Source: Bradyrhizobium prioriisuperbiae (GTDB lineage: Bacteria; Pseudomonadota; Alphaproteobacteria; Rhizobiales; Xanthobacteraceae). From it: DNA of 64,000 bases. The stretch lies in the NCBI RefSeq assembly GCF_032397745.1, contig NZ_CP135921.1, positions 1,798,001-1,862,000 of the forward strand, given 5' to 3'. Positions 1 to 64,000 of this stretch are shown here, one piece after another (position 1 is the first letter of the stretch; every line of letters begins with the position of its first letter). Under the pieces are notes generated by a model. That model did not search any database. It had not been told where the DNA came from and was given only the letters and a program-made list of their open reading frames with translations. The translations under genes were made by a program, and so were the position numbers.

Positions 1-241
1 CGACAGCGGCGACATCGTTCGTAAGGTCTCGTCGACGCGCAGCTACATCTCCTTCAAGGGGCGGATGTGGAAGGTTCCGCAGGCATTCTTTGGTGAGCGC
101 CTCGCTATCAGGCCGCTGGACCGTGACGGGCACTATGGAATCTTCTTTGCCAGTTGGCAGGTCGCAACGTTTGACTTGACCAATGGCCAACCTGTTAGTG
201 ATGTGTCCGAACAGGTGTTAGCTATGTCTCCGGGCTAAACA
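1..241 (+). mobile_element. 3' end of an IS481-family insertion sequence (left copy, cut by window edge)
   Basis: Bases 1-238 encode the last 78 codons of an IS481-type transposase (stop TAA at 236-238), followed by the terminal inverted repeat ending at 241 (GGGCTAAACA). By eye the whole stretch matches the reverse complement of the complete copy at 10079-11348. The element lies on the plus strand and the complete copy on the minus strand, so the two are in inverted orientation. The flank after 241 is TTTC followed by a REP-like half (GCGGGCGATGACA), the same kind of flank as beside the second copy. Confidence 0.93.
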
Positions 242-375
242 TTTCCGCGGGCGATGACAGCTGAGAGTGGGATATCCGCATTTGCAGACCAGTCCTTCGC
301 ATAGAACCACGCCGTTGACATCACCCGGCGGATGTTGATCCTGCGTCCACCCTAACATCATCGCGCGCGGCCCCC

Positions 376-1536
376 ATGACTCACCCGACACCGAATCTCG
401 AAGCGCTGCTGCCGTCGGGCATTCGCTCGCGTTTGATTCCGGACATCAATGGCCTGACCATGCATGTGCTGGAGGCCGGCTTCGAGAGCGAGGGGCGGCC
501 GGTGATCGTGCTGCTGCACGGCTTTCCGGAACTGGCCTTCAGCTGGCGGCGGGTGATGCCGGCGCTGGCGGCGGCGGGATTCCATGTGATTGCGCCGGAC
601 CAGCGCGGTTATGGGCGCACCACCGGATCGGACAACCGCTACGATGTCGAGCTGCGCCCGTTCGGCGCCCTCAATCTGGTGCGCGACGTCCTGGGTCTGC
701 TGGCGGCACTGGGCATCAAATCTGTTGCAACCGTGGTCGGCCATGATTTCGGCTCGATGGTCGCCGCCTACTGCGCACTGCTGCGGCCCGACGTGTTTCG
801 ATCGGTGGTGCTGATGAGCGCGCCGTTCGGCGGCCCGCCCGCGCTGCCGTTCGATACGCTGCGCCAGGGACCTGCGGCTCCAGCGCCCGACATCAGCGCT
901 GCACTGGGCGCGCTCGACCCGCCGCGCAAGCATTATCAAGTCTACTACTCGGGCCGGGAGGCCGACGGCGACATGCACGGCGCGCCGCAAGGCGTGCACG
1001 ATTTCCTGCGCGCCTACTATTATTTCAAGAGCGCCGACTGGCGCGGCAACACGCCCTATCGGCTGGAGTCCTGGACCGCCGGCGAACTGGCGAAACTGCC
1101 GACTTACTATGTGATGAATGCCGGCGAGGGCATGGCGGAGACCGTCGCCCATCACATGCCTTCGCGTGAGGAGATCGCCGCGTGCCGCTGGCTGCCCGAC
1201 ACGGAGCTTGCTGTTTACAGCGCGGAGTATCAGCGGACCGGTTTCCAGGGCGGCCTGAACTGGTATCGCTGCCGCTACGTGCCCGAGTTGAACAACGAAC
1301 TGCAGATCTTCTCCGGCCGCACCATCGACGTGCCGTCCTGCTTCATCGCCGGCGCCAGCGACTGGGGCATCCACCAGCGCCCGCATGATTTCGAACGCAT
1401 GCAGACCACGGCCTGCACGGCGATGCAGGCCTGCCATCTGATCAACGGCGCCGGGCACTGGGTGCAGCAGGAGCAATCGCAGGCGGTGGCGAAACTGCTG
1501 ACGGAATTTGCCGCGGCGAATTCGGGCAAGTCGTAG
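376..1536 (+). CDS. Alpha/beta-hydrolase, epoxide-hydrolase-like
   Basis: 386-residue alpha/beta-hydrolase with no signal peptide, so probably cytoplasmic. The oxyanion motif HGFPE is at about residues 48-52. The nucleophile elbow is GHDFGS with Asp124 in the nucleophile position, as in epoxide hydrolases and haloalkane dehalogenases rather than Ser esterases. The catalytic acid is probably in SDWGIH and the base His in GAGHW near the C-terminus. Tyrosines in the cap region (for example around YYVMN) would fit epoxide activation. The substrate cannot be told from sequence. The gene stands alone, converging on the glycosidase gene, with a REP hairpin between them. The ATG at 376 is the first in-frame start before the conserved region. 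Confidence 0.85.
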   Translation: MTHPTPNLEALLPSGIRSRLIPDINGLTMHVLEAGFESEGRPVIVLLHGFPELAFSWRRVMPALAAAGFHVIAPDQRGYGRTTGSDNRYDVELRPFGALNLVRDVLGLLAALGIKSVATVVGHDFGSMVAAYCALLRPDVFRSVVLMSAPFGGPPALPFDTLRQGPAAPAPDISAALGALDPPRKHYQVYYSGREADGDMHGAPQGVHDFLRAYYYFKSADWRGNTPYRLESWTAGELAKLPTYYVMNAGEGMAETVAHHMPSREEIAACRWLPDTELAVYSAEYQRTGFQGGLNWYRCRYVPELNNELQIFSGRTIDVPSCFIAGASDWGIHQRPHDFERMQTTACTAMQACHLINGAGHWVQQEQSQAVAKLLTEFAAANSGKS

Positions 1537-1588
1537 CTGAATCGCAGGGTGGATGAGCGCAGCGATATTCGGGGCAGGCATCGCAAGT

Positions 1589-2968
1589 TCAATCCCGGAT
1601 GTCGCTTCGCTCATCCGGGCTACGGGCCTCGGCCACTGCCGGCGCATTGGATGACAACACCTTCAGCCGCGCATTGCTCTTCGACAGCATCGCTTCATCA
1701 AGCACGCCGCGCTTCGACGCTTCCAGCACACAATTGAAAATGCGGAAATACTGCGCGCCATCATATGCCACCAGCAGCCAGTCGACGCCGGCATTGAGCG
1801 AGGACACCGTCGACTTGCAGATGCCGTGCTGGTAGACGGCGCCCATCACCATGTCGTCGGTCATGATGGGGCCCTGATAGCCCCAGGTGCTGCGGATCAA
1901 ACCATCGACCAGGCGCTTGGAGTGCGACGCCGGTGTATTGGGATCGACGGCGGTGACAGCGGCGTGGCCGACCATCAGATGCGCGTTGCCGCCGGCCAGC
2001 AGGTCGCGGAACGGCACCCAGTCGGTGGCTTCCAGTTCCTCGACCCTAGTGTCGATGCGGGCGGTGAAGTGATGGGTGTCGTCACGGGCGCGACCGAGGC
2101 CCGGAAAGTGCTTGATGGTGGCGCCGACATGGGCCGCGTTCAGACCGCGGATGTAATTCGCGGCGATCTCGGTCACTTCAGTGGGATTGCCCGAGATGGC
2201 GCGGCGGCCGATCAGGCTGTTGAAGTCGAGGACGTTGTACTGAAGCGGCGGGCGCAGGTCCACCACCGGCGCAAGGTTGATGGTGACGCCGAGCTGCGCC
2301 AATTCGCGCCCGTGGGTGGCGCCATACTCCCGCGCTTTTTCTGCGCGTTCTTCCTTCGGCAACTCCGTGAGTGTGGCGAGCGCCGGGAGCGCGGTGAGTT
2401 GCGGCGACAGATGCGAGACGATGCCGCCCTCCTGGTCGGCGACCACGACCAGCGGCGGCAGGCCGGCGGTGCGGCGCAGGGCCTGAAGGCCCGCGATCTC
2501 GCCGCGGAGATCATCGGCGGTTTTCCCGCGAATGTTGTGATGGGTCACATAAATTCCGCCGATCAATCCCCGGGCCACTAGCGGGGCCACCGCCTCCACC
2601 CGTGAATAACCGACAATGAAGTGCTGGCCGAGACGCGCGACATCGGCCTGTTCGGCGCCGAGCACGGCGCGTTTGTCGCCCTGGAACACCGCCTCGGACC
2701 GCAGCATTCCCAGCGGCGGTACACACCAGAGCGCGACGAGCAGCCACCGCGCCACCCGGCGCTTGACGACCGTGCGCCCGACCCAACCCCGGCTCAGCCA
2801 GAGCAGCAGCACCACGACGCAAGCCATGGGGATCACGAGCATGAGCCGGGACCGCACCCCGGCGAAATACGGCTCATAAAGATTCAAACTCATGGCGACG
2901 AGAACGGGCGCCGCCGCCCAAAAAACAACAGCCGTCAAACGAGTCAGCACGGTCCGGACACCCATCAT
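1589..2968 (-). CDS. Glycoside hydrolase family 3 (NagZ-like beta-N-acetylhexosaminidase type), membrane-anchored
   Basis: Family-3 glycoside hydrolase. The N-terminus has two or three hydrophobic segments (about residues 8-25, 35-60 and 75-95), so the catalytic domain is probably anchored in the inner membrane and periplasmic. Family motifs are visible: VADQEGG, the substrate-binding KHFPG, and the nucleophile loop MTDDM with the expected Asp. NagZ enzymes release GlcNAc from peptidoglycan fragments, but are normally soluble and about 340 residues, so the membrane region is an addition and the exact substrate is inferred. I chose the MMGVRT start at 2968, preceded by AAGGGGG, over a longer upstream reading. 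The last dozen residues (SPDERSDIRD) are encoded by a REP palindrome, so the natural C-terminus has been replaced or extended. Confidence 0.83.
   Translation of the reverse strand: MMGVRTVLTRLTAVVFWAAAPVLVAMSLNLYEPYFAGVRSRLMLVIPMACVVVLLLWLSRGWVGRTVVKRRVARWLLVALWCVPPLGMLRSEAVFQGDKRAVLGAEQADVARLGQHFIVGYSRVEAVAPLVARGLIGGIYVTHHNIRGKTADDLRGEIAGLQALRRTAGLPPLVVVADQEGGIVSHLSPQLTALPALATLTELPKEERAEKAREYGATHGRELAQLGVTINLAPVVDLRPPLQYNVLDFNSLIGRRAISGNPTEVTEIAANYIRGLNAAHVGATIKHFPGLGRARDDTHHFTARIDTRVEELEATDWVPFRDLLAGGNAHLMVGHAAVTAVDPNTPASHSKRLVDGLIRSTWGYQGPIMTDDMVMGAVYQHGICKSTVSSLNAGVDWLLVAYDGAQYFRIFNCVLEASKRGVLDEAMLSKSNARLKVLSSNAPAVAEARSPDERSDIRD
1594..1619. repeat. REP-like hairpin shared by a gene end and an intergenic spacer
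   Basis: Inverted repeat CCCGGATG (1594-1601) / CATCCGGG (1612-1619) with a GC-rich loop. A related, more diverged unit lies just upstream at about 1551-1574. The palindrome lies between convergent genes, but its sequence also forms the last codons of the family-3 glycosidase on the minus strand. It may also act as a bidirectional terminator. Confidence 0.7.
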
Positions 2969-3274
2969 CGCCCCCTTCACGCAGGCGACCAGCCGCCTGC
3001 AGCGATGCGAACTAGCGGCAGACTTTGTGTCGAAGACTGGCCGAAAAAGGCATCTGCACAAAATCTGCAAAACAAACCTGAATGTCTGCACGTCCTCGCC
3101 GCGGACCGTGCACGCAGCGCCCCCAGGATGGTTCCCGCAAGATCACGCGCGACTCAACCTGGAGCATCACCCATGCCGATTCCGACACGACTTGCGAACG
3201 ACGGCTGGTGGCTGAACGAACCGGCCATCCCGGTTCGCGGCACGCGGCTCCGTCAACCGGCAGGACCCAGCGAC

Positions 3275-4756
3275 ATGAAGATCCTTTCTCTCGAGCCCTT
3301 CGTTTTTCCCCTCGACCTCGGCAGGCCCACCAAACTGGCGGTCGCACTCGGTGTCGTGACTCTGGCCGACTGGCTGTTCTATGACCGCGCCATCGGCCTC
3401 TCACTGGCGCTGTTCCTGCTGGCGCTGGTGGGGGCCGCTTTGATGGCAAATCGAATGTTGGTTGACTGGCACCGCGCCGGCATCATCGCTGCACTGCTCA
3501 CTGCCGCGCTTCTGCCGCTGGTCGAGGATCTCAACGCCATCTCGGCGATCTTCGGCATCCTCGGCGTCGCGCTCGTGGTATCGGCGCTCACCAATCCGTT
3601 TGCCGGGACCCTGGCGGGTTGGCTCACCAGCCTTCGGCCGCTGCTGCTGACCGGACCGTTTCGCCTGATCCCGGACCTGCTGCGGATGCGACCGCGATCG
3701 TTGCAAATGCGGCTGCTGACGGTGTGGGTCGTCCCCATCCTGCTGAGCTGCCTGTTCCTGGGGCTGTTCGTGGCGGCGAATCCGCTGATCGAGTACTGGA
3801 TCTCGATCATCAATTTGAGTTCGACGACGTCGTACATCAGCGGCCCGCGACTGCTGTTCTGGTTCGCCGTTGCATCGATCGTCTGGCCGCTCATCGCCAC
3901 CCGCTGGCGTCGGACCAGATCGCGAGAGCGGCGGCCGGATGTCTCCACCATCGCACCGGGGGCGGGATTTGGCCGCGATCTGTTCGGACCTGCCGCGATC
4001 CTGCGCTCTCTTGTGTTGTTCAACCTGCTGTTCGCGGTGCAGACGCTGTCCGACCTGACCTATCTCTGGGGCGGCGCCGCCCTGCCCGACGGCATGACAT
4101 ATGCGACCTATGCCCATAACGGCGCCTATCCCTTGATCGTCACCGCGCTGCTGGCCGCAGCTTTCATCCTGGCGGCGACCAGCAATGAGGAGGCGCAACG
4201 CTCGCCGCTGATCCGCGCGCTGGTGTTTGTCTGGACCGGCCAGAACGTCCTGCTGGTGATCTCGTCGATGCTGCGGCTCGATCTCTATGTCGAGATCTAT
4301 GCCCTCACCTATTGGCGGGTGGCGGCCTTCATCTGGATGGGGCTGGTGGCCATCGGTCTTGTCCTGATCGTGGCGCGAATGGCCTTCGACCAGTCGAACC
4401 GCTGGCTGATTCTCGCCAATCTGTCGGCGCTCGCTTTGGTCATGTACATCTGCGCGTTCGTCAACTTTCCGGCTGTGATCGCGAATTACAATGTCGCGCA
4501 CAGCCAGGAAGTATCCGGCAAGGGCGTCGTGCTCGATTTCGATTACCTGATGGCGCTGGGGCCGCAGGCGCTGCCGGCGCTGGACACCTTCAACCAGCGC
4601 GGCGTGCCGGGCCCCGGCGTGTTCGGAGCGGATCAGCGGGCCAAACTTGCCGCCCAGCTTGGTGTGGAGCTAAGGTCCTGGCGCGCCTGGAGCTTCCGCA
4701 AGTGGCGGCTGCAGCGTTATTTGGATCACCGAGCGAGGCACATGACCGCCTCGTGA
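3275..4756 (+). CDS. DUF4173/DUF4153-family polytopic membrane protein
   Basis: 493-residue integral membrane protein with about ten hydrophobic segments and few charged loops. The pattern fits the DUF4173 (now DUF4153) family, a domain of unknown function. The ATG at 3275 begins MKILSLEP and is the first start after the non-coding upstream stretch. The ORF can be extended 218 codons upstream, but that part is antisense to the glycosidase and does not look coding. The gene ends 15 bases before the response regulator gene, and the three downstream genes appear co-transcribed. A role as an accessory membrane component of the two-component system is an inference from context only. Confidence 0.75.
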   Translation: MKILSLEPFVFPLDLGRPTKLAVALGVVTLADWLFYDRAIGLSLALFLLALVGAALMANRMLVDWHRAGIIAALLTAALLPLVEDLNAISAIFGILGVALVVSALTNPFAGTLAGWLTSLRPLLLTGPFRLIPDLLRMRPRSLQMRLLTVWVVPILLSCLFLGLFVAANPLIEYWISIINLSSTTSYISGPRLLFWFAVASIVWPLIATRWRRTRSRERRPDVSTIAPGAGFGRDLFGPAAILRSLVLFNLLFAVQTLSDLTYLWGGAALPDGMTYATYAHNGAYPLIVTALLAAAFILAATSNEEAQRSPLIRALVFVWTGQNVLLVISSMLRLDLYVEIYALTYWRVAAFIWMGLVAIGLVLIVARMAFDQSNRWLILANLSALALVMYICAFVNFPAVIANYNVAHSQEVSGKGVVLDFDYLMALGPQALPALDTFNQRGVPGPGVFGADQRAKLAAQLGVELRSWRAWSFRKWRLQRYLDHRARHMTAS

Positions 4757-4771
4757 CGAAGGGAACATCTG

Positions 4772-5476
4772 GTGGCGCATCGGATTCTGGTGGTCGATGA
4801 CGATCCGCACATCCGCGAGGTGATCTGCGTGGCGCTGAAGAAGGCGGGACTATCGCCGGTCAGCGCCCGCGATGGCGCGGAGGCGCTGACGCGCTTTGCC
4901 GTGGACCAGCCGGACCTGATCATTCTCGACGTGGGCATGCCGGAGGCCGATGGCCTCGACGTGTGCCGGCGCATCCGCAAATCGTCCGATGTGCCGATCC
5001 TGTTCCTGTCGGCGCGCGACGATGAAATCGATCGCGTGCTGGGGCTGGAGATCGGCGGCGACGATTATGTCACCAAGCCGTTCAGCCCGCGCGAGCTGAT
5101 CGCCCGGGTCAATGTGATCCTGCGACGCGTCGCACGCCGCGACAGCGAAAAGTCCAGCGACGGGCGGCCGATGACGCAAGGCGCGCTGACGATCGAACCG
5201 CAGAGCCATTTGGCGCAATTCGACGGCAAGGATCTGGCGCTGACCGCGATCGAATTCGAGATCCTCAGGACCATGATCGCGCGGCCGACCATCGTGTTCA
5301 CCCGCGACCAGATCATGAGCGCCGCCTATCGGCTGAACATCCAGGTGTCCGACCGCACCATCGACAGCCACATCCGCAACATCCGCTCCAAGCTTGCGGC
5401 GCAAGGCTGCGACAGCGCCATCGAAACCGTGCATGGGGTCGGCTTCCGCCTGGGGCGCTGCGAGAGCCGGCAATGA
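4772..5476 (+). CDS. OmpR/PhoB-type response regulator
   Basis: 234 residues. An N-terminal receiver domain has the acidic pair in VVDDDP, the phospho-acceptor Asp53 (LIILDVGMP), a Ser/Thr switch in FLSARD, and the conserved Lys in TKPFSP. It is followed by an OmpR winged-helix domain (about 130-230, recognition helix around RTIDSHIRNIRSK). It starts with GTG at 4772, preceded by GAAGGGA. The ORF overlaps the kinase gene by four bases (ATGA), so the pair is translationally coupled. The domain order and linked kinase resemble CreB/CreC-like systems, but assignment to a named pathway is not supported. Confidence 0.92.
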   Translation: MAHRILVVDDDPHIREVICVALKKAGLSPVSARDGAEALTRFAVDQPDLIILDVGMPEADGLDVCRRIRKSSDVPILFLSARDDEIDRVLGLEIGGDDYVTKPFSPRELIARVNVILRRVARRDSEKSSDGRPMTQGALTIEPQSHLAQFDGKDLALTAIEFEILRTMIARPTIVFTRDQIMSAAYRLNIQVSDRTIDSHIRNIRSKLAAQGCDSAIETVHGVGFRLGRCESRQ

Positions 5477-7062
5477 GCTCCGTGCCGATCGGGAGCAAGT
5501 GGCGGCCGACGTTGGGCCAGATCATCTTCGCCATGCTGACCACGGTGCTGATGCTGCCGCTGATCGGCCTCTTTATCTTTCGCCTTTATGACAACCAGCT
5601 GATCCGCCAGACCGAGTCCGAGCTGATCGCGCAAAGCACCGTGCTGGCCGCGGTGTACGCCCGCGAGGTGGAGGCCAGACTTCCCAACGGCATTACGCTC
5701 GGCGTCGAACTCTCCGCCGCGGACAGGCCCGTACCGGATGAATTCTCGCCGATCACCTCCGACCTCGATCTCGCCGGCAACGACCTGCAGGGACGCCGAC
5801 CGGACGGATTGCCGCCGGCCCACCCGGCGGAGGCGGCTTATCGCGAGATCGGCGCAAAACTGGTGCCGCTGTTGCGCGACACCCAGCGGGTGACGCTGGC
5901 GGGTTTTCGGATTCTCGATCCCCAGGGCACGGTGATTGCCGGGCATGAGGAGACCGGCCTGTCGCTGGCGCATGTGGAAGAGGTGGCGGCGGCGCTGAAA
6001 GGGCGTTACCGCGGCGCGCTGCGCATCCGCCAGCGCGACAAGCCGCCGCCGCCGATCTATTCCATCAGCCGCGGCACGGGGCTGCGGGTGTTTTCGGCCA
6101 TGCCGGTGATCGTGCGCGATCATGTCGCCGGGGTGATCTATGCCTCGCGCACCCCCAGCAACATCTTCAAGCATCTCTATGACGAGCGCGGCAAATTCCT
6201 GCTCGCGAGTCTTGCGGTGCTCGGCGTGACGCTGGCGATCGGCTTCATCTTCTCGCGCACAATCACCCGGCCCATGCACGAGCTGATCTTGCGCACCGAC
6301 ACCATCGCCCGCGGCGACCCCAACGCGTTCCGGCCGCTGGCGCACTATGGCACCCGCGAGTTCGCGCAGCTGTCGCAGCGGTTCCTCGCGATGGCGGAGC
6401 AGCTGTCCCGCCGTTCCTCTTCCATCGCCACCTTCGCGGCGCATCTCACCCATGAGCTGAAATCGCCGCTGACTTCGATCAAGGGCGCGGCCGAACTGCT
6501 GCAGGATTCCTCGCGTTCGGCCTCGCACGCGCTGACCGAGACGGAGCAGAGCACGTTTCTCGCCAACATCATCGGCGACACCGAGCGCCTGGAGACCATG
6601 GCGGCGCGCCTGCGCGAATTGGCGCGGGCGGAAACGCTTAGCCATGATGGCCAAACCACTCTCAGCGAGATCGCTGCCCCGCTGCAACGCCGCTTCGGCC
6701 AACTGACGATCGACTGCGACGGCGCGCTGGACCGCGCCATCGGCATCTCCGGCGAGACTGCGCTGATCGTGCTGTCGCACCTGGCTGACAATGCGTCGCG
6801 CCACAACGCCAAGACGATGCGGATCGCCGCATCGCCGCAGGCGGCCACACTGGTCATTGTCATCGGCAATGACGGCGACCCCATCTCGGAGCAGAACCGG
6901 CAGCGCATTTTCGACGCCTTCTTCACCACACGGCGGGAGAGCGGCGGCACCGGCATGGGCCTGGCCATCGTGCAATCGATGCTACGCGCCCATGGCGGAA
7001 CCATCCGGCTGTTGCGCCCGGACCAGGGTGTGGCGTTTGAAATCGAGCTGCCGCTGGTGTGA
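5473..7062 (+). CDS. Membrane sensor histidine kinase, partner of the preceding regulator
   Basis: 529 residues. TM1 lies at about residues 15-36, a periplasmic sensor region of about 190 residues follows, TM2 lies near 240-262, then a HAMP linker (SRTITRP), the H-box with phospho-acceptor His327 (HELKSP), and a HATPase domain with the N-box DNASRHN, G1 NDGDP and G2 GGTGMGLA. All catalytic boxes are intact. The sensor region shows no motif I recognise, so the ligand is unknown. Coupled to the response regulator by an ATGA overlap and in the same run as the DUF4173 gene. Confidence 0.92.
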   Translation: MSSVPIGSKWRPTLGQIIFAMLTTVLMLPLIGLFIFRLYDNQLIRQTESELIAQSTVLAAVYAREVEARLPNGITLGVELSAADRPVPDEFSPITSDLDLAGNDLQGRRPDGLPPAHPAEAAYREIGAKLVPLLRDTQRVTLAGFRILDPQGTVIAGHEETGLSLAHVEEVAAALKGRYRGALRIRQRDKPPPPIYSISRGTGLRVFSAMPVIVRDHVAGVIYASRTPSNIFKHLYDERGKFLLASLAVLGVTLAIGFIFSRTITRPMHELILRTDTIARGDPNAFRPLAHYGTREFAQLSQRFLAMAEQLSRRSSSIATFAAHLTHELKSPLTSIKGAAELLQDSSRSASHALTETEQSTFLANIIGDTERLETMAARLRELARAETLSHDGQTTLSEIAAPLQRRFGQLTIDCDGALDRAIGISGETALIVLSHLADNASRHNAKTMRIAASPQAATLVIVIGNDGDPISEQNRQRIFDAFFTTRRESGGTGMGLAIVQSMLRAHGGTIRLLRPDQGVAFEIELPLV

Positions 7063-7114
7063 GGGGTGGGCGCACATAGGCGCCAAGGTTCGTGTGCCGA
7101 GGCACATCAAAATT

Positions 7115-7235
7115 TTCTGTGTCATGCCCGCGGAGGCGGGCATCCAGTACACACGGTGTGTATGTGGTAGCGCTGAAATCCTTTTGAAGGCCTGCGATTA
7201 CTGGGTCCCCGGTCAAGCCGGGGACGACACTGAGT
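7115..7235. repeat. Intergenic REP-type palindromes
   Basis: The 308-base spacer between the kinase gene and the YccF gene holds a REP-like unit. It contains GCCCGCGGAGGCGGGC (7127-7142) followed by CCAGTACACACGG, then a second hairpin CCCCGGTCAAGCCGGGG (7207-7223). The same vocabulary (GCGGGC, CCAGTA, ACTGG) recurs in the repeats at 10063-10078 and 11349-11630, so this is a dispersed genomic repeat family. No gene is seen in the spacer. Confidence 0.7.
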
Positions 7236-7370
7236 GGGGCGAGATGCTTTCCGTTTTGGCACCCCGCGATGAGATCGTGGGATGCGCCCCCCTTTCACAG
7301 ATGCGACGTATTTTGCTGTCTATGGTAAGACACCAGCCCACGCAGCAATTCTGGGAGCCGCGAGCCAGCC

Positions 7371-7775
7371 ATGTCCCCGGTGTCTTTTCTTCTGAACGTG
7401 CTCTGGATCGTGATCGGCGGCTTCTGGATGGCGGCCGGCTGGGTGGTGGCGGCCATCATCATGGCCATCACCATCATCGGCATTCCCTGGGCGCGCGCTG
7501 CCTTCAACATCGCGATCTATACGCTGCTGCCGTTCGGACAGAGGGCGGTGTCGCGGGAAGAGTATTTCGGCCGGCAGGATGTCGGCACCGGACCTCTGGG
7601 GGTGATCGGCAACTTCATCTGGCTGATCCTCGCCGGCTGGTGGCTGGCGCTCGGCCATCTCGTGACCGCGTTGCTGCTCGCCATCACCATCATCGGCATC
7701 CCCTTCGCCTGGGCCCACCTCAAACTCGCCGGCATCGCGCTGTGGCCGATCGGCAAGGTGATCGTGCCGGCGTGA
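7371..7775 (+). CDS. YccF-domain inner-membrane protein
   Basis: 134 residues, almost entirely hydrophobic. It contains two tandem copies of the YccF domain, each with the signature AITIIGIP (about residues 32-39 and 101-108) followed by an aromatic/Ala-rich helix. The internal duplication is typical of the family. YccF proteins are inner-membrane proteins of unknown function. The gene stands alone between REP repeats upstream and the exbB promoter region downstream. The start at 7371 (MSPVSFLL) directly precedes the first membrane segment. Confidence 0.88.
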   Translation: MSPVSFLLNVLWIVIGGFWMAAGWVVAAIIMAITIIGIPWARAAFNIAIYTLLPFGQRAVSREEYFGRQDVGTGPLGVIGNFIWLILAGWWLALGHLVTALLLAITIIGIPFAWAHLKLAGIALWPIGKVIVPA

Positions 7776-7891
7776 CAGGCTGACGCAAAGGGCGCTGAGA
7801 ATTGAAGCGCCTCGGCAGACAAGCAGAAAATGACCCTCACGGTCATCGCCCCGTCATGCGCCCGGCGCATGGAACAGCGTTTACAACATTG

Positions 7892-7907
7892 CGTAGTCCG
7901 TGCTACA
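7892..7907. promoter_or_regulatory. Candidate operator upstream of exbB
   Basis: The 16-base imperfect palindrome CGTAGTCCGTGCTACA lies 56-71 bases before the exbB ATG. It agrees at 12 of 16 positions with the reverse complement of the palindrome at 14850-14865 in front of the TonB-dependent receptor. The shared core reads GTAG-C--TGCTACA. A common regulator, perhaps iron- or manganese-responsive, is an inference. Confidence 0.4.
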
Positions 7908-7962
7908 CCTTCGGGCCTCCACATCAAACTGGCCTGAATTTTCGAAGGGAAAGCGCGTGCCA

Positions 7963-8817
7963 ATGACAATCAGCGTGACAGCCGAACGATCCCGCGATCT
8001 TGCGGACACATGGCGCGATCGGGCCATGCTGATGGCGCTCGTCGCCCTGCTCGCGGCGATGGCGATTCCGCTGCCGGTGCGGGCTGAAGACGCGATCGGC
8101 ACCGCCACGCTGCCGCGGGACCTGAGCCCGTGGGGCATGTTCATGCAGGCCGACATGATCGTGAAGGCGGTGATGGTGGGCCTTGCGTTCGCCACCTTCG
8201 TGACCTGCACCGTGTGGCTCACCAAGACCGTCGAACTGATGGTGGCGCGGCGGACCGTGCGCGAGGCGCTGGCACAGTTGTCTCAGACCCGCAACCTGGA
8301 ACAGGCGCTGGCGCAGGTGTCCGATGGGCCGGTGGCGGAATTTTTGCGCGCGGCGGATACCGAGCTGAAACTGAGTGGTGGCGGCACCGAGAAGGACGGC
8401 ATCAAGGAGCGTGTCGCCTCGCGGCTGGATCAGCTGGAAGCGGAAGCGAGCCGGCGCATCAGCATCGGCACCGGCGTGCTCGCGACCATCGGCGCGACGG
8501 GACCGTTTGTCGGCCTGTTCGGCACGGTGTGGGGCATCATGAACAGCTTTATCGGCATCTCGAAATCGCAGACCACCAACCTCGCCGTGGTGGCGCCGGG
8601 CATCGCGGAAGCGCTGCTTGCGACCGCGCTGGGTCTCGTCGCCGCCATTCCCGCGGTGGTGGTCTACAATCTGTTCGCGCGCCAGATCGCCACCTACAAG
8701 GCGCGGCTGGGCGCCGCCTCCGCCGAGATCATGCGGCTGGTCAGCCGCGATCTCGACCACGGCATCCTCAACCAGGACGTGCTGCCCGACCGGCGCCGGC
8801 TCACGGCGGCGGAGTGA
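7963..8817 (+). CDS. exbB: TonB-system energizer ExbB
   Basis: MotA/TolQ/ExbB-family inner-membrane proton-channel subunit. The N-terminus has a hydrophobic segment ending in VRAED, probably a signal sequence as in many alphaproteobacterial ExbB proteins. Three further membrane segments follow, with the diagnostic [21 protein letters not shown] region and a C-terminal [12 protein letters not shown] helix. I chose the ATG at 7963 because GAAGGGAAA precedes it. An upstream start would add 21 non-conserved residues. Forms an operon with exbD (6-base gap) and tonB. ExbB/ExbD/TonB transmit the proton-motive force to outer-membrane receptors such as the one at 11665-14766. Confidence 0.92.
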
Positions 8818-8823
8818 TCTGAC

Positions 8824-9252
8824 ATGGGAGCGAAACTTGGCCGCAGCGGCGGCGACCTCGCCGAGGTCAGCGAGATCAATGTCACGCCGTTCATCGACGT
8901 CATCCTGGTGCTGCTGATCATTTTCATGGTCGCCGCACCGCTGTCGACGGTGGACATCGCCGTCGATCTGCCGGCATCGACGGCACAACCGCAACCGCGG
9001 CCGGACAAGCCGATCTATCTGACGGTCAAGTCCGACCTTTCGCTGGCGCTCGGCAACGACACGGTCAGCCGCGACGAGTTGCGCGGGCGGCTTGACGCGA
9101 TGACCAGCGGCGACAAGGACAAGCGCATCTTCCTGCGGGCGGACAAGCTCGTGCCTTATGGCGAGCTGATGTTGACCATGAATCTGCTGCGCGAGACCGG
9201 TTATCTCAAGATCGCGCTGGTCGGCCTGGAGCAGGTGGCCGCGCCGCAATGA
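8824..9252 (+). CDS. exbD: TonB-system transport protein ExbD
   Basis: 142 residues with one membrane segment (about 19-41) directly after the family signature EINVTPFIDVILVLLIIF, which includes the Asp needed for proton translocation. A periplasmic domain of about 100 residues follows. The ATG at 8824 follows the exbB stop closely, and the 3' end overlaps tonB by four bases (ATGA). Length and layout are normal for ExbD. Confidence 0.93.
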   Translation: MGAKLGRSGGDLAEVSEINVTPFIDVILVLLIIFMVAAPLSTVDIAVDLPASTAQPQPRPDKPIYLTVKSDLSLALGNDTVSRDELRGRLDAMTSGDKDKRIFLRADKLVPYGELMLTMNLLRETGYLKIALVGLEQVAAPQ

Positions 9253-9989
9253 CCCTGACCGACGACGAACGTTCCGACGCACGGCGCTGGCTCACCTGCA
9301 GCGCGATCGTGTTGTGCGCCTATGTGGCGGCGGCCGGCGGTCTCATGACCTGGCGCCCGTCGCAGCCGATCGAGGCTGCAGAACCCGCCGGCGCCATCAT
9401 GATCGATTTCGCACCCCTGCCCGCCGCGCCGCAGGCTCCGCAAAATAATGTCGCGCCCGGCCCCGAGCAGGTGATGTCGGAGGCGACGCCCAAGCCCGAG
9501 ATGGTGAAGCCCGACGAAGACAGGCAGGAGAAACTGCCGGAGATGCCGAATTCCGAAGTGGCGCTGAAGGCGCCCGAGCCAGCGCCGCAACCGGATGAAG
9601 CGCGCGAAGCCGCGCCCACCACATCGGCGCCGCAGGCGCAGACCGAACGCAGCGCCGTGCGTGCGGCGGCTCCCACCGAGGGACGGCCGGATGCGCAGCA
9701 GACCGAAGCCCTCGCCACCTGGAAGAGCCAGCTGATGGCGGCGATCGAACGCAACAAGCGTTATCCCGAAGCCGCCCGCGCCCAGCGCGCGCAAGGCATT
9801 GCGCAGATTTCCTTCGCGCTCGACCGCCAGGGCCGTGTGATTGAAACGCGCCTGGTGCGCGGCTCCGGCGCCACGGCGCTTGACGAGGAGGCGCTGGCGA
9901 TCCCCCGCCGCGCGCAGCCGTTCCCGGTGCCGCCGCAGATGGGGGAGCGGATTGTGATCAACATGCCGATCCGGTTTACGGTGAAGTGA
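9249..9989 (+). CDS. tonB: TonB-family energy transducer
   Basis: 246 residues: an N-terminal membrane anchor (about 16-37), a long Pro/Glu/Ala-rich periplasmic spacer (about 45-145), and a C-terminal TonB domain with the characteristic RYPEAAR and QGIAQISFALDRQGRV motifs. It couples the ExbB/ExbD motor to TonB-dependent receptors. The start overlaps the exbD stop, so the three genes form one operon. The gene ends just before a repeat array that has been split by the IS481 element. Confidence 0.92.
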   Translation: MTLTDDERSDARRWLTCSAIVLCAYVAAAGGLMTWRPSQPIEAAEPAGAIMIDFAPLPAAPQAPQNNVAPGPEQVMSEATPKPEMVKPDEDRQEKLPEMPNSEVALKAPEPAPQPDEAREAAPTTSAPQAQTERSAVRAAAPTEGRPDAQQTEALATWKSQLMAAIERNKRYPEAARAQRAQGIAQISFALDRQGRVIETRLVRGSGATALDEEALAIPRRAQPFPVPPQMGERIVINMPIRFTVK

Positions 9990-10078
9990 GGGCGGGCGTT
10001 GCTTCCTCATGACAATGATTGATGACGCGGAATTGGACTGAAGCGTTTCACCACCCACCAGTGTCATCGCCCGCGAAA

Positions 10079-11348
10079 TGTTTAGCCCGGAGACATAGCT
10101 AACACCTGTTCGGACACATCACTAACAGGTTGGCCATTGGTCAAGTCAAACGTTGCGACCTGCCAACTGGCAAAGAAGATTCCATAGTGCCCGTCACGGT
10201 CCAGCGGCCTGATAGCGAGGCGCTCACCAAAGAATGCCTGCGGAACCTTCCACATCCGCCCCTTGAAGGAGATGTAGCTGCGCGTCGACGAGACCTTACG
10301 AACGATGTCGCCGCTGTCGTATTGGACTTCGGGAAGTCGAGGCGGCATGGCGCGGGAACTGGGCCGGAAGCGATCGGCAGGGACGTTCATGCCGAGCCCC
10401 TGATGAGGACGCTCCAGATTATAGACCATCCGCCAGGCGTCGAAGGCTCGTTGGACTTCCGGCAGGGTGCGGAAGCGACGCATGGCAAACACCTCCGCCT
10501 TCAGGGTGCGATGGAAGCGTTCGTTCTTGCCGCGGGCCTGCGGATGGCGCGGTCTGGCATGCACCACCCTGACGCCGAGCTTGAGCAGCCATACCTTCAG
10601 TCCGGTCCAATGAACGCCGGACGTGTCGCCCCAGGGTGAGCCGTTGTCGGTGTAGAAGGCCTCTGGCAGGCCATAACGGCGAAAGGTGGCTGTCAGATGT
10701 TCCTGCACGGTCAGACGCTGCTCGTTGGCGCAAGCCTTCAAGCACAGAGCATAGCGCGAATGATCATCGACGACGGTCAGCGGATGGCATTCCCTCCCAC
10801 TGGTGAGCAAGATGTCGCCCTTGAAGTCCATCTGCCACAACAGATTGGGAGCTTCCTTCTCAAAGCGATGGCCCGGGTTTGGCGGCGCATGCTCGCTCGG
10901 CTTGATCCGGCCGTTCCGACACAGGATCTGATGCACCGTGGACGGTACAGGCACCGTCTGCCCACCCCGCTTCAGGCAATGGGCAATCTTGCGTGCTCCC
11001 CAGGCCGGATGCTTGTCACGAACAGCCAGTACCTGCGCCTCGATTGCAGCGTCGCTGCGCTTGGGCATCGCATGCGGTCGGCGGGAACGATCGGCCAGCT
11101 CTTGATCGCCCGTTTGCCAGCGAGCCAGCCATTTGTAGCCGATGTATGGACTGATGCCGAACTGCCGGCAGAGTTCTCGCCGGTTCACTCCCTCTTGCTG
11201 TGCAAGCAGCACAAACTCTCGTCGTTGATCCATCGCCGACACCTCGCGCCAGGGCATGGAAAGGGCCTCCCAAACAGGACCAATCCAGCCATTTTGACGT
11301 GTTAGCTATGTCTCCGAACACCTGTCAGTGATCTGTCCGGGCTAAACA
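10079..11348 (-). mobile_element. Complete IS481-family insertion sequence inside a REP hairpin loop
   Basis: The 1270-base element has 13-base perfect terminal inverted repeats TGTTTAGCCCGGA, followed by further sub-terminal repeats (GACATAGCTAACAC). Target duplication: GAAA at 10075-10078 and again at 11349-11352. Removing the element and one GAAA restores ATCGCCCGC-GAAA-GCGGGCGAT, a perfect stem with the target as its tetraloop. The second copy, at the left window edge, has the same TTTC/REP flank, so insertion into REP loops looks site-selective. Confidence 0.95.
10082..11257 (-). CDS. IS481-family transposase
   Basis: 391 residues. The N-terminal helix-turn-helix region (RRELCRQFGISPYIGYKW, about 26-43) is followed by a DDE integrase core: Asp in WQMDFKG, Asp in YTDNGSPW and Glu in GKNERFHRTL. 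All three catalytic residues are present and the frame is intact, so the enzyme is probably active. The start at 11257 (MPWREVS) may instead be the Met at residue 9. The stop codon lies only a few bases inside the right inverted repeat. Confidence 0.93.
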   Translation of the reverse strand: MPWREVSAMDQRREFVLLAQQEGVNRRELCRQFGISPYIGYKWLARWQTGDQELADRSRRPHAMPKRSDAAIEAQVLAVRDKHPAWGARKIAHCLKRGGQTVPVPSTVHQILCRNGRIKPSEHAPPNPGHRFEKEAPNLLWQMDFKGDILLTSGRECHPLTVVDDHSRYALCLKACANEQRLTVQEHLTATFRRYGLPEAFYTDNGSPWGDTSGVHWTGLKVWLLKLGVRVVHARPRHPQARGKNERFHRTLKAEVFAMRRFRTLPEVQRAFDAWRMVYNLERPHQGLGMNVPADRFRPSSRAMPPRLPEVQYDSGDIVRKVSSTRSYISFKGRMWKVPQAFFGERLAIRPLDRDGHYGIFFASWQVATFDLTNGQPVSDVSEQVLAMSPG

Positions 11349-11630
11349 GAAAGCGGGCGATCCAGTAAACGCAAGCGGGCGTGATGTGCGCAGCGCACCC
11401 CTCCCACACCGGGCGTACTGGATACCCCACTTTCGCGGGCATGACGCCGAGTGTGGAGGAGCGCAGTAGAATAGAGTGAAGCGCCTCGCCCTTCACCACT
11501 GTCATCGTCCGCGCGGGCGATGCAAAACACGCAGGCGTTCGTGATTTACGCGCCGGCCACCATCAGCACCGGGCGTACTGGATGCCCGCGTCGACCGCGG
11601 GCATGACACGGAGTGTGGAGAGGCGCAGTG
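11349..11630. repeat. Tandem REP-type repeat units, split by the IS element
   Basis: Two related units with a period of about 168 bases once the IS is removed. Unit A is 10063-10078 joined to 11349-11467 and unit B is 11501-11630. Both run GTCATCG-(C/T)CCGCG, GCGGGCGAT, an intervening variable part, then CACCGGGCGTACTGGAT, a second GCGGGCATGAC hairpin and GAGTGTGGAG. A third, partial copy of the leader (GAAGCG...TCACCAC) precedes unit A at about 10040-10060. The array lies between convergent tonB and the receptor gene. Confidence 0.75.
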
Positions 11631-11664
11631 CCTGACTATGCACCGCGCGCGGTGTCACCGCGCT

Positions 11665-14600
11665 TCAGTAGTTCGTGGTGATTCCACCCTGCGCGAACTT
11701 GTAGTTCACGCCGAAGCGAACGATGTCGTCGGTCAGGCGAGCGTTGAAATCGGCGGTGACGGTGGCGTTGATCGGGGTCTGCGGCACGACGCGGAGTGAG
11801 CCGAGGTCCGTGTGCAGATATTCCAGCTTGACCGACCACTGCTCGGCGATTTTGGTCTCAAGACCGGCGCCGATGGTCCAGCCGGTGCGGATGGCGTGGG
11901 TGTTGACCGCCGCGTTGGCGACGTTGCCGGCCGCATCATAGCCCGCGACATTGCCGGTGACGGCGACGCTGCCGACGGGAACGCCCATGGTGACGTAGGC
12001 CAGCGCCGCCGGCGTGATGAAGGTGCCGAGACGGCCACGCAGGGTGCCGACCCAGTCCAGCTGATGGCTGAGATTGCTCGTCACCGACGCATCGAGTGGC
12101 GCCAGCGCGGGATTGCAGACACTGGCCGCGCAGGTCGACGTCGATCCCGTGCGTTTGCCGGCATACTGGATGTCGCCTTCGAGGCCGGCGAGCAAGCGGC
12201 CGGAGACCCAGTTGTAGCCGCCCTGGCCGCCGACGGTAGCGGCATTCATCGCAAACGACGAGGCACCGCCGGCTACCAGATTGCCGGTCGATGCATTGGC
12301 CAGCGCGGTGTTGTCCTCGGAGCGGCCCCAGCCATAACCGGCATTGGCGCCGACATAGCCGCCGCCCCACCAGGCAGCAGCAGGCGCGTACGCCTCGCGG
12401 AATGCCCAGCCGCCGCCGCGCGGCGCCTTGACGGGAAGGCCGAAGGCGCTGGGCTTGTCGGCACCGTACTTGACGTTCATGAAGAATTTGAAGCCACGTC
12501 CCGGCTGCAGGATTTCATCCTTGTGGAATTGCACGGAGTTGCGCACGTCGGCATTCAGCAGATTGTCGCCGACCACGCCGCTGCTGACTTCCACCGGGCC
12601 CCACGGTGAATCCCGCCAGACATCGCGATGCTCGATCTGCAGCTTCAGGAGGTCATAACCCGGCGTGGAGGTGTCGAACTCGGAGAAATCGTTCTGCGTG
12701 AAGGCATGCAGCAGGCCGACACGCACGAACCAGTTGTCGTTGCGCCAGTAGGCGCCGCCACCGAGGCGCATCGGCGGGACGCGCGGCACGTTGCTGCCGT
12801 CGGTGAAGGTGGCCCGCACCAAATCGAACTGGCCGTCAATGCCGAAGATACCGCCCTGGAATGGCGCGAGGTCCCATTGCCAGGCGATCTCGCCGCCGCG
12901 GAAGATGGCGTCGCGCTGGGAATAGAACACCTGGATGTAGTCGGTGCCGGTGCCGCAGGTATCGAAGGTCGCCTGGCAGAGTTTGCCGGTGGCCGCGCCG
13001 AAGATGAAATTGTCGTAGCGGGTGTAGTAGGCCTTGGCATCGAAACGGAAATCACCGTCGATCCGCTTCAACCCGGCTTCGACCGTCTTGGCGGTTTCGA
13101 GCGTCAGCGCGGAGTTACCGATCTTGAAAGTCTTTTCCGAATCGTCGGGACCGCTGGCGAACAATTCCAGCGCGCGCGGCGCGCGCTCGATACGCTGGGC
13201 GGTGAGGCTCGCCACCAGCGACCACGGCAGATCCTTGATGGTGCTGACGCTGATGCTCTTGGGCGTGTAGTTGAGATCGGCCGGACTGCTGGTCGGCGCA
13301 TTCGGCGGCGGCACCAGGCTCGACGGAAACAGGAATGCGGTGCCCGCGACATTGACGTCCTCGACACGGCCCGCCACCTGCGTGCGCCAGCTGTCGGTGT
13401 GCTTGACCTCTTCAAACAGATAACCCGCGACGGTCGCGGTCTGCGCCGGCAGCAGGATGGCCTGGCCGAAGGTGTCGAGTTTCTGGTAGGCGCCCTGGAC
13501 GCCGGCAATGCTGGTCCAGGCTCCGATCGGCGTGGCGATCGCCGCGGATTCGACCTCGGCCTTGCCTTCCCATTGGCGGTTCTTGAAGGTCGCGCCGATT
13601 TCCTCGAAGCCGAGACTGCCGAGCGACACTTCATCATGCTTGTAGTCGGAATAGCCCGCCCAATAACGGACCACGGCAATCGCCGTGCTGTCAGGACGAT
13701 ACTCGCCCTTGCTGGTGACTTTCGTTTGCTGCAGGCGGTTGTGCTGCTGGGCCGCGGCGGTCGCAATGCCGGCGACATAATAGTCGCTGGTGAAGGTGGA
13801 GATCGCAGCACCAACATAACCACCGTCGAACAGATAGGATCCGCCGACGGCGGCGCCTTCGGCGCGCATCGCCGAGTTCGGCTGTTTTCCGGTGAATGCC
13901 GGCGCGGGCGACGGCGGCACCAGATAGGGATAACTGGGAATGCTGTAATCCGACGCCTGCCGGCCATAGACATCGGCATGGACGGCAAAGTTGCCGGCGC
14001 CGGCATCGAGCAGCAGCCCGCTTTCCCAGCCGCGGTTGACGGTGGTGACGGCCGAGCGCATTTCCGCGGTCAGCCCGCCGACCGGTACTGCGGTGGGAAT
14101 GCGGTTGTTGGTGGCTTCGACCACGCCGCCCACCGCTTGCGAGCCGAACCGCAGCGCGCCGGGCCCACGAAACACCTCGGTGCTTTGCAGCGCCAGCGGA
14201 TCGATGGGCACGCCGTGATCCTGCGCGATGTCGGCGACATCGACGGTGCCGACACCATTCTCCTGAATGCGCACCTTCGCATCCGCCAGACCACGCAGCA
14301 CGGGACGCGCGGACCCGGCCGACAATCCCGCCGACGTGGCGCCCGGCATGGTGAAAAACGAATTGCTGAAACTGCCGCTGCTGTTGCTCTGCAACTGGCT
14401 CGACGTGAGGCCGGACAATGACGCCGACGGCGCGGGAAACGGTGAGACCGGAGCAGCCTGCGCGGGCGCCGTGGGAGGCGGTGTGAAACGCGGCGCGGGG
14501 GCGGCGCGCGCGACACGACGCGCCGGCTTGGGTTGCCGTCCCTCGACATTGACCTGGGGGATATCGATCTCGGCCGGGGCACTGGGCGAAGCGGCCGGCG

Positions 14601-14766
14601 CTGATGCTGCTGATGACGGCGACTGCGCGTCCGGTTGCGATTGCGGCGCCTGCGCGGCGGGCGTGGCCGATGGTTCCGGCGCGACCTGAGCGTTCACAAC
14701 CGCCGACCATGACACCAGCGCAAGCGCCGAACTGCTCAAGAGAGCCAACCGTGTAAACCGCATCAT
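11665..14766 (-). CDS. TonB-dependent receptor fused to a C-terminal Omp25-type beta-barrel
   Basis: 1033 residues. A signal peptide (MMRFTRLALLSSSALALVSW, cut near VNAQ) is followed by a Pro/Ala-rich stretch, a TonB-box-like segment (DIPQVNV), a plug domain with the usual FRGPGALRFGSQAVGG motif, and a 22-strand-type barrel ending in FFMNVKYG at about residue 778. After a linker, the last 235 residues (from WWGGGYVGANAGYGWG) look like a complete Omp25/31-type outer-membrane barrel ending in VRFGVNYKF. Receptor plus small porin in one chain is unusual. The start at 14766 is supported by GGGGAC upstream and by the signal peptide. The receptor part resembles haem/metal receptors, but the ligand is not determined. 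It converges on exbB-exbD-tonB, its likely energizer. Confidence 0.88.
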   Translation of the reverse strand: MMRFTRLALLSSSALALVSWSAVVNAQVAPEPSATPAAQAPQSQPDAQSPSSAASAPAASPSAPAEIDIPQVNVEGRQPKPARRVARAAPAPRFTPPPTAPAQAAPVSPFPAPSASLSGLTSSQLQSNSSGSFSNSFFTMPGATSAGLSAGSARPVLRGLADAKVRIQENGVGTVDVADIAQDHGVPIDPLALQSTEVFRGPGALRFGSQAVGGVVEATNNRIPTAVPVGGLTAEMRSAVTTVNRGWESGLLLDAGAGNFAVHADVYGRQASDYSIPSYPYLVPPSPAPAFTGKQPNSAMRAEGAAVGGSYLFDGGYVGAAISTFTSDYYVAGIATAAAQQHNRLQQTKVTSKGEYRPDSTAIAVVRYWAGYSDYKHDEVSLGSLGFEEIGATFKNRQWEGKAEVESAAIATPIGAWTSIAGVQGAYQKLDTFGQAILLPAQTATVAGYLFEEVKHTDSWRTQVAGRVEDVNVAGTAFLFPSSLVPPPNAPTSSPADLNYTPKSISVSTIKDLPWSLVASLTAQRIERAPRALELFASGPDDSEKTFKIGNSALTLETAKTVEAGLKRIDGDFRFDAKAYYTRYDNFIFGAATGKLCQATFDTCGTGTDYIQVFYSQRDAIFRGGEIAWQWDLAPFQGGIFGIDGQFDLVRATFTDGSNVPRVPPMRLGGGAYWRNDNWFVRVGLLHAFTQNDFSEFDTSTPGYDLLKLQIEHRDVWRDSPWGPVEVSSGVVGDNLLNADVRNSVQFHKDEILQPGRGFKFFMNVKYGADKPSAFGLPVKAPRGGGWAFREAYAPAAAWWGGGYVGANAGYGWGRSEDNTALANASTGNLVAGGASSFAMNAATVGGQGGYNWVSGRLLAGLEGDIQYAGKRTGSTSTCAASVCNPALAPLDASVTSNLSHQLDWVGTLRGRLGTFITPAALAYVTMGVPVGSVAVTGNVAGYDAAGNVANAAVNTHAIRTGWTIGAGLETKIAEQWSVKLEYLHTDLGSLRVVPQTPINATVTADFNARLTDDIVRFGVNYKFAQGGITTNY

Positions 14767-14822
14767 TGTCCCCAGACGCCCACCAAACAGAACTTGCAAA
14801 GCCCGACTTGCGCCACGCGAGT

Positions 14823-14865
14823 TGCGAATGACTATCATCCGCACCAAGTTGTAGCATAGGCTACA
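14823..14865. promoter_or_regulatory. Two palindromes in the receptor/mntR intergenic region
   Basis: The 318-base spacer between the divergent receptor and mntR genes contains an imperfect 21-base palindrome at 14823-14843 (TGCGAATGACTATCATCCGCA with one half mirrored; 16 of 21 positions symmetric), which resembles Fur-type boxes. Close by at 14850-14865 is TGTAGCATAGGCTACA, with perfect 6-base arms. The latter resembles the site before exbB. Both lie 57-99 bases upstream of the receptor start. Metal-dependent repression is inferred, not shown. Confidence 0.45.
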
Positions 14866-15084
14866 TACTGCTGCATCAGCTAACGTGTCAACATCGCCGT
14901 CTCAGGCAGATGCGGGACTGCGACAAATCTGCATCGGCCGGATGTATCGCGGACCACTTTCCTTCGGTGCGGAAACGCGCGTTGAATAAGCCTAAAATCG
15001 CGGCACGGCCGGTTGAAAACTGGCACGGCATGCCGCATGGTCGCGGCAGAGAATCGTGGTTTTCAGGTTTCGAGAGTGAGTTCA

Positions 15085-15546
15085 GTGTCGCTCAAGGCGC
15101 TCGCCCCCCGCGCAGTCGTGCAGGATCTTCCGACCGAGCAGGCCCAGGCCCGCCGCTTCGGCAAAGCCCGCTCCGCGCGTTCCACCGCGGTGCTGGAGGA
15201 CTATGTCGAGTTGATCGACGACCTCTTGCGCACCACGGGCGAGGCACGCGCCACCGACATCGCGCGCCGGCTCGGCGTGTCGCATCCCACCGCTGTCAAC
15301 ACCATTGCCCGGCTGAAACGCGAGACGCTGGCCACCTCGAAGCCTTATCGCGGCGTGTTCCTCACCGAAAAGGGCGAGGCGCTGGCCAAACGCGTGCGCG
15401 CCCGGCATCGCCTGGTGGTCGATGTGCTGCTGGCGCTGGGCGTGCCGGCCGAGGCGGCTGAGGCCGATGCGGAGGGCATCGAGCATCATGTGTCGGAAGC
15501 GACCCTGAAGGCGTTTTCGCAGTTCCTGCAGAAACGCAAAACCTGA
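15085..15546 (+). CDS. mntR: DtxR-family manganese-responsive regulator MntR
   Basis: 153 residues from the GTG start at 15085, which is preceded by GAGAGTGAG. A longer reading from TTG at 15013 would add 24 residues. The winged helix-turn-helix (TDIARRLGVSHPTAVNTIARLKRE) is followed by the wing (KPYRGVFLTEKGEALA) and a dimerisation/metal domain (RHRLVVDVLLALGV, EADAEGIEHHVSEATL) carrying the Glu/His metal ligands expected for MntR. There is no third SH3-like domain, again as in MntR. It represses manganese uptake genes in relatives. No mntH lies in the window. Confidence 0.85.
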   Translation: MSLKALAPRAVVQDLPTEQAQARRFGKARSARSTAVLEDYVELIDDLLRTTGEARATDIARRLGVSHPTAVNTIARLKRETLATSKPYRGVFLTEKGEALAKRVRARHRLVVDVLLALGVPAEAAEADAEGIEHHVSEATLKAFSQFLQKRKT

Positions 15547-15643
15547 TTTTTGCAAAGCCTGCTTTTGCATGACTGGCCGGTGATGCACGGGTAGCGCCGT
15601 CACGCATGGTCTGCATAATGCCCTGCAAAACGCGGGAGGCATC

Positions 15644-17068
15644 ATGGCATTCAAGGATTTCGGCAAGTATGACGGGCTGGGGCTGGCCGAGCTCGTTCGC
15701 ACCAAACAGGTGAGCGCGGACGAACTGCTGGACGAGGCGATTGCCCGCACGGAAAAGGTCGACCCGCAGATCAATGCCGTGGTCGTGCGCCACGACGAGT
15801 ATGCCCGCAACCAGATCAAGCAGGGATTGCCACAGGGACCGTTCACCGGTGTGCCGTTCCTGCTGAAGGATCTCGATGCGCTGGCCGGCACCCGCACCAC
15901 TTTCGGCGCCAGCCTGTTCAAGGATTACGTGTTCCATCACAACGGCACGCTGGCGCAGCGTTTCCTCGCCAGCGGCGTGACGATCTTCGGCAAGAGCGCG
16001 AGCCCGGAGTTCGGGCTGATGCCGACCACCGAGACACGGCTGCATGGTCCCACCCGCAATCCCTGGAATCTCGGACACTCCTCCGGCGGCTCGTCGGGCG
16101 GCGCCGCAGCAGTTGTCGCCGCGCGCATCCTGCCGGTGGCGCATGCCAGCGACGGCGGCGGCTCGATCCGGATTCCGGCCTCGGCCTCCGGCGTGTTCGG
16201 CCTGAAGCCGACCCGCGCCCGCAATCCGCTGGGGCCGGACCGCGGCGAAGGCTGGGGCGGATTTGCCTGCGGCCATGTGGTCAGCATCAGCGTGCGCGAC
16301 AGCGCCGCGATGCTGGATGCGCTGCACGGCCCCGAGCCCTCGAGCCCCTATGTGGCGCCGCCGCCGGAGCGGCCGTTCCTCGAGGAGGTCGGCCGCGATC
16401 CGGGTAAGTTGCGCATCGCCTTCACGGACCGCTCCCCCAATGGAGACGCCATCGATCCGGAGATCGCGGCGGCCGTGCGCAACACCGCCGCGATGCTGGC
16501 GCGGCTCGGCCATCATGTGGAGGAGCGCGCGCCGCAGTTGCCGATCGACCCGGGACAAGTAATCGCGACCATCGTCGCCACCAACACCGCCCATTCGGTG
16601 CGGCTTGCCGCGCAGCGGCTGGGGCGCGAGATCACCGAGGACGATTTCGAACACATGACCCTGGCGATGTCACGCAATGCGGAGCGCGCCAGCGCCGTGG
16701 ACTATGTCGCGGCTCAGCTCGGCGCATTCCAGATTTCGCGCGCGCTCGCGACCTTCTTCGAGAGCTGCGATGTGTTCCTGGCGCCGACCCTGTGCCTGCC
16801 ACCGGTCAGGATCGGTGAGCTCGACACCATGGCTAGCGACCTCTCGCAAATCTCGCCGCTGCTGCGGCGCTATATACCGGGCACCAGCATGTTCAACATG
16901 TCGGGCCAGCCGGCGATGTCGGTGCCGCTGGCCTGGAATGCGGCGGGCCTGCCGCTCGGCATGATGTTCGCGGGCCGCTTCGGCGACGAAGCCACACTGT
17001 TGCGGCTGGCCGCGCAACTGGAACAGGAGCGGCCGTGGAAGGACAAGCGGCCGCCGGTGTGTGCTTAA
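15644..17068 (+). CDS. Amidase signature family amidohydrolase
   Basis: 474 residues covering the complete amidase signature fold. The catalytic triad is visible: Lys75 (LLKDLD), cis-Ser in GHSSGGSSGG (about 151) and nucleophile Ser174 in SDGGGSIRIPAS. Family members hydrolyse amides, acylamino acids or related C-N bonds, and the residues here do not narrow the substrate. No signal peptide, so cytoplasmic. It stands alone: mntR ends 97 bases upstream and a large palindromic repeat follows. The ATG at 15644 is preceded by GGGAGG. Confidence 0.92.
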   Translation: MAFKDFGKYDGLGLAELVRTKQVSADELLDEAIARTEKVDPQINAVVVRHDEYARNQIKQGLPQGPFTGVPFLLKDLDALAGTRTTFGASLFKDYVFHHNGTLAQRFLASGVTIFGKSASPEFGLMPTTETRLHGPTRNPWNLGHSSGGSSGGAAAVVAARILPVAHASDGGGSIRIPASASGVFGLKPTRARNPLGPDRGEGWGGFACGHVVSISVRDSAAMLDALHGPEPSSPYVAPPPERPFLEEVGRDPGKLRIAFTDRSPNGDAIDPEIAAAVRNTAAMLARLGHHVEERAPQLPIDPGQVIATIVATNTAHSVRLAAQRLGREITEDDFEHMTLAMSRNAERASAVDYVAAQLGAFQISRALATFFESCDVFLAPTLCLPPVRIGELDTMASDLSQISPLLRRYIPGTSMFNMSGQPAMSVPLAWNAAGLPLGMMFAGRFGDEATLLRLAAQLEQERPWKDKRPPVCA

Positions 17069-17094
17069 GAGAAGCGCGGTGATTTTGTTCTTTG

Positions 17095-17208
17095 TCATTA
17101 CCGGGCTTGTCCCGGTGATTTCGCTTAGGGGCGCAGTGCCTCCCTAAGCGAGGTTGTTCCCGCGACTTCGGCAAAGCCGAAGTCGCTGAGGACAAGCCCG
17201 GCAACGAC
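17095..17208. repeat. Cloverleaf-like nested palindrome
   Basis: An outer inverted repeat (CCGGGCTTGTCC from 17101; GGACAAGCCCGG ending near 17201, with flanking GTCATT/AACGAC also pairing) encloses two perfect hairpins: TCGCTTAGGG/CCCTAAGCGA at 17121-17151, and CGACTTCGG/CCGAAGTCG at 17163-17185. Read as one strand it would fold into a three-way junction. It sits in the convergent spacer between the amidase and the methyltransferase-like gene and may also terminate both. Confidence 0.75.
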
Positions 17209-17226
17209 AAAAAGGGACTAAACCCC

Positions 17227-17952
17227 CTATGGCCTGCGAAACTTCAGCACGAACTCATCGACCGGCGTCGGATTCCTGAACACGATCGCGGTGCGCGCAT
17301 CCTCGGGATGGCGCAGGAAATCGGCGTCGGCGACGAACACAAAGCCGGCCGCTTCCAGCTCGCTGCGCAGCGTCGCCTCGGCGATGCGATGATAGGTCTT
17401 GCCGACGGTGGCGCCGTCTTCCGGCCGCGCCGAGTGATCCGTGACCACCAGCAGGCCGCCCGGCTTGAGCACCTCGAACAGCGCCTTGTCCATCCGCACG
17501 CGGTCGACGGGCAGGAACGTCGTGTCGTGGTAGCCGAAAAAGAAAGTAACGAGATCGAGGTTGCGCAGCGCCGGGTTGGACAGATCGTCGAACGGCGTGG
17601 TGACATTTTCGACATTGGCCATAGCCGGCGCCTTCATCCGCTCGGCGAACTTCTCCGACGCGCGATCGTGCTGGGCAAAGACCTTTCCGCCGGGCGCCAC
17701 CGCGCGGGCCATCAGTTCGGTGCTGTAACCGGCGCCGGCCGCCATATCCAGCACACGCCAGCCGGGCTTCGGCGCAACGAAGGCGAGCAGCTTCACCGGA
17801 TCGCGCTTGGCATCGGCCTGGCGATCGGCCTCGGAGCGATCGGTTGCTGCGACCAGCGCCGTGTAATCCTGCGCCCGCGCGGGCTGGGCCAGCAGCGTTA
17901 GAGCCGCGAAGGCGCAGTTGATCGCAATCCGGTGAAGGGTGGTGAAATTCAT
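17227..17952 (-). CDS. Exported SAM-methyltransferase-like protein
   Basis: 241 residues from the ATG at 17952, which is preceded by GGGAG. A clear Sec signal peptide (NCAFAALTLLAQPARAQ) precedes a class I methyltransferase fold. SAM-binding motif I is VLDMAAGAGYSTELMA, followed by an acidic segment (FAQHD) and LKPGGLLVVTDHSA in the usual place of motif IV/V. A putative methyltransferase in the periplasm is odd because SAM is cytoplasmic, so it may have another role or be retained in the membrane. The ORF can be extended upstream to 18030 but without conserved residues. Monocistronic. Confidence 0.82.
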   Translation of the reverse strand: MNFTTLHRIAINCAFAALTLLAQPARAQDYTALVAATDRSEADRQADAKRDPVKLLAFVAPKPGWRVLDMAAGAGYSTELMARAVAPGGKVFAQHDRASEKFAERMKAPAMANVENVTTPFDDLSNPALRNLDLVTFFFGYHDTTFLPVDRVRMDKALFEVLKPGGLLVVTDHSARPEDGATVGKTYHRIAEATLRSELEAAGFVFVADADFLRHPEDARTAIVFRNPTPVDEFVLKFRRP

Positions 17953-18331
17953 CAAAAACTCCCGTTTGCCGCGCGGCCCTGTTGTTGATGTCTGCGAGCC
18001 GGTCAGTCTTATTCTGACGCGTTTCTTCACACGAACCGGTATTCACTTCGCTGGAAAACGCTCTGAGCCCGGCCACATCAAGGCGATCGGGTGTTCAAGT
18101 CAAATGACATTGCCGACAGCGCAGCGGGGCCCAAAGGGACCATTTGTGACAGGGAATCGTGCGCCCTCTCCCGATTGTGTCGTCCCGGGCGGCCCCCTGA
18201 AACAAAACTCCCTGATAACGAAACCATTTCCCGCGCCGACGCAGACCGCCTGAAACCGGCCGTGGTTATCGATACGTCCAACAACAACGGCGGACATCGC
18301 CACAACAAACCAGACAACAGGGGTAACCATC
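17953..18331. other. Intergenic region, no gene seen
   Basis: 379 bases between the divergent methyltransferase-like gene and the small secreted protein gene. It must hold both promoters, but I see no convincing -35/-10 pair or operator, and the ORFs crossing it look non-coding. Confidence 0.5.
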
Positions 18332-18835
18332 ATGACGATCTTCAGCGCAAAATCGATCCTCAAGGCCGCCGGCGTCGCCGCCATCCTGATGCTCTCGGCA
18401 ACCGCAAGCCAGGCTCAGTCCAGCATCGCCCAGTCGGGCCCCTTTGCCGGATTTGACGGCTCCTGGAGCGGCAACGGCACCGTGCAGCTCGCGGACGGCA
18501 CCTCCGAACAAATCCGCTGTCGGGCGACCTACAACGTTGTCGGCGGCACCGCGCTGAAGCAGTCGCTGCGGTGCGCGAGCGACAGCTACAAATTCGAACT
18601 CAGCAGCGACGTGCGGAGCCAGGGCAACCAGATTTCCGGCACCTGGGGCGAAGCCAGCCGCAACATCTACGGCAACCTGCAGGGCAAAGCCGGCAGCGGC
18701 CAGATCGATGTGTTTGTGGAAGCCGCCGGCTTTGCCGCGGAACTGACGCTGACCACCAAAGGCAACAAGCAGCTGGTGTCGATCAGCTCCAAGGGCCAGA
18801 TCCGCGACGTCTCGATCAACATGGTCCGCAGCTGA
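18332..18835 (+). CDS. Small secreted protein of unknown function
   Basis: 167 residues. The N-terminal signal peptide (AAGVAAILMLSATASQAQ) predicts export to the periplasm. The mature part is rich in Gly, Ser, Asn and beta-forming residues and begins GFDGSWSGNGTVQL, with two Cys (about 65 and 84) that could form a disulfide. The pattern of a lipocalin-like or small beta-barrel periplasmic protein is suggested, but I recognise no named family. A good Shine-Dalgarno-like AGGGGT precedes the ATG at 18332. Confidence 0.75.
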   Translation: MTIFSAKSILKAAGVAAILMLSATASQAQSSIAQSGPFAGFDGSWSGNGTVQLADGTSEQIRCRATYNVVGGTALKQSLRCASDSYKFELSSDVRSQGNQISGTWGEASRNIYGNLQGKAGSGQIDVFVEAAGFAAELTLTTKGNKQLVSISSKGQIRDVSINMVRS

Positions 18836-18888
18836 TTTTGACGGGGACGAAGCCCCCCTCTCGCCTCGCGCGTTTTGACAGTCACCGC

Positions 18889-18951
18889 TTTGCCCGGCCA
18901 TAGCAGTCTGCGGTTGCGCAGACTGCGTAAACTTGTCTGCGATGCCGGGCA
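18889..18951. repeat. Compound palindrome in a 345-base gene-free spacer
   Basis: A perfect hairpin GCAGTCTGCG-GTTG-CGCAGACTGC (18903-18926) is enclosed by a weaker outer pair TGCCCGGC / GCCGGGCA (about 18890 and 18943). The rest of the spacer 18836-19180 holds no gene. A short GGGGAC...GCCCCC stem just after the stop of the secreted-protein gene could be its terminator. Confidence 0.65.
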
Positions 18952-19180
18952 TTCGCATTTTGGGGATACGCGCTTTGGCGCAACGGACCTGATGGACGGG
19001 CTTTCAGCCCGCCGCCACGACAAACCCACGACGGGCGGCCCGAGCCACCCGTCAGCCCGGCCGAGCCGCCATTCCGCGTGTTTGGGGCCTATGGCATTGC
19101 CCGAAAAGGCCTTTTGAGGCGTTCGAAAGCCCCAGCTTCCCGTTGCCCGCCCCGCCCCAATCAGCTAAAGGAAGCGTCAC

Positions 19181-19257
19181 GCACCCGTAGCTCAGCTGGA
19201 TAGAGCGTTGCCCTCCGAAGGCAAAGGTCACACGTTCGAATCGTGTCGGGTGCGCCA
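19181..19257 (+). tRNA. tRNA-Arg (anticodon CCG)
   Basis: 77 bases including an encoded CCA. The acceptor stem GCACCCG pairs with CGGGTGC, the D-arm is AGCTCAGCTGGATAGAGC, the anticodon stem TTGCC/GGCAA encloses the loop CTCCGAA with anticodon CCG, and the T-arm is ACACG-TTCGAAT-CGTGT. Its 3' part (19209-19257) is the integration site of the downstream element, which restores an intact 3' end on insertion. Confidence 0.97.
19209..19257 (+). repeat. attL of the integrative element
   Basis: 49-base direct repeat identical to 29361-29409. It covers the anticodon stem-loop through the CCA end of tRNA-Arg and starts TGCCCTCCGAAGG. Confidence 0.95.
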
Positions 19258-19333
19258 AAGAACAGCAACAACATCAGTTGCTTGTTGAAGCGCCCACGGG
19301 GCACTTGCCACCCAATCAGATTTGTCGGCACAC

Positions 19334-19345
19334 TTTTGGCACAGT
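19334..19345 (+). repeat. Candidate integrase arm-type site, left
   Basis: TTTTGGCACAGT lies 77 bases inside attL and is repeated exactly, in the same orientation, at 29258-29269, which is 92 bases inside attR. A further GGCACA copy flanks each. Placement suggests arm-binding sites for the integrase or excisionase. Confidence 0.45.
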
Positions 19346-19383
19346 CGGCACAGCGCCGCTGCTCAAGTCATGAGTGGAGTACG

Positions 19384-20565
19384 ATGGCGACAATTCGGGA
19401 GAAAGGTCCGCACCAGTGGCACGCGCAGGTGAGACGCAAGGGCTGGCCGATCGCAACCGCAACGCTACGGACCAAAAAACACGCTGAAGCCTGGTCGCGA
19501 GACGTTGAGAGCCAGATGGATCGCGGCATTTATGTCGATCGATCGGCCGGCGAGCGCACCACCTTCAAGCAAGCGATCGAACGCTATCTCAAGGAAGTGA
19601 CCGACAAACGACCAGGCGAGGCCTCACGGCTTGCCGAGCGCGCCCGGCTTGAACGCTTCATGCGGGATGAAGGCGATCTATGCGCATATGCAGTTGCAAA
19701 TCTGCAACCCGAGCATTTCGAGGACTACCGTGACCGGAGATTGACCCAGACGGCGAGCCGCGGCGCGCCGGGCGGACGCGGGCAATACAGGGGCGAATTG
19801 CGTAATGTGAAACTGCGGAAAGACGGCAAACCCAGGGCTAACGCGGCCAAGCCGAAACCTGCGCCCAAACCCGCGACGCTGATCGCACCCGGGACTGTTA
19901 AAAGGGAAATGACGCTCCTCAAACGCGTCATCGATCATGGGAAGCGGCGCTATGGATTGATGATCAACCCGGTCAACACCGAGGACGTAAAACGCCCCGT
20001 TGTGAACGACGAAAGAGACGTGCGTTTAAGCCATGAGGAAATTGACAGACTGCTGGCCGCGTGCCGGGAGGCTCGCAACCCTTGGATTGCGCCGATCGTC
20101 GAAATGGCTTTTGAGACTGGCGCTCGGCGCGGAAGCTTATTGAGACTTCGCTGGGAAGACGCCGACATCGCCGGCCGTGGCGCGCTCCTGCGGGGTGTCA
20201 AGAATTCGCGCAACCCCGAGGAGCGAATTGACGTGCAGATCGGCCTCACGCCACGCGCAATTGAAATTTTAGGCGCATTGGCGCGATCAATTAACGGTCA
20301 AGTGTTTCCGCTGTCCCAAAACGCTCTAAAGAGCGCTTTCAACCGCGCCCGTACCCGGACCGGGCTCGCGCATTTCCGCTTTCACGACACGCGGCATGAA
20401 CGAGCATCGTCACTAATAGAAGCAGGATGGTCGGATTCAGCGGTGATGTCGCAAACCGGTCACCGCGATCCGAAATCGCTCAAACGCTATGTTACCCTGC
20501 GCAAATCTCATCTCGCCGACGCCCTGGCGGCGTTGCCGACGCGGACGAAGGAAGCGAGAAGCTAA
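19384..20565 (+). CDS. Tyrosine-type site-specific integrase
   Basis: 393 residues from the ATG at 19384 (GGAG upstream). The upstream ORF extension runs into the tRNA and is not coding. An N-terminal arm-binding region (about 1-55) is followed by a SAM-like core-binding domain (about 60-200) that contains an unusual basic Gly/Lys/Pro-rich insert at about 125-170. The catalytic domain has Arg248 (TGARRGSLL), HxxR at 334-337 (HDTRHER), His360 (TGHRD) and nucleophile Tyr369. All key residues are present. It lies directly beside attL and is the likely recombinase for the 49-base tRNA-Arg repeat. Confidence 0.93.
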   Translation: MATIREKGPHQWHAQVRRKGWPIATATLRTKKHAEAWSRDVESQMDRGIYVDRSAGERTTFKQAIERYLKEVTDKRPGEASRLAERARLERFMRDEGDLCAYAVANLQPEHFEDYRDRRLTQTASRGAPGGRGQYRGELRNVKLRKDGKPRANAAKPKPAPKPATLIAPGTVKREMTLLKRVIDHGKRRYGLMINPVNTEDVKRPVVNDERDVRLSHEEIDRLLAACREARNPWIAPIVEMAFETGARRGSLLRLRWEDADIAGRGALLRGVKNSRNPEERIDVQIGLTPRAIEILGALARSINGQVFPLSQNALKSAFNRARTRTGLAHFRFHDTRHERASSLIEAGWSDSAVMSQTGHRDPKSLKRYVTLRKSHLADALAALPTRTKEARS

Positions 20566-21132
20566 CTACTCGCTCGCCACTTGTCCGACGGTAAGCAGCT
20601 TGTCGCGCCCACACTGAAACGTGGGCCCGAAAGTGTCCGCCAGCTTCACCGCCTCGGCGTTAGCGTCGCGGCCGCGCTCAACAGCCACGACGGCAGCAAC
20701 ACAGGACGTGCGGTCGTTGTTGAGCTTATGAACTATCAGGGCCTGCCGTTGATTATCGAGAAAATATCGATGGATCGCCGCGATGGGCTTGCCGTCGCGG
20801 AGGCGCCACTCGATGGTGTTATGAGGGTCCGCAAAAGCACCGCCCAGCGCTGCGATCGCGCCGGAGCGCGGATCCGTAAGCTTCCCAAATGTCACCTGCG
20901 TACGTCCGTCGGCCGCCAGCATTTCGACCGGCCAGTTGTCCGGGCCCGGTCGACACCTCAGGGTAACGACTGGATTGTCGCGATCTCCAGCAGTCGTGAT
21001 TGCCCGACACAAACGGTCGGCCGCGCCGTGCCGCACATCGTCAATGCGAGAAAAGACTGACGAATTAGACTCGGCCCGCGCCAGCGAGGCACAAGCAACG
21101 AAAGACGCCAGAACGGCAGAAAATAAACGCAT
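20566..21132 (-). CDS. Secreted protein of unknown function (element cargo)
   Basis: 188 residues. The signal peptide (MRLFSAVLASFVACASLARAE) predicts periplasmic location. The mature protein has four Cys (for example LCRAI, LRCRPG, TSCVA and QCGRD) that could form two disulfides. No known family recognised. It converges tail-to-tail with the integrase gene, whose stop codon is immediately adjacent. A cargo gene of the element. Confidence 0.65.
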   Translation of the reverse strand: MRLFSAVLASFVACASLARAESNSSVFSRIDDVRHGAADRLCRAITTAGDRDNPVVTLRCRPGPDNWPVEMLAADGRTQVTFGKLTDPRSGAIAALGGAFADPHNTIEWRLRDGKPIAAIHRYFLDNQRQALIVHKLNNDRTSCVAAVVAVERGRDANAEAVKLADTFGPTFQCGRDKLLTVGQVASE

Positions 21133-21478
21133 CGTGCTGTCAGCTCCTCACCCCCACCAGGATAACGGCAATCGGTTCCCGCGAGATGTGCGCGACATTT
21201 CAAATTGTAGGATTGGGACAGCCACGCCCACGCGCCCCTGCGCGCGGGGAAAACATAGCTACACAGCGGCGGTACCACCCAACCGAACCGTAGCAATTCG
21301 CCGGTCTGCAGCGTTTTGTCCGGTTCGGATTTCTACTTCATCTTCGTTCCTTGCAACTACGATGAACCAGAGATGCTCCCTTCGCGAAGTCTGTCAATTT
21401 ATTTGAGAGGCGCGGACGCCGAATGGTCAAGCACTATTGGTACTCAAAGACACATACCTGCGTATAGATGCATCGAAT
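21133..21478. other. Gene-free spacer in the element
   Basis: 346 bases between two minus-strand cargo genes. ORFs on the plus strand cross it but have no coding character. A short inverted pair CCCCTGCGCGCGGGG (about 21236-21250) is the only structure seen. The promoter of the 20566-21132 gene should be here. Confidence 0.45.
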
Positions 21479-22132
21479 TTATGCGGCGAGAAGGCCTTCG
21501 TTGCGCTGAGTTAGAATTTCGTTCCATTTCCGCAAGATGGTCGTGTCTGCGGTCCGAAACTGCCATTTTGGATGATTCACATCGGCTACGAAAACAAACA
21601 AGCCACTGGCCTCGTGCGCTTTGGCGGCTGCTTCGATGTTGTGGGAGGCTGCCGTCATTGCGGCAGTCATTCCTACTCCGACGACTCTGTCGGCCCCCGG
21701 AGCCTGAATAGTCCAGCTTCTGACCATGGACCACGGGATTTCAACGGCGTTGTCTTCGTGCAGCACATACAAGTTGTGAGCGTCAATTGCGACAGCGTCA
21801 GCATAGGTGCCGCCCTTTTTTCCATAGGTATCGAGGTCCATGTAGTAGGGCTCTCCGCCGATGAATTGGAGGAATTTTTCATGGGTGTCGCGGGTAACGC
21901 TCGGCTCGAGTAGTTTGAAGCGGATTACGTTGTAAACCATGATCAATAGAAAGCTGATCGGGATCAAGATGATGGTGAGGCTAGGGGAAAGTATCAGGGC
22001 AACGATGAGAAAATTGACCAAAGGGTTAATTCGCTTGCTGCAATGAAGATTTTCTACGCGCATTTGATTTCTCATCGTTTTTGAGGCGTTCAGGAATAGC
22101 CCGACCGAATTCACATGAATATTTGCAAACAA
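21479..22132 (-). CDS. Membrane-anchored protein of unknown function (element cargo)
   Basis: 217 residues as read from 22132. An internal ATG at 22075 (MRNQMRVEN) is an equally likely start. A strong hydrophobic region (NFLIVALILSPSLTIILIPISFLLIMVYNVI, about 39-70, discussed here only as a position) suggests one or two membrane segments followed by a cytoplasmic domain with a beta-rich part (VAIDAHNLYVLHEDNAVEIPW) and a C-terminal amphipathic helix. Base composition is lower in GC than its neighbours, consistent with recent acquisition. Possibly related to DUF4755-type proteins, but I am not sure. Confidence 0.55.
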   Translation of the reverse strand: MFANIHVNSVGLFLNASKTMRNQMRVENLHCSKRINPLVNFLIVALILSPSLTIILIPISFLLIMVYNVIRFKLLEPSVTRDTHEKFLQFIGGEPYYMDLDTYGKKGGTYADAVAIDAHNLYVLHEDNAVEIPWSMVRSWTIQAPGADRVVGVGMTAAMTAASHNIEAAAKAHEASGLFVFVADVNHPKWQFRTADTTILRKWNEILTQRNEGLLAA

Positions 22133-22295
22133 TAGATCAGCCGCGTGTAGAACAGTTTAGCAACGCATCTAAAGTTTTAGAAGATCGACGCGACGTCAGC
22201 GACTGAGCTTGCGCGCGCAATTCGTAAGCGCGGCATCGTCATCACCATGAACGTCGGTCACGCTGCGCGACCTACTGACCAGTTAGGCACCGCAA

Positions 22296-24785
22296 CTATC
22301 GTCGCAGCGCTGGCAAACGGCTATTTTTCGGCCGGGCAACTGCAATTCGCCGGCGCGCGGCGTCAACGGTGCGTCTAGCATATTGTCCGGCGTCGGGATG
22401 ACGCTCGTACACATTGGGTGACGCCTCCAAAATCGCGGCCTCGGCGTGCGCAGGCTCCCAACCCTGCTCCAACATCAAGGCGGCCGCGGCGAAATCGGCG
22501 CGCGACTCATCGCGGCTACCGTCGTCGGCCCGACGCACGTCGGCCCGGCTGCGGGCGGCTCGGAAGGCCTCCGCGGCCGAAGCCAGGTATCGTGCTCCAC
22601 CGAGGTACACAGCGGCACGCTGTAGATCCTCGGCGCGGCGGGCGCGGCGATATTGCTCATTCTGTGCAGCGCGGACATTTTGGTCTTGCTGCTGCAAGGT
22701 AGCTCTCACTTCCGACAGCAATTTAGGCCCGGCGGGCGCAATATCGCCGGTCGAAGCGTGCAGTTTTGCAAAGGGAGCACCACGACGCTCGCTGCGACGC
22801 TCCTTTTTTCGGTTAGTGAATCCGGCCAGCCGGCCATACTGATTCCAACTCGCGGCGCCGGGGTCACCGCCGAAGCGTCTAGAGAGCTCCCTGGCCAAGT
22901 GTTGAGCTTCAGCGCGGGTGATCGGGTCACCAGCCACGCGGCACCAGCCATGGAATCGCCCCGGGCTCGACTCCACCTCGATCGCGAGCGGCAATCCGGC
23001 GGACTTCATTTGCGCGACCTGATCAGCGCTGAGGTCGTCGACAAAAACTAGTGGTGACCGGCGTTCGTCATCAAGTGCAGCGGGCCGGACAAAAATATCG
23101 CGATCAAGCGTATTCATGCGCTTCAACCATGCGATGGTGCGGTTTTCGGTCAGTTGCGCGGCCGTAAATCGGCGCGTGCGCTCCGGCTTCAGGTCGGCCC
23201 GATGTTTGGGCGGAATGATCCCGACCTCGAACGCCGGGCAAGCAAACGCCTGGACTTGCCGGCGGACCTGGTCGGCGGTCGGATCGCTTTTTACAACGAC
23301 TCCTGCAAGCGCGGTCAGGCGCCTCAGTGACGGCGATGATGAAAATGGCGACATCGCCGGGGCCCTCACGGGTGCATCAAGTTCGGCCTGAAGAGCAGCG
23401 AGAGCATCTAATTTGCGCCTCTCGCCGTCGGCCCACAGACGCAGGGCCTCCTCAGGGGTCGCGTCCCCGGGGATTACCACGGGGGCAGAAGCGCCGACAG
23501 CAGTCGTGCGGGCGACATGCCCGCGGCCCGTCCGATGGCGAGGCCTATCAGCGACGACGGCACCGCGGCGATCGCTCCGGTCAATATTGCCACCAGCAGA
23601 TGACTTCGACGCTGCCGTTGATCGACTTGCGTCGCGTAATTCGACACCGACTTGGCCTGATTGCTGACGTCGGTCACGAGGTAAATCAGGCTCGTAACCC
23701 TTTTCTCCAAGTTTTCGGCGGTCTGTTTCACCGCCGCTGAGTGAGACGATGGCAGACTCGCGGCGGTCATCTGAACCGCGTTCAGCGACGATTTTGCCTC
23801 GTGGCTCAAAGCACCCAGCGTGTTCCGGGCTTCCGTAGTCAGCTGCGCGATTGACTGTGCCACCGGTGTGATTGTCGCGGCCAGGCTCTCGATCGCGGCC
23901 GTGTGAGCGGCCATGATCTCGACCATCTGTTCGCGCGATTCGTCCATCTCCGCCCGGATTTCGCGCCGCCTCGCATCGGCTGACGCACTCGCGAGCGACA
24001 TCGCGATCTCCTTTTTCGTCATAGTTCAAACCCCTCTTTTGTAGACGGCCCCACGAATAAGCCTTGCCCAGAGCCGCGCCGCGCATTTCGACGCCATCCA
24101 AAATAAAACTCAGGCCGGCCACCCGACCCGTGGACTGCAAGTTTGGCCTGACTTCCACGCCAGCGCACTGCAACCGCGCGACAAAGTCGAAGAAGGTTGC
24201 ACCGCCGGAAACCGCGGCATCGACAGCTTCTTGCAGTTGCAATCGAACACTTGGCTGGTCGCGGCCTGCTGCGCCGAGCTCCCCGGCGGACGGGGACGCG
24301 CGGTGATTATCGCGCTTGGATGGGTCCAACAGGTGAGAACTCTCGACCTGAACGAGACCAAATTTGAGTTCGAGCGCGCGGATGCTTTGCTCCGCGCGCT
24401 TCCAGTCCCAAGAATCATTGACGACGGAGCCATCGCTGTTAATGCGGCTTGCCGCGATGTGAAGGTGGTCGCCATGCGAAAAAACACAATAGTGCTGATA
24501 ACCCAGCGAAGTCGCGTGCAGCTCGGCCATAAGCGCCTGCTCAGCGAGCGAAGGGGGGTCGGCGGCGGTCCAGCGGAGCATGAGGTGTGAGACGGTAGTC
24601 GCGACGGCAGGGCGCTGGTCGGCGAGCATTTGAAAATGGGCCACCTGCTCGGCAGTGGTCTCGCCAGCAATTGTGCCGCCGAGGGCTGCGACACTTTCAC
24701 GCTCGCGGCCCTGCGCATCTTGCGCGGCCGATACATAGGCAAGTAGCCCGGCTGCGTTGCCGCCCTTGGTGATTTTGCCAATCAC
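22296..24785 (-). CDS. Relaxase fused to a RepB-type primase
   Basis: 829 residues. The N-terminus (MIGKITKGGNAAGLLAYV, candidate catalytic Tyr17) and the metal-binding motif HGDHLHIAASRIN (104-116) mark a MOBP-like relaxase that would nick oriT. A basic, Arg/Gly/Asp-rich low-complexity linker covers about residues 255-440. The C-terminal part (about 480-700) resembles the RepB primase family, with an acidic pair in VFVDDLS and the motif ESSPGRFHGW. Relaxase-primase fusion recalls MobA-RepB of IncQ plasmids. It is coupled to the gene before it by an ATGA overlap and contains a second ORF in another frame in the linker region. Confidence 0.88.
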   Translation of the reverse strand: MIGKITKGGNAAGLLAYVSAAQDAQGRERESVAALGGTIAGETTAEQVAHFQMLADQRPAVATTVSHLMLRWTAADPPSLAEQALMAELHATSLGYQHYCVFSHGDHLHIAASRINSDGSVVNDSWDWKRAEQSIRALELKFGLVQVESSHLLDPSKRDNHRASPSAGELGAAGRDQPSVRLQLQEAVDAAVSGGATFFDFVARLQCAGVEVRPNLQSTGRVAGLSFILDGVEMRGAALGKAYSWGRLQKRGLNYDEKGDRDVARECVSRCEAARNPGGDGRIARTDGRDHGRSHGRDREPGRDNHTGGTVNRAADYGSPEHAGCFEPRGKIVAERGSDDRRESAIVSLSGGETDRRKLGEKGYEPDLPRDRRQQSGQVGVELRDASRSTAASKSSAGGNIDRSDRRGAVVADRPRHRTGRGHVARTTAVGASAPVVIPGDATPEEALRLWADGERRKLDALAALQAELDAPVRAPAMSPFSSSPSLRRLTALAGVVVKSDPTADQVRRQVQAFACPAFEVGIIPPKHRADLKPERTRRFTAAQLTENRTIAWLKRMNTLDRDIFVRPAALDDERRSPLVFVDDLSADQVAQMKSAGLPLAIEVESSPGRFHGWCRVAGDPITRAEAQHLARELSRRFGGDPGAASWNQYGRLAGFTNRKKERRSERRGAPFAKLHASTGDIAPAGPKLLSEVRATLQQQDQNVRAAQNEQYRRARRAEDLQRAAVYLGGARYLASAAEAFRAARSRADVRRADDGSRDESRADFAAAALMLEQGWEPAHAEAAILEASPNVYERHPDAGQYARRTVDAARRRIAVARPKNSRLPALRR
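23474..24022 (-). CDS. Gene nested in the relaxase gene: MobB-like coiled-coil membrane protein
   Basis: 182 residues in a different frame entirely inside the relaxase-primase gene, over its low-complexity linker. Supporting signs: AGAGGGG before the ATG at 24022 and a perfect AAGGAG six bases before an internal ATG at 24001. The product is heptad-rich and helical (about 20-130) with a C-terminal membrane segment (HLLVAILTGAIAAVPSSLIG) and ordinary composition, while the enclosing frame is repetitive. RSF1010 MobB and ColE1 MbeB/MbeD also overlap their relaxase genes, and RSF1010 MobB likewise has a membrane segment. Similarity here is positional and structural only. Confidence 0.7.
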   Translation of the reverse strand: MTKKEIAMSLASASADARRREIRAEMDESREQMVEIMAAHTAAIESLAATITPVAQSIAQLTTEARNTLGALSHEAKSSLNAVQMTAASLPSSHSAAVKQTAENLEKRVTSLIYLVTDVSNQAKSVSNYATQVDQRQRRSHLLVAILTGAIAAVPSSLIGLAIGRAAGMSPARLLSALLPPW

Positions 24786-25342
24786 AGGCGGGGCCCTCCC
24801 CCCGGACCATCGTTATCATCGGGAGCGCGGGGCAGTAGCTCGTAGGCCCCGTCTGCCCCCTCGCCGTCGCCGGCAACGGGGTCCGCGCTAGGTTGCTGCG
24901 TAAGATGTTCGGGGTGCTGCGAGCGGCGCGGGCGCGGGCGTGGCTTGCGATATTCGTCGGTTGGGTCGCGCCGCTTGTTTTCGGCGGCCGGGGGGAGCCC
25001 CGCCCCAACGCGTCGAGCATTTAGCGACTTTATGAGGTCGTCGTAATCGCGCAGTCGCGGTTCCACCGGATCGCGGAAAGCTTGAATGACCCTGCGGAAG
25101 ACGGCGGTGAGCGCCGACGCGAGAAGGGCAGAATAACCGATCAACCATGAAATCGCTGTGCGCGCGGGCGCGATCACGGGAGGCAGTATTGCAGTTTGCC
25201 GCGATCGCTGACGCCGCTGGGCCGCGGTCGCTGGCTTCGGCTTCCGCTTTCGGCCGATTACCGCCGCCAGGAGCCGCGCAAACCACTCAGCGGTCAAGCG
25301 CCGTTGGTGAGCCCACCAGGCCGCCGCGGCCCGGCGCATCAT
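24782..25342 (-). CDS. Mobilization-operon protein of unknown function with one membrane segment
   Basis: 186 residues. A basic N-terminus is followed by one hydrophobic segment (ISWLIGYSALLASALTAVF, about 63-81) and a charged, Pro-rich C-terminal tail that is likely disordered. The start overlaps the stop of the preceding ORF and its stop overlaps the relaxase start (both ATGA), so expression is coupled to the mobilization genes. No family recognised. A membrane adaptor between relaxosome and helper coupling protein is a guess. Confidence 0.6.
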   Translation of the reverse strand: MMRRAAAAWWAHQRRLTAEWFARLLAAVIGRKRKPKPATAAQRRQRSRQTAILPPVIAPARTAISWLIGYSALLASALTAVFRRVIQAFRDPVEPRLRDYDDLIKSLNARRVGAGLPPAAENKRRDPTDEYRKPRPRPRRSQHPEHLTQQPSADPVAGDGEGADGAYELLPRAPDDNDGPGGGPRL

Positions 25343-25785
25343 GTGACCACCCGCAGCAGCGGGACGATTCCGAGCAGCTTTTCAACCTGCCCAGTATCGC
25401 CGCGCACATTCGCTTCGATGAATTGGTCCCCGCGAACGATCGCAGCACAAAATCTATGGTTTCCGTCAGAGATCGCCCAGGGCGCAAAATATCCGTGGTC
25501 CGGGAACCCGACGTCGACATCGATCGGGGTCGGATCCTTGTCGACAGCAAGCGCGGCGATCCGCGCGATATGATCTTCACGCGCAAAGCTCCATTTTCCT
25601 CCCCAGTGCGAAGGTAAAATATCACCCCGATCAATCGCCAATTTGACTTCAACGGCACGAATCGGAGCGATTCGAACGCCGGCGCGATCGAACCAAGGCG
25701 GCGTCAAGAGCGGATCACTAATGGCGCGCAACTTTCCGACAGGCACGGCCATTGGATCTAGCCCGATCAATCGAAATTCGATCAT
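25339..25785 (-). CDS. ParB/sulfiredoxin-like small protein in the mobilization operon
   Basis: 148 residues. The segment ISDGNHRFCAAIVRGD (about 106-121) resembles the DG(N/H)HR nucleotide-binding motif of ParB-N/sulfiredoxin-fold proteins. The rest is unfamiliar. No signal peptide or membrane segment. Overlaps both neighbours by four bases, so it is part of the MobC-to-relaxase operon. Function unknown. The fold assignment is tentative. Confidence 0.5.
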   Translation of the reverse strand: MIEFRLIGLDPMAVPVGKLRAISDPLLTPPWFDRAGVRIAPIRAVEVKLAIDRGDILPSHWGGKWSFAREDHIARIAALAVDKDPTPIDVDVGFPDHGYFAPWAISDGNHRFCAAIVRGDQFIEANVRGDTGQVEKLLGIVPLLRVVT

Positions 25786-26303
25786 CGGTGCCCCTTAGCC
25801 AACGACGACGCCACGGAATTCAGATGATCGCGCAGGGCGGCGATATCATCATGCGGCCAGGCTGCGGGAGCGCGGCCTTCGTGCGCCAGCCGCGCCATCT
25901 GATTCAAATTATTGCCGATGCGGCCGAGCGACGCGACAACATCGATATCGACGCTCGCCGCTGGTGCTGCGATGGCCTGGCCGAGAGCGCGCCGCCGGAC
26001 AAAAATCGCGACAGGCAATCGCGATGCAAACGCGGACGCCTGGATGGCCGCGGCTTCAGCCGCGGTCAGGCGCAGCTTGATGATGCGCTCACGCAATTCA
26101 ATCGCGCGTGGCCGACCCCATTGTTTTTTTCTCGGTGCGTGGTCATCACTTGCAGTCAAAATCGCCCCCGTCGCTTGGGTTAGGTTGGCAAGCAAAGCGC
26201 GGCCGACCCAGCGTTGCCGGGCCCCGATAGGGCCCGAGCAACATGGCTGGCTTCCTTCGCTGCCGGTCAAACTGACGGTGACGACGATTTGCTTACGGCG
26301 CAA
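25782..26303 (-). CDS. mobC: MobC-family relaxosome accessory protein
   Basis: The C-terminal half carries the MobC signature (RIGNNLNQMARLAHEG, about 126-141) after a ribbon-helix-helix-like region (ELRERIIKLRLTAAEAAAI). MobC proteins bind oriT and help the relaxase melt the nick site. The start is uncertain: the longest reading uses TTG at 26303, but a TTG at 26159 preceded by GGGGGCGA would give about 126 residues, closer to usual MobC length. It is the first gene of the mobilization operon, so oriT is expected just upstream (about 26160-26400). I could not identify a nic site. Confidence 0.75.
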   Translation of the reverse strand: MRRKQIVVTVSLTGSEGSQPCCSGPIGARQRWVGRALLANLTQATGAILTASDDHAPRKKQWGRPRAIELRERIIKLRLTAAEAAAIQASAFASRLPVAIFVRRRALGQAIAAPAASVDIDVVASLGRIGNNLNQMARLAHEGRAPAAWPHDDIAALRDHLNSVASSLAKGHR

Positions 26304-26350
26304 CGGCTGTGGCGCAGTTGATCAAGGCCAAAAATGTTGACTGCTTGACG

Positions 26351-26743
26351 TTAGATATCGCTGATGGTCGCGAGTGATCGCCGTACAGATGTAAAATTGC
26401 GCGTTAAAAAAATTGTGAACAGCTTGGCGCGAATGATGAGCGGCCGGCGCCAGCGTAAACGCTGTCCTGGAAGCGGGACCAGCACAGCCAGCCATAGACC
26501 CCTGCCGTTGCAATCGACTGACGGGAACAGCGAGAGAGTAGCTCCGCGCACGCCGGAGCACCTGATCGCGACAGTGGCGATCACCTCGATGTAATGATTC
26601 TGCTTTTGCAGGAGACGCGGGACAGTTTGCCGTAGAATTCGAACGGCCTTGCAGGGCGGTGCCGGACGCAGCCGGCCGTCTGCGTCGCGAACGTAAACGC
26701 GGATCGGCGGGATGGATGTCAGGGCTTCAGCAGCATCGCCCAA
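26351..26743 (-). CDS. Hypothetical small protein
   Basis: 130 residues from a TTG start that overlaps the end of the upstream ORF, suggesting coupling. The N-terminal half begins IPPIRVYVRDADGRLRP. The C-terminal half is basic and hydrophobic (LWLAVLVPLPGQRL). No family recognised. Weakly supported because the start codon is rare and the C-terminal half lacks clear coding character. Confidence 0.3.
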   Translation of the reverse strand: MGDAAEALTSIPPIRVYVRDADGRLRPAPPCKAVRILRQTVPRLLQKQNHYIEVIATVAIRCSGVRGATLSLFPSVDCNGRGLWLAVLVPLPGQRLRWRRPLIIRAKLFTIFLTRNFTSVRRSLATISDI

Positions 26744-27000
26744 CCGATGCTGACCACTCCGTCGTCGTCCACGACCGGGAAAGGTCGCAATTTAACGTCG
26801 CTCGCCGCAAATTTGGCCAACCGCCAGGCGGTATCGGCTGCGTGTTCAGGTTCCCAGCCGCGTCGCAGCGTCTCGGTGGCGACGTCAATCATTTTTTGAA
26901 CGGGCGGGGTGATTTTGGCTAGCTCAACGGTCGTGCCGTGGACCACGAAGGCACGGACTACAGGCAGGCCGTCGATCTGGTGATGCCGCTTAGACAACAC
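26719..27000 (-). CDS. Hypothetical small protein
   Basis: About 93 residues from a GTG at 27000 (or 98 from a TTG at 27015). Contains a helical central region (VQKMIDVATETLRRGWEPEHAADTAWRLAKFA) that reads like a small regulatory domain, then a short beta-like C-terminus. The RGWEPEHA phrase echoes QGWEPAHA at the relaxase C-terminus, hinting at a shared module. Overlaps the end of the 57-residue gene upstream. Confidence 0.5.
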   Translation of the reverse strand: MLSKRHHQIDGLPVVRAFVVHGTTVELAKITPPVQKMIDVATETLRRGWEPEHAADTAWRLAKFAASDVKLRPFPVVDDDGVVSIGWAMLLKP

Positions 27001-27163
27001 TGCAGGCGTCCACAACGATGTCGGCGATCATCTGACCAAGCGCCTCCGGAGAAGGGCGTTTATCGGCAGAGCAATTCAGCCAGGCCCGGATGGCACGTTG
27101 GCACTCACTTTCGATAGTGAAGTGCTCCTGCACTACGTCGTCTCGGAACGACTTTGATTCCAT
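26990..27163 (-). CDS. 57-residue protein with a strong ribosome binding site
   Basis: A short ORF (MESKSFRDDVVQ... ending DACSVV) preceded by TAGGAGGG, seven bases before the ATG, the best Shine-Dalgarno sequence in the element. Acidic, mostly helical, with a conserved-looking RAIRAWLNC segment. It is the first gene after a palindromic operator-like site (27188-27205), so it probably heads the small-gene operon towards mobC. Function unknown. An acidic partner or antirepressor is possible. Confidence 0.6.
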   Translation of the reverse strand: MESKSFRDDVVQEHFTIESECQRAIRAWLNCSADKRPSPEALGQMIADIVVDACSVV

Positions 27164-27187
27164 CACGCCCTCCTACCCAAATATAAG

Positions 27188-27205
27188 TTATCGTGCACAC
27201 GATAA
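27188..27205. promoter_or_regulatory. Operator-like palindrome before the small-gene operon
   Basis: TTATCGTG-CA-CACGATAA: perfect 8-base arms around a 2-base centre, 25 bases upstream of the 57-residue gene and overlapping an AT-rich stretch that can serve as its -10 region (TAAATT on the minus strand, with TTGCGG as a possible -35). A repressor of the element, for example the AlpA-like protein, could bind here. Confidence 0.55.
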
Positions 27206-27299
27206 TTTATACATTACGGAATCAGCCGCAAGCGCTCACAGCACGGACCCTTAACAGGGCCCTTCTTTTTCCCGCGCCGCGCGGCGGCGCGGCTTCGTG

Positions 27300-27440
27300 G
27301 ATTTGCTCCACCTCTCGTTCACTGCAGCACCACCACACCACCCCCTCCACCTCTAAAGAGGAGGTGGAGCGGTGGTGCGGTGGTGCAAGTGCTCCACCGC
27401 TCCACGCTGCTCTGCTCCACCTCAAAGTGGTGGAGCAGCA
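27300..27440. repeat. GGTGGAGC hairpin/iteron-like region, possible replication origin
   Basis: Six or so copies of GGTGGAGC or its complement GCTCCACC in 140 bases. One long stem pairs CACCACACCACC...CTCCACCTC (from about 27328) with GAGGAGGTGGAG...GGTGGTG (to about 27387). A second pairs GCTCCACC (27413) with GGTGGAGC (27430). It lies directly downstream of the RepA-like ATPase gene. It may be a terminator, but the repeats also fit iterons or single-strand initiation hairpins. Confidence 0.5.
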
Positions 27441-27442
27441 GG

Positions 27443-28606
27443 TCAAACGGCTGCACCGGCGACGACATATTTTCTTTTGACGCGCCGCCCGTCTTCCTTT
27501 TCCACGACTCGCAACATGTCGTTTTTGATCCATTTTGTGACGATAGACTTTATTGTCCCCCGCCCCGCGACATCGCCCAGGTCGATGCCGAGGATGTCGG
27601 CAACGATAATTCCCACCCATGCCGCCGACTGTGGGTCCTGCCGCGCCGCCCCCGCGGCTACGCGCTTCTGCACCTCGCGCAGATGGTGAATAGTCACTTC
27701 GCTAAATGGGTCTGGCCGGGTCCATACCTCGACGACAGCGACGTGGTCACTCGGCCGCTCGGCGGTCGAGTTACCGAGGTCGACGCTGGTCAAGCGGTGC
27801 CAGCGTGCCGATTCGGGCGGTGCTAAATTGGCTTTGCCGTCGTCGACTCGAAAATAAGAGCGCGCCTGATCGATGCCGAATGTCTCCGCTTCTTTTTTCG
27901 TCATTGTGTTGATGACTCGAACCGACCTTGCCGCGTCAACAAGAGCAACGGCCCCCCGCGCGTCTGCAGCGGTCCTGTCACCGTCACCCTTCCTCAAATG
28001 GTGAATGAGTCCGACGGCTGCGCGGGTTGCGTCAGCGATCCCGGCCCAGGTTTTCGCCACTGCCCCAATTTGATTGTTGTCGTTTTCATTGACCGAATGA
28101 CAGCTGACAAATGGGTCGACTTTGAAAACATCAATCCTAGAGTCAACTATCGCCGCGACAACTTCGTCGACGACGGGGCGGTTTATAAGTGCCCCGCTGG
28201 GCGTCCCAGTCGCGATTATCATTTGGCTCACTCGGCCTGAGTCGAGAAATAAATTTCCGGCGATCTCACTCGGATCGATGCCATAGTGGATCATGATCGC
28301 GCCGACTCGACGCTCGAGCTCCTCAAGCGGATCCTCGCCATTCCAAACCCAAACGCGGAGCGGCCGCTTAACTTCAATCCCCAGTAACGGCCGCCCACTC
28401 GCCATTGCAATTGCTTCGGCGAGGATCAGAGATGACTTGCCCGCGGCACCGGGCGCCACGGTGGCCGATAGAAAGCGGCGGATATAATGCCGGCCATAAA
28501 GCCATTCCCGAGGTGGAATTGATGACGGATGACGCCATTTAAAAGGTGAGGCTTTGATGAGCCGCTTCCGCGGCTCCGCAGCGACAATAGCAGCCTCGGC
28601 GATCAT
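27443..28606 (-). CDS. RepA-like hexameric helicase ATPase (AAA_25 type)
   Basis: 387 residues. Walker A APGAAGKSS (about 52-60), Walker B-like VFKVDPFVS with a hydrophobic lead, and a conserved HHLRKG sensor segment, all typical of RecA-fold RepA helicases of plasmids and mobile elements. The C-terminal 100 residues look like a winged-helix or adaptor domain (SIVTKWIKNDML). It would unwind the origin after excision, partnering the primase in the relaxase fusion. The start overlaps the end of the AlpA-like gene (ATGA). Longer than RSF1010 RepA (279). Confidence 0.82.
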   Translation of the reverse strand: MIAEAAIVAAEPRKRLIKASPFKWRHPSSIPPREWLYGRHYIRRFLSATVAPGAAGKSSLILAEAIAMASGRPLLGIEVKRPLRVWVWNGEDPLEELERRVGAIMIHYGIDPSEIAGNLFLDSGRVSQMIIATGTPSGALINRPVVDEVVAAIVDSRIDVFKVDPFVSCHSVNENDNNQIGAVAKTWAGIADATRAAVGLIHHLRKGDGDRTAADARGAVALVDAARSVRVINTMTKKEAETFGIDQARSYFRVDDGKANLAPPESARWHRLTSVDLGNSTAERPSDHVAVVEVWTRPDPFSEVTIHHLREVQKRVAAGAARQDPQSAAWVGIIVADILGIDLGDVAGRGTIKSIVTKWIKNDMLRVVEKEDGRRVKRKYVVAGAAV

Positions 28607-28914
28607 TCATCGCCCTGCGGGAGCTGCGCCATCATTTCAGCGATCGTGGGCCGACCGCGTCTTCTGCGTGGCTGCTCTGCGGTTGTCGGCTGCTGCGGCA
28701 GCGGCGATCGATGTGCGGCGACGAAGGCGTGCAAATCGGCCACTGCGAATAGTGTTCGCCGCCCAATTTTTGTCTGCACAGGCCCGCGGCCACGATAGCA
28801 AAGATCGCGAAGCGCACCGGGCGTTATGCCCAGCAGCGCCGCAGCGCGGCGATAGTCGGCCAAAAGCGGATTGGTGTCGAGCGCGCCTCCTGGCGCGCGG
28901 GTATGCGTTGGCAT
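28603..28914 (-). CDS. AlpA/excisionase-like helix-turn-helix protein
   Basis: 103 residues with a MerR-like winged helix: YRRAAALLGITPGALRDLCYRGRGPVQTKIGRRTLFAVADLHAFV, a layout common to AlpA regulators and excisionases. A basic C-terminal tail (RRRRGRP) follows. It is the first gene of the replication operon and overlaps the RepA-like gene by four bases. Likely roles are excision control or rep-operon regulation. Confidence 0.75.
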   Translation of the reverse strand: MPTHTRAPGGALDTNPLLADYRRAAALLGITPGALRDLCYRGRGPVQTKIGRRTLFAVADLHAFVAAHRSPLPQQPTTAEQPRRRRGRPTIAEMMAQLPQGDE

Positions 28915-29360
28915 GTGGCAGCCCCATCATCATATCAATGAGAGGCCGCTGCCCGCCCCTAGGCGCGGTGGACTCGGGTTACTTGGTCAACTCAACGACT
29001 CGGGGCCTTGTACGACTCTTACCGGGAGCGCCCCAAGGACGCTCTTGAGAAAAAGGCTCGCCCGGAAAACGAAGAGTGTCAACGCTGACGGTCGCCCACA
29101 CCTGTTGAAACACGTGGAAAGTCGCGCTCAATCGCGCGTGCTCGCTGAACAGCACTTTGTCGTGCCTGGCGAAACCTGATTGCGCGGGTCCAAACACCAT
29201 CGCTAATGATCGCCGGACGTCACAGGACGTATAAGCAGCGATTTTTCGCTGGCACAATTTTGGCACAGTGAGGGGCGACTTTTTGCGATAGCCCGCGACC
29301 GCCAGCGACTATTAAGCTATTGATTTTTATATATTTTAGTTTTAAAGAAGACGTTGTTAC
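28915..29360. other. Right end of the element, no confident gene
   Basis: 446 bases. A minus-strand ORF (28979-29266, GTG start) crosses it but has no family resemblance and overlaps the arm-type repeat, so I do not call it. Contents: the replication-operon promoter region, the arm-type site at 29258-29269, and an AT-rich stretch (about 29310-29350) next to attR. Confidence 0.45.
29258..29269 (+). repeat. Candidate integrase arm-type site, right
   Basis: Second copy of TTTTGGCACAGT, preceded by GGCACAA. See the partner at 19334-19345. Confidence 0.45.
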
Positions 29361-29409
29361 TGCCCTCCGAAGGCAAAGGTCACACGTTCGAATCGTGTCG
29401 GGTGCGCCA
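29361..29409 (+). repeat. attR of the integrative element
   Basis: Perfect copy of the tRNA-Arg 3' end (49 bases). The bases just upstream (GACGTTGTTAC) differ from the tRNA, so the identity ends at 29361. An AT-rich stretch at about 29310-29350 precedes it, as is common at integrase-bound ends. Confidence 0.95.
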
Positions 29410-29541
29410 TTTCCATTTTCCCAATTACAATGAGTCTAAGAGCTTGATGGGCATTGCGGTTTTCGCTTTCGAAAACCCGATCTCCGCCGAGTACTTAAGG
29501 TCGTTAAGGCTGTGTTTGCGGCGATAGCTGGATGGCTCTGT

Positions 29542-29990
29542 TCAAGGGCGTTCCTGCGATGCGAGCAGCGCCACCTTGCGCGCATCGAGCTTCGTTCGCT
29601 TTGGCAGAAGATGCTCGCCCTGGCGGACGTCTTCCCCCCAGAGCCGAATGTTCGCGCCTGCCTCAACCGGCTTTGTCAAAACTACTCGGTCATCCTGCCT
29701 TTCCGCGTGCTCTTGGAGGACCACGCGGTCAGCACCGGTGGGCACCCGCGCGCCGGTCTTCTTCGGTCTGACCAACTTCCAGCACTCGTTCGGATTTTCT
29801 ACGCTTCGAGGATAGTCATTCACAGGAGGTGGCTGCAGGACCGGATCCTTGCCCGTCCGAGCGATTATGCGAAGGTAGCGGTGCAGCGTCTCCTGCATTA
29901 ACGCTGTGTCGTCGAGCGACATCACCGGGACCACCCCTCAATGGTCGTCTTCCGGTCGGACGGCGCAGCTGTCGTCTGCGATCCGCGCCG
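29542..29990 (-). pseudogene. moeA remnant with a large internal deletion
   Basis: The C-terminal part of the 130-residue ORF at 29542-29934 matches MoeA (molybdopterin molybdotransferase): TGARVPTGADRVVLQE, then PVEAGANIRLWGEDVR and GEHLLPKRTKL. The N-terminal part (MSLDDTALMQETLHRYL, with a degenerate DDSCAV leader just upstream across a stop codon) resembles the MoeA start, but about 120 residues between them are missing, as is the C-terminal half after ALLASQ. MoeA inserts molybdate into the cofactor. Its remnant beside a molybdoenzyme gene suggests the original operon carried its own cofactor gene. Confidence 0.7.
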
Positions 29991-30012
29991 TTTGGCTCCG
30001 CATCGAAGAACG

Positions 30013-30318
30013 TCAGGCGTTTCCAGCAATGACGTCCCGCCGCGCCTCGGCACCCGGCAGAGGCGTCTGCTTTGTTCTCACGACGGGAAGAGCCAGGGCC
30101 TTTTCTGCGTTGACGTCCAACCACTGATCGTCGTCGAGATCTATGTCCTCGACGATCGCCGAAACGGGACATAGCGGCTTGCAGGCTCCACAGTCGATGC
30201 ACGCGATTGGATCGATGTAAAGCCGTTCGTCGTCGCCGTGGAAGCAGGAGACTGGACACACCGAGACGCAGTCCGTGAAACGGCATCCGGTGCAGTTTTC
30301 AGTTACGACATGCGTCAT
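30013..30318 (-). CDS. 7Fe (FdxA-type) ferredoxin
   Basis: 101 residues from the ATG at 30318, which overlaps the stop of the molybdoenzyme gene (ATGA). Cys pattern: CTGCRFTDCVSVCPV for the first cluster region and CIDCGACKPLCPV for the second, the layout of FdxA-type ferredoxins that hold one 3Fe-4S and one 4Fe-4S cluster. The C-terminal extension of about 30 residues is usual for the group. Translational coupling makes it the likely electron partner of the molybdoenzyme, and the ferredoxin reductase at 38731-40095 is the likely source of electrons. Confidence 0.9.
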   Translation of the reverse strand: MTHVVTENCTGCRFTDCVSVCPVSCFHGDDERLYIDPIACIDCGACKPLCPVSAIVEDIDLDDDQWLDVNAEKALALPVVRTKQTPLPGAEARRDVIAGNA

Positions 30319-32504
30319 CAAGCGTGCTCCAAAGGCGCAGGTTGTCGTGAATTCGCGGCTAGAGCGACGATCGCATCGTTGTCGATCTTCGCGACTTCGA
30401 CGAGGTTGTCGTTGAAGGTTGGAGCGCGACCCATATTCGCGACGCGATCAGAGCTGATCGAGTTCACCGCGCTCTTGGATTTCGAATCCGCGGACCAATG
30501 ACCCAGGAAGCTCGCGACGACGCCCTTCATCGTATCGGCGGACACGACCGCCGATCCCACGAACGCGCCCCGGTCGTTGGACACCTTGACGGTGTCGCCG
30601 TTGACGATCCCGCGGGATTGCGCGTCGTCCGGATGCATGATGAGCACCGGGACGCCCTCTCTCTTCTGCTGCTTGATCTCGTTCGCGTACTGCGAGTTCA
30701 GGAAGCCGTGAGCCTTGGGGCTGATGATGTTAAGCGGATACTTCGATGCGATCTCGGGCGTACTGTGTTGGGATTCGAAGGGTGCATTATAGCTCGGCAG
30801 AGGATCGATATAGCCACCGTCCTGAAAGGCCTCGTAACCCGACCTGAACGGCGGCGGAACGAAATTGCCATTCGCCGCCTCACTGGATTTAAACTCGCAC
30901 TTTCCCGATGGAGTCGGGAAATTGCCTTCCGCATGCGGCGTCCGAACATCTTTGTCGCCCACCGCGGCCTTCATATAGCCGCTTTCCTTCAGCGCCTCGA
31001 ATGTGATGCCCTCCATGAGCGGCGAATTCCAATCGATGAAGTCCCGGATCATCTCCTCATCGGTACGCCGCCATTCCGGCTCGTCGAAGCCCATCGTCTC
31101 CGCAAGAAGACGGAAGAGCTGCGAATTCGGCACCGCCTCACCGGGAGCCTCGATCGCCTTATTGTTGTAGGTCCAGTAGAAGTGTCCCCAAGAGAACATT
31201 AAGTCCGTCTGCTCCGCCTGCATCGTTGAAGGCAGCAAGATGTCGGCGTATCTGGCCGTATCGGTGATGAACAGCTCGCTCACGACGAGGAACAGGTCCT
31301 CGCGCAGCAGACCCTTCTTAATCCGCTCCTGGTCCGGCGCCTGCACGACGGGATTGATGTTGTAGACCATCATGGACTTGATGGGCGGCTCGGACGTTTC
31401 GAGCAACACTTTGCCGAGGTTGTTGAGATTGAAGACGCGCGAGCCTTCCTTGATCCAGTCGGGCCGGCACATGGCATCCCACTTCAGCGCGAAGGCTCCC
31501 ATCGTGATACCGATGTAACCGCCGCCCACGTGCCTCCAGGCCCCCACCAGAGCGGGCAGGCAGAGTATGGCCCGGGCCGCCTGACCACCGTTGCGGCTGC
31601 GTTCGATCGCGACGCCAAGCCTAATGACCGCAGGGGCCTGCGTGGCGTATTCCCGCGAAAGCGTCAGGATGTCCTCTACGGGTATGCCCGTGATCGATGA
31701 GACGCGTTCCACGGGGTATTCGGCCGCCCGGGCGGCGAGTTCGTCGAACCCGGCCGTGTACCGTTCGACGTAGTCGCGATCGTACAAACCCTCGGAAATG
31801 ATGACGTTCATCATGCCCAAGGCGAGCGCGGCATCGGTGCCGGGCTTGATCGGAATATGCCAATCCGCCTGCGCGGCCGTCTTGCTGCGGAGGGGATCGA
31901 TTGAGACGATCTTGGCGCCCCTGCGCTTCGCTTCGGCGATGAAAGGCCATTGATGATTGCCTGTGCTGAGCGTGTTTACGGCCCAGAGGATGAGGTACCG
32001 AGAATGGACTAGGCTCTCTGGATCCACACCCGTCGAACCGCCGATGGTGAGATGGGCTCCCACGTCGCGGCCGACGCCGCAGAAGGTCTTCTCCGCGACG
32101 GTCGAGCCGAGCCTGTTGAAGAAGGCGTCACCGACCGTCAATCCGTTCAAAACGCCCTCCTGCCCGAGATAGCTGCAGGGCATGATCGCCGCGGACCCAA
32201 ATTCGTCGATGATGCGGGTCCAGCGGCTCTTGATCTCGCCGAGTGCCTCCGCCCAGCTGATCCTTTCGAACTCGCCGGAGCCCTTCGGCCCAACCCGCTT
32301 CATCGGATAGATAACGCGATTAGGGTTATAATGGTGCTTGGCGAAGTCGTTCAGCTTGGTGCACAGGCGGCCCTGCGTCACTGGATGCTCGGGGTCTCCC
32401 TTCACATCGATCAAGCGTCCGTTTTCAACAGTATAGATAAAAGCACATGTGTCCGGACAATCCTGCGGGCAAGCACCTTTTACCGTCGTCTTTTCGGAAC
32501 TCAT
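30318..32504 (-). CDS. Cytoplasmic molybdopterin-dependent oxidoreductase (DMSO reductase superfamily)
   Basis: 728 residues. The N-terminal 4Fe-4S motif is CPQDCPDTC with Cys12, Cys16, Cys20 and Cys48. By position, Cys142 in KTFCGVGRDVG is the probable Mo ligand (Cys-type, as in formate dehydrogenase homologues and Nap), but this is a hand alignment. The C-terminal molybdopterin-binding domain is clear (PDDAQSRGIVNGDTVKVSNDRG). No Tat signal, so it acts in the cytoplasm, with the ferredoxin encoded by the overlapping gene. The reaction is unknown: ferredoxin-linked reduction of an imported substrate or formate-like oxidation are both possible. Confidence 0.88.
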   Translation of the reverse strand: MSSEKTTVKGACPQDCPDTCAFIYTVENGRLIDVKGDPEHPVTQGRLCTKLNDFAKHHYNPNRVIYPMKRVGPKGSGEFERISWAEALGEIKSRWTRIIDEFGSAAIMPCSYLGQEGVLNGLTVGDAFFNRLGSTVAEKTFCGVGRDVGAHLTIGGSTGVDPESLVHSRYLILWAVNTLSTGNHQWPFIAEAKRRGAKIVSIDPLRSKTAAQADWHIPIKPGTDAALALGMMNVIISEGLYDRDYVERYTAGFDELAARAAEYPVERVSSITGIPVEDILTLSREYATQAPAVIRLGVAIERSRNGGQAARAILCLPALVGAWRHVGGGYIGITMGAFALKWDAMCRPDWIKEGSRVFNLNNLGKVLLETSEPPIKSMMVYNINPVVQAPDQERIKKGLLREDLFLVVSELFITDTARYADILLPSTMQAEQTDLMFSWGHFYWTYNNKAIEAPGEAVPNSQLFRLLAETMGFDEPEWRRTDEEMIRDFIDWNSPLMEGITFEALKESGYMKAAVGDKDVRTPHAEGNFPTPSGKCEFKSSEAANGNFVPPPFRSGYEAFQDGGYIDPLPSYNAPFESQHSTPEIASKYPLNIISPKAHGFLNSQYANEIKQQKREGVPVLIMHPDDAQSRGIVNGDTVKVSNDRGAFVGSAVVSADTMKGVVASFLGHWSADSKSKSAVNSISSDRVANMGRAPTFNDNLVEVAKIDNDAIVALAANSRQPAPLEHA

Positions 32505-32546
32505 CTTTTCGCTCCATCGATTCGAGAGACTCGGCTTCCTTGTCGG

Positions 32547-32945
32547 TTACGCCGAGTACAGCTTACTCGTGATCTTCCACTTTCCGCCGGCGCGAGCCAA
32601 CGCGAAAACGTCCGTTCCGGTGACTTCCTGAGAGCCGAGCTTCAGGAGAAACGGTACATGCACGCTCGCCACAGGCCCCGTTACGGCGACGTCCGGATCG
32701 GTGTGAAACTCCTCGACGTGGCCATTTGCCTTGTGCAAGCCGTCCACGACGTCGATGAAGTCCGGAAGCGACCAGACCGTCATCTTCTCATCCGCGATCG
32801 AGCAGTGGGATACGTTCGCGGTCTCCGCGAAGGCGTCCAGGAACAGGCCCTTGTCGTTCTTGTAGAGGGCCTGAAGATAGGTCGAGATCGTCTCGAGAAC
32901 GAGCTTCTCGTCGCTCGGCGTGGTCGCGGCTACTGACTGTCGCAT
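32547..32945 (-). CDS. NTF2/SnoaL-like small protein
   Basis: 132 residues from the ATG at 32945 (GAAAGGA upstream). The longer ORF start at 33092 is not conserved in character. The sequence fits the cone-shaped NTF2-like fold: an N-terminal helix pair (LVLETISTYLQALYKNDKGLFLDAF), then ANVSHCSIADE and beta strands ending GGKWKITSKLY. Such proteins are isomerases, hydrolases or binding proteins. It sits between the molybdoenzyme gene and the ABC genes in the same direction and probably acts on a pathway intermediate. Confidence 0.78.
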   Translation of the reverse strand: MRQSVAATTPSDEKLVLETISTYLQALYKNDKGLFLDAFAETANVSHCSIADEKMTVWSLPDFIDVVDGLHKANGHVEEFHTDPDVAVTGPVASVHVPFLLKLGSQEVTGTDVFALARAGGKWKITSKLYSA

Positions 32946-33009
32946 GGTTAGTCCTTTCCGGTTGTCTGAAGTGTCGTAGCTTGCTTGATCAACGTCTGAT
33001 CTCTTGCAG

Positions 33010-34074
33010 TCACTTTGTTCCGAGGCGATCTCCTTCACTGTCGAACAGATGCAGTCGCCTCGCGTCGAATACGACCGACCGCGTGTAATCATCCGGGCTT
33101 TCGAGCTGGCCCGTCACCCTGATCTTGATCAGCTGGTCACCCAACAATGCGTTGACGATCGTGTATCCTCCGAGAGGCTCGATCGAACTCACGCCGATCT
33201 CCTGCCCCGAGCCATTGGTGGCACGGTGAATGTCTTCCGGGCGCACGCCCAGGATTCCCTTCGCCCCGGCCGGCACGTCGCTCCCGGCAGGGACGCCGAC
33301 GACCATCTTGCCGCACTCGAAATGTCGTCCATCGTCGGAGAACCACCCGTGAAACAGATTCATCGGTGGCGAGCCGACGAGGGTCGCGACGGAGATCGTA
33401 TTCGGCCTGTTGTAGACGTCGTCAGGAGCTCCGACCTGCGCCACGCGGCCATCGATGATGACCGCCACACGATCGGCTATGGCCATCACCTCCTCTTCGT
33501 CGTGCGAAACGTAGACGAAGGTCTGGTTCTTGGTTCGCTGAAGGCGCTTGAGTTCGACTCTCATCTCCTCGCGCAGGCGTGCGTCGAGTGCGGCGATCGG
33601 CTCGTCCAGGAGGATCGCCCGGTTGTCAGGCGCCAACGCGCGACCCAGAGCGATGCGCTGCCGCTCGCCGCCCGACATCTGGGCGGGGTTCTTGTGCAGG
33701 ATGTGGCCAACATGGAGAACGTCCGACACCGCATCGAGCCGTCGGCCGATCTCCTTCTTGGATAGTCCCCGTTCGGAGAGTGCGAACGTGATGTTCTCCC
33801 GGCCGCTCATGTGTGGAAAGAGCGCAAGGTTCTGGAAGACCATTGAGATCTGCCGCTCCGCGACTTCCATTTCCCCTGCGTCCACGCCGCCGACCAGGAC
33901 CTGCCCGCTATCCGGCTTCACGAGTCCTAGAATTAGTTTCAGGATGCTGGTCTTGCCGGCGGATGGCGGGCCCAGGATTCCGAACAGTTCTCCCCGCTGC
34001 ACGGCCAGATCAATCGGCCCCAGCGTGAAGTTCGGATAGTTCTTGACGACTCCGCGAATGGTGATGGCGTTCAC
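33010..34074 (-). CDS. ABC transporter ATP-binding protein (MalK/UgpC type)
   Basis: 354 residues: nucleotide-binding domain with Walker A variant GPPSAGKTS, Q-loop VFQNLALFP, signature MSGGERQR, Walker B ILLDEP, H-loop VSHDEEE, and a C-terminal TOBE/OB regulatory domain (GVRPEDIH). It overlaps the second ATPase gene by four bases. Together they form a heterodimer, as in the rhizobial two-ATPase glycerol importer type (GlpS/GlpT). In such a pair each site combines Walker A of one subunit with the signature of the other, and this subunit has the intact signature. Confidence 0.92.
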   Translation of the reverse strand: MNAITIRGVVKNYPNFTLGPIDLAVQRGELFGILGPPSAGKTSILKLILGLVKPDSGQVLVGGVDAGEMEVAERQISMVFQNLALFPHMSGRENITFALSERGLSKKEIGRRLDAVSDVLHVGHILHKNPAQMSGGERQRIALGRALAPDNRAILLDEPIAALDARLREEMRVELKRLQRTKNQTFVYVSHDEEEVMAIADRVAVIIDGRVAQVGAPDDVYNRPNTISVATLVGSPPMNLFHGWFSDDGRHFECGKMVVGVPAGSDVPAGAKGILGVRPEDIHRATNGSGQEIGVSSIEPLGGYTIVNALLGDQLIKIRVTGQLESPDDYTRSVVFDARRLHLFDSEGDRLGTK

Positions 34075-35180
34075 TGCAGCCTCCCATCCAGGCGGTCGCC
34101 CGTAGCCAGATCGAACGCCAGACTCTTGTCCGCACTCAGGTAGAACGCAATCTCTTCGCCGATGCTCAACCGGGCCTGTTCGTCGACGGACAGGAACCGC
34201 GACTCTCCGACCTGCAGATAGGCGAGCCGCGTCGGCCCGACACGCTCGATCACCTCGACGTGCCCCCTCATCTCGATGTCGTCGGCAGAGCGGCGCTCTC
34301 CGACATAGATGTGCTGCGGACGAATGCCGAGCGAACCTCCCCGAGCCGAGCGTGCGCGCGCGAAATCGGCAGCCGCGCGGCCAGACAATGCGATCTCGGC
34401 ACCGCCATCAAGCAGAAGCTTCAGCTGCCCGGCATGCCCTTCGAGCTTCCCGTCGAGCAAATTCATGCGCGGACTGCCTACGAAGTTGGCCACGAAGCGA
34501 TTGTGCGGGTCGTTGTAGACGTCGAGCGGTGCCCCGTATTGCATCAAGCGGCCCTTGTCGATGATCGCGATCTTGTCGGCCAGGCTCATCGCTTCGATCT
34601 GATCATGCGTTACGTAGATCATGGTTTGACCGAATTCGCGTTGGAGAACCTTCAACTCCGCACGCATGTAGGCACGGAAGCTCGCGTCGAGATTCGACAG
34701 CGGCTCATCAAGCAGAAAAACGCGCGGTTCGACGATCGCGGAGCGGCCGATCGCCAATTTCTGCATCTCGTTGACAGACAGGCTGCCTGCGGATTGATGC
34801 AAGCGGTGGACGAGCCCCATGCGCTCGGCCATCCCGCGCACCTTGCGTTCGATCTCATGTTTCGCGACGCGCCGCACCTCTAGGCCGTAGGAAAGGTTCT
34901 TGTAGACGGTCAGGTGGGTGAAGACCGCGTAGTTCTGAAAGACGAATCCGATGTTGCGATCCTGCTGTCGCATTCGCGACAGATCGCTTCCATTGAACGA
35001 GATCGATCCTTCGCTGGGATCCTCCAATCCCGCTATCATGTTCATCGTCGTCGTCTTGCCGCAGCCGGACGGACCCAGAAGAGCCACGAACTCGCCCTGA
35101 GCGATATCGAGGTTCAGTCCGCTTACGGCGATAAAGTCGTCGAAGCGTTTGGTCACGTTTGTTATCTGAACGGACGTCAT
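34071..35180 (-). CDS. ABC transporter ATP-binding protein with a degenerate signature motif
   Basis: 369 residues with an orthodox Walker A GPSGCGKTT, Q-loop VFQNYAVFT, Walker B VFLLDEPLSNLDA and H-loop VTHDQIE, plus a TOBE domain. The ABC signature, normally LSGGQ, reads LSVNEMQ. The heterodimer with the preceding subunit would thus have one canonical and one degenerate catalytic site. Lies five bases from the permease gene. The MalK-like C-terminal domain agrees with a CUT1-type importer. Confidence 0.92.
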   Translation of the reverse strand: MTSVQITNVTKRFDDFIAVSGLNLDIAQGEFVALLGPSGCGKTTTMNMIAGLEDPSEGSISFNGSDLSRMRQQDRNIGFVFQNYAVFTHLTVYKNLSYGLEVRRVAKHEIERKVRGMAERMGLVHRLHQSAGSLSVNEMQKLAIGRSAIVEPRVFLLDEPLSNLDASFRAYMRAELKVLQREFGQTMIYVTHDQIEAMSLADKIAIIDKGRLMQYGAPLDVYNDPHNRFVANFVGSPRMNLLDGKLEGHAGQLKLLLDGGAEIALSGRAAADFARARSARGGSLGIRPQHIYVGERRSADDIEMRGHVEVIERVGPTRLAYLQVGESRFLSVDEQARLSIGEEIAFYLSADKSLAFDLATGDRLDGRLQ

Positions 35181-35184
35181 CGGG

Positions 35185-36129
35185 TCACCCTCTCCTCTTT
35201 GCCGCGTGAGAGATGCCTCGTGCGGCGAGGAGGCTCAGCGAGAACAGGATCGTCAGGCCGATCGCGGCGACGTACGACCAGTCCAGGTCAGCAAAAGTCT
35301 TCTTGTAGAGGTAGAGCGATATCGTCTCGGTCTCGACGCCCGGACCGCCCTTGGTCATGACGAGGATGATATCGAAAATCTTGAAGCACTCGACCGCCCG
35401 GAGCACGAGAGCGATGCCGATGACGGGCTTCATTCGCGGCAGGATGATCTTGATGAAGTTCTGCCAGTTGGAAGCGCCCAGCAGGCGCCCGGCCGTCAGC
35501 TGATCGGAGGGAACTCCGAGCATTCCTGCCAGCAGGATCAGGAACATCAGCGGCGTCCACTGCCACGTGTCCGCGATGATTACCGACAGCATGGCGCGAT
35601 GCACGTCGGTCAGCCAGGAGAAGCTGATCGGTAATCCGAACGTGTCATTCACCGGACCCGTGCCCTGGAAGAGCAGGAAGAAGATCAGACCGACGACCGC
35701 CGGCACGATCATCATCGGCGTCAGGATGATGGAGTAGAAGATCTTGCGGCCGACGAACTGCTCCATGAACAGATAGGCTAGACCGAGGCCCAGCAGGAAC
35801 TGCGCAGGAACGGCGATCGCCATCAAGAGGACCGTTCTGCCCAATGCCGCCCACATCGCCCCGTCGGTGAAGAGACGCAGGTAGTTGTCGCCGCTATTGA
35901 AGCTTTCATAGGCGCGGTACCAACGGACGCCGTCGAGCGGGGTCCACCAGGTGACGCTGAGATAGAACTGCATCGCCAACGGAAAGACGACGATAAACAC
36001 CAAGAGCAGGACGGCGGGAGTGACAAACCAGAAGCCGAGCTTCCGGCCGTCGTGGGCGACGCTCGACCAATAGCCGCGGCCAGGCTGCTTCATCTCGGAG
36101 CGAACGGGCTCGGCTGCCGTTTCGGTCAT
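35185..36129 (-). CDS. ABC transporter permease (MalF type)
   Basis: 314 residues from the ATG at 36129, which overlaps the stop of the second permease gene. The ORF can be extended to 36573 only antisense-like. Six membrane segments, with the cytoplasmic EAA loop (GRLLGASNWQNFIKIILPRMKP) that contacts the ATPases. Central membrane component of the importer. Confidence 0.9.
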   Translation of the reverse strand: MTETAAEPVRSEMKQPGRGYWSSVAHDGRKLGFWFVTPAVLLLVFIVVFPLAMQFYLSVTWWTPLDGVRWYRAYESFNSGDNYLRLFTDGAMWAALGRTVLLMAIAVPAQFLLGLGLAYLFMEQFVGRKIFYSIILTPMMIVPAVVGLIFFLLFQGTGPVNDTFGLPISFSWLTDVHRAMLSVIIADTWQWTPLMFLILLAGMLGVPSDQLTAGRLLGASNWQNFIKIILPRMKPVIGIALVLRAVECFKIFDIILVMTKGGPGVETETISLYLYKKTFADLDWSYVAAIGLTILFSLSLLAARGISHAAKRRG

Positions 36130-36983
36130 TGCTTGAGCGCTCCGAAGGTGAGACCTCGCACGAGGTGTTTCTGGATGAGCAATCCGAAGATCACCGGAGG
36201 AATCGCCGCGATCATTCCCAGCGCCGCCTTCATTCCGTACATCTGTCCGCCCATCGGAGAGGTCAGAGTGGACATGTAGATCGGCAAGGTGATCCAGTTC
36301 TTCTGGGTTAGCAGCAACGCGAGCAGATAGTCCGACCAGTTCAGGATGAAGACGAACAACGCGCAGGTGGCGAGCCCCGGCTTTACGATCGGCAGGGTGA
36401 TGCGGTAGAAGACCCGCCAGTACGAACAGCCCGAGACGCGCGCCGCGTCCTCGATCTCGACCGGAACCTCGTCGAAGAACGTCTTCATGAGCCAGAACGC
36501 GAACGGCAGTGTCACGATGCCGTAGATCAGCGAGAGGCCCCACCACGTATCGACGGCTCCGATGAACGCCCACATGACCATGACCGGAATCATGACCGCG
36601 AGCGGCGGAAACAGCCGCAATTGAAGCACCTGCAACGGCAACGCCGACATGATTCCGAACCGGACGACCGCGTAGGACGACAACGTCCCCGCCACGACCG
36701 CCAAAGCCGTGCCGCAGATGGAGGTGATCAGGCTGGCGGTTAACGGCCCGAGAATGCTTCGATCGAGGCTGACGACCAACCCTTCAGCGTGGCCGAAGAT
36801 GACGAACTCGAAGTTCTGCAGCGTCGGATTTCGTGGAAACCACGTCATGCCGCTTCCGGTCGTCCATTCGGCGAACGGCTTGAACGCCATGGTGACCATC
36901 CATAGCAACGGATAGATCACCACCACGCATGCGAGGAGGACCAGGGCATATCTGATTACTTGGGCTCGTATCGGCGTCCGCAC
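36126..36983 (-). CDS. ABC transporter permease (MalG type)
   Basis: 285 residues from a GTG start (MRTPIRAQVIRY). Six membrane segments and the EAA loop (EDAARVSGCSYWRVFYRITLPIVKPGL). It pairs with the MalF-type permease, overlapping it by four bases. The binding-protein gene lies 60 bases upstream. Confidence 0.9.
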   Translation of the reverse strand: MRTPIRAQVIRYALVLLACVVVIYPLLWMVTMAFKPFAEWTTGSGMTWFPRNPTLQNFEFVIFGHAEGLVVSLDRSILGPLTASLITSICGTALAVVAGTLSSYAVVRFGIMSALPLQVLQLRLFPPLAVMIPVMVMWAFIGAVDTWWGLSLIYGIVTLPFAFWLMKTFFDEVPVEIEDAARVSGCSYWRVFYRITLPIVKPGLATCALFVFILNWSDYLLALLLTQKNWITLPIYMSTLTSPMGGQMYGMKAALGMIAAIPPVIFGLLIQKHLVRGLTFGALKQ

Positions 36984-37043
36984 GTTGCTGCTCCTATCCG
37001 CCGGACCCGCATCGCTGCGAGTCCGGCCCCCGTTTCATTCAAG

Positions 37044-38666
37044 TCAGATGCTGTCCGAGCCCATCGGCCAGGATGCGCGACTGGCCTTGATCGCCTCGAC
37101 GATGCCTTTGCCGCGCTGACGGCGGATGATCTGCTCCCACTTGCCTTGCGCGGCATCCATCGCCTGACGCGGGGTCTTCTGCTTCGTCAGCGCCGCCTGG
37201 AGTTCTTCGTCCAGCGCGTTATCGAGCGCGGTCTGACCGCCGAAGTTCAGAGACGGCACCGAGCGCGCGATGGAGTAGGGAATCGTCTTCATCGCGTAGG
37301 GCTGATAGTTTGAAGCGACCAGTGGCTCGTTGAAGTTCGCCTTTTGGAAGGGATCGAAGAACCCGGTCGGGCTCACCATCAAGAACGTGAAGGTCCGGGT
37401 CGAACTGAGCCACTGGAGGAAGAGGTAGGCGGCTTCGGCGTTCTTCGATTTCGGCGATATCCATGCCGTTACGCTGTAGTACATGACCGCGCGGCGGTTG
37501 ATCTTGTCGCCGAATTTGCGCCCGACCGGATCATGAGCGCCCATTAACCCCGTTGCCTTCGACTTCGGAGTACCGTCCGGCTTTTTGCCATCGCCGTACT
37601 TGGCGATCGCAGTGTACGTGCAGATCTGAGGGACCTGCAGATTCCAGAGCGAGTTCCAGCCTTCCAAGAAGGTAAAGTTCAGCGCGTCGGGGGGGGACCA
37701 TTCGAACGAGCGTACGTGCTCTTCCGCGCATTTCACTCCCAGCTCGGAATTGAGGTTCGGTTGTCCCTCGTCGTTGAAGAAGTAGTGATTGGGGAAGTCC
37801 ATCGACGCGAAGCGCGTGTAGAAGGTAGGAAGGCCCCAGAAGCGGCTCATCAGGCAGCCGTTGCCGTACATCTTGCCGTTGCCGAAGTCCTTGCCGGTGA
37901 AGAACTTCGAGATAGCATCGACCTCTTCCCATGTGTCAGGCACGGCGAGCGGGCGATCGACCTCCTTCAGGAAGGCCTCCTTCACCTCGGGCTTCTCGTA
38001 GAGGTTCTTCAGGTAATACCAGACGAGCGTGTCGCCATCGAGGCCGACCATGTAGTTCTTGTTGTTGTAGGTGTAGAGCTGCTTTCCGAACGCCTCCGTC
38101 GTGACGCCGCGCTCCGGATCGTTCCAGTCCGGCTTGTACTTGTTGACGAATTCGGACACGTCGGTCGCGCCACCCGACGAGACGAGGTCGCCGGTGGAAT
38201 TCCAGGGACCGGTGTAGATGTCAAAGGCGCCATCGCCGGTCGTGACGTCCTGCATCACCTTCTTGAAGATGTCGTCGGGCGTCGCGCCGATCATCTCGAC
38301 CTCGATGCCGGTCTCGCGCATCCACACGTCTAGCGGCGACATGGCACCGTCGCGGAACGGTTTGCGGATCTGGTCGATCGATCCGTCGAGTAACAGGACC
38401 GTCAGCTTCTTCGGAGCCTTGCCTGCCGCCTTGAGAGCCTTGATGCCTTCGATGGCCCGGCCTTCCGACATGCTGCTGTTGTACTGAAGACGTTCGGCAC
38501 CTTCGAAGCCCAACGGGCCGCCCGTCATGCCAGGAGCATATTCGGCCGCTCGAAGTGGCGAGGAAACGAGGGAGCCACCGCCGCCTCCCAATGCCGCCGC
38601 GGCGACCAATCCGGTCGAGGTCTTTAGGAAATCCCGACGTGACGAATGTGAATTATCGTTTGACAT
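37044..38666 (-). CDS. ABC transporter extracellular solute-binding protein, Tat-exported
   Basis: 540 residues. The twin-arginine signal (SSRRDFLKTSTGLVAAAALG) predicts Tat export in folded form. The mature protein is large, as in rhizobial glycerol-type binding proteins (about 560), with a family-1 solute-binding fold (GAFDIYTGPWNSTGDLV, TWEEVDAISKFF, SVTAWISPKSKNAEAAYLF). It should capture a small polar substrate for import by the permeases. No sequence feature fixes the substrate. Upstream lies the ferredoxin reductase gene. Confidence 0.9.
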   Translation of the reverse strand: MSNDNSHSSRRDFLKTSTGLVAAAALGGGGGSLVSSPLRAAEYAPGMTGGPLGFEGAERLQYNSSMSEGRAIEGIKALKAAGKAPKKLTVLLLDGSIDQIRKPFRDGAMSPLDVWMRETGIEVEMIGATPDDIFKKVMQDVTTGDGAFDIYTGPWNSTGDLVSSGGATDVSEFVNKYKPDWNDPERGVTTEAFGKQLYTYNNKNYMVGLDGDTLVWYYLKNLYEKPEVKEAFLKEVDRPLAVPDTWEEVDAISKFFTGKDFGNGKMYGNGCLMSRFWGLPTFYTRFASMDFPNHYFFNDEGQPNLNSELGVKCAEEHVRSFEWSPPDALNFTFLEGWNSLWNLQVPQICTYTAIAKYGDGKKPDGTPKSKATGLMGAHDPVGRKFGDKINRRAVMYYSVTAWISPKSKNAEAAYLFLQWLSSTRTFTFLMVSPTGFFDPFQKANFNEPLVASNYQPYAMKTIPYSIARSVPSLNFGGQTALDNALDEELQAALTKQKTPRQAMDAAQGKWEQIIRRQRGKGIVEAIKASRASWPMGSDSI

Positions 38667-38730
38667 GCTTCTGTTCCCCCTCTGTGGCCACTCTGCCGTT
38701 GCTCGATGTCGCGAAACTCCAGTTCTGATG

Positions 38731-40095
38731 TCAGGCCAGCGACTGCTCCGATGCCTTCAGCATCGCAGCGACCCTTGTCAGTTTCTCGCGCGGCTTGGCT
38801 TTGGCCGCCCCATTTGCCCGTTCCAGCGCGTCGATCCTGCGCCAGCCTTGGAAGTCGATGAGTTTGAGTGACCGCCCGCGAAGGGACGCGAAGAACAACT
38901 CTCGCGAGATGTCCCGCACATCGCATTCCGTCGCCTTCAGATCGGCCAGTAGGGAATCGATCGTGTCGATGGCGCACGCCCGGTTGGTCCCGATGATTCC
39001 GCTTGGTCCACGCTTGATCCACCCGGCGACGTACAGTCTCGGAACCGGGTTGCCATCGCCGTCAATGACCCGGCCTTCTTGCTGAAGGACCGTCGCCGAG
39101 CACTCATCGAATGGGACGCCTGAAATCGACGTACCGCGATATCCTACGCTGCGCACGACGAGGTGCGCCGGGATCAATATCCGCTCGCCGGTCGCCGACG
39201 TTGTCTGGCTGCCCGCCCGTCCTGAGAGCCGCAGTGTTTCGAATTCGACCCACTCGACCGTCCCCTTCCCCTGGATTGACGAAGGTGCGAGGAGAAAGCG
39301 GAAATGTATGCGCCTCCTCTTCGCTGGCGTTTCCTGCCGCTGCGCGAATCCGCGAAGAATTTCCAGGTTCTTCGATGCGGAAGGCGAGCCTGCGGTCTCG
39401 GCGGTCGACGCTTCGTCGAGCTGCAGTTCTGCGGGATCCACGAACGGCTGGGCTTCTTCGAGGTCGCCGAACTCGCGCAACTCCTTGCCCGTGAACTTCG
39501 CCTGCGCGGGTCCGCGTCGGCCTATCACGTAGATGTCGGTTATTTTGCTTGCCGCGAGTGCTTCCAACGCATGTTCGCAGATGTCGCTGCGTCGCAGCTC
39601 GTCGACGCTCTTGGCGAGGACCCGGCATACGTCCAACGCGACGTTGCCGTTTCCGATCACGATCGCGGACGGATGCGAGAAATCGAAGCTCTTGTCCCGG
39701 AAGTCCGGATGGCCGTTGTACCAACCAACGAGCTCGGTGGCGGAGACGCTTCCCGACAGTTCCTCGCCGAGGATTCCGAGCGGGCGGTCGCTCATCGCGC
39801 CGGTGGCCAGGACGACGCCATGATAGGCGGCCTGGAGTTGCGATACCCGGACGTCTCGTCCGACGTCCAGGTTGCCGACAAAGGAAAAATTCGGATGGTC
39901 CGCGATCTGTTCGAAAACGGCGGTGACGGACTTCAGCTTCTGGTGGTCAGGCGCCACTCCGTGACGGACCAGGCCGAACGGCACCGGCAGCCTGTCGAAC
40001 ATGTCGACCTGAACGGGAATGCCGGAGCGCAACAGGGCATCCGCAGCATAGAACCCGGCGGGTCCACTCCCAACGATGGCAATCTTGAAAACCAT
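38731..40095 (-). CDS. Adrenodoxin-type ferredoxin-NADP reductase (FprA-like)
   Basis: 454 residues. FAD-binding GSGPAGFYAADALL at the N-terminus, FGLVRHGVAPDH (a marker of adrenodoxin-reductase/FprA-type proteins), NADP-binding GNGNVALDV, and the C-terminal GWIKRGPSGIIGTNR substrate loop. It passes electrons from NAD(P)H to a ferredoxin, here probably the 7Fe ferredoxin of the cluster. It is the first gene of the long minus-strand transcription unit. Its promoter contains the proposed MocR operator. Confidence 0.93.
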   Translation of the reverse strand: MVFKIAIVGSGPAGFYAADALLRSGIPVQVDMFDRLPVPFGLVRHGVAPDHQKLKSVTAVFEQIADHPNFSFVGNLDVGRDVRVSQLQAAYHGVVLATGAMSDRPLGILGEELSGSVSATELVGWYNGHPDFRDKSFDFSHPSAIVIGNGNVALDVCRVLAKSVDELRRSDICEHALEALAASKITDIYVIGRRGPAQAKFTGKELREFGDLEEAQPFVDPAELQLDEASTAETAGSPSASKNLEILRGFAQRQETPAKRRRIHFRFLLAPSSIQGKGTVEWVEFETLRLSGRAGSQTTSATGERILIPAHLVVRSVGYRGTSISGVPFDECSATVLQQEGRVIDGDGNPVPRLYVAGWIKRGPSGIIGTNRACAIDTIDSLLADLKATECDVRDISRELFFASLRGRSLKLIDFQGWRRIDALERANGAAKAKPREKLTRVAAMLKASEQSLA

Positions 40096-40140
40096 GAATC
40101 AAATGCCCAACGCTCGCTAAACATCGCGCCGAGCACCAAA

Positions 40141-40203
40141 TTGGACCCTCCCGTCGCCTAGGTTTAGAAGAGGCCCAAGCCTTGGTTCTGAAAAGTGCCA
40201 AAA
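40141..40203. promoter_or_regulatory. Candidate MocR operator before the ferredoxin-reductase operon
   Basis: TTGGTTCTGAAAAGTGCCAAA at 40182-40202 repeats with two changes the sequence at 44101-44121 before the aldehyde dehydrogenase gene. A half-site TTGGACC lies at 40141-40147. The arms TTGGTTC and GTGCCAA form an imperfect palindrome. The rest of the 333-base spacer 40096-40428 holds no gene, and no convincing -10/-35 is visible. Confidence 0.6.
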
Positions 40204-40428
40204 GGACTGAAATCAATGAATCCAAGGAGACAATTGTTTGTGCAGATGCAGCGACAAACGCTATAAAAATGGTCACAAACTGCCTATGTACGGAACAATT
40301 TGCTGCATCGAAGCAAGGACGGCGGGATCTTGCCTGAAGGCCGGTAAATGCCTTTCGTCTCATCTAAAGGGGCTGAACTTCGCCCCACACTTGTCGAATA
40401 GCGAGCGCATTGCTTAGCAACGCCACGT

Positions 40429-41952
40429 CTAACGACTTCCGTTTTCTAGCGCGGACTCGTGCGACCTAGGAGCGGGTGCTTTCAAACTCATCTCGCGCAT
40501 GATGCCGTTTAGCTTTTCGACAGCTTCCAGGATCTTGTTCTCCGGTAGCGAAGCATAGCCGAACATCAAAGTGTCGTCGGGCGCTGTACCATCGAAGTCG
40601 AAGGCACCTCCGCTGGACAGGGCATACACGCCGACACCGGCGGCCCGGGCCTTCGTCTGAATGGCGAGCGCGCTCGGCATGCCCTTCGGCAGACGCCAGA
40701 CGAGATGCAGACCGCTATCCTGACCCGTGATGACCGGCTCGCGAAACTTCTTGCGTAGCGCGGATATGAGCGCGTCGCGACGGCTCTTGTAGAGCTGACG
40801 CAGCTTGCGCACATGCCGGTCGAAATGCCCGTCGCTGACGAACTCGGCGAGCGCGCATTGCTCGAGCCACGACTGCCCGTTGCTCATCTTGGCCTTGAGC
40901 AGGCGGGCCTCCTCGGAGAATATCTGCGGCACCACCGCGAAGCCGAGCCGCAGACCTGCGCCGACCGACTTGGAGAAGGTGCCGATGTAGAAGACGCGTC
41001 GGCCCCTATCCAATCCAGATAGCGCCGTAAGCGGAGGTCCGTCGTACCTGAAATCGCTGTCGTAGTCGTCCTCCATGATGTAGCTATCCGTATCGCCCGC
41101 CCACCTGAGCAGCGCGAGGCGGCGGCTCAAAGTCATGACGACGCCCGTAGGATACTGGTGCGAAGGCGTGACGTAGATCAGACTGCGTGGCTTGTTTGGT
41201 AGACAGTCCGTCCTGATGCCCTCCGAATCGACTGGCACGGGCTCGATCGGGAGGTTCTCGCTTTGAAAGATCATCGAAGCGCCCGCGTAGCATGGATTTT
41301 CGATGCACAGGTTTTCCGTGTGGCCGCGCAGAAGATTCATGACGAGATTGAGCGCATCCTGACCGCCTGCAGTCACGATGATCTGGTCGGTCGTCACGTG
41401 CATGCCGCGGGTTCTTCCGAGGTGATCGGCGATGGCCCTCCGCAATTGCGGTAGTCCGGCCGGATCACAGTAGTCCGCGAGATACTGGGATTCCCCGGAA
41501 AGAAGTTTCGTAACGATACGGCGCCAGACACGTAGAGGAAAGCCGCTCGCTGCCTGCCGACCGACCCAAAAATCGATGGTTGGACGATCTTCTCCGCCAC
41601 CAGGAGAACCCGCAAAGCAGAGGAGGGGTTCGCCGGCCTCCGGGGGTACCGGACCGTTGGTCCGCAGCGGTGGACGCGGGCTGCTGACGAGCAGAAGGTC
41701 GTCCGGAGGGATCGCCGTCACGAACAATCCAGACGTACCTCGGGGTTCTACGTACCCTTCCGCTGCCAGACGATCGAAGGCGATGATGACGGTGTTCCGG
41801 GACACCTGGTACCGCTCGGCCAGCAACCTGGTTGGTGGCAGCGACATTCCGGCCTGCAGGCGACCGTCCAGGATCAGCAATCGAACTTGGTCGAAGATCT
41901 GCGCCTGAAGCGATTTGTCCGACCTTGCATCGAGCGTGAGCGCCAATTCCAC
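40429..41952 (-). CDS. MocR/PdxR-type GntR-aminotransferase regulator
   Basis: 507 residues. A GntR winged helix-turn-helix (RLLAERYQVSRNTVIIAFDRLAAEGY, about 43-68) is joined to a fold-type I aminotransferase domain with the PLP-binding region GTFSKSVGAGLRLGF. MocR proteins use PLP to sense amino or carbonyl compounds and either activate or repress neighbouring pathways (GabR, TauR, PdxR). It lies between the ferredoxin-reductase operon and the aldehyde dehydrogenase gene, both of which carry a matching candidate operator. Confidence 0.93.
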   Translation of the reverse strand: MELALTLDARSDKSLQAQIFDQVRLLILDGRLQAGMSLPPTRLLAERYQVSRNTVIIAFDRLAAEGYVEPRGTSGLFVTAIPPDDLLLVSSPRPPLRTNGPVPPEAGEPLLCFAGSPGGGEDRPTIDFWVGRQAASGFPLRVWRRIVTKLLSGESQYLADYCDPAGLPQLRRAIADHLGRTRGMHVTTDQIIVTAGGQDALNLVMNLLRGHTENLCIENPCYAGASMIFQSENLPIEPVPVDSEGIRTDCLPNKPRSLIYVTPSHQYPTGVVMTLSRRLALLRWAGDTDSYIMEDDYDSDFRYDGPPLTALSGLDRGRRVFYIGTFSKSVGAGLRLGFAVVPQIFSEEARLLKAKMSNGQSWLEQCALAEFVSDGHFDRHVRKLRQLYKSRRDALISALRKKFREPVITGQDSGLHLVWRLPKGMPSALAIQTKARAAGVGVYALSSGGAFDFDGTAPDDTLMFGYASLPENKILEAVEKLNGIMREMSLKAPAPRSHESALENGSR

Positions 41953-42441
41953 AGGTCAACCCTTTCGGCTTTCCAGATGACAGACGCAACCTTTTCGAAC
42001 GTACCAAGGATTCAGCGTGGCATCTGCCTCTCGTCGCTATGAAAGCAAGATTTCCGCGTCTTTGTCGAGTGGCCGGTTTCTGTGATTGATGATCCGAAAC
42101 AACGCATCGAACCGCAGTATGGTCGATGATCGGCCGCGACCTCCGAGAGCCCATTCAGCGCGCCCGCGGATCGCCAATGCAAATTCTCTCGGAACGAGGA
42201 CATAGGGTTTGCAGGGGTCCGACGGCGACGAAGCCGGCTCACGTAATCCTCCTTACCTGCTGTGTCATTCGCGAAACATGCGTCGATCGGCCTATTGCCG
42301 ACACGGCGCAAGGACCTCGATCCGACGACGGCCTGTCTCGTGCACCAGACCCGGTGAGCAATCTCCGGGTCTGGCGCCATTCCCGATTCGCGTCGCTAAC
42401 GGGCGACGCCAAATAAGTATTGGAGCGGTTCGCGACGGGCA
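41953..42441. other. Intergenic region upstream of the MocR gene
   Basis: 489 bases between the MocR start and the aldehyde dehydrogenase stop. ORFs cross it but look non-coding. It should contain the MocR promoter. A lone ACCAAGGATTC at about 42003 resembles a half-site of the cluster operator, but not convincingly. Confidence 0.45.
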
Positions 42442-43932
42442 CTAGAGCGGGCGTACGATCGACTGCTTGCGATAGTAGTCTTCGAGCGTATCGGGACCAA
42501 GCACGCCGCCACCGCAGCCACTCAGATTACAGCCACCATACGACACTCCGTGCGGGAAGAGATTGTGTGCGTTTATCCACGAATTTCCGGCGACCAGACG
42601 CTCGGCAACCCGCGTCGCTCGGTCGAGGTCGCTCGTCCACACGCTGTTCGCGAGACCGTACGGACTGCTGTTGACCAACGTTACCGCTTCTTCTTCGTCT
42701 TTGAACTTCATCACGTAGGCGACGGGGCCGAAGACCTCTTCGCGTGCGCAGATGTTGTCGGATGCTCCGCCGAGAAGCGCCGGCTTGACGTAGAAGCCTT
42801 CCTCGTAGCCGGAGACATCGGCGACACCGCCGGGAAGATAGGCTTCCGCACCTTCCTTCGCCGAACGCTCCACGTAACCCAGCACGCGGCGACGCTGCTT
42901 GTCGCTGACGAGGGGGCCGATCTGCGACGACTCATCCCCGCCGTAGCCGACCTTCATTCCCTTCATGGTCGACGCAGCCTTGGCGATGAACGCGTCGGCG
43001 ACCTTCTCGTGCACGATCCAACGGGTCGCTGTGCAGCAGACCTGCCCAGCGTTCAAAGTGACCGCGGCCGCCAGAGCTTCTGCGGCGCTTTCGACCGCGA
43101 TATCGTCGAAAAGGATTGCGGCTCCCTTTCCGCCGAGTTCGAGCTTGGCGGGAACGAGATTACGGGCACAGGCCTCGGCCACAAGCTTGCCGATCTCAGG
43201 TGAGCCGGTGAAGGACATCCGGTTGATACCACGATGGGACGAGAGAGCGGCGCCCGTGGTCGAACCCAATCCCGTGATCACGTTCACAACACCTTTCGGA
43301 ATACCTGCCTCTTCCACGAGCCTCGCGAATATGAGCGCGGACAGAGGAGTGTCTTCCGCCGGCTTGATGACGATCGTGTTGCCTGCGGCCATCGCCGGCG
43401 CAACGCCCCACCCGAGCAACAGGAAAGGGAAGTTCCAGGGAAAGATGAAGCCGCACACACCATGCGGCTGCCTGACCGACCAGGCATCGTTTCCGGCCAC
43501 CGGAAACGGCTCGCGATGTCGCGTGTTCACGCTGAGATCAGCGTAGTATCGGAAGGTCTGCGCCGCATGCGGAATGTCGAATGCGGTCGCCTGCACACGG
43601 GGCTTGCCGACGTCCCGCGATTCGATCTCAGCCAGCAACGGAGTGTGCTTGTCGATCAGGTCCGCGAGTCTATGAAGAAGGACAGCCCGATCCTTCGGCT
43701 GCATGCTGCGCCAGGCCGTCTTGTTGAACGCTTGACGTGCCGCACCCACTGCGGCGTCGACGTCCGCCGCCTCTGCGGCCGGGACCCGCGCAAGCAGCTT
43801 TCCGGTGCCGGGATCGAGCGTCTCGAAGGTCTTCCCGCTTGATGCGGCGACCTGCTCGCCGCCAATGTGCATTTTGATTGGCTGCGAAAGGAATTCACCG
43901 ATTGCGAAAGCTTTCGAATCGATCTTATTCAT
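42442..43932 (-). CDS. NAD(P)-dependent aldehyde dehydrogenase
   Basis: 496 residues, a complete ALDH. Coenzyme-binding PWNFPFLL region, general-base Glu in LELGGKGAAI, catalytic Cys in NAGQVCCT, and an EEVFGPV C-terminal motif. Related to betaine-aldehyde/gamma-aminobutyraldehyde enzymes by overall pattern. It oxidises an aldehyde derived from the cluster substrate to the acid. Single gene with the MocR-like operator about 170 bases upstream. The start ATG at 43932 (MNKIDSKAF) is ordinary. Confidence 0.94.
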   Translation of the reverse strand: MNKIDSKAFAIGEFLSQPIKMHIGGEQVAASSGKTFETLDPGTGKLLARVPAAEAADVDAAVGAARQAFNKTAWRSMQPKDRAVLLHRLADLIDKHTPLLAEIESRDVGKPRVQATAFDIPHAAQTFRYYADLSVNTRHREPFPVAGNDAWSVRQPHGVCGFIFPWNFPFLLLGWGVAPAMAAGNTIVIKPAEDTPLSALIFARLVEEAGIPKGVVNVITGLGSTTGAALSSHRGINRMSFTGSPEIGKLVAEACARNLVPAKLELGGKGAAILFDDIAVESAAEALAAAVTLNAGQVCCTATRWIVHEKVADAFIAKAASTMKGMKVGYGGDESSQIGPLVSDKQRRRVLGYVERSAKEGAEAYLPGGVADVSGYEEGFYVKPALLGGASDNICAREEVFGPVAYVMKFKDEEEAVTLVNSSPYGLANSVWTSDLDRATRVAERLVAGNSWINAHNLFPHGVSYGGCNLSGCGGGVLGPDTLEDYYRKQSIVRPL

Positions 43933-44100
43933 GGCCGTCCTCCATTTTTGAACGCGACATACATCTCCGGACGCCAGTCGGCCTGCGACTGTCGTGCTTG
44001 GCGAGTTGCCGTAAATTATTCTTCACGTCTGCGTGCCAACGGATCGACCGCTCGGATCGCACCTTCGACGCCGATGGCCGCTTCGAAAGATCATCGACGG

Positions 44101-44142
44101 TTGGTTCTGAAAAGGACCAAACTCGTGGCCCTAGATGGTGCC
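44101..44142. promoter_or_regulatory. Candidate MocR operator before the aldehyde dehydrogenase gene
   Basis: TTGGTTCTGAAAAGGACCAAA at 44101-44121 is a near-palindrome (TTGGTTC/GGACCAA) and nearly identical to 40182-40202. A further half-site GGTGCCAA lies at about 44135-44142. Distance to the ALDH start is about 170 bases. The surrounding gene-free stretch 43933-44273 shows no other structure. Confidence 0.6.
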
Positions 44143-44273
44143 AACCGATATTTTGAGCGAGATATTGGCGGACGGACGGAGACATTGCAGCAATCGGAAG
44201 AAGTGATGGCCAGCGAGCCATCCAGTCCACGGTATCGTCTAGGCTCGAAAAAAAACGCGGGACGGCGCGCGGT

Positions 44274-44402
44274 GAAATAGAGGTCGCATAGCTCCTTAAC
44301 TGTGATCGCATTGTGATCGAGCTGACGCTCCTCGGCTGGATTGTCACCTTGCGCAACGCGCCCCAACTGAATCTTCGCCTCTTTCCTGCAAGCTCCGGCG
44401 TC
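44274..44402 (-). pseudogene. Fragment of a tyrosine integrase (arm-binding part)
   Basis: ACRKEAKIQLGRVAQGDNPAEERQ followed by AITVKELCDLYF is the typical junction between the arm-binding domain and core-binding domain of P4-type integrases. The preceding and following parts are absent or unrecognisable, and no catalytic domain follows. It abuts the truncated SDR on the other strand, marking an old mobile-element boundary. Confidence 0.6.
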
Positions 44403-44425
44403 CAGACGCCCGTGCTGTCCGATAG

Positions 44426-44938
44426 ATGGGGATAAAGCGTCCCACCCTCCCAACCTCGTCACCCCAGGAATTCGCTGACATCGCGACCGGAGCGGCCTAC
44501 GCCGGCAAGAAGCTCGATGTCTTTTCGGTCTACGGCGCGGTGAAATTCGTTGGCGTTCTCTGGATGGCAGATCTCGCCCGGCGATATCCTGCTCTTCGGC
44601 TCCTCTCGGTGAGCCCTGGCGGTACGCAGGGGACGGAAGCTGCCAATGCTCTCCCAGGCGGAATGCGTTTCTTCTACAACAACATCTATATGCCGGTGCT
44701 CGCCCCGCTGTTCGGCCTGGCCCACTCGCTTCCGATCGGCGCCAAGCGCATCATGGACGGTCTGGTCAATCCGTCGTTCAAATCGGGCCACTTCTACGGG
44801 GCTAAGGCAAACACGCTCACCGGGCCGTTCGTCGACCAAAGCGAGATCTTCGCCGATCTCGGCGACGCGACGGTCCAGCGCAATGCAGCGGAGGCGGTCC
44901 ACCGGTTCACGCGCGCCGGTGTCTCGGAGCCGGCCTGA
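44426..44938 (+). pseudogene. C-terminal remnant of a short-chain dehydrogenase
   Basis: About 150 residues covering the active-site part YGAVKFVGVLWMADLARR (YxxxK) and the C-terminal half of an SDR, with the conserved SPGG. The N-terminal Rossmann half with the GxxxGxG motif is missing: sequence similarity begins at about residue 11, next to the integrase fragment. Truncated by rearrangement and unlikely to be functional. Its stop overlaps the next ORF. Confidence 0.65.
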
Positions 44939-45756
44939 TGCGCCCCTTCGGCGAAATCACCGAGTTGGCCGCAGAGAGGGCCGGCGGGATCGACAGGCTT
45001 GAAGATAGCCTGCTGAAGTCCCGCGCGTCGTCGCCAACTGAGATCGCCGCAATCCCGGACGACCGCATTCTCTCAGAGATGAGCCGCCGAGTGTTTCACG
45101 CCGGCTTCTCGTGGAAAGTCGTCGATGCAAAGTGGGAAGCGTTCGAGGTCGGTTTTTTCGGTTTCGATCCCAACGCGTGCGCCGCCATGTCCGAGGAGAC
45201 CTTCGACGCGCTGCTCAAGAACAAGGCCATTATCCGGAATGGCGCAAAGGTCCGCTCGGTCGCGCTCAACGCACGGTTCGTGCTCGACCTGGCTGCGACG
45301 CACGGGAGCGCATCCCGCGCCTTCGCCGATTGGCCCGATACCGACTATCTCGGGCTTCTCAACCTGCTGAAGAAGCGGGCAAGCCGGCTTGGCGGCCAAG
45401 CCGCGATGCGCTTCCTACGGTCGATCGGCAAATCCTCTTTCATCACGACGGGCGGCGGCGTCGCAGCGCTGATCCGCGAAGGCGTGCTCGACAAGGCTCC
45501 GAGCGGCGTCCGTGACCTGCAGGCGATTCAGGACGCTTTCGGCGACTGGCAATCGGAGTCCGGTCGAGACTTCACCGCGATCAGTCGCATCCTCGCGATG
45601 AGCGTCGCGGGCGCGGACGCCGGGGAGCCCGGTCCATCGAGCGTCTACATTACGCCAAGCCTCACACAGCGTCAGAGAGAGACGCCAGGCTTGGGCGGGC
45701 GGCAGGATGCCGGCGCTCAAGCCGATTCCACACTCGCTCCCCAAGCGGGAGGGTGA
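44938..45756 (+). CDS. DNA-3-methyladenine glycosylase I-like protein
   Basis: 272 residues. About the first 230 fit a TagI-type glycosylase: SRRVFHAGFSWKVVDAKWEAFEVGFFGFDP, IIRNGAKVRSVALNARF and LRSIGKSSFITTG. The usual N-terminal CxW zinc motif of short TagI proteins is not evident, which marks the longer alphaproteobacterial type. The last 40 residues (after SVAGADAG) are unlike the family and probably derive from fused flanking DNA. Removes alkylated bases in DNA repair. The start overlaps the SDR remnant (TGATG). Confidence 0.78.
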   Translation: MRPFGEITELAAERAGGIDRLEDSLLKSRASSPTEIAAIPDDRILSEMSRRVFHAGFSWKVVDAKWEAFEVGFFGFDPNACAAMSEETFDALLKNKAIIRNGAKVRSVALNARFVLDLAATHGSASRAFADWPDTDYLGLLNLLKKRASRLGGQAAMRFLRSIGKSSFITTGGGVAALIREGVLDKAPSGVRDLQAIQDAFGDWQSESGRDFTAISRILAMSVAGADAGEPGPSSVYITPSLTQRQRETPGLGGRQDAGAQADSTLAPQAGG

Positions 45757-45897
45757 CTGCCATCGCGATCTCAAGACCAGGATCGGCCGGCAGCCGGTCC
45801 TGGCGACGTCTCCCCGATTGGTGGAGCGCATTCGAAGCCTGCCAACCAAGGAGAGAAAGATGCCATTCCTGGCGACATAACACTGCCCACCATCCCG

Positions 45898-46850
45898 GTG
45901 CTGGGTTCCACCATGGCTTATCGCGAGATCGGCGGCCCCGAGGGCGCGCCCGTCGCGATCTTCCTGCACGGCAACCCGAGCTCCTCCTACATTTGGCGCA
46001 ACATCATGCCCCTGGTGGCGCCGGTCGCCCGTTGCGTCGCGCCCGACCTGATCGGTTTCGGCCAGTCCGGTAAGCCGGACATCGCATACAGCTTCTTCGA
46101 CCAGGCGCGCTATCTCGACGCTTTCATCGAAGCGATGGGCATCGGTTCGGCCTACCTGGTGGCGCAGAATTGGGGAACGGATCTCAGCTTCCATCTCGCG
46201 GCGCGTAAGCCCGACTTCGTGAAGGGGATCGCCTTCATGGAGTTCCTGCGTTCGTTCAAAGACTGGGAGGACTTCTCCGAAACCCCTGAAATTCGTGCCG
46301 TCTTCCAAGGTTTCCGCACGAAAGACGTCGGCGAGGAGATGATTCTCGATCGGAATATGTTCGTTGACGCGCTGATGCCGCATGGGGCGGCGTCACCTAT
46401 CTCTGCAGAGGCGATGGCGGTCTATCGGGCGCCGTTTACGACCCGGGAGTGTCGGCTGCCGACGCTTGCGTTCCCGAGGGCAATCCCGATTGCGGGCGAG
46501 CCCGCGGACGTCGATGCGGCGATCACCGAAGCGCACGCCGCCATGCGTGCCGCCGACTACCCGAAACTCCTCTTCACGGCCAAGCCTGGCTCCATCATCA
46601 CCCCGGCCTTTGCGGCCGAGTTCGTCAAGAGCAGAAGAACATCGAGGTCGTCGAGTTGCCATCCGGCGCCCACTACCACCAGGAGGATCATCCCGTCGTC
46701 ACTGAATTAGGTGCCACACAGGTGCATGGATCACGGAAATCGCGATCTGCTGAAGCACCGGACAATGACCTTGCCGCGCAAGTGCTCAGCTCGGTTTCGC
46801 GGCGACCGCTCGTTCCCGCTCTGCGCTTGCAAACTACGGGGGCTATCTAA
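45898..46850 (+). pseudogene. Frameshifted haloalkane-dehalogenase-like gene
   Basis: The N-terminal 240 residues resemble DhaA/LinB dehalogenases (HGNPSSSYIWRN, QNWGTDLSFHLAARKPDFVKG, FMEFLR). A single missing base near 46630 changes frame: the open frame ends at 46710, while the true C-terminus (KNIEVVELPSGAHYHQEDHP, with the catalytic His) continues in another frame to 46850. The nucleophile position is Asn (QNWG) instead of Asp, so even the repaired protein would lack normal activity. The N-terminal start is also blurred. Lacks other signs of selection. Confidence 0.75.
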
Positions 46851-47233
46851 TCAGGCTTCTCGCAGACGGCCGAAAGCTTGTTGCCATCGGGGTCTCTAAC
46901 GTAGCAGGCGTAGAAGCTCGCGTGGTAGGACCGAAGTCCCGGGGCACCGTCATTGGAACCCCCATTTGAAAGCGCAGCCTGGTAGAACGCATCGACCTTG
47001 GCGCGAGTGTCCGTAACGAATGCGATCATCGAACCGTTTCCGAAACTGGCGGGCTGCTTGTCGTAAGGCTCGTTGACCCAGAGCCAAGGACTAGTGCTGT
47101 CGCCCACGTTACCATAGCCGAACTCTCGCTCATTTGCGGTTCGAAGCTCCAAGCCCAGGACGGGCATAGTGGACTCGTAAAAGCGCTTTGCGCGAGTGAG
47201 GTCGTTGGTTCCCAAGGTTAGATAAAGAAGCAT
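46847..47233 (-). CDS. VOC (glyoxalase/bleomycin-resistance fold) protein
   Basis: 128 residues from the ATG at 47233. The sequence MLLYLTLGTNDLTRAKRFYE starts the first beta-alpha-beta-beta-beta module, and SYHASFYACYVRDPDGNKLSAVCE ends the second, with metal-ligand-like His and Glu. VOC proteins include glyoxalases, dioxygenases and drug-binding proteins. The substrate here is open. It overlaps the end of the broken dehalogenase gene on the opposite strand by a few bases. Confidence 0.85.
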   Translation of the reverse strand: MLLYLTLGTNDLTRAKRFYESTMPVLGLELRTANEREFGYGNVGDSTSPWLWVNEPYDKQPASFGNGSMIAFVTDTRAKVDAFYQAALSNGGSNDGAPGLRSYHASFYACYVRDPDGNKLSAVCEKPD

Positions 47234-47506
47234 TTGCAAACCCGTTTATGTTCAGTGTTCCAATCGATAGTTTGGCGGAGTCGATCGCCGATCCTGGCCT
47301 CAACCGCGAACCTTTCATGAGCAGTGGTCGTAAGTTGTCGGCCACGGTTGGTCCCTCCGCGAGCGCTAAGATTACGCCGAAAGCGACGGCAAAGGGTGCT
47401 AAAGTGATAGGCGGCCACGGCTTATGGCGCCATAACTCACCATAGATGGGTCTAAAATTGAGCAATGATGCCAAAACCTCTCGCGACGCCATCGATCTGA
47501 AAAATT

Positions 47507-48007
47507 CTAAGTAAGTTGCAGAACGACACCCGGCACGGGCAATGCTCCTCCAGCCTTGTGGCTACGCATCGCAAAGCTTGAGCGAATATCTCGGACTGCG
47601 GGCAGCGAGAGTAATCGCTGGAGAACTATCGACTCATAGGTCGCCATGTCGGGTACGACGACCTCGATCAAGAAATCTATGTCGCCCGAGACCAGGTGGC
47701 AGGCTACGACTTCGGACATCGCAAGAACCGCATCGACGAAGGTCTCAGCATTTTCATGTGAATGGCGCTCAACGCGAATGCCAGCAAAGACCGTTAGCCC
47801 GAGGCCGATGGCAGCGCGGCCGAGCACAGTTCGATAGCCTTCGATTACGCCGGCGGCCTCCATCAGCTTGACCCGACGCAAGCATGGAGAGGGCGAAAGC
47901 CCGACGCGATCGGCCAGCGTTATATTCGGCAGTCGGGCATCCGCCTGCAACTCACGCAGAATTTTTAGGTCAATCGCGTCAAGCTGCATATTGGCACAAC
48001 TCGTCAT
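47507..48007 (-). CDS. Lrp/AsnC-family regulator next to methionine gamma-lyase
   Basis: 166 residues. N-terminal helix-turn-helix (LADRVGLSPSPCLRRVKLMEAAGVI), then an AsnC/RAM ligand domain with LVSGDIDFLIEVVV. Start either at 48007 or at the Met seven codons later. Divergently transcribed from the methionine gamma-lyase gene (107 bases between them), the same arrangement as mdeR-mdeA in Pseudomonas, so it probably activates that gene in response to an amino acid. Confidence 0.88.
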   Translation of the reverse strand: MTSCANMQLDAIDLKILRELQADARLPNITLADRVGLSPSPCLRRVKLMEAAGVIEGYRTVLGRAAIGLGLTVFAGIRVERHSHENAETFVDAVLAMSEVVACHLVSGDIDFLIEVVVPDMATYESIVLQRLLSLPAVRDIRSSFAMRSHKAGGALPVPGVVLQLT

Positions 48008-48114
48008 AGGAGGGCTTGCATTCTCCCAATTATATCAAAATGACGGCTATAAAATAGTGACTTTGGCACCATTGGGCGCGCGTTTCCGCATAGATTCTCC
48101 GCGAGGAGGAGCCG

Positions 48115-49314
48115 ATGCCAAACAGAATGCTGAGTCAGGGTTTTTCGACCCACGCTATCCACTATGGGTACAATCCGCTGGATTATCATGGCGCGCTCAA
48201 TCCGCCGGTCTTTCTGACCTCGACCTACGCCTTCGATCGGTCCCACACCGGCAGCGAGCGATTCGCGGGGGCGGCAGAAGGCTACATCTACGGTCGTGTC
48301 GGCAATCCGACGACCAGCATCCTGGAGAGTCGACTCGCTGCCCTGGAAGAAGGAGAAGCAGCGCTGGCGACCTCCTCCGGAATGGGCGCGTTGACCGCAG
48401 TAATCTGGACGCTTTTGAAAGTCGGCGACGAGATCATCGCTGACAAGACGCTCTACGGCTGTACCTTTGGTCTGCTACATCACCAGATCGAGCGGTTCGG
48501 TATCGTCACGCGCTTCGTCGATCTGACTCAGCCGACCGAATTGGCAGCAGCGCTGACGCCAAAGACACGCCTTGTGATCACCGAGACGCCCTCGAATCCA
48601 AACATGCGCGTGGTGGACATCGCCGCTATTGCCGACCTTTGCCACCGGACGGGCGCGCTGCTGCTGGTCGACAACACCTACTGCACGCCTTACCTGCAAA
48701 GGCCGATCACGCTCGGCGCCGACATCGTCGTGCATTCGGCCACGAAATATCTCGGTGGCCACGGCGATCTCCTTGCCGGCGCGATCATCGCCCGAAAGGA
48801 GCATGTCGAGCAGTTCCGCTTCACTGGAATCAAGGAGATGAATGGCGCCTGCATATCGGCGTTCGACTCCTTCTTGGTCCTTCGCGGACTGAAGACTCTG
48901 ACGCTACGGATGGATCGGCATTGCGAGACCGCCATGAAGCTGGCCCATGATCTGGAGGCCCATCCAGGCATCGAGCACATCTACTATCCGGGCCTCGACA
49001 GCCATCCGCAGAACCGCTTGGCAGGCCGGCAGATGCGTGCGTTTGGCGGCATGATCGCCATGGAACTGCATGGCGGCCTCGCGGCTGGACGCCTGTTCAT
49101 GGACGCTGTGCAACTCGCAACGCGCGCCGTGAGCCTGGGCGATGCCGAGACCCTGGTCCAGCACCCTGCCAGCATGACGCACGCGACCTATACGTCGGAG
49201 GAGCGGATCCAGCACGGTTTCACCGATGGGCTTATTCGACTGTCAGTCGGGTTGGAAGACTACGACGACCTTCGAACCGATCTTATCGGCGCCCTCGACC
49301 AGCTCGCGCGCTAG
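48115..49314 (+). CDS. mdeA: Methionine gamma-lyase
   Basis: 399 residues of the Cys/Met-metabolism PLP family. The PLP lysine is in SATKYLGGHGD. Substrate-pocket features of methionine gamma-lyase are visible: YGRVGNPT, and LYGCTFGLLHHQI with the Cys in YGC that distinguishes this enzyme from cystathionine lyases. It degrades L-methionine to methanethiol, 2-oxobutyrate and ammonia in the cytoplasm. A strong AGGAGG precedes the ATG at 48115. The Lrp-type regulator lies divergent upstream. Confidence 0.9.
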   Translation: MPNRMLSQGFSTHAIHYGYNPLDYHGALNPPVFLTSTYAFDRSHTGSERFAGAAEGYIYGRVGNPTTSILESRLAALEEGEAALATSSGMGALTAVIWTLLKVGDEIIADKTLYGCTFGLLHHQIERFGIVTRFVDLTQPTELAAALTPKTRLVITETPSNPNMRVVDIAAIADLCHRTGALLLVDNTYCTPYLQRPITLGADIVVHSATKYLGGHGDLLAGAIIARKEHVEQFRFTGIKEMNGACISAFDSFLVLRGLKTLTLRMDRHCETAMKLAHDLEAHPGIEHIYYPGLDSHPQNRLAGRQMRAFGGMIAMELHGGLAAGRLFMDAVQLATRAVSLGDAETLVQHPASMTHATYTSEERIQHGFTDGLIRLSVGLEDYDDLRTDLIGALDQLAR

Positions 49315-49350
49315 GGCCACATCGGCCTCGGTCTGTCCAAAGAAGGAGTT

Positions 49351-49749
49351 ATGATGTCGGCTTCGAAACTGTTGCAAATCTCCTTAATTGCGTTCGGCAT
49401 TGTATTCTGCCTGGTCTATCCGCTAGCAATCGTTTGGCCGTCGGGTTGGGCCTGGCACGATGGACCGCCCGCCACTTCGCAGTATTTCATGATGATCGTG
49501 GGCGTCTATGCAACGCTCGGCATATTTCTGATCCGCGCGGCGAGCGACCCGATAGCAAATCGGTCGCTGATCGATTTCACCATCTGGTCGAGCGTTGTGC
49601 ATGCGCTCATTATGGCGGTCCAATCCTACAGCCCCGGCGCGCATACGGGACATATGCTTGGCGACGTGCCGGCGTTGTTGTTGGTAGCGGCGGTGCTTGG
49701 CGGGCTGACCTATGTTGCGGATCGTTCTTCGTACGGGACAAAAAGTTGA
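49351..49749 (+). CDS. DUF6632-type small membrane protein
   Basis: 132 residues with four membrane segments (about 7-28, 45-63, 75-93 and 103-121). The sequence WPSGWAWH is typical of this uncharacterised family. GAAGGAG precedes the ATG at 49351. It lies 36 bases downstream of mdeA and overlaps the DoxX-like remnant by four bases, so the three may have been one operon. Confidence 0.75.
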   Translation: MMSASKLLQISLIAFGIVFCLVYPLAIVWPSGWAWHDGPPATSQYFMMIVGVYATLGIFLIRAASDPIANRSLIDFTIWSSVVHALIMAVQSYSPGAHTGHMLGDVPALLLVAAVLGGLTYVADRSSYGTKS

Positions 49750-50345
49750 ACAACTCAGACCGTCGATCTTCCAAACCATCGCGTTTAGGACCATTCTACT
49801 TTCTCCGGCGCCTCACCGTGGCGTCTCTCCCTGTGCCGTTGGATTGGTTTGCCGTTCCGCTCCGGCTCGTCATCGGCTTTGGCTTCGTCCAACATGGCTA
49901 AGCAAAGCTCGCTCGCGGCCCGGACGCGTTCATCGCGATTCTGCATGCCATTGGGATGCCCTTCGCTGAGTTTTTGGGCTGGGCAACCATCCTCATCGAA
50001 ATCGTCTGCGGGCTATTTATTCTCGCTGGCGCTTTCGTCCCCGCCGCCGCGGTGCCGATGATTGTTGTGCTCGCGGTTGCGATCGTAACGGTACATCTGC
50101 CCAACGGCTTCAGCTCCATCAAACTCATTTCGTATGACGGGCAGGGCGCGCATTTCGGTCAGCCCGGCTATGAGACTGACTTGCTGTACTTGGCGGCCCT
50201 ATTGGCCCTTTGCCTTGGGGGGGCAGGCCCGTATTCCCTGGACGCTTACTTGGCGAAGCGCCGTGCCTGGGGCCCCAGGAACGAAACGACGTCGACCAAA
50301 ATCGAACCCAATCGCGAAAGCGCTAGCCTAAGTCAGCAGCCTTAA
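49746..50345 (+). pseudogene. DoxX-family gene with an in-frame stop
   Basis: Reading from a TTG at 49746 gives PVPLDWFAVPLRLVIGFGFVQHG, then TAA at 49899-49901, then in the same frame AKLARGPDAFIAILHAIGMPFAEFLGWATILIE and the rest of a four-helix DoxX protein to 50345. Family members have Tyr or similar (HGYAKL) where the stop lies, so one base change (TAC or TAT to TAA) explains it. The C-terminal part could be expressed from the ATG at 49956 but lacks the first helix. Confidence 0.78.
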
Positions 50346-50432
50346 CCCATTTTGGCACAGGGGCGGCTGGCGCACCGGCATTGGGTCGCTACCTCCGTCG
50401 AGTAGGGTCATTCGTCCGCTCACCGTTGGAGG

Positions 50433-51026
50433 TTAGCGACTGCGAGACATGCCGCTAAGGACGACATCGACGATTTCATGCAGCTCTTCGCGTGTGCTTC
50501 CGCCCGCAGCCTGCACCGCCATGCCTTGGACAACGGTCGAAATGTAGCGCGCAACCTTCTGCGGCACGCCTTCGATCGATGCATCTCCCTCGGTGCGAGC
50601 TTGTTCAATCCGCTCGCGTAAAATGGGTTCAATCGCCGTTCTACGGGCGGTCAGCTCATCACGGATCTTCGTGGCCTTGTTGCTGCAGGAAAGCGCACCC
50701 TGGACAAATAGGCATCCGGCAGGCCTTGAAGGGTCAGTGTCGGCATCCGCCGTTAGGCGAAGCAGCCTTTCGATGACGCCATAGGCGGTAGGTTGCGAAA
50801 GCGCTTCTGCGACGACCGGCGCTCCGCGTTCGGCATAAAGCGCTAGGACGTGGCGGAACAATCCTTCCTTGTTGCCAAAGGCAGCATAGAAGCTCGGGGG
50901 CTTGATCCCCATTGCCGCGATCAGCTCCCCGAACGCCGCCCCCTCATAGCCCTTCTCTAAGAAGATTGGCAGGGCGGCCGCTACCGCCGCGTCGAGGTCG
51001 AATTCCCTCGGGCGACCCATCGCCAT
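50433..51026 (-). CDS. TetR-family repressor
   Basis: 197 residues from the ATG at 51026 (MAMGRPREFDLDAAVAAALPIFLEKGYEG); GGAG lies six bases upstream. The helix-turn-helix FGELIAAMGIKPPSFYAAFGNKEGLF is typical. The ligand domain is of the YcdC/AcrR-like kind often controlling oxidoreductases. Divergent from a short-chain dehydrogenase gene. Twin operator-like sequences lie in the 105-base spacer. Confidence 0.9.
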   Translation of the reverse strand: MAMGRPREFDLDAAVAAALPIFLEKGYEGAAFGELIAAMGIKPPSFYAAFGNKEGLFRHVLALYAERGAPVVAEALSQPTAYGVIERLLRLTADADTDPSRPAGCLFVQGALSCSNKATKIRDELTARRTAIEPILRERIEQARTEGDASIEGVPQKVARYISTVVQGMAVQAAGGSTREELHEIVDVVLSGMSRSR

Positions 51027-51046
51027 TCTCATCTCCAATACTTTTC

Positions 51047-51113
51047 TAGTTGAAACTACATAAGTCTCTTGACGCAGCTTGTCCAATGTCAGATGTGTAG
51101 TTGTAGCTACATA
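51047..51113. promoter_or_regulatory. Paired TetR operators around the SDR promoter
   Basis: TAGTTGAAACTACATA (51047-51062) and TAGTTGTAGCTACATA (51098-51113) differ at two positions and are each partly palindromic (TAGTT/AACTA; GTAG/CTAC). Between them, TTGACG at 51069 and AGATGT at about 51091 make a possible -35/-10 pair for the SDR gene. The sites flank both the TetR start and the SDR promoter, fitting autoregulation plus repression. Confidence 0.65.
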
Positions 51114-51130
51114 TGTTAGGGATCAGGACA

Positions 51131-51879
51131 ATGACTCAGAAGCTCGCCGGCAAGGTAGCCCTCGTCACCGGAGGCTCGCGCGGCATCGGCGCCGCCATCG
51201 TCAAGCGTTTGGCGGAAGACGGCGCTGACGTCGCGTTCAGTTACTCTGCATCCAAAGAGCGCGCTGATCAGGTCGTGAAGGACGTAGCGGCCAAGGGCCG
51301 GCGCGCTGTGGCCTTCAAGGCTGACCAGGCCGTGACTTCCGAGGTCGAGAGCCTTGTGAAGAAAGTGCATGACGCGTTCGGCAGACTCGACATCCTGGTC
51401 AATTCCGCTGGTGTGTTCGTGACCGGCGTCGTCGGCGACCCTACTGCCGACATCGGCGCGTTGGATCGTCAGTTCGCGATCAACGTCAAGGGCGTCGTTA
51501 CCGCCGTGCGCACAGCCGTTCCCTTGTTGAGCGACGGTGGGCGGATCGTCTCGATCGGCACCACCGGCGCCGACGGTATCCCGTTCGCTGGAGCGTCGGA
51601 CTACGTCGCCTCCAAGGCTGCTATCGCCGCCTATACCCGCGGCTGGTCACGGGATCTTGGGGCTCGCAACATCACCGTGAATATCATTCAGCCTGGCGCG
51701 ATCAACACCGAGATGAACCCCGAGGACGGCCCCTTGCCGCGACCCTCAACGGTCTGGCCGCGCTCGGCCGGTACGGCCAGCCGGAAGACATCGCAGCAGC
51801 GGTTGCGTTCCTTGCAGGGCCGGAGGCCGGGTACATTACAGGAGCGACGCTTAACGTTGATGGTGGCCAGTCCGCCTGA
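51131..51879 (+). pseudogene. Short-chain dehydrogenase with a frameshift near its C-terminus
   Basis: Classical SDR: VTGGSRGIGAA, LVNSAG, active-site S...YVASK, then [11 protein letters not shown]. Near 51735 one base is missing. The continuation in the shifted frame ([29 protein letters not shown]... [13 protein letters not shown], then TGA at 51877-51879) is the expected C-terminus. Without repair the frame runs on into the next gene, giving an artefactual 596-residue fusion. About 205 of 248 residues would still be correct. Confidence 0.8.
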
Positions 51880-51919
51880 TCCCCAACGCCGCTGCGTCTA
51901 TGAAAAAGGAAGCGCAACC

Positions 51920-52903
51920 ATGCCGACAAGCCAGCACCCCATCGATTCTGGTTTCGGCGCGGCGACCACTGCCCAGGAGGTGATCGTCGGGAGCGATCTC
52001 AGAGGCAAAACTGCGATCGTGACGGGAGGACATTCTGGAATCGGGCTTGTCACTGCTCGCGTGCTCGCCTCGGCGGGCGCCCATGTTGTTGTTCCCGCGC
52101 GAGATGAGGTCAAGGCAAGGGATGCGCTCGCAACTTATCCGGAACTGGTGTTAGATTCGTTGGATCTAATGGATCCGGCATCAATCGATGCCTTCGCGAA
52201 ACGCTACCTCGCTTCGGACCGACCGCTCGACATACTTGTCAACAATGCGGGCATCATGGCGCCGCCGCTGGTCCGTGACAGCCGCGGATACGAAAGCCAA
52301 TTCTCAACCAATCACCTTGGCCACTTCCAACTCGCAGCCAGGCTTTGGCCCGCCCTATGCGCGGCCAACGGTGCGCGCGTGGTCGTTGTCTCGTCGCGCG
52401 GGCATGCGCGCGGCGGTGTCGATTTCGACGATCCCAATTTTGAGCAGCGCCCGTATGATCGCTGGATCGCCTATGGGCAGTCCAAGACGGCCAATGCGCT
52501 ATTCGGGGTTGCGCTGGATGAACGCGGGCAGGAGCAAGGCGTGCGCGCCTTCTCGCTACACCCGGGGGGCATCGTTACGGACCTCGTCCGCTACATGACG
52601 CCTGAAGAACTGCGAGCATCGGGCGCGCTGGACGGCGACGGACATCCCGTCATCGATCCGACCAACAACAAGAAAACGCCGGAACAAGGCGCTGCGACGA
52701 CCGTTTGGTGTGCGACGAGCCACCAGCTCGATGGGCTGGGCGGTGTCTATTGCGAAAACTGCGACGTGGCGGGGCTTGCGCCGGCTGACGATAAGAGCGG
52801 CCTTGGCGTTCGACCTTGGGCGACTGACACCGCGGCTGCAGATCGTCTATGGCGTTTGAGCGAACAACTCACCGGGGCAAAGCTGCACGGCGGGGGTCTC
52901 TGA
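51920..52903 (+). CDS. Short-chain dehydrogenase/reductase
   Basis: 327 residues from the ATG at 51920 (AAAGGAAG upstream). Cofactor motif VTGGHSGIGLVTA, NNAGIMAPP, active site S...YGQSK (YxxxK), and a retinol-dehydrogenase-like C-terminus with FSLHPGGIVT. Cytoplasmic NAD(P)-dependent oxidoreductase, substrate unknown. Adjacent to the frameshifted SDR and to the TetR operators, so probably part of the same repressed operon. Confidence 0.88.
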   Translation: MPTSQHPIDSGFGAATTAQEVIVGSDLRGKTAIVTGGHSGIGLVTARVLASAGAHVVVPARDEVKARDALATYPELVLDSLDLMDPASIDAFAKRYLASDRPLDILVNNAGIMAPPLVRDSRGYESQFSTNHLGHFQLAARLWPALCAANGARVVVVSSRGHARGGVDFDDPNFEQRPYDRWIAYGQSKTANALFGVALDERGQEQGVRAFSLHPGGIVTDLVRYMTPEELRASGALDGDGHPVIDPTNNKKTPEQGAATTVWCATSHQLDGLGGVYCENCDVAGLAPADDKSGLGVRPWATDTAAADRLWRLSEQLTGAKLHGGGL

Positions 52904-52938
52904 CCTTCTCGCTGGTTGGCCGCTTACGGAACGCAAAA

Positions 52939-53844
52939 TCATCCCATTACGTCCGATTGCTGAGCGAAACGCTCGATCAGCCATGCTGCGGCGGGGCCCG
53001 GTGGCGATTCAGTTCTATAGATCGCCTGCATCGCGTAGAAGCTGTTGCTCCATTCGGGTAGGTCGATTGCCTCCAGGCGACCTGCTTCGAGATCCGCCCG
53101 GACCATCGGCTCTGGCATACTGCCCCATCCGATCCCCGCGACTAGCAAGGCATGCTTAGAGCCAAGATCCGCCAAGCGCCAGGATCGGATGCCGACCACG
53201 CCAAAATCCCGCCCCGTCGTTAAGGTGGAGCGGTCCGCGAGAACGAGTTGGACGTGACCGCGAGCGTCTCCTGGCCGATTGGTGGCGCTGCGTGCAAGTG
53301 GGTGTTCGGGGGCTGCTACCGGTATCAGCCGAACGCCGCCCACGCGCACTTGTTCGATTCCGGCGAGCCCCTTGTGCTCTGGTCCACTTATGCCGACAGT
53401 CGCGGTTCCGGACAGCACAAGCTGCGTTACCGCCCCGAGGGCCTCGACATGGAGGCGCAAGGCCACTGTCGGGAATTTTTTCTCGAAAGCCTGCAGTGCG
53501 TCGACCACCCGTGCCGTTGGCATCATCACGTCCACGACGATGGAAACTTCGGATTCGAGGCCGCCAAGCATGCCGGCGACCTTCGCCCTCAAGCTGCTCA
53601 CGCCGACGGAAACCGTCTGCGCTTCGGACAACACCGAGGCGCCGATGGTGGTCAGCGTCGGCTTGCGCGTTCGATCCCGGTCAAAAAGTTGAACCCCGAG
53701 CTGTTGCTCGAGGTTGGCGATGGCATAGCTCACCGCGGATGTCGCGCGACCGAGCTTGCGGCCTGCCGCAGCGAAACTCCCAGTGTCCACCACCGCGAGG
53801 AAGACCTGCAACTGATCGAGGCTCGGTACGCCAGGGCCCTGCAT
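52939..53844 (-). CDS. LysR-family transcriptional regulator
   Basis: 301 residues from the ATG at 53844 (MQGPGVPSLDQL). The 53871 start would use TTG. Helix-turn-helix: SFAAAGRKLGRATSAVSYAIANLEQQLG; then a periplasmic-binding-protein-like effector domain. Divergent from the pirin gene by about 140 bases, and likely to control the pirin-WrbA-DoxX-quinone-reductase run. Confidence 0.9.
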   Translation of the reverse strand: MQGPGVPSLDQLQVFLAVVDTGSFAAAGRKLGRATSAVSYAIANLEQQLGVQLFDRDRTRKPTLTTIGASVLSEAQTVSVGVSSLRAKVAGMLGGLESEVSIVVDVMMPTARVVDALQAFEKKFPTVALRLHVEALGAVTQLVLSGTATVGISGPEHKGLAGIEQVRVGGVRLIPVAAPEHPLARSATNRPGDARGHVQLVLADRSTLTTGRDFGVVGIRSWRLADLGSKHALLVAGIGWGSMPEPMVRADLEAGRLEAIDLPEWSNSFYAMQAIYRTESPPGPAAAWLIERFAQQSDVMG

Positions 53845-53981
53845 TTCTAATTCCTTGAACGTTATACCCAACCTTTTACGGGTTTTTTGTATCAGGACGA
53901 AGAACTAAATTCCGCGGACAAGAGTGAAGGTCTCTTCCGTCGACACCGGTGGCGGCAGGAATTTTCCCGGAGTCCGTCGTC

Positions 53982-54884
53982 GTGACATTGAGTTCGATCA
54001 GTAAAGTGGAAGTCGATCAGGTCATCCTGCCGAGAATCCACAATCTCGGCGCAGGATTCGAGGTTCGACGCGCCCTCCCTTCTGCACAGCGACAGATGGT
54101 TGGGCCTTTCATATTCTTTGACGCGTTCGGACCAACCGTCTTCGGACCAGGCGAAGGCGTCGATACGCGACCGCATCCGCATATCGGGCTCGCAACACTC
54201 ACCTATCTCATCGAGGGTGAGATCGTTCACCGAGACAGCGCCGGCCATATTCAGACGATAGGAGCTGGAGAGGCCAATTGGATGACCGCCGGCCGCGGCA
54301 TCGTTCATTCGGAGCGGACAGGCCCACCCCTAAGGGCAACGGGCAGCAGCCTCTTCGGGCAACAAGTGTGGATTGCGCTGCCCCGTTCGAATGAAGAGGC
54401 CGAGCCAGGTTTCTCGCACCATGCCGTAGCGGCTCTCCCTCGATTCGAGGGCGACGGCGCGTCGGTAACTCTGATCGCCGGAACCGCTTTCGGACGTCGT
54501 TCGCCGGTCGCGACCTTCTCCGACATGCAGTACGCCGACGTCGTCTTATCGGCAGGTGCGCGGTTTCAGGTCAAGGCCGAGCATGTGGAGCGCGCGATCT
54601 ATGTCGTTTCCGGCCAAGTCGAGGCCGTCGGCCAAGATGGTCAGTTCTCCGCCGCCCAACTCATCGTGTTCAAGCCCGGGGCAGAGGTCGTCCTGCGAGC
54701 GATCGGCGCGGCCCGCGTGATGTTGTTGGGCGGAGAGCCGCTACCGGAGAAGCGGCACATCTACTGGAATTTCGTTTCCAGCTCCTCCGAACGCATCGAA
54801 CAAGCAGTTTCCGATTGGCGCGAGCGCCGGTTCCCCGGTGTGCCTGGCGAGACCGAATACATCCCTTTGCCGGGCGAGGCCTAA
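53982..54884 (+). CDS. Pirin-family protein
   Basis: 300 residues from the GTG at 53982, with GGAG nine bases upstream. An upstream GTG at 53949 lacks a site. Bicupin protein: metal-binding [25 protein letters not shown] (His/Glu ligands) followed by [12 protein letters not shown] in the N-terminal cupin, and a C-terminal second cupin with [10 protein letters not shown]. Pirins are iron-binding; some are quercetin 2,3-dioxygenases. Genes for WrbA and quinone reductase nearby suggest a part in quinone or redox-stress handling. Confidence 0.9.
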
Positions 54885-54991
54885 GTATGGCGAACGTCCC
54901 TGAACTCTTCCGCTGGATTTCCCGGCTCTTTTCCACCGACGCCCCAGTCGAAATCGATCCCTCTCGTCAATTAAACCCTAGGAGTGCCTTC

Positions 54992-55591
54992 ATGCCTAAA
55001 GTGCTGGTCCTTTACTATTCCACATACGGCCACATCGAAACGATGGCCCAGGCCGTCGCCGAAGGCGCTCGGTCGGCCGGAGCCACGGTCGATATCAAGC
55101 GCGTTCCCGAGACGGTCCCTGAGGAGGCTGCGAAGGCGGCGTATTTCAAGTTGGACCAGGCCGCGACGGTCGCGACCATCGACGAACTCGCCAACTACGA
55201 CGCGATCATTGTTGGCGCCGGAACACGGTTCGGCCGGATTTCCTCGCAGATGGCGAGCTTCCTCGATCAAGCCGGCGGCCTTTGGATGAAGGGTGCGCTG
55301 AACGGTAAGGTCGGCGGCGCCTTCACCTCGACGGCGACCCAACACGGCGGCCAGGAAACGACGCTGTTCTCAATTATCACCAACCTGCTGCATTTCGGCA
55401 TGGTGATCGTCGGCCTGCCGTACAGCTTTCAAGGGCAGATGCGCGCCGACGAGATAACCGGTGGCAGCCCCTATGGCGCGACAACGATCGCCGGCGGTGA
55501 CGGCTCGCGCCAACCGACTGAAAACGAGCTGGCGGGCGCCCGTCACCAGGGTGAGTTGATCGCCAAGGCTACCGGAAAAATCTTCGGCTGA
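54992..55591 (+). CDS. wrbA: NAD(P)H:quinone oxidoreductase WrbA
   Basis: 199 residues from the ATG at 54992, with TAGGAG upstream. Flavodoxin-like FMN-binding [12 protein letters not shown], then [22 protein letters not shown] and [15 protein letters not shown], all typical WrbA segments. It reduces quinones with two electrons, preventing semiquinone formation. An in-frame upstream start at 54887 (MANVPELF) would add 35 residues and is less likely. Confidence 0.93.
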
Positions 55592-55663
55592 TCTTCGCTC
55601 ACTCGTCGACTGCGGGAGTCGTCAGGAAGGCGGCTCCCTGCCACCGCCCACAAGGATACAATT

Positions 55664-56080
55664 ATGAACACCTACACTCGTTATCTGCCTCCGCTTGGCC
55701 GACTGCTCATCGCCGCCATTTTCCTCATCAGCGGCCTTGGCAAGATCGCAGCGCCGGCGATGACGCAGGGCTACATCGCTTCAACTGGGTTGCCCGCGCC
55801 GTTGTTGGGCTACCTCTTGGCCATTTTGGTTGAAGTAGGCGGTGGAGTGCTTCTCGTCGTGGGCTTCCAGACCCGGATCGTCGCGCTGGTCATGGCCGCA
55901 TTTTCAGTGGCGACGGCGGCGATCTTTCATAACAACTTCGCCGACCCGAACACGATGATGCACTTCCTAAAGAACATCGCCATGGCTGGCGGCCTTCTTC
56001 AAGTGGTGGCGTTCGGCGCGGGAAGCATCAGCGTCGATGGTCGCCGAGAGAATCACTCGATGTCCACGGTCAAAGTTTGA
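55664..56080 (+). CDS. DoxX-family membrane protein
   Basis: 138 residues with four membrane helices. LGRLLIAAIFLISGLGKI at the N-terminus and GLLQVVAFGAG near the C-terminus match DoxX proteins. These are small membrane proteins of redox/sulfur stress systems, function mostly unknown. In the same direction as wrbA and the quinone reductase gene. Confidence 0.85.
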   Translation: MNTYTRYLPPLGRLLIAAIFLISGLGKIAAPAMTQGYIASTGLPAPLLGYLLAILVEVGGGVLLVVGFQTRIVALVMAAFSVATAAIFHNNFADPNTMMHFLKNIAMAGGLLQVVAFGAGSISVDGRRENHSMSTVKV

Positions 56081-56110
56081 ACGCGCCATCCTTTGTCAAA
56101 GGCCATTGCC

Positions 56111-56509
56111 ATGAGAACTGCTGTTGAATTGCTTGACGGCCATTTTCGCGAAATGAAAGCCGACTTTGCGGCCTGGTGCGCGCTCTACGCGGACGACGCG
56201 GTGATGGAATACCCGTATGGGAGCTACGCTGGTGTTGCCAGTCCGCTCACCGGGATCGCCGCGATCTCCAAGAGCGTGAAGGGCTTTCTGGACGCCGTGC
56301 AAGACTTTCACGTCAAGGTGTCGAAAGTTTCGCGCGTGGAAGGTGAGGACGCTGTCTTCGCGGAGTTCTCGGCCGAGGCAACAGTCATCGCCACCGGACG
56401 GCGTTACCAGCAAGACTATATCTTGTACTTGCGTGCAGATGCCGGGAAAATCGTCCTGCTACGCGAGTATTTCGACGCACCGCGCGTTGTCGCGGCCTTT
56501 CAACCCTAA
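56111..56509 (+). CDS. NTF2/SnoaL-like protein
   Basis: 132 residues from the ATG at 56111 (AAAGG upstream; a TTG at 56093 would add six). Fold pattern: LLDGHFREMKADFAAWCALYADDAVMEYPYG in the first helices, FHVKVSKVSRVEGEDAVFAEF in the sheet, ending REYFDAPRVV, usual for ketosteroid-isomerase-like proteins. Same operon direction, 17 bases before the quinone reductase gene. Confidence 0.82.
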   Translation: MRTAVELLDGHFREMKADFAAWCALYADDAVMEYPYGSYAGVASPLTGIAAISKSVKGFLDAVQDFHVKVSKVSRVEGEDAVFAEFSAEATVIATGRRYQQDYILYLRADAGKIVLLREYFDAPRVVAAFQP

Positions 56510-56526
56510 AATTCGAGGTTAATCAG

Positions 56527-57492
56527 ATGGCACATCGCGTTCGCATCTATGAGCAAGGGGCTCCGTCGGTGCTCCGCTACGAGGAAACCTCGGTCGGTGA
56601 GCCTGGACCTCAGCAGGTTCGTCTCAAGCAGGAAGCAGTCGGCGTCAACTTCGTTGATACGATGTTTCGCGACGGCAAAATCAATGTGTCGCTTCCCTTC
56701 GCCCTTGGGGTCGAAGCCGCCGGCATCGTCGAAGCGGTCGGGGAGGACGTCGCTGACTTAAAGCCCGGCGATCGGGTCGCGTACTGGTTCTCACTCGGTT
56801 CCTATGCTGACATTCGGCTCGTCGACGTCAGCGCCTTGGTCAAGCTGCCTGCCGATATTTCCACCGAGCAAGCCGCGGCGGTGTTCGCGAAAGGCCTGAC
56901 CGCATGGATGCTCGTGAAGCGCGTCCACGTCGTAAGGTCCGGCGAGTTCGTGCTGGTTCAGGCTGCTGCGGGCGGGGTCGGTTCCCTGGTTGCGTCGTGG
57001 GCACGGGCACTCGGCGCTACCGTCATCGCCACGGTCGGCTCGCCTGCCAAGGCGGACAGCGTCCGGCAGCGGGGCATCGAAAGCGTCCTCCATGCCGGTG
57101 ATCCTGACCTTGTGACCAAGATCAGAACGATCACGGGAGGCAAGGGCGTTGACGTTGTGTACGAACTGGTCGGCGCCGCTACCTTCTCCGCGTCGGTTTC
57201 CGCATTACGCGACGGCGGTGATCTGATCCACCTTGGCAATGCGTCGGGATCTCCATCCGTCGACAAGGAAGCTCTAGCCGCACGCTCGATCCATTACGTG
57301 CAACCGAGCACAGGACAGTTCGTGAAAGACCGCGGCAGCCTTGAAGAGTCCAGCGCCGAGCTGTTCGCGGCTCTTCAGGACGACGTCTTTGGAGAGATTG
57401 CCATCACCCGCTATCTGCTGCGGGACGTGGCGCAAGCGCATGAGGATATCGCAGCTCGTCGCATCTCTGGCGCCATCATCCTGACGCCTTGA
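56527..57492 (+). CDS. Zinc-independent quinone oxidoreductase (QOR family)
   Basis: 321 residues of the medium-chain reductase family without the zinc ligands. N-terminal GroES-like domain (GVNFVDTMFRDG, LPFALGVEAAGIVEAVG), then the Rossmann domain with QAAAGGVGSLVASWARALGA, the QOR NADPH motif. It reduces quinones with NADPH by one electron in E. coli Qor. It ends the redox run. GAGG precedes the ATG at 56527. Confidence 0.92.
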   Translation: MAHRVRIYEQGAPSVLRYEETSVGEPGPQQVRLKQEAVGVNFVDTMFRDGKINVSLPFALGVEAAGIVEAVGEDVADLKPGDRVAYWFSLGSYADIRLVDVSALVKLPADISTEQAAAVFAKGLTAWMLVKRVHVVRSGEFVLVQAAAGGVGSLVASWARALGATVIATVGSPAKADSVRQRGIESVLHAGDPDLVTKIRTITGGKGVDVVYELVGAATFSASVSALRDGGDLIHLGNASGSPSVDKEALAARSIHYVQPSTGQFVKDRGSLEESSAELFAALQDDVFGEIAITRYLLRDVAQAHEDIAARRISGAIILTP

Positions 57493-57504
57493 GCGACGCC
57501 AGTC

Positions 57505-57740
57505 TGCGTCCAGATCTGGCTCTATCAGTCAGCGCCGCAACGCTATGAGGTCGGCTCTTTTATGATGGTGCTGGTCTTTCAGATCGCGCTCGCCCTGGGG
57601 GCGTTTACCGGCGGCGTGATCCTGGATCAAACCGGCATTGATAGCGCCTTCATAGTCGGGGGCGTGCTGCCGATCGGTTTCGCCGCGTTCACCCTAGCTC
57701 TTTGCGGAAAACGAGCTGCTGCCTCCCTGCCAGATTCACC
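57505..57740 (+). pseudogene. C-terminal fragment of a major-facilitator transporter
   Basis: YEVGSFMMVLVFQIALALGAFTGG and then VILDQTGIDSAFIVGGVLP are the last two transmembrane helices of an MFS efflux protein, continuing from an open stretch VQIWLYQSAPQRYEVG without a start codon. The other ten helices are absent. A leftover at the boundary between the redox genes and the Trb region. Confidence 0.65.
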
Positions 57741-57785
57741 GACCAGAGCGCGGGCGCGATCGAGTGACCGCCGAGGCATATCGAG

Positions 57786-58718
57786 ATGGCGGGTTGGGCG
57801 GTGAGCGTCGAGCTTCGCGATCTACGATGGGCGATTGTTGCCGCACAACATCGCAGCCTACGGCAAGCGGCAGAAGCGCTCAACATCCGCCAATCAACCC
57901 TCAGTCGGAGTCTGCGCGATATCGAGCAAGAACTGGATGCGGTCCTCTTTGAGCGAACCAACGGCGGCACACGACCAACCCTGGAAGGACAGGAGTTTCT
58001 CGAAGCCGCAGCGCGGATAGTAGAGGAAATCGAGACAATCAAAGGGCGTCTTAGGGCGCGGTCACGGGGTGAGAGCGGCAGTCTGACCGTCGGAATTCAC
58101 GCCTCGCTCTCGGCCGGTAATCTACGTGCGACGCTCGTCGAGCATCGGCGCCGTTTCCCAAACATGGAGGTACATCTGGTCGACGGGTCCAGCGATCATC
58201 TGCTGTCTGACCTCGCGAGTTCCGCTATTGATGTCGCCTTTATTGCCGGCAGCAAAACTCTTTGGGACGGGAAGTCACTCCCGGTCTGGAGCGAGCGCGT
58301 TGTCGTCGCGCTTCCCGATGACCATGGGCTGTCAGATCGCGAAATTGTGCATTGGACCGATTTCACTCACGAGTCGCTGCTCTTGCCGCACCGTGGGCCC
58401 GGACCGGAGTTTCTTCAATTGCTCGTCAGTGAATTGGGATGCCCGAATCATGGGCGACTCCTTCGTCATGATGTGTCGCTCGATCGCTTGCTGAGTCTGG
58501 TTAGCGCTGGTTGGGGGCCCCTTCTCGCCTTGGAGGGAGCGACGGGTGCGACGTATCCTGGGGTGACGTTCCGCGAAGTGCATGACAACGATGGGCCAAC
58601 ACGTCTCCGTTTTTGCGCCTATTGGCGGCAGACGAATCCCAACCCGTCTCTCAGCCCTTTTCTCGATATGCTGTACGAGCGCTATCCTGACCTGTCGGCA
58701 GAACCCCCGGGGGACTAA
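57786..58718 (+). CDS. LysR-family regulator linked to the Trb region
   Basis: 310 residues. Helix-turn-helix HRSLRQAAEALNIRQSTLSRSLRDIEQEL; effector domain follows. A LysR gene beside DUF2274-trbI is a recurring arrangement in Trb-type elements of alphaproteobacteria, so this belongs to the conjugation module rather than to the redox genes. Its stop codon (58716-58718) overlaps the stop of DUF2274 on the opposite strand. The start at 57786 could also be the GTG at 57804. Confidence 0.88.
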   Translation: MAGWAVSVELRDLRWAIVAAQHRSLRQAAEALNIRQSTLSRSLRDIEQELDAVLFERTNGGTRPTLEGQEFLEAAARIVEEIETIKGRLRARSRGESGSLTVGIHASLSAGNLRATLVEHRRRFPNMEVHLVDGSSDHLLSDLASSAIDVAFIAGSKTLWDGKSLPVWSERVVVALPDDHGLSDREIVHWTDFTHESLLLPHRGPGPEFLQLLVSELGCPNHGRLLRHDVSLDRLLSLVSAGWGPLLALEGATGATYPGVTFREVHDNDGPTRLRFCAYWRQTNPNPSLSPFLDMLYERYPDLSAEPPGD

Positions 58719-58936
58719 GCCGTAGCGCGCCGCGCTTTCGCGAACGCTCGATCCGTTGCCATGAACCGTTCGATCATCGGGGCTATCAGCTTTGCTGGAT
58801 CAGCGACGGTCTGGCCGGTTGTCCGTCCAAGCACCTCGGCGTAGGCAATGAGATCGCGGTGCACGGCCGCCGGCAATTCGATGTTGACCTTGACCGGCTT
58901 GTCGTCCGCGAGCGGCCCGAGCTTGAGCTTCGTCAT
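58715..58936 (-). CDS. DUF2274 small protein
   Basis: 73 residues: MTKLKLGPLADDKPVKVNIELPAAVHRDL... a ribbon-helix-helix-like N-terminal strand followed by helices. DUF2274 proteins are nearly always found directly after trbI. The start overlaps the trbI stop (ATGA). Function unknown, presumably regulatory. Confidence 0.85.
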   Translation of the reverse strand: MTKLKLGPLADDKPVKVNIELPAAVHRDLIAYAEVLGRTTGQTVADPAKLIAPMIERFMATDRAFAKARRATA

Positions 58937-60138
58937 GGCTTTCCCCCTTGACCGTATGGCGCCAGCACTAAGTCGCGCGTGACGATGACGCGGACCGGGA
59001 AACCGGGGCGGATCGTCAGCGTCGGCTGGATGTTGAGCTGGCGTTGGACGATCTGCTGGCCGGTCTGGCTGATGCTGTTTGACGCGCCGCTTCGGATCGC
59101 TTGAACAAGGTTGTTCTCGTCTTGGCTCGTGCCCGCCTCCGCCCCCACGCTGAGAAGCGTCGAGAGGACGGCCGCCTTGAATAGCATACCCCAATGGTTA
59201 TCGACCTAGTCCTCAAGCCCGGCATAGCCCTGGGTGTCGGCCCCGGGCTGGCGCTCCAGCACGATCGAGCCGCCGTCCGGCATGACAATCCGAGTCCAGA
59301 CCAGCAACACGCGCGACTGCCCGAAAGCAACGGAGCTGTCGTATTGGCCGATCAGCTTGGCACCCTGCGGAATCAGAAGATACTTGCCGGTAGGACTGTC
59401 ATAGACCGCCTCCGTCACCTGGGCCGTGATTTGTCCGGGTAGATCGGAACGAATGCCCGTAATGAGCGCGGCAGGGATCACGGTCCCGGCCTGCACGACA
59501 TAGGGCGAGGCCTTGGCGTCGAGCCGGTCCGGACTGACCGTGCGCTTGTCAGTCGAAGCGTTGAGGAAGGCCGCCTTGCGGTCCTGCATGTTCTGCGCGG
59601 CGCCGGCGTCGATAGGCGGTGCGAGCGTCGGGGCCGCCGCAGTTCCCGTCGCGGCGGGTGCAGCGAGGCCGACCGGCTGCGGCTGCTGATTGGTCTGGGC
59701 GAAGAGCCGGCTGAGCCGCGCGGCCTCGATCTCCTGGGCGCGCCGCTGTGCTTCCGGATCGGGCGTCGTTCCGGGAACGACAGTGTTGGGCGCAGCCCCG
59801 GCATTGAGGATTGGCTTGCCGAGATCGCCGGGCAGCGGAGGCCCGAGTGGGGGCACCTGGCGCGGCAGACCGGTGTAGTCCTTCGGCAGACCGGCGAGTC
59901 CTTCGGCGGAGGGGCGATTCTGCGTGCTGAGCAGCTCCTGGCCGGTCTGCGCGCTGTTGCGGGTCTGGAGCGCATAGCCGAACGCGCCGGCGACGGCGAG
60001 CGCCGATACGGCGCCGAGGCCAATCAGCACTCTGCGCGATAAGCGCGTGACGCGCGGGCGCTCGCCCCGAAGCCGCAGGTCCGGCGTTACGGACGGTTCG
60101 GGCGCGGCGCTCCTTTCCTCGTTCGGAGCATCCGTCAT
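58933..60138 (-). pseudogene. trbI: trbI with an in-frame amber stop
   Basis: The 402-codon frame encodes TrbI (VirB10 homologue): a membrane segment at about 38-55 (LIGLGAVSALAVAGAFGYAL), a Pro-rich periplasmic part, then the C-terminal beta-barrel domain. At 59206-59208 the codon is TAG, between GYAGLED and VDNHWGMLFKA, where TrbI normally has an uninterrupted GLEDxVDNHW. A single-base change from GAG would explain it. Both halves read in one frame. VirB10-type proteins span the type IV secretion channel, so the element could not conjugate by itself. Confidence 0.85.
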
Positions 60139-60797
60139 GACCGCGGCCTTCCGTCGGTGCGGACGATGCGTACACGCCGCTCGCTATCCTTATCGCCGAG
60201 ACGCAACTCGGCGGCCGCGAACAGACGGTCGACGATGTAGTAGTTGCGGTTCACGCGGTAATTCACCAGCTCGGACCCGCCGGCCGGACCGATGACGAAC
60301 AGAGGCGGCATCTCGCCCTGGGCGATCCCGCTCGGAAACTCGATGTAGACCTTGTGCCCGTCGTCGAAGGCGCGCAGCGGTCGCCAGGCGGGATTGTCGC
60401 CCTGGATCGCGTAGCGGAAGTTGATCGAGGCGAGATCGACGCCGCTCGCGATCGGGGCCGCGGCGTCGGCCACTTGGTTTTGCCGCCGAAGCGCGATGAG
60501 CTGGTCTTCGGGATACTGCCAGGAGACCGAAGCCATGTAGGTCTTCTCGGTCGAGCGCAGCTCAAGGAGGTAGGTCCGCCGATCCGTGTTGATCACCAAG
60601 TTGGTGAGCAGCTCGGGTCTCGTCGGCTTGACCAGGATGTGGACCTTCTTGGTCGCGCCGACGCCGCTCTCGGTATCGCCGATAATCCAGCGCACGACGG
60701 GCCCGGAGCCAACGAGCTGCTCCCCGTCCTGCAGCGCGATGTCGGTGATCTCGCCGGGCGCCGTATAGACTTGGTAGAGCGCCCCGCCGGAAACCAC
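60135..60797 (-). pseudogene. trbG: 3' part of trbG
   Basis: 220 residues resembling the C-terminal two thirds of TrbG (VirB9 homologue): ALYQVYTAPGEITDIAL, INTDRRTYLLELRSTEKTYMASVSWQYP, DGHKVYIEFP. The N-terminal signal peptide and first domain are missing. The junction with the monooxygenase gene lies at about 60790-60820. In SGPVVRWIIGD a few residues (typically AAGDT) also seem deleted. Overlaps trbI by four bases, as in intact trb operons. Confidence 0.82.
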
Positions 60798-60821
60798 ATC
60801 CGACGGCGCATTCGGTTCAGA

Positions 60822-61121
60822 TCAATCGTCAACGATCTTCGCGAGCCTCATCTCAACATCTCCATCAATCAACTCAGACGCACGAGCCAACAACACCTTC
60901 ATGTGCGGCTGTTCGAAATGCGCGTCGAGAGCAGCCCGCGAAATCCAGCGCTCGTAGAGGAGCCAAGTATTCGGGTCATCGACACTGCGGTGCAGGACAT
61001 AGTCCAGCGCGCCGGGTTCGGCCCGCGTCGGCGCGACGACCGCGCGGAGGGCAAGGCCAAGGGCTTCTGCTTTGCCTGACTGTGCCTTCAGGCGTGCGAA
61101 CACGACCAATGGTTCGGACAT
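60822..61121 (-). CDS. Antibiotic-biosynthesis-monooxygenase (ABM) domain protein
   Basis: 99 residues from the ATG at 61121, with GAGGAG upstream. Single ABM domain of the YgiN type: FARLKAQSGKAEALGLALRAVV, EPGALDYVLHRS, WLLYERW, HFEQPHM. Such proteins are small quinol/anthrone oxygenases or dicarbonyl detoxifiers. It follows the AraC gene on the same strand, with an AraC-like half-site in front. Confidence 0.88.
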   Translation of the reverse strand: MSEPLVVFARLKAQSGKAEALGLALRAVVAPTRAEPGALDYVLHRSVDDPNTWLLYERWISRAALDAHFEQPHMKVLLARASELIDGDVEMRLAKIVDD

Positions 61122-61194
61122 GATAATCTCCTCAAATGATTTCCCAATATCAACGCAACGATCTGGCGAGCGTGACCCTGGGCAACAGAATTTG

Positions 61195-61210
61195 CACCAA
61201 TGGCGCCATT
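61195..61210. promoter_or_regulatory. AraC-like half-site before the monooxygenase gene
   Basis: GCACCAATGGCGCCAT matches 13 of 16 positions with the repeats at 63162 and 63183 upstream of the SDR. Located between the AraC and monooxygenase genes, 74-89 bases before the latter. Confidence 0.4.
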
Positions 61211-61212
61211 TG

Positions 61213-62274
61213 TCAGACGGTGCCGACCTCGTCCGGTTCCTGCGCCCAGCCCTCAGCATTTCCAGCAGTTGCCATGTGGCGGTGCCTCCACATTGCGGGC
61301 GTCTCGCCTTCCCATTCCTTGAACGCACGATAGAAGGAACGGGTATCCTGGTAGCCAAGCAGATAGGCGATCTCGTCGATCTGGACGGCGATATCGGCCA
61401 ACAGGCGGCGGCATGTCTCCTGCCTGGCCTCGACGAGCAGCTCCTTGAAGCTGGTGCCTTCGTCAGTGATACGCCGCTGCAGCGTCCGCTCGCTAAAGCC
61501 CAGCTGGCGCGCGACATCGCCTATGTCGGGCCTACCGCTCGGCAGGCTGGCCTTGAGCGCGGTGACCACTTGCTCGGATACCGTGACCGGGCGATCGAGC
61601 TTCTGCAGTTCGGAGGAGAGCGCAGGCGTCATCAGCGCTATCATCGCGGCGTTGTGCCCCGGGAAGGGACAGTCCAGATCCGCGCCATCAAAGATGAGCG
61701 CGTTGCGCAGGCAGTTGAACCGCACGGGCGCGCCGAAATACCGCTCGTGTTCGCCATGCCCTGTGCTCGCCCGGCTGAGCTCAATCGCGCAAGGGACAAC
61801 CCAACGACCCGTCCCGCGCCTCGCCAGTTCGACGAGCGTGGCAAAGGTTAGATCGACGCTGACGTCAGGCTCTACGCCCGGAGAATAGAGCCAGTCGATC
61901 GTCACCACGCAACTACCCTGTTCCTCCGTGAGGACAAGCCGCTCGGCGCTGCACAGCCGCTTGAATCTTGCGAGCCGCGCCATCCCGTCACGCAAATCGC
62001 GGGCATAGAAAGCCGCGACTGTGGACGGCGGGTGAGCCGACGTATCGGCATGTTCGATCAGGTAAAGGCCGACCGCAGGCACGTCCGACAACTCGCCGAG
62101 GCTCGCCATCAGCGCGAAATACTGTGCCGTGGTCAAAATTCCGTCGCTGGAGAGCGGCAGGTTGAGCGGCAGCTGGGCGCGGTGCACCAACTCAGCCGGG
62201 CGGATGCCGATGCTCTCTACCGCGCGCCAGAAACCGGGTGGGATTTTGCAGCGATCTGCGGGCGCCTGTGTCAT
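61213..62274 (-). CDS. AraC-family regulator (OruR/ArgR-like, arabinose-binding-domain type)
   Basis: 353 residues. The N-terminal ligand region (about 10-200) is of the AraC-binding-like type; the C-terminal DNA-binding domain has two helix-turn-helix units (DIGDVARQLGFSERTLQRRITDEGTSF and IDEIAYLLGYQDTRSFYRAFKEWEGETP). Middle gene of a three-gene minus-strand run SDR-AraC-ABM. The SDR gene ends three bases before its start. Direct repeats upstream of the SDR are its probable binding sites. Confidence 0.9.
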   Translation of the reverse strand: MTQAPADRCKIPPGFWRAVESIGIRPAELVHRAQLPLNLPLSSDGILTTAQYFALMASLGELSDVPAVGLYLIEHADTSAHPPSTVAAFYARDLRDGMARLARFKRLCSAERLVLTEEQGSCVVTIDWLYSPGVEPDVSVDLTFATLVELARRGTGRWVVPCAIELSRASTGHGEHERYFGAPVRFNCLRNALIFDGADLDCPFPGHNAAMIALMTPALSSELQKLDRPVTVSEQVVTALKASLPSGRPDIGDVARQLGFSERTLQRRITDEGTSFKELLVEARQETCRRLLADIAVQIDEIAYLLGYQDTRSFYRAFKEWEGETPAMWRHRHMATAGNAEGWAQEPDEVGTV

Positions 62275-62276
62275 GG

Positions 62277-63107
62277 CTAGGCCGCCTGGCTCAGGATAAG
62301 GCGGTCAAACATCCGGTCGCTGAGCCAGACCCGCAGCGCGATCAGGAGCTTGGCGAACTTGCCTGCGGCGTAGCGGGTACGCGGACGACGCGCCCTCACC
62401 GCTTTGGCAACCACATCTGCGATTAGGCGGGGCGGCGAACCTTTGCCCTCGCCATACGCCTCCCGCGTGCCACGCACGATGGCCTCGACCAGCTTGGCGT
62501 AGGGGCCTTGCCCCGACCGCTCGAGCAGGCTGTCGGTTGCGATGTTGCCGAAATTGGTTTCAATGATCCCCGGTTCGATGACAATCACGTTGATGCCAAA
62601 GGGCGCCAGTTCGAGGCGGAGGCAATCTGACCATCCTTCGAGCGCATGCTTGCTCGCGTGATACCAGCTGCCCAGCGGCGTGTACATCTTGCCGCCCATC
62701 GAGCTGATGTTGACGATACGCCCCGCGCCTTTGGCGCGCATCGCTGGCAGGAGCAGCTGCGTCAGGTGGGCAGCCCCGAACAGGTTGACCTCGAACTGAT
62801 AGCGGGCCTCGTCGATGCCGATTTCCTCCATCGGGCCATAAAGCCCAAATCCGGCATTATTGACCAGCACGTCCACACCGCCCGTAGTTTCGGTGATCCG
62901 GCTTACCGCCGCCTCAATATCGGCCTCCTTCGATACGTCCATCCGCAGCGGTTCGGCGCCGAGCGCCGCAAGGTCATTCATATTGTCAATGCTGCGCGCT
63001 GCGACGAAGACTTGATAGCCATCAGCGATCAGGCGCTTGGCGATTTCCTTGCCCATCCCCGACGAAGCGCCAGTGACAAGGGCAGTTTTGCGATCTTGGT
63101 TGAACAT
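62277..63107 (-). CDS. Short-chain dehydrogenase
   Basis: 276 residues from the ATG at 63107 (AGAGGAG upstream). VTGASSGMGKEIA, NNAGFGLYGP, active site S...YHASK; the C-terminal PRTRYAAGKFAKLLIALRVWLSDRMFD is the typical tail of a family of oxidoreductases often next to AraC regulators. First gene of the operon with AraC and ABM. Substrate unknown; probably an aldehyde or ketone. Confidence 0.9.
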   Translation of the reverse strand: MFNQDRKTALVTGASSGMGKEIAKRLIADGYQVFVAARSIDNMNDLAALGAEPLRMDVSKEADIEAAVSRITETTGGVDVLVNNAGFGLYGPMEEIGIDEARYQFEVNLFGAAHLTQLLLPAMRAKGAGRIVNISSMGGKMYTPLGSWYHASKHALEGWSDCLRLELAPFGINVIVIEPGIIETNFGNIATDSLLERSGQGPYAKLVEAIVRGTREAYGEGKGSPPRLIADVVAKAVRARRPRTRYAAGKFAKLLIALRVWLSDRMFDRLILSQAA

Positions 63108-63161
63108 GGTGTGCTCCTCTTTCGATGCACTGCATTTAGATCGGAGTGGCACACGCCACAT

Positions 63162-63198
63162 TCACGAATGGCGCCAATAAACTCACGAACGGCGCCAA
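63162..63198. promoter_or_regulatory. AraC-type direct-repeat operator
   Basis: TCACGAATGGCGCCAA (63162-63177) and TCACGAACGGCGCCAA (63183-63198) are spaced exactly 21 bases start to start, two helical turns, the usual design of AraC-family sites. They lie 55-91 bases upstream of the SDR start. Confidence 0.7.
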
Positions 63199-63314
63199 AT
63201 GGCCAGCCGCTTCCGCTTCTTAGCGTCGAAAGCATCGCAGACCCGGCAGCCATCCGCAGCCCACATGCGGTCGTTGTCGCCCGGACCAGCCGGACGGGGC
63301 ATTGTAGGCGGCGG

Positions 63315-63641
63315 TCAGTCGCTCCGGCGGCCGTTGGGGCGGGACCAGATCAGGCTGTAGCCCTCGCCCTCTTCGTCGTCGAAGAGGTTGGCGAAGATCG
63401 GGGCGGTGAAGCTCGGATCGTCGAGCTTGAGGCCCAGATAGTCGCGGCCCTCGTTGGAGCGCTTGGCCCAGGCGGCGCCGATCTCGACCCGGCCGACATA
63501 GACGCGGTGGCTGGGGCTGTTGTCGCCGGAGCGGCTGGTTTCGGGGACGATCCGGACGTTCTTGGCCTGGACCGAGAGGGTGACGATTTCGCCGGTGAAT
63601 TCGTTCGAGCCGGTCTTCTTGAAGGTGCCGATGGTCGCCAT
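63315..63641 (-). CDS. DUF736-family protein
   Basis: 108 residues from the ATG at 63641 (AAGGAGAA upstream). MATIGTFKKTGSNEFTGEI at the N-terminus and YLGLKLDDPSFTAPIFANLFDDEEGEGYSLIW match DUF736, a small protein almost always found in integrative conjugative elements with Trb systems. Function unknown. It confirms that the right end of the window is part of such an element. Confidence 0.88.
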   Translation of the reverse strand: MATIGTFKKTGSNEFTGEIVTLSVQAKNVRIVPETSRSGDNSPSHRVYVGRVEIGAAWAKRSNEGRDYLGLKLDDPSFTAPIFANLFDDEEGEGYSLIWSRPNGRRSD

Positions 63642-64000
63642 GGTAGTTCTCCTTGATCTCTGTTTCCGAGCCCGCACCATTGCGGCCTCGATGGTGATCG
63701 AGGGGCCGGAGGCGATCGACGGCGCACCCCGAAGGGGCTCGACAGCAAAGGAGGGGCTTTCTTGTCTCGCGAGGAATGACGGGGCAGCCGGCAGGGGAAG
63801 AAAGTTTTGACGCCGCTGTTGCGCCATAGGCGGTCGAGGCTTCAGCCGGCCTTCGGCCAGATCAATCCATCGAAGAGGCCGTTCGGTGCGCTCGGCCTGA
63901 CCGAGTTGACATCAAGGAGAACGTGGCGACTTTCGAGTCACCGTGGAGATCGGCCGGTAGGTTCGACGGCGATGCGGGACCTGTCCTGGCCACCACGGGT
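63642..64000. other. Right window end, no gene seen
   Basis: 359 bases upstream of DUF736. ORFs over it look non-coding. GGCGGTCGAGGC and GAAGAGGCCG patches are present but form no clear repeat. This is typical leader sequence for the DUF736 gene of conjugative elements. Confidence 0.4.

What the first reader, a model, noticed from the sequence alone, without database searches (positions are those of the whole stretch)
30013..43932. Uncharacterised ferredoxin-molybdoenzyme-ABC importer cluster under a MocR regulator
Seen: overlapping genes for a 7Fe ferredoxin and a signal-less Mo-bisPGD-type oxidoreductase, an NTF2-like protein, two ABC ATPases, two permeases, a Tat-exported binding protein, an adrenodoxin-type ferredoxin reductase, a MocR regulator and an aldehyde dehydrogenase, all on one strand. 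Known: FprA-type reductases feed ferredoxins, which usually supply P450 or Rieske oxygenases. No oxygenase is present, and the only candidate acceptor is the cytoplasmic molybdoenzyme. Inference: an NAD(P)H-ferredoxin-molybdoenzyme chain acts on an imported small substrate whose aldehyde product is oxidised by the ALDH. I know of no described pathway with this exact set.
Basis: partly seen in the sequence, partly recalled or inferred. Interest (0 to 1): 0.8.

Follow-up and report, generated by a model that had tools for sequence, protein, structure and literature searches.

The report
Molybdenum-enzyme import and conversion gene cluster
A movable stretch of a soil bacterium's chromosome carries a small gene set that probably imports a sugar-like compound and converts it with a molybdenum enzyme fed by an unusual electron supply, and the same set turns up in unrelated bacteria.

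Summary
In detail: every gene named is there, on one strand, with small corrections to gene starts. The set recurs in Bradyrhizobium lablabi, Kaistia soli, Cognatishimia maritima and Jannaschia sp. M317. Kaistia has no aldehyde dehydrogenase (ALDH) in the fetched DNA and Jannaschia has a different one.

(1) A 20-bp palindrome precedes both the reductase operon and the ALDH gene. It is conserved between genera and exact only at those two places in the 9.08-Mb genome, so MocR probably runs a private regulon including the ALDH.
(2) Molybdoenzyme, 7Fe ferredoxin and FprA-type reductase form a wider cassette, found in 31 of 49 homologous loci, 28 of them without this importer, under AraC, TetR or MocR regulators.
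(3) In 49 inspected loci the importer occurs exactly where the molybdoenzyme carries a distinct loop after its metal-binding cysteine (4 of 4; 0 of 45 others). Formate-dehydrogenase and acetylene-hydratase catalytic residues are missing.
(4) The set lies on a 54.8-kb integrative element in a tRNA-Arg gene.

The NADPH-ferredoxin-molybdoenzyme chain is well supported by gene association. Substrate and direction of electron flow are unknown. My paper searches found no described pathway with this set.

The parts
30013..30318 (-). 7Fe (FdxA/Azotobacter FdI-type) ferredoxin, about 101 aa
   Evidence: NCBIfam FdxA_Protbact 108 bits (below its cut-off of 135); aligns cysteine for cysteine with Azotobacter ferredoxin I; start and TGATG overlap
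30318..32504 (-). cytoplasmic Mo-bisPGD (DMSO-reductase family) oxidoreductase, 728 aa; Cys142 as likely Mo ligand, followed by G-V-G-R-D
   Evidence: Pfam PF04879, PF00384, PF01568; invariant C12, C16, C20, C48 and C142 in 67 rows; model pLDDT 86.6, best folds FDH/Nap/acetylene hydratase
32547..32945 (-). NTF2-like (Lumazine_bd_2) protein, about 132 aa
   Evidence: Pfam PF12893 1.6e-13 on the longer ORF; likely start; present in Kaistia (49%) and B. lablabi (67%), replaced by a cupin gene upstream of the reductase in Jannaschia and Cognatishimia
33010..34074 (-). ABC ATPase 1 (CUT1/UgpC-MalK type)
   Evidence: Pfam ABC_tran + OB_MalK; conserved 71-81%
34071..35180 (-). ABC ATPase 2 (CUT1/UgpC-MalK type)
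   Evidence: Pfam ABC_tran + OB_MalK + TOBE_2
35185..36129 (-). ABC permease A
   Evidence: Pfam BPD_transp_1; start corrected
36126..36983 (-). ABC permease B
   Evidence: Pfam BPD_transp_1; 79-93% in the three related clusters
37044..38666 (-). Tat-exported solute-binding protein, 540 aa, sugar/polyol (CUT1) class
38731..40095 (-). FprA/adrenodoxin-reductase-type NADPH:ferredoxin reductase
   Evidence: phmmer to M. tuberculosis FprA 382 bits over residues 3-447, GRRGP...FT motif kept
40182..40201 (-). palindromic MocR operator (predicted) before the reductase operon: TTGGCACTTTTCAGAACCAA
40429..41952 (-). MocR/PdxR-type regulator with PLP-lysine motif (FSKSVGAGLR)
   Evidence: Pfam GntR + Aminotran_1_2; NCBIfam PdxR 422 bits against cut-off 320; motif
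42442..43932 (-). NAD(P)-dependent aldehyde dehydrogenase
   Evidence: Pfam Aldedh 5e-151; nearest NCBIfam phenylacetaldehyde/aminobutyraldehyde/betaine-aldehyde DH, all below cut-off; 85% in B. lablabi, 69% in Cognatishimia
44101..44120 (-). palindromic MocR operator (predicted) before the ALDH: TTGGTCCTTTTCAGAACCAA
   Evidence: exact copy before the ALDH of B. lablabi
29361..29409 (+). 49-nt repeat of the tRNA-Arg 3' end: left boundary of the 54.8-kb element that carries the cluster and right boundary of a 10.15-kb element (19209-29409)

Best explanation
A MocR-controlled import-and-conversion unit carried by an integrative element. A Tat-exported binding protein and a two-ATPase CUT1-type ABC importer bring in a small sugar- or polyol-like compound, probably one bearing an amine. 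In the cytoplasm a Mo-bisPGD enzyme of the DMSO-reductase family carries out one redox step on it. NADPH passes electrons through the FprA-type reductase to the 7Fe ferredoxin, which is made together with the molybdoenzyme and hands them on. My best guess is a reductive step (for instance removing an oxygen from an N-O or S-O group). The resulting aldehyde, or one formed from the product, is oxidised by the ALDH. MocR binds a 20-bp palindrome before the reductase operon and before the ALDH gene and switches both on when an amine effector reacts with its PLP. Shown by sequence: the parts, their conservation, the shared palindrome and the active-site differences. Inferred: the partnership of the three redox proteins (from association), the substrate class, the direction and the aldehyde product.
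For: Set conserved in four other lineages, including Rhodobacterales. Molybdoenzyme, ferredoxin and reductase recur together in 31 of 49 homologous loci under three regulator types, sometimes with their own molybdenum-cofactor gene moaA (7 of 49 loci, one of these, Kaistia, an importer locus). A second, only 28%-identical molybdoenzyme is found with the same ferredoxin/reductase pair and an ALDH in Rhizobium sp. CB3090 and Caballeronia sp. SBC1. Operator: exact before the reductase operon and the ALDH in the window and in B. lablabi, 1 and 3 mismatches at the ALDH/cupin-reductase intergenic region of Cognatishimia, 3 in Kaistia; in 1.29 Mb of other fetched loci, hits with up to 3 mismatches fell only in MocR-bearing loci, against 1 hit in five shuffles. 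MocR relatives with E up to 1e-145 lie beside a molybdoenzyme homologue in 7 of 7 genomes, the window's included. Binding-protein fold is of the sugar/polyol class. NADPH-site Arg pair and 7Fe cysteine spacing.
Against: No substrate, binding or kinetic datum exists. 18 of 49 loci have a molybdoenzyme homologue without ferredoxin and reductase found nearby (two of these, L045 and L138, are cut by a record or contig end), so the enzyme family does not always need this pair. The ALDH is missing from the fetched Kaistia DNA and in Jannaschia is only 33% identical. The operator was not found at 4 mismatches or fewer in Jannaschia, nor between MocR and the molybdoenzyme of G170 and G252 (5 mismatches in G252). 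Operator discovery and scan used the same two window sites, so exactness there is by construction; the independent support is the conservation elsewhere. Direction of electron flow cannot be read from sequence.
Confidence: 0.45

Rival explanations
1. Same unit, opposite direction: the molybdoenzyme is a dehydrogenase or hydroxylase that oxidises the imported compound, reduces the 7Fe ferredoxin, and the FprA-type enzyme recovers the electrons as NADPH.
For: The setting looks catabolic (importer plus ALDH). Best structural neighbours include formate dehydrogenases. Homologues sit in methylotroph lineages by name.
Against: The formate-dehydrogenase His next to the ligand is Gly143 and the Arg motif has no counterpart, so the classic low-potential oxidation is not supported. 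FprA-type enzymes are known to run from NADPH to ferredoxin (established knowledge, not tested here).
Confidence: 0.3
2. The molybdoenzyme is a non-redox enzyme like acetylene hydratase, and the reductase/ferredoxin pair only keeps it in its reduced, active state; hydration gives the aldehyde that the ALDH oxidises.
For: Best sequence match among solved structures is acetylene hydratase, 215 bits. A hydratase giving an aldehyde would explain the ALDH.
Against: The catalytic Asp13 of acetylene hydratase (recalled) aligns with Pro17. The similarity is spread over the whole superfamily, with many structures at similar Z.
Confidence: 0.1
3. Two unrelated functions side by side: a sugar/polyol importer with ALDH under MocR, and a general ferredoxin-fed molybdoenzyme, collected on a mobile element.
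For: The redox cassette occurs without this importer in 28 of 31 loci, and relatives of the importer occur without the cassette. The region is a mobile element.
Against: Importer and molybdoenzyme genes lie between the reductase and the ferredoxin in one compact run with overlaps, in all importer loci seen in full; importer presence matches the active-site subtype in 4 of 4 against 0 of 45; the operator ties the ALDH to the run.
Confidence: 0.1

Closest known systems
Ferredoxin-dependent assimilatory nitrate reductase (NarB/NasC class)
   Same: Cytoplasmic Mo-bisPGD enzyme with a cysteine ligand fed by ferredoxin (recalled)
   Different: Scores far below the NasC and NasA models (197 of 1100 bits, 114 of 1000); here the donor is a 7Fe ferredoxin with its own FprA-type reductase, and there is a sugar-type importer
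Acetylene hydratase (Pelobacter acetylenicus, 2e7z)
   Same: Best match among solved sequences, same size and fold
   Different: Catalytic Asp position is Pro17; loop after the metal-binding Cys differs
Formate dehydrogenases (FdhF, HDCR, M. extorquens FDH1)
   Different: Catalytic His and Arg motif absent; TIGR01591 247 bits against cut-off 666
FprA with 7Fe ferredoxin of mycobacteria
   Same: Reductase and ferredoxin are close relatives of FprA and FdxA
   Different: Known partners are mainly P450s or general metabolism (recalled); here they flank a molybdoenzyme
Rhizopine mocABRC/mocDEF system and MocR
   Same: MocR-type regulator, importer, ferredoxin and ferredoxin reductase in a rhizobial catabolic set (recalled)
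   Different: No Rieske ferredoxin or oxygenase; MocR model not reached (360 of 650 bits); binding protein of another class
Two-ATPase polyol importer GlpSTPQV of Rhizobium leguminosarum
   Same: Two different ATPases, two permeases and a long binding protein (recalled, not tested)
   Different: Glycerol system has no molybdoenzyme

Membership tests
DMSO-reductase (Mo-bisPGD) superfamily | 4Fe-4S, molybdopterin and dinucleotide-binding domains | tested here: met
   PF04879, PF00384 and PF01568 all above cut-off; fold matches across the family
DMSO-reductase (Mo-bisPGD) superfamily | bound molybdenum cofactor and redox activity | not testable with these tools
   Needs purified protein
Formate dehydrogenase | His next to the Cys/Sec ligand and the Arg motif near residue 333 (E. 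coli FdhF numbering, recalled) | tested here: not met
   Alignment with HDCR FdhF: Cys142 matches Cys, His is Gly143, and the RGQNN stretch falls in a gap
Acetylene hydratase | catalytic Asp13 next to Cys12 (recalled) | tested here: not met
   Position is Pro17
DmsA/YnfE sulfoxide reductase subunit | curated model cut-off; export signal | tested here: not met
   277.9 of 777.7 bits; no signal peptide visible
FprA/adrenodoxin reductase | full-length similarity and the Arg pair of the NADPH site | tested here: met
   382 bits to FprA, GRRGP kept
7Fe FdxA ferredoxin | cysteine spacing of Azotobacter ferredoxin I | tested here: met
   Alignment without gaps through the cysteine region; curated FdxA models themselves are not reached (108 of 135 and 63 of 125 bits)
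MocR/PdxR regulators | GntR DNA-binding domain fused to an aminotransferase-like domain with PLP lysine | tested here: met
   Pfam, PdxR model above cut-off, FSKS motif; the PdxR function in vitamin B6 synthesis is not supported by the neighbourhood
CUT1 sugar importer | binding-protein class and MalK/UgpC-type ATPases | tested here: met
   ligand not tested; UgpC model not reached (320 and 345 of 432 bits)

The most novel reading that the evidence does not exclude
An undescribed aerobic pathway in which a ferredoxin-fed Mo-bisPGD enzyme takes the place usually held by a P450 or Rieske oxygenase: the first attack on an imported nitrogen-bearing polyol or sugar analogue is made by a molybdoenzyme subtype with a charged Arg-Asp/Glu pair beside the metal ligand, a chemistry not seen in any characterised member. 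The wider cassette (molybdoenzyme, 7Fe ferredoxin, FprA-type reductase, at times with its own cofactor gene) would be a general plug-in redox module that bacteria retune to new substrates by changing this loop and the regulator.
Probability: 0.35. Interest if true: 0.8.

Novelty: new variant of a known kind. Interest (0 to 1): 0.58.

Why it matters
Cytoplasmic DMSO-reductase-family enzymes in aerobic bacteria are common and mostly without known substrate or electron donor. This cluster supplies both leads at once: a defined donor chain, and a binding protein and a regulator whose ligands can be screened without knowing the reaction. The match between loop type, regulator type and importer gives a route to assign functions across the whole family.

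Tried and rejected
Canavanine/hydroxyguanidine route: a methionine gamma-lyase gene lies at 48115-49314 and canavanine gamma-lyase belongs to that enzyme class, but the gene is not a conserved neighbour of the cluster and the paper passages I saw (PMC10018355; passages only) mention no molybdoenzyme. Dropped.

Homarine and acetylene-hydratase routes: paper searches gave no matching cluster; the acetylene hydratase residue test failed.

Formate oxidation (FDH4 idea): residues missing; the paper listing was not read further.

Paper searches: 10 used. Only PMC10018355 was opened (passages); all others were seen as listings. Searches returned no paper.

Results against a tidy picture: by equal longest-contig length in the protein lists, nine molybdoenzyme/binding-protein pairs probably share a contig. 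Two of these molybdoenzymes (P0061, P0070) lack the Arg-Asp/Glu loop, so the importer may not be strictly tied to that loop. These contigs could not be fetched. The structure search of the whole models says little about ligands; titles naming ligands for 5iai and 4rya were cut off in the output, so I do not quote them. The two-ATPase importer of R. leguminosarum was not compared by sequence; a 24%-identical plasmid hit was a different sugar importer. Sampling: the 49 loci are top hits, not a random sample, several come from one genome, and absence means absence within the fetched flanks; L045 and L138 end at a record or contig end before the ferredoxin.
Full report
What is there. One search corrects three starts and shows tight packing: the ferredoxin and molybdoenzyme share one base, the two ATPases overlap by four, and so do the permeases. 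Gaps of 333 and 489 bp flank the MocR gene, so the reductase-to-ferredoxin run, MocR and the ALDH are probably three transcription units.

Where it sits. A 10.15-kb element with an integrase, relaxase/primase and mobilisation genes lies between a tRNA-Arg gene and a 49-nt copy of its 3' end (19209-29409). A 35-base core of that repeat occurs three times in the genome, at window-equivalent positions 19223, 29375 and 84180. A second tyrosine integrase (82632-84095 in window-equivalent coordinates) adjoins the third copy. The cluster therefore opens a 54.8-kb integrative element placed in tandem with the first. TrbI- and TrbG-like genes lie inside it. The neighbouring genes are of other kinds, so the transfer set looks incomplete. 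B. lablabi holds the cluster without this repeat in the 57 kb fetched.

Conservation. A genome scan returned B. lablabi (84% for the molybdoenzyme), Kaistia soli (79%) and Cognatishimia maritima (73%) with importer, reductase, ferredoxin and MocR; a plasmid of Jannaschia sp. M317 has the same run up to the end of the record. The ALDH is shared by B. lablabi (85%) and Cognatishimia (69%); Jannaschia has a different ALDH (33%) and Kaistia none in the fetched DNA. The type is rare. In the window's family, 20 of 315 genomes had a molybdoenzyme match at E up to 1e-200, but only the window and B. lablabi had one at 84% or more, the next best being 61%. In the order, 40 of 297 genomes had a match at that limit, but besides the window only Kaistia exceeded 60%.

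The core cassette. Forty-nine loci with a molybdoenzyme homologue of at least 50% identity were inspected, the window excluded. Thirty-one have ferredoxin and reductase nearby; 28 of these lack this importer. Regulators found with the 31: AraC type 15, MocR type 9, TetR type 4. Seven of the 49 have a moaA gene nearby. Eighteen of 49 lack the ferredoxin/reductase pair, two of them because the record or contig ends. The loci are best hits, not a random sample, and some share a genome. A far relative of the molybdoenzyme (28% identity) is found with the same kind of ferredoxin, reductase and an ALDH in Rhizobium sp. CB3090 and Caballeronia sp. SBC1, so this donor pair has been joined to a molybdoenzyme and an ALDH at least twice.

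Regulation. The repeat search flagged near-identical 20-bp palindromes before the reductase operon and before the ALDH. The pattern TTGGNNCTTTTCAGAACCAA has two exact matches in 9.08 Mb, both here, and four more at three mismatches elsewhere; in the window 0.01 matches are expected by chance. Since the pattern came from these two sites, the test that counts is conservation: B. lablabi has exact copies before the same two genes, Cognatishimia one copy with 1 mismatch and one with 3 between ALDH and the cupin-reductase operon, Kaistia one with 3, and genome G111 one with 3 between MocR and the molybdoenzyme gene. In 103 loci (1.29 Mb) outside the window's genome, matches with up to 3 mismatches fell only in those genomes, against 1 match in five shuffles of the whole set. 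Jannaschia, G170 and G252 did not show it at 4 mismatches or fewer at the expected place. MocR relatives at E up to 1e-145 were found in 7 of 297 order genomes, all 7 beside a molybdoenzyme homologue.

Active site. Cys142 is invariant in 67 aligned homologues and matches the metal ligand of the formate dehydrogenase of the hydrogen-dependent CO2 reductase. After it, 17 of 67 rows read C-x-x-G-R-[DE], and these form one side of a branch with full support. Of 120 listed relatives, 23 have it and 97 do not. In the 49 loci it occurs in 4, exactly the four with the importer. Other groups carry their own versions: C-D-S-x-[SA]-C with AraC regulators, C-G-E-G-S-C where the MocR genes of G111, G170, G252, G033 and G075 stand. 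Against a strict link, equal contig lengths suggest that two molybdoenzymes without the loop share a contig with a relative of the binding protein.

How it most likely works. NADPH, FprA-type reductase, 7Fe ferredoxin, molybdoenzyme: the parts are right for each step and the association is repeated, but no electron transfer has been measured. I lean to a reductive step because the donor side is complete and FprA-type enzymes normally run that way, at modest confidence; the oxidative reading is the main rival. The unit as such (importer, molybdoenzyme chain, MocR, ALDH serving one task) I hold at about 0.85; the full statement with direction at 0.45.

Verdict. The set is a conserved, mobile, privately regulated unit built from a common redox cassette and an importer, with a distinct active-site subtype. 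Each part belongs to a known kind; the combination and the subtype were not found described in the papers I could search.

Noticed in passing
window 19209-29409 and G000:C1:1882180 (window-equivalent 84180): Two integrative elements in tandem at a tRNA-Arg gene: 10.15 kb with relaxase/primase and MobC-like genes, and 54.8 kb carrying the cluster, with a second integrase beside the third repeat copy.
   Followed up: partly
window 47507-49314: Methionine gamma-lyase (TIGR01328 above cut-off) with a divergent Lrp/AsnC-type regulator; not a conserved neighbour of the cluster.
   Followed up: partly
L091:8062-14731 and L092:7651-15928: A different molybdoenzyme (28% identity) with the same type of ferredoxin and reductase, an ALDH and a LysR regulator in Rhizobium sp. 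CB3090 (plus moaA) and Caballeronia sp. SBC1: a parallel assembly.
   Followed up: partly
L139-L147, L047, L048, L050, L059-L061: A compact AraC / molybdoenzyme / ferredoxin / reductase operon, at times with moaA or a glp/moeA-type gene, common in Nitrobacteraceae and on Agrobacterium and Thioclava plasmids; no function known to me.
   Followed up: partly
L051:8329-17774 (Streptomyces sp. NBC_01216 plasmid): A 40%-identical molybdoenzyme among genes for a 2OG-Fe dioxygenase, diaminopimelate epimerase, aminotransferase, ornithine cyclodeaminase and threonine/serine dehydratase: looks like a pathway for an unusual amino acid.
   Followed up: no
L046:11878-14148 (Bradyrhizobium sp. CB82 plasmid): A molybdoenzyme homologue split into two reading frames and not annotated, without its partner genes: probably a decayed copy.
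   Followed up: no
window-equivalent 74014-79177 (L124:12014-17177): DUF4143 ATPase and DEAD/DEAH helicase genes inside the 54.8-kb element; possibly a defence or element-maintenance set.
   Followed up: no
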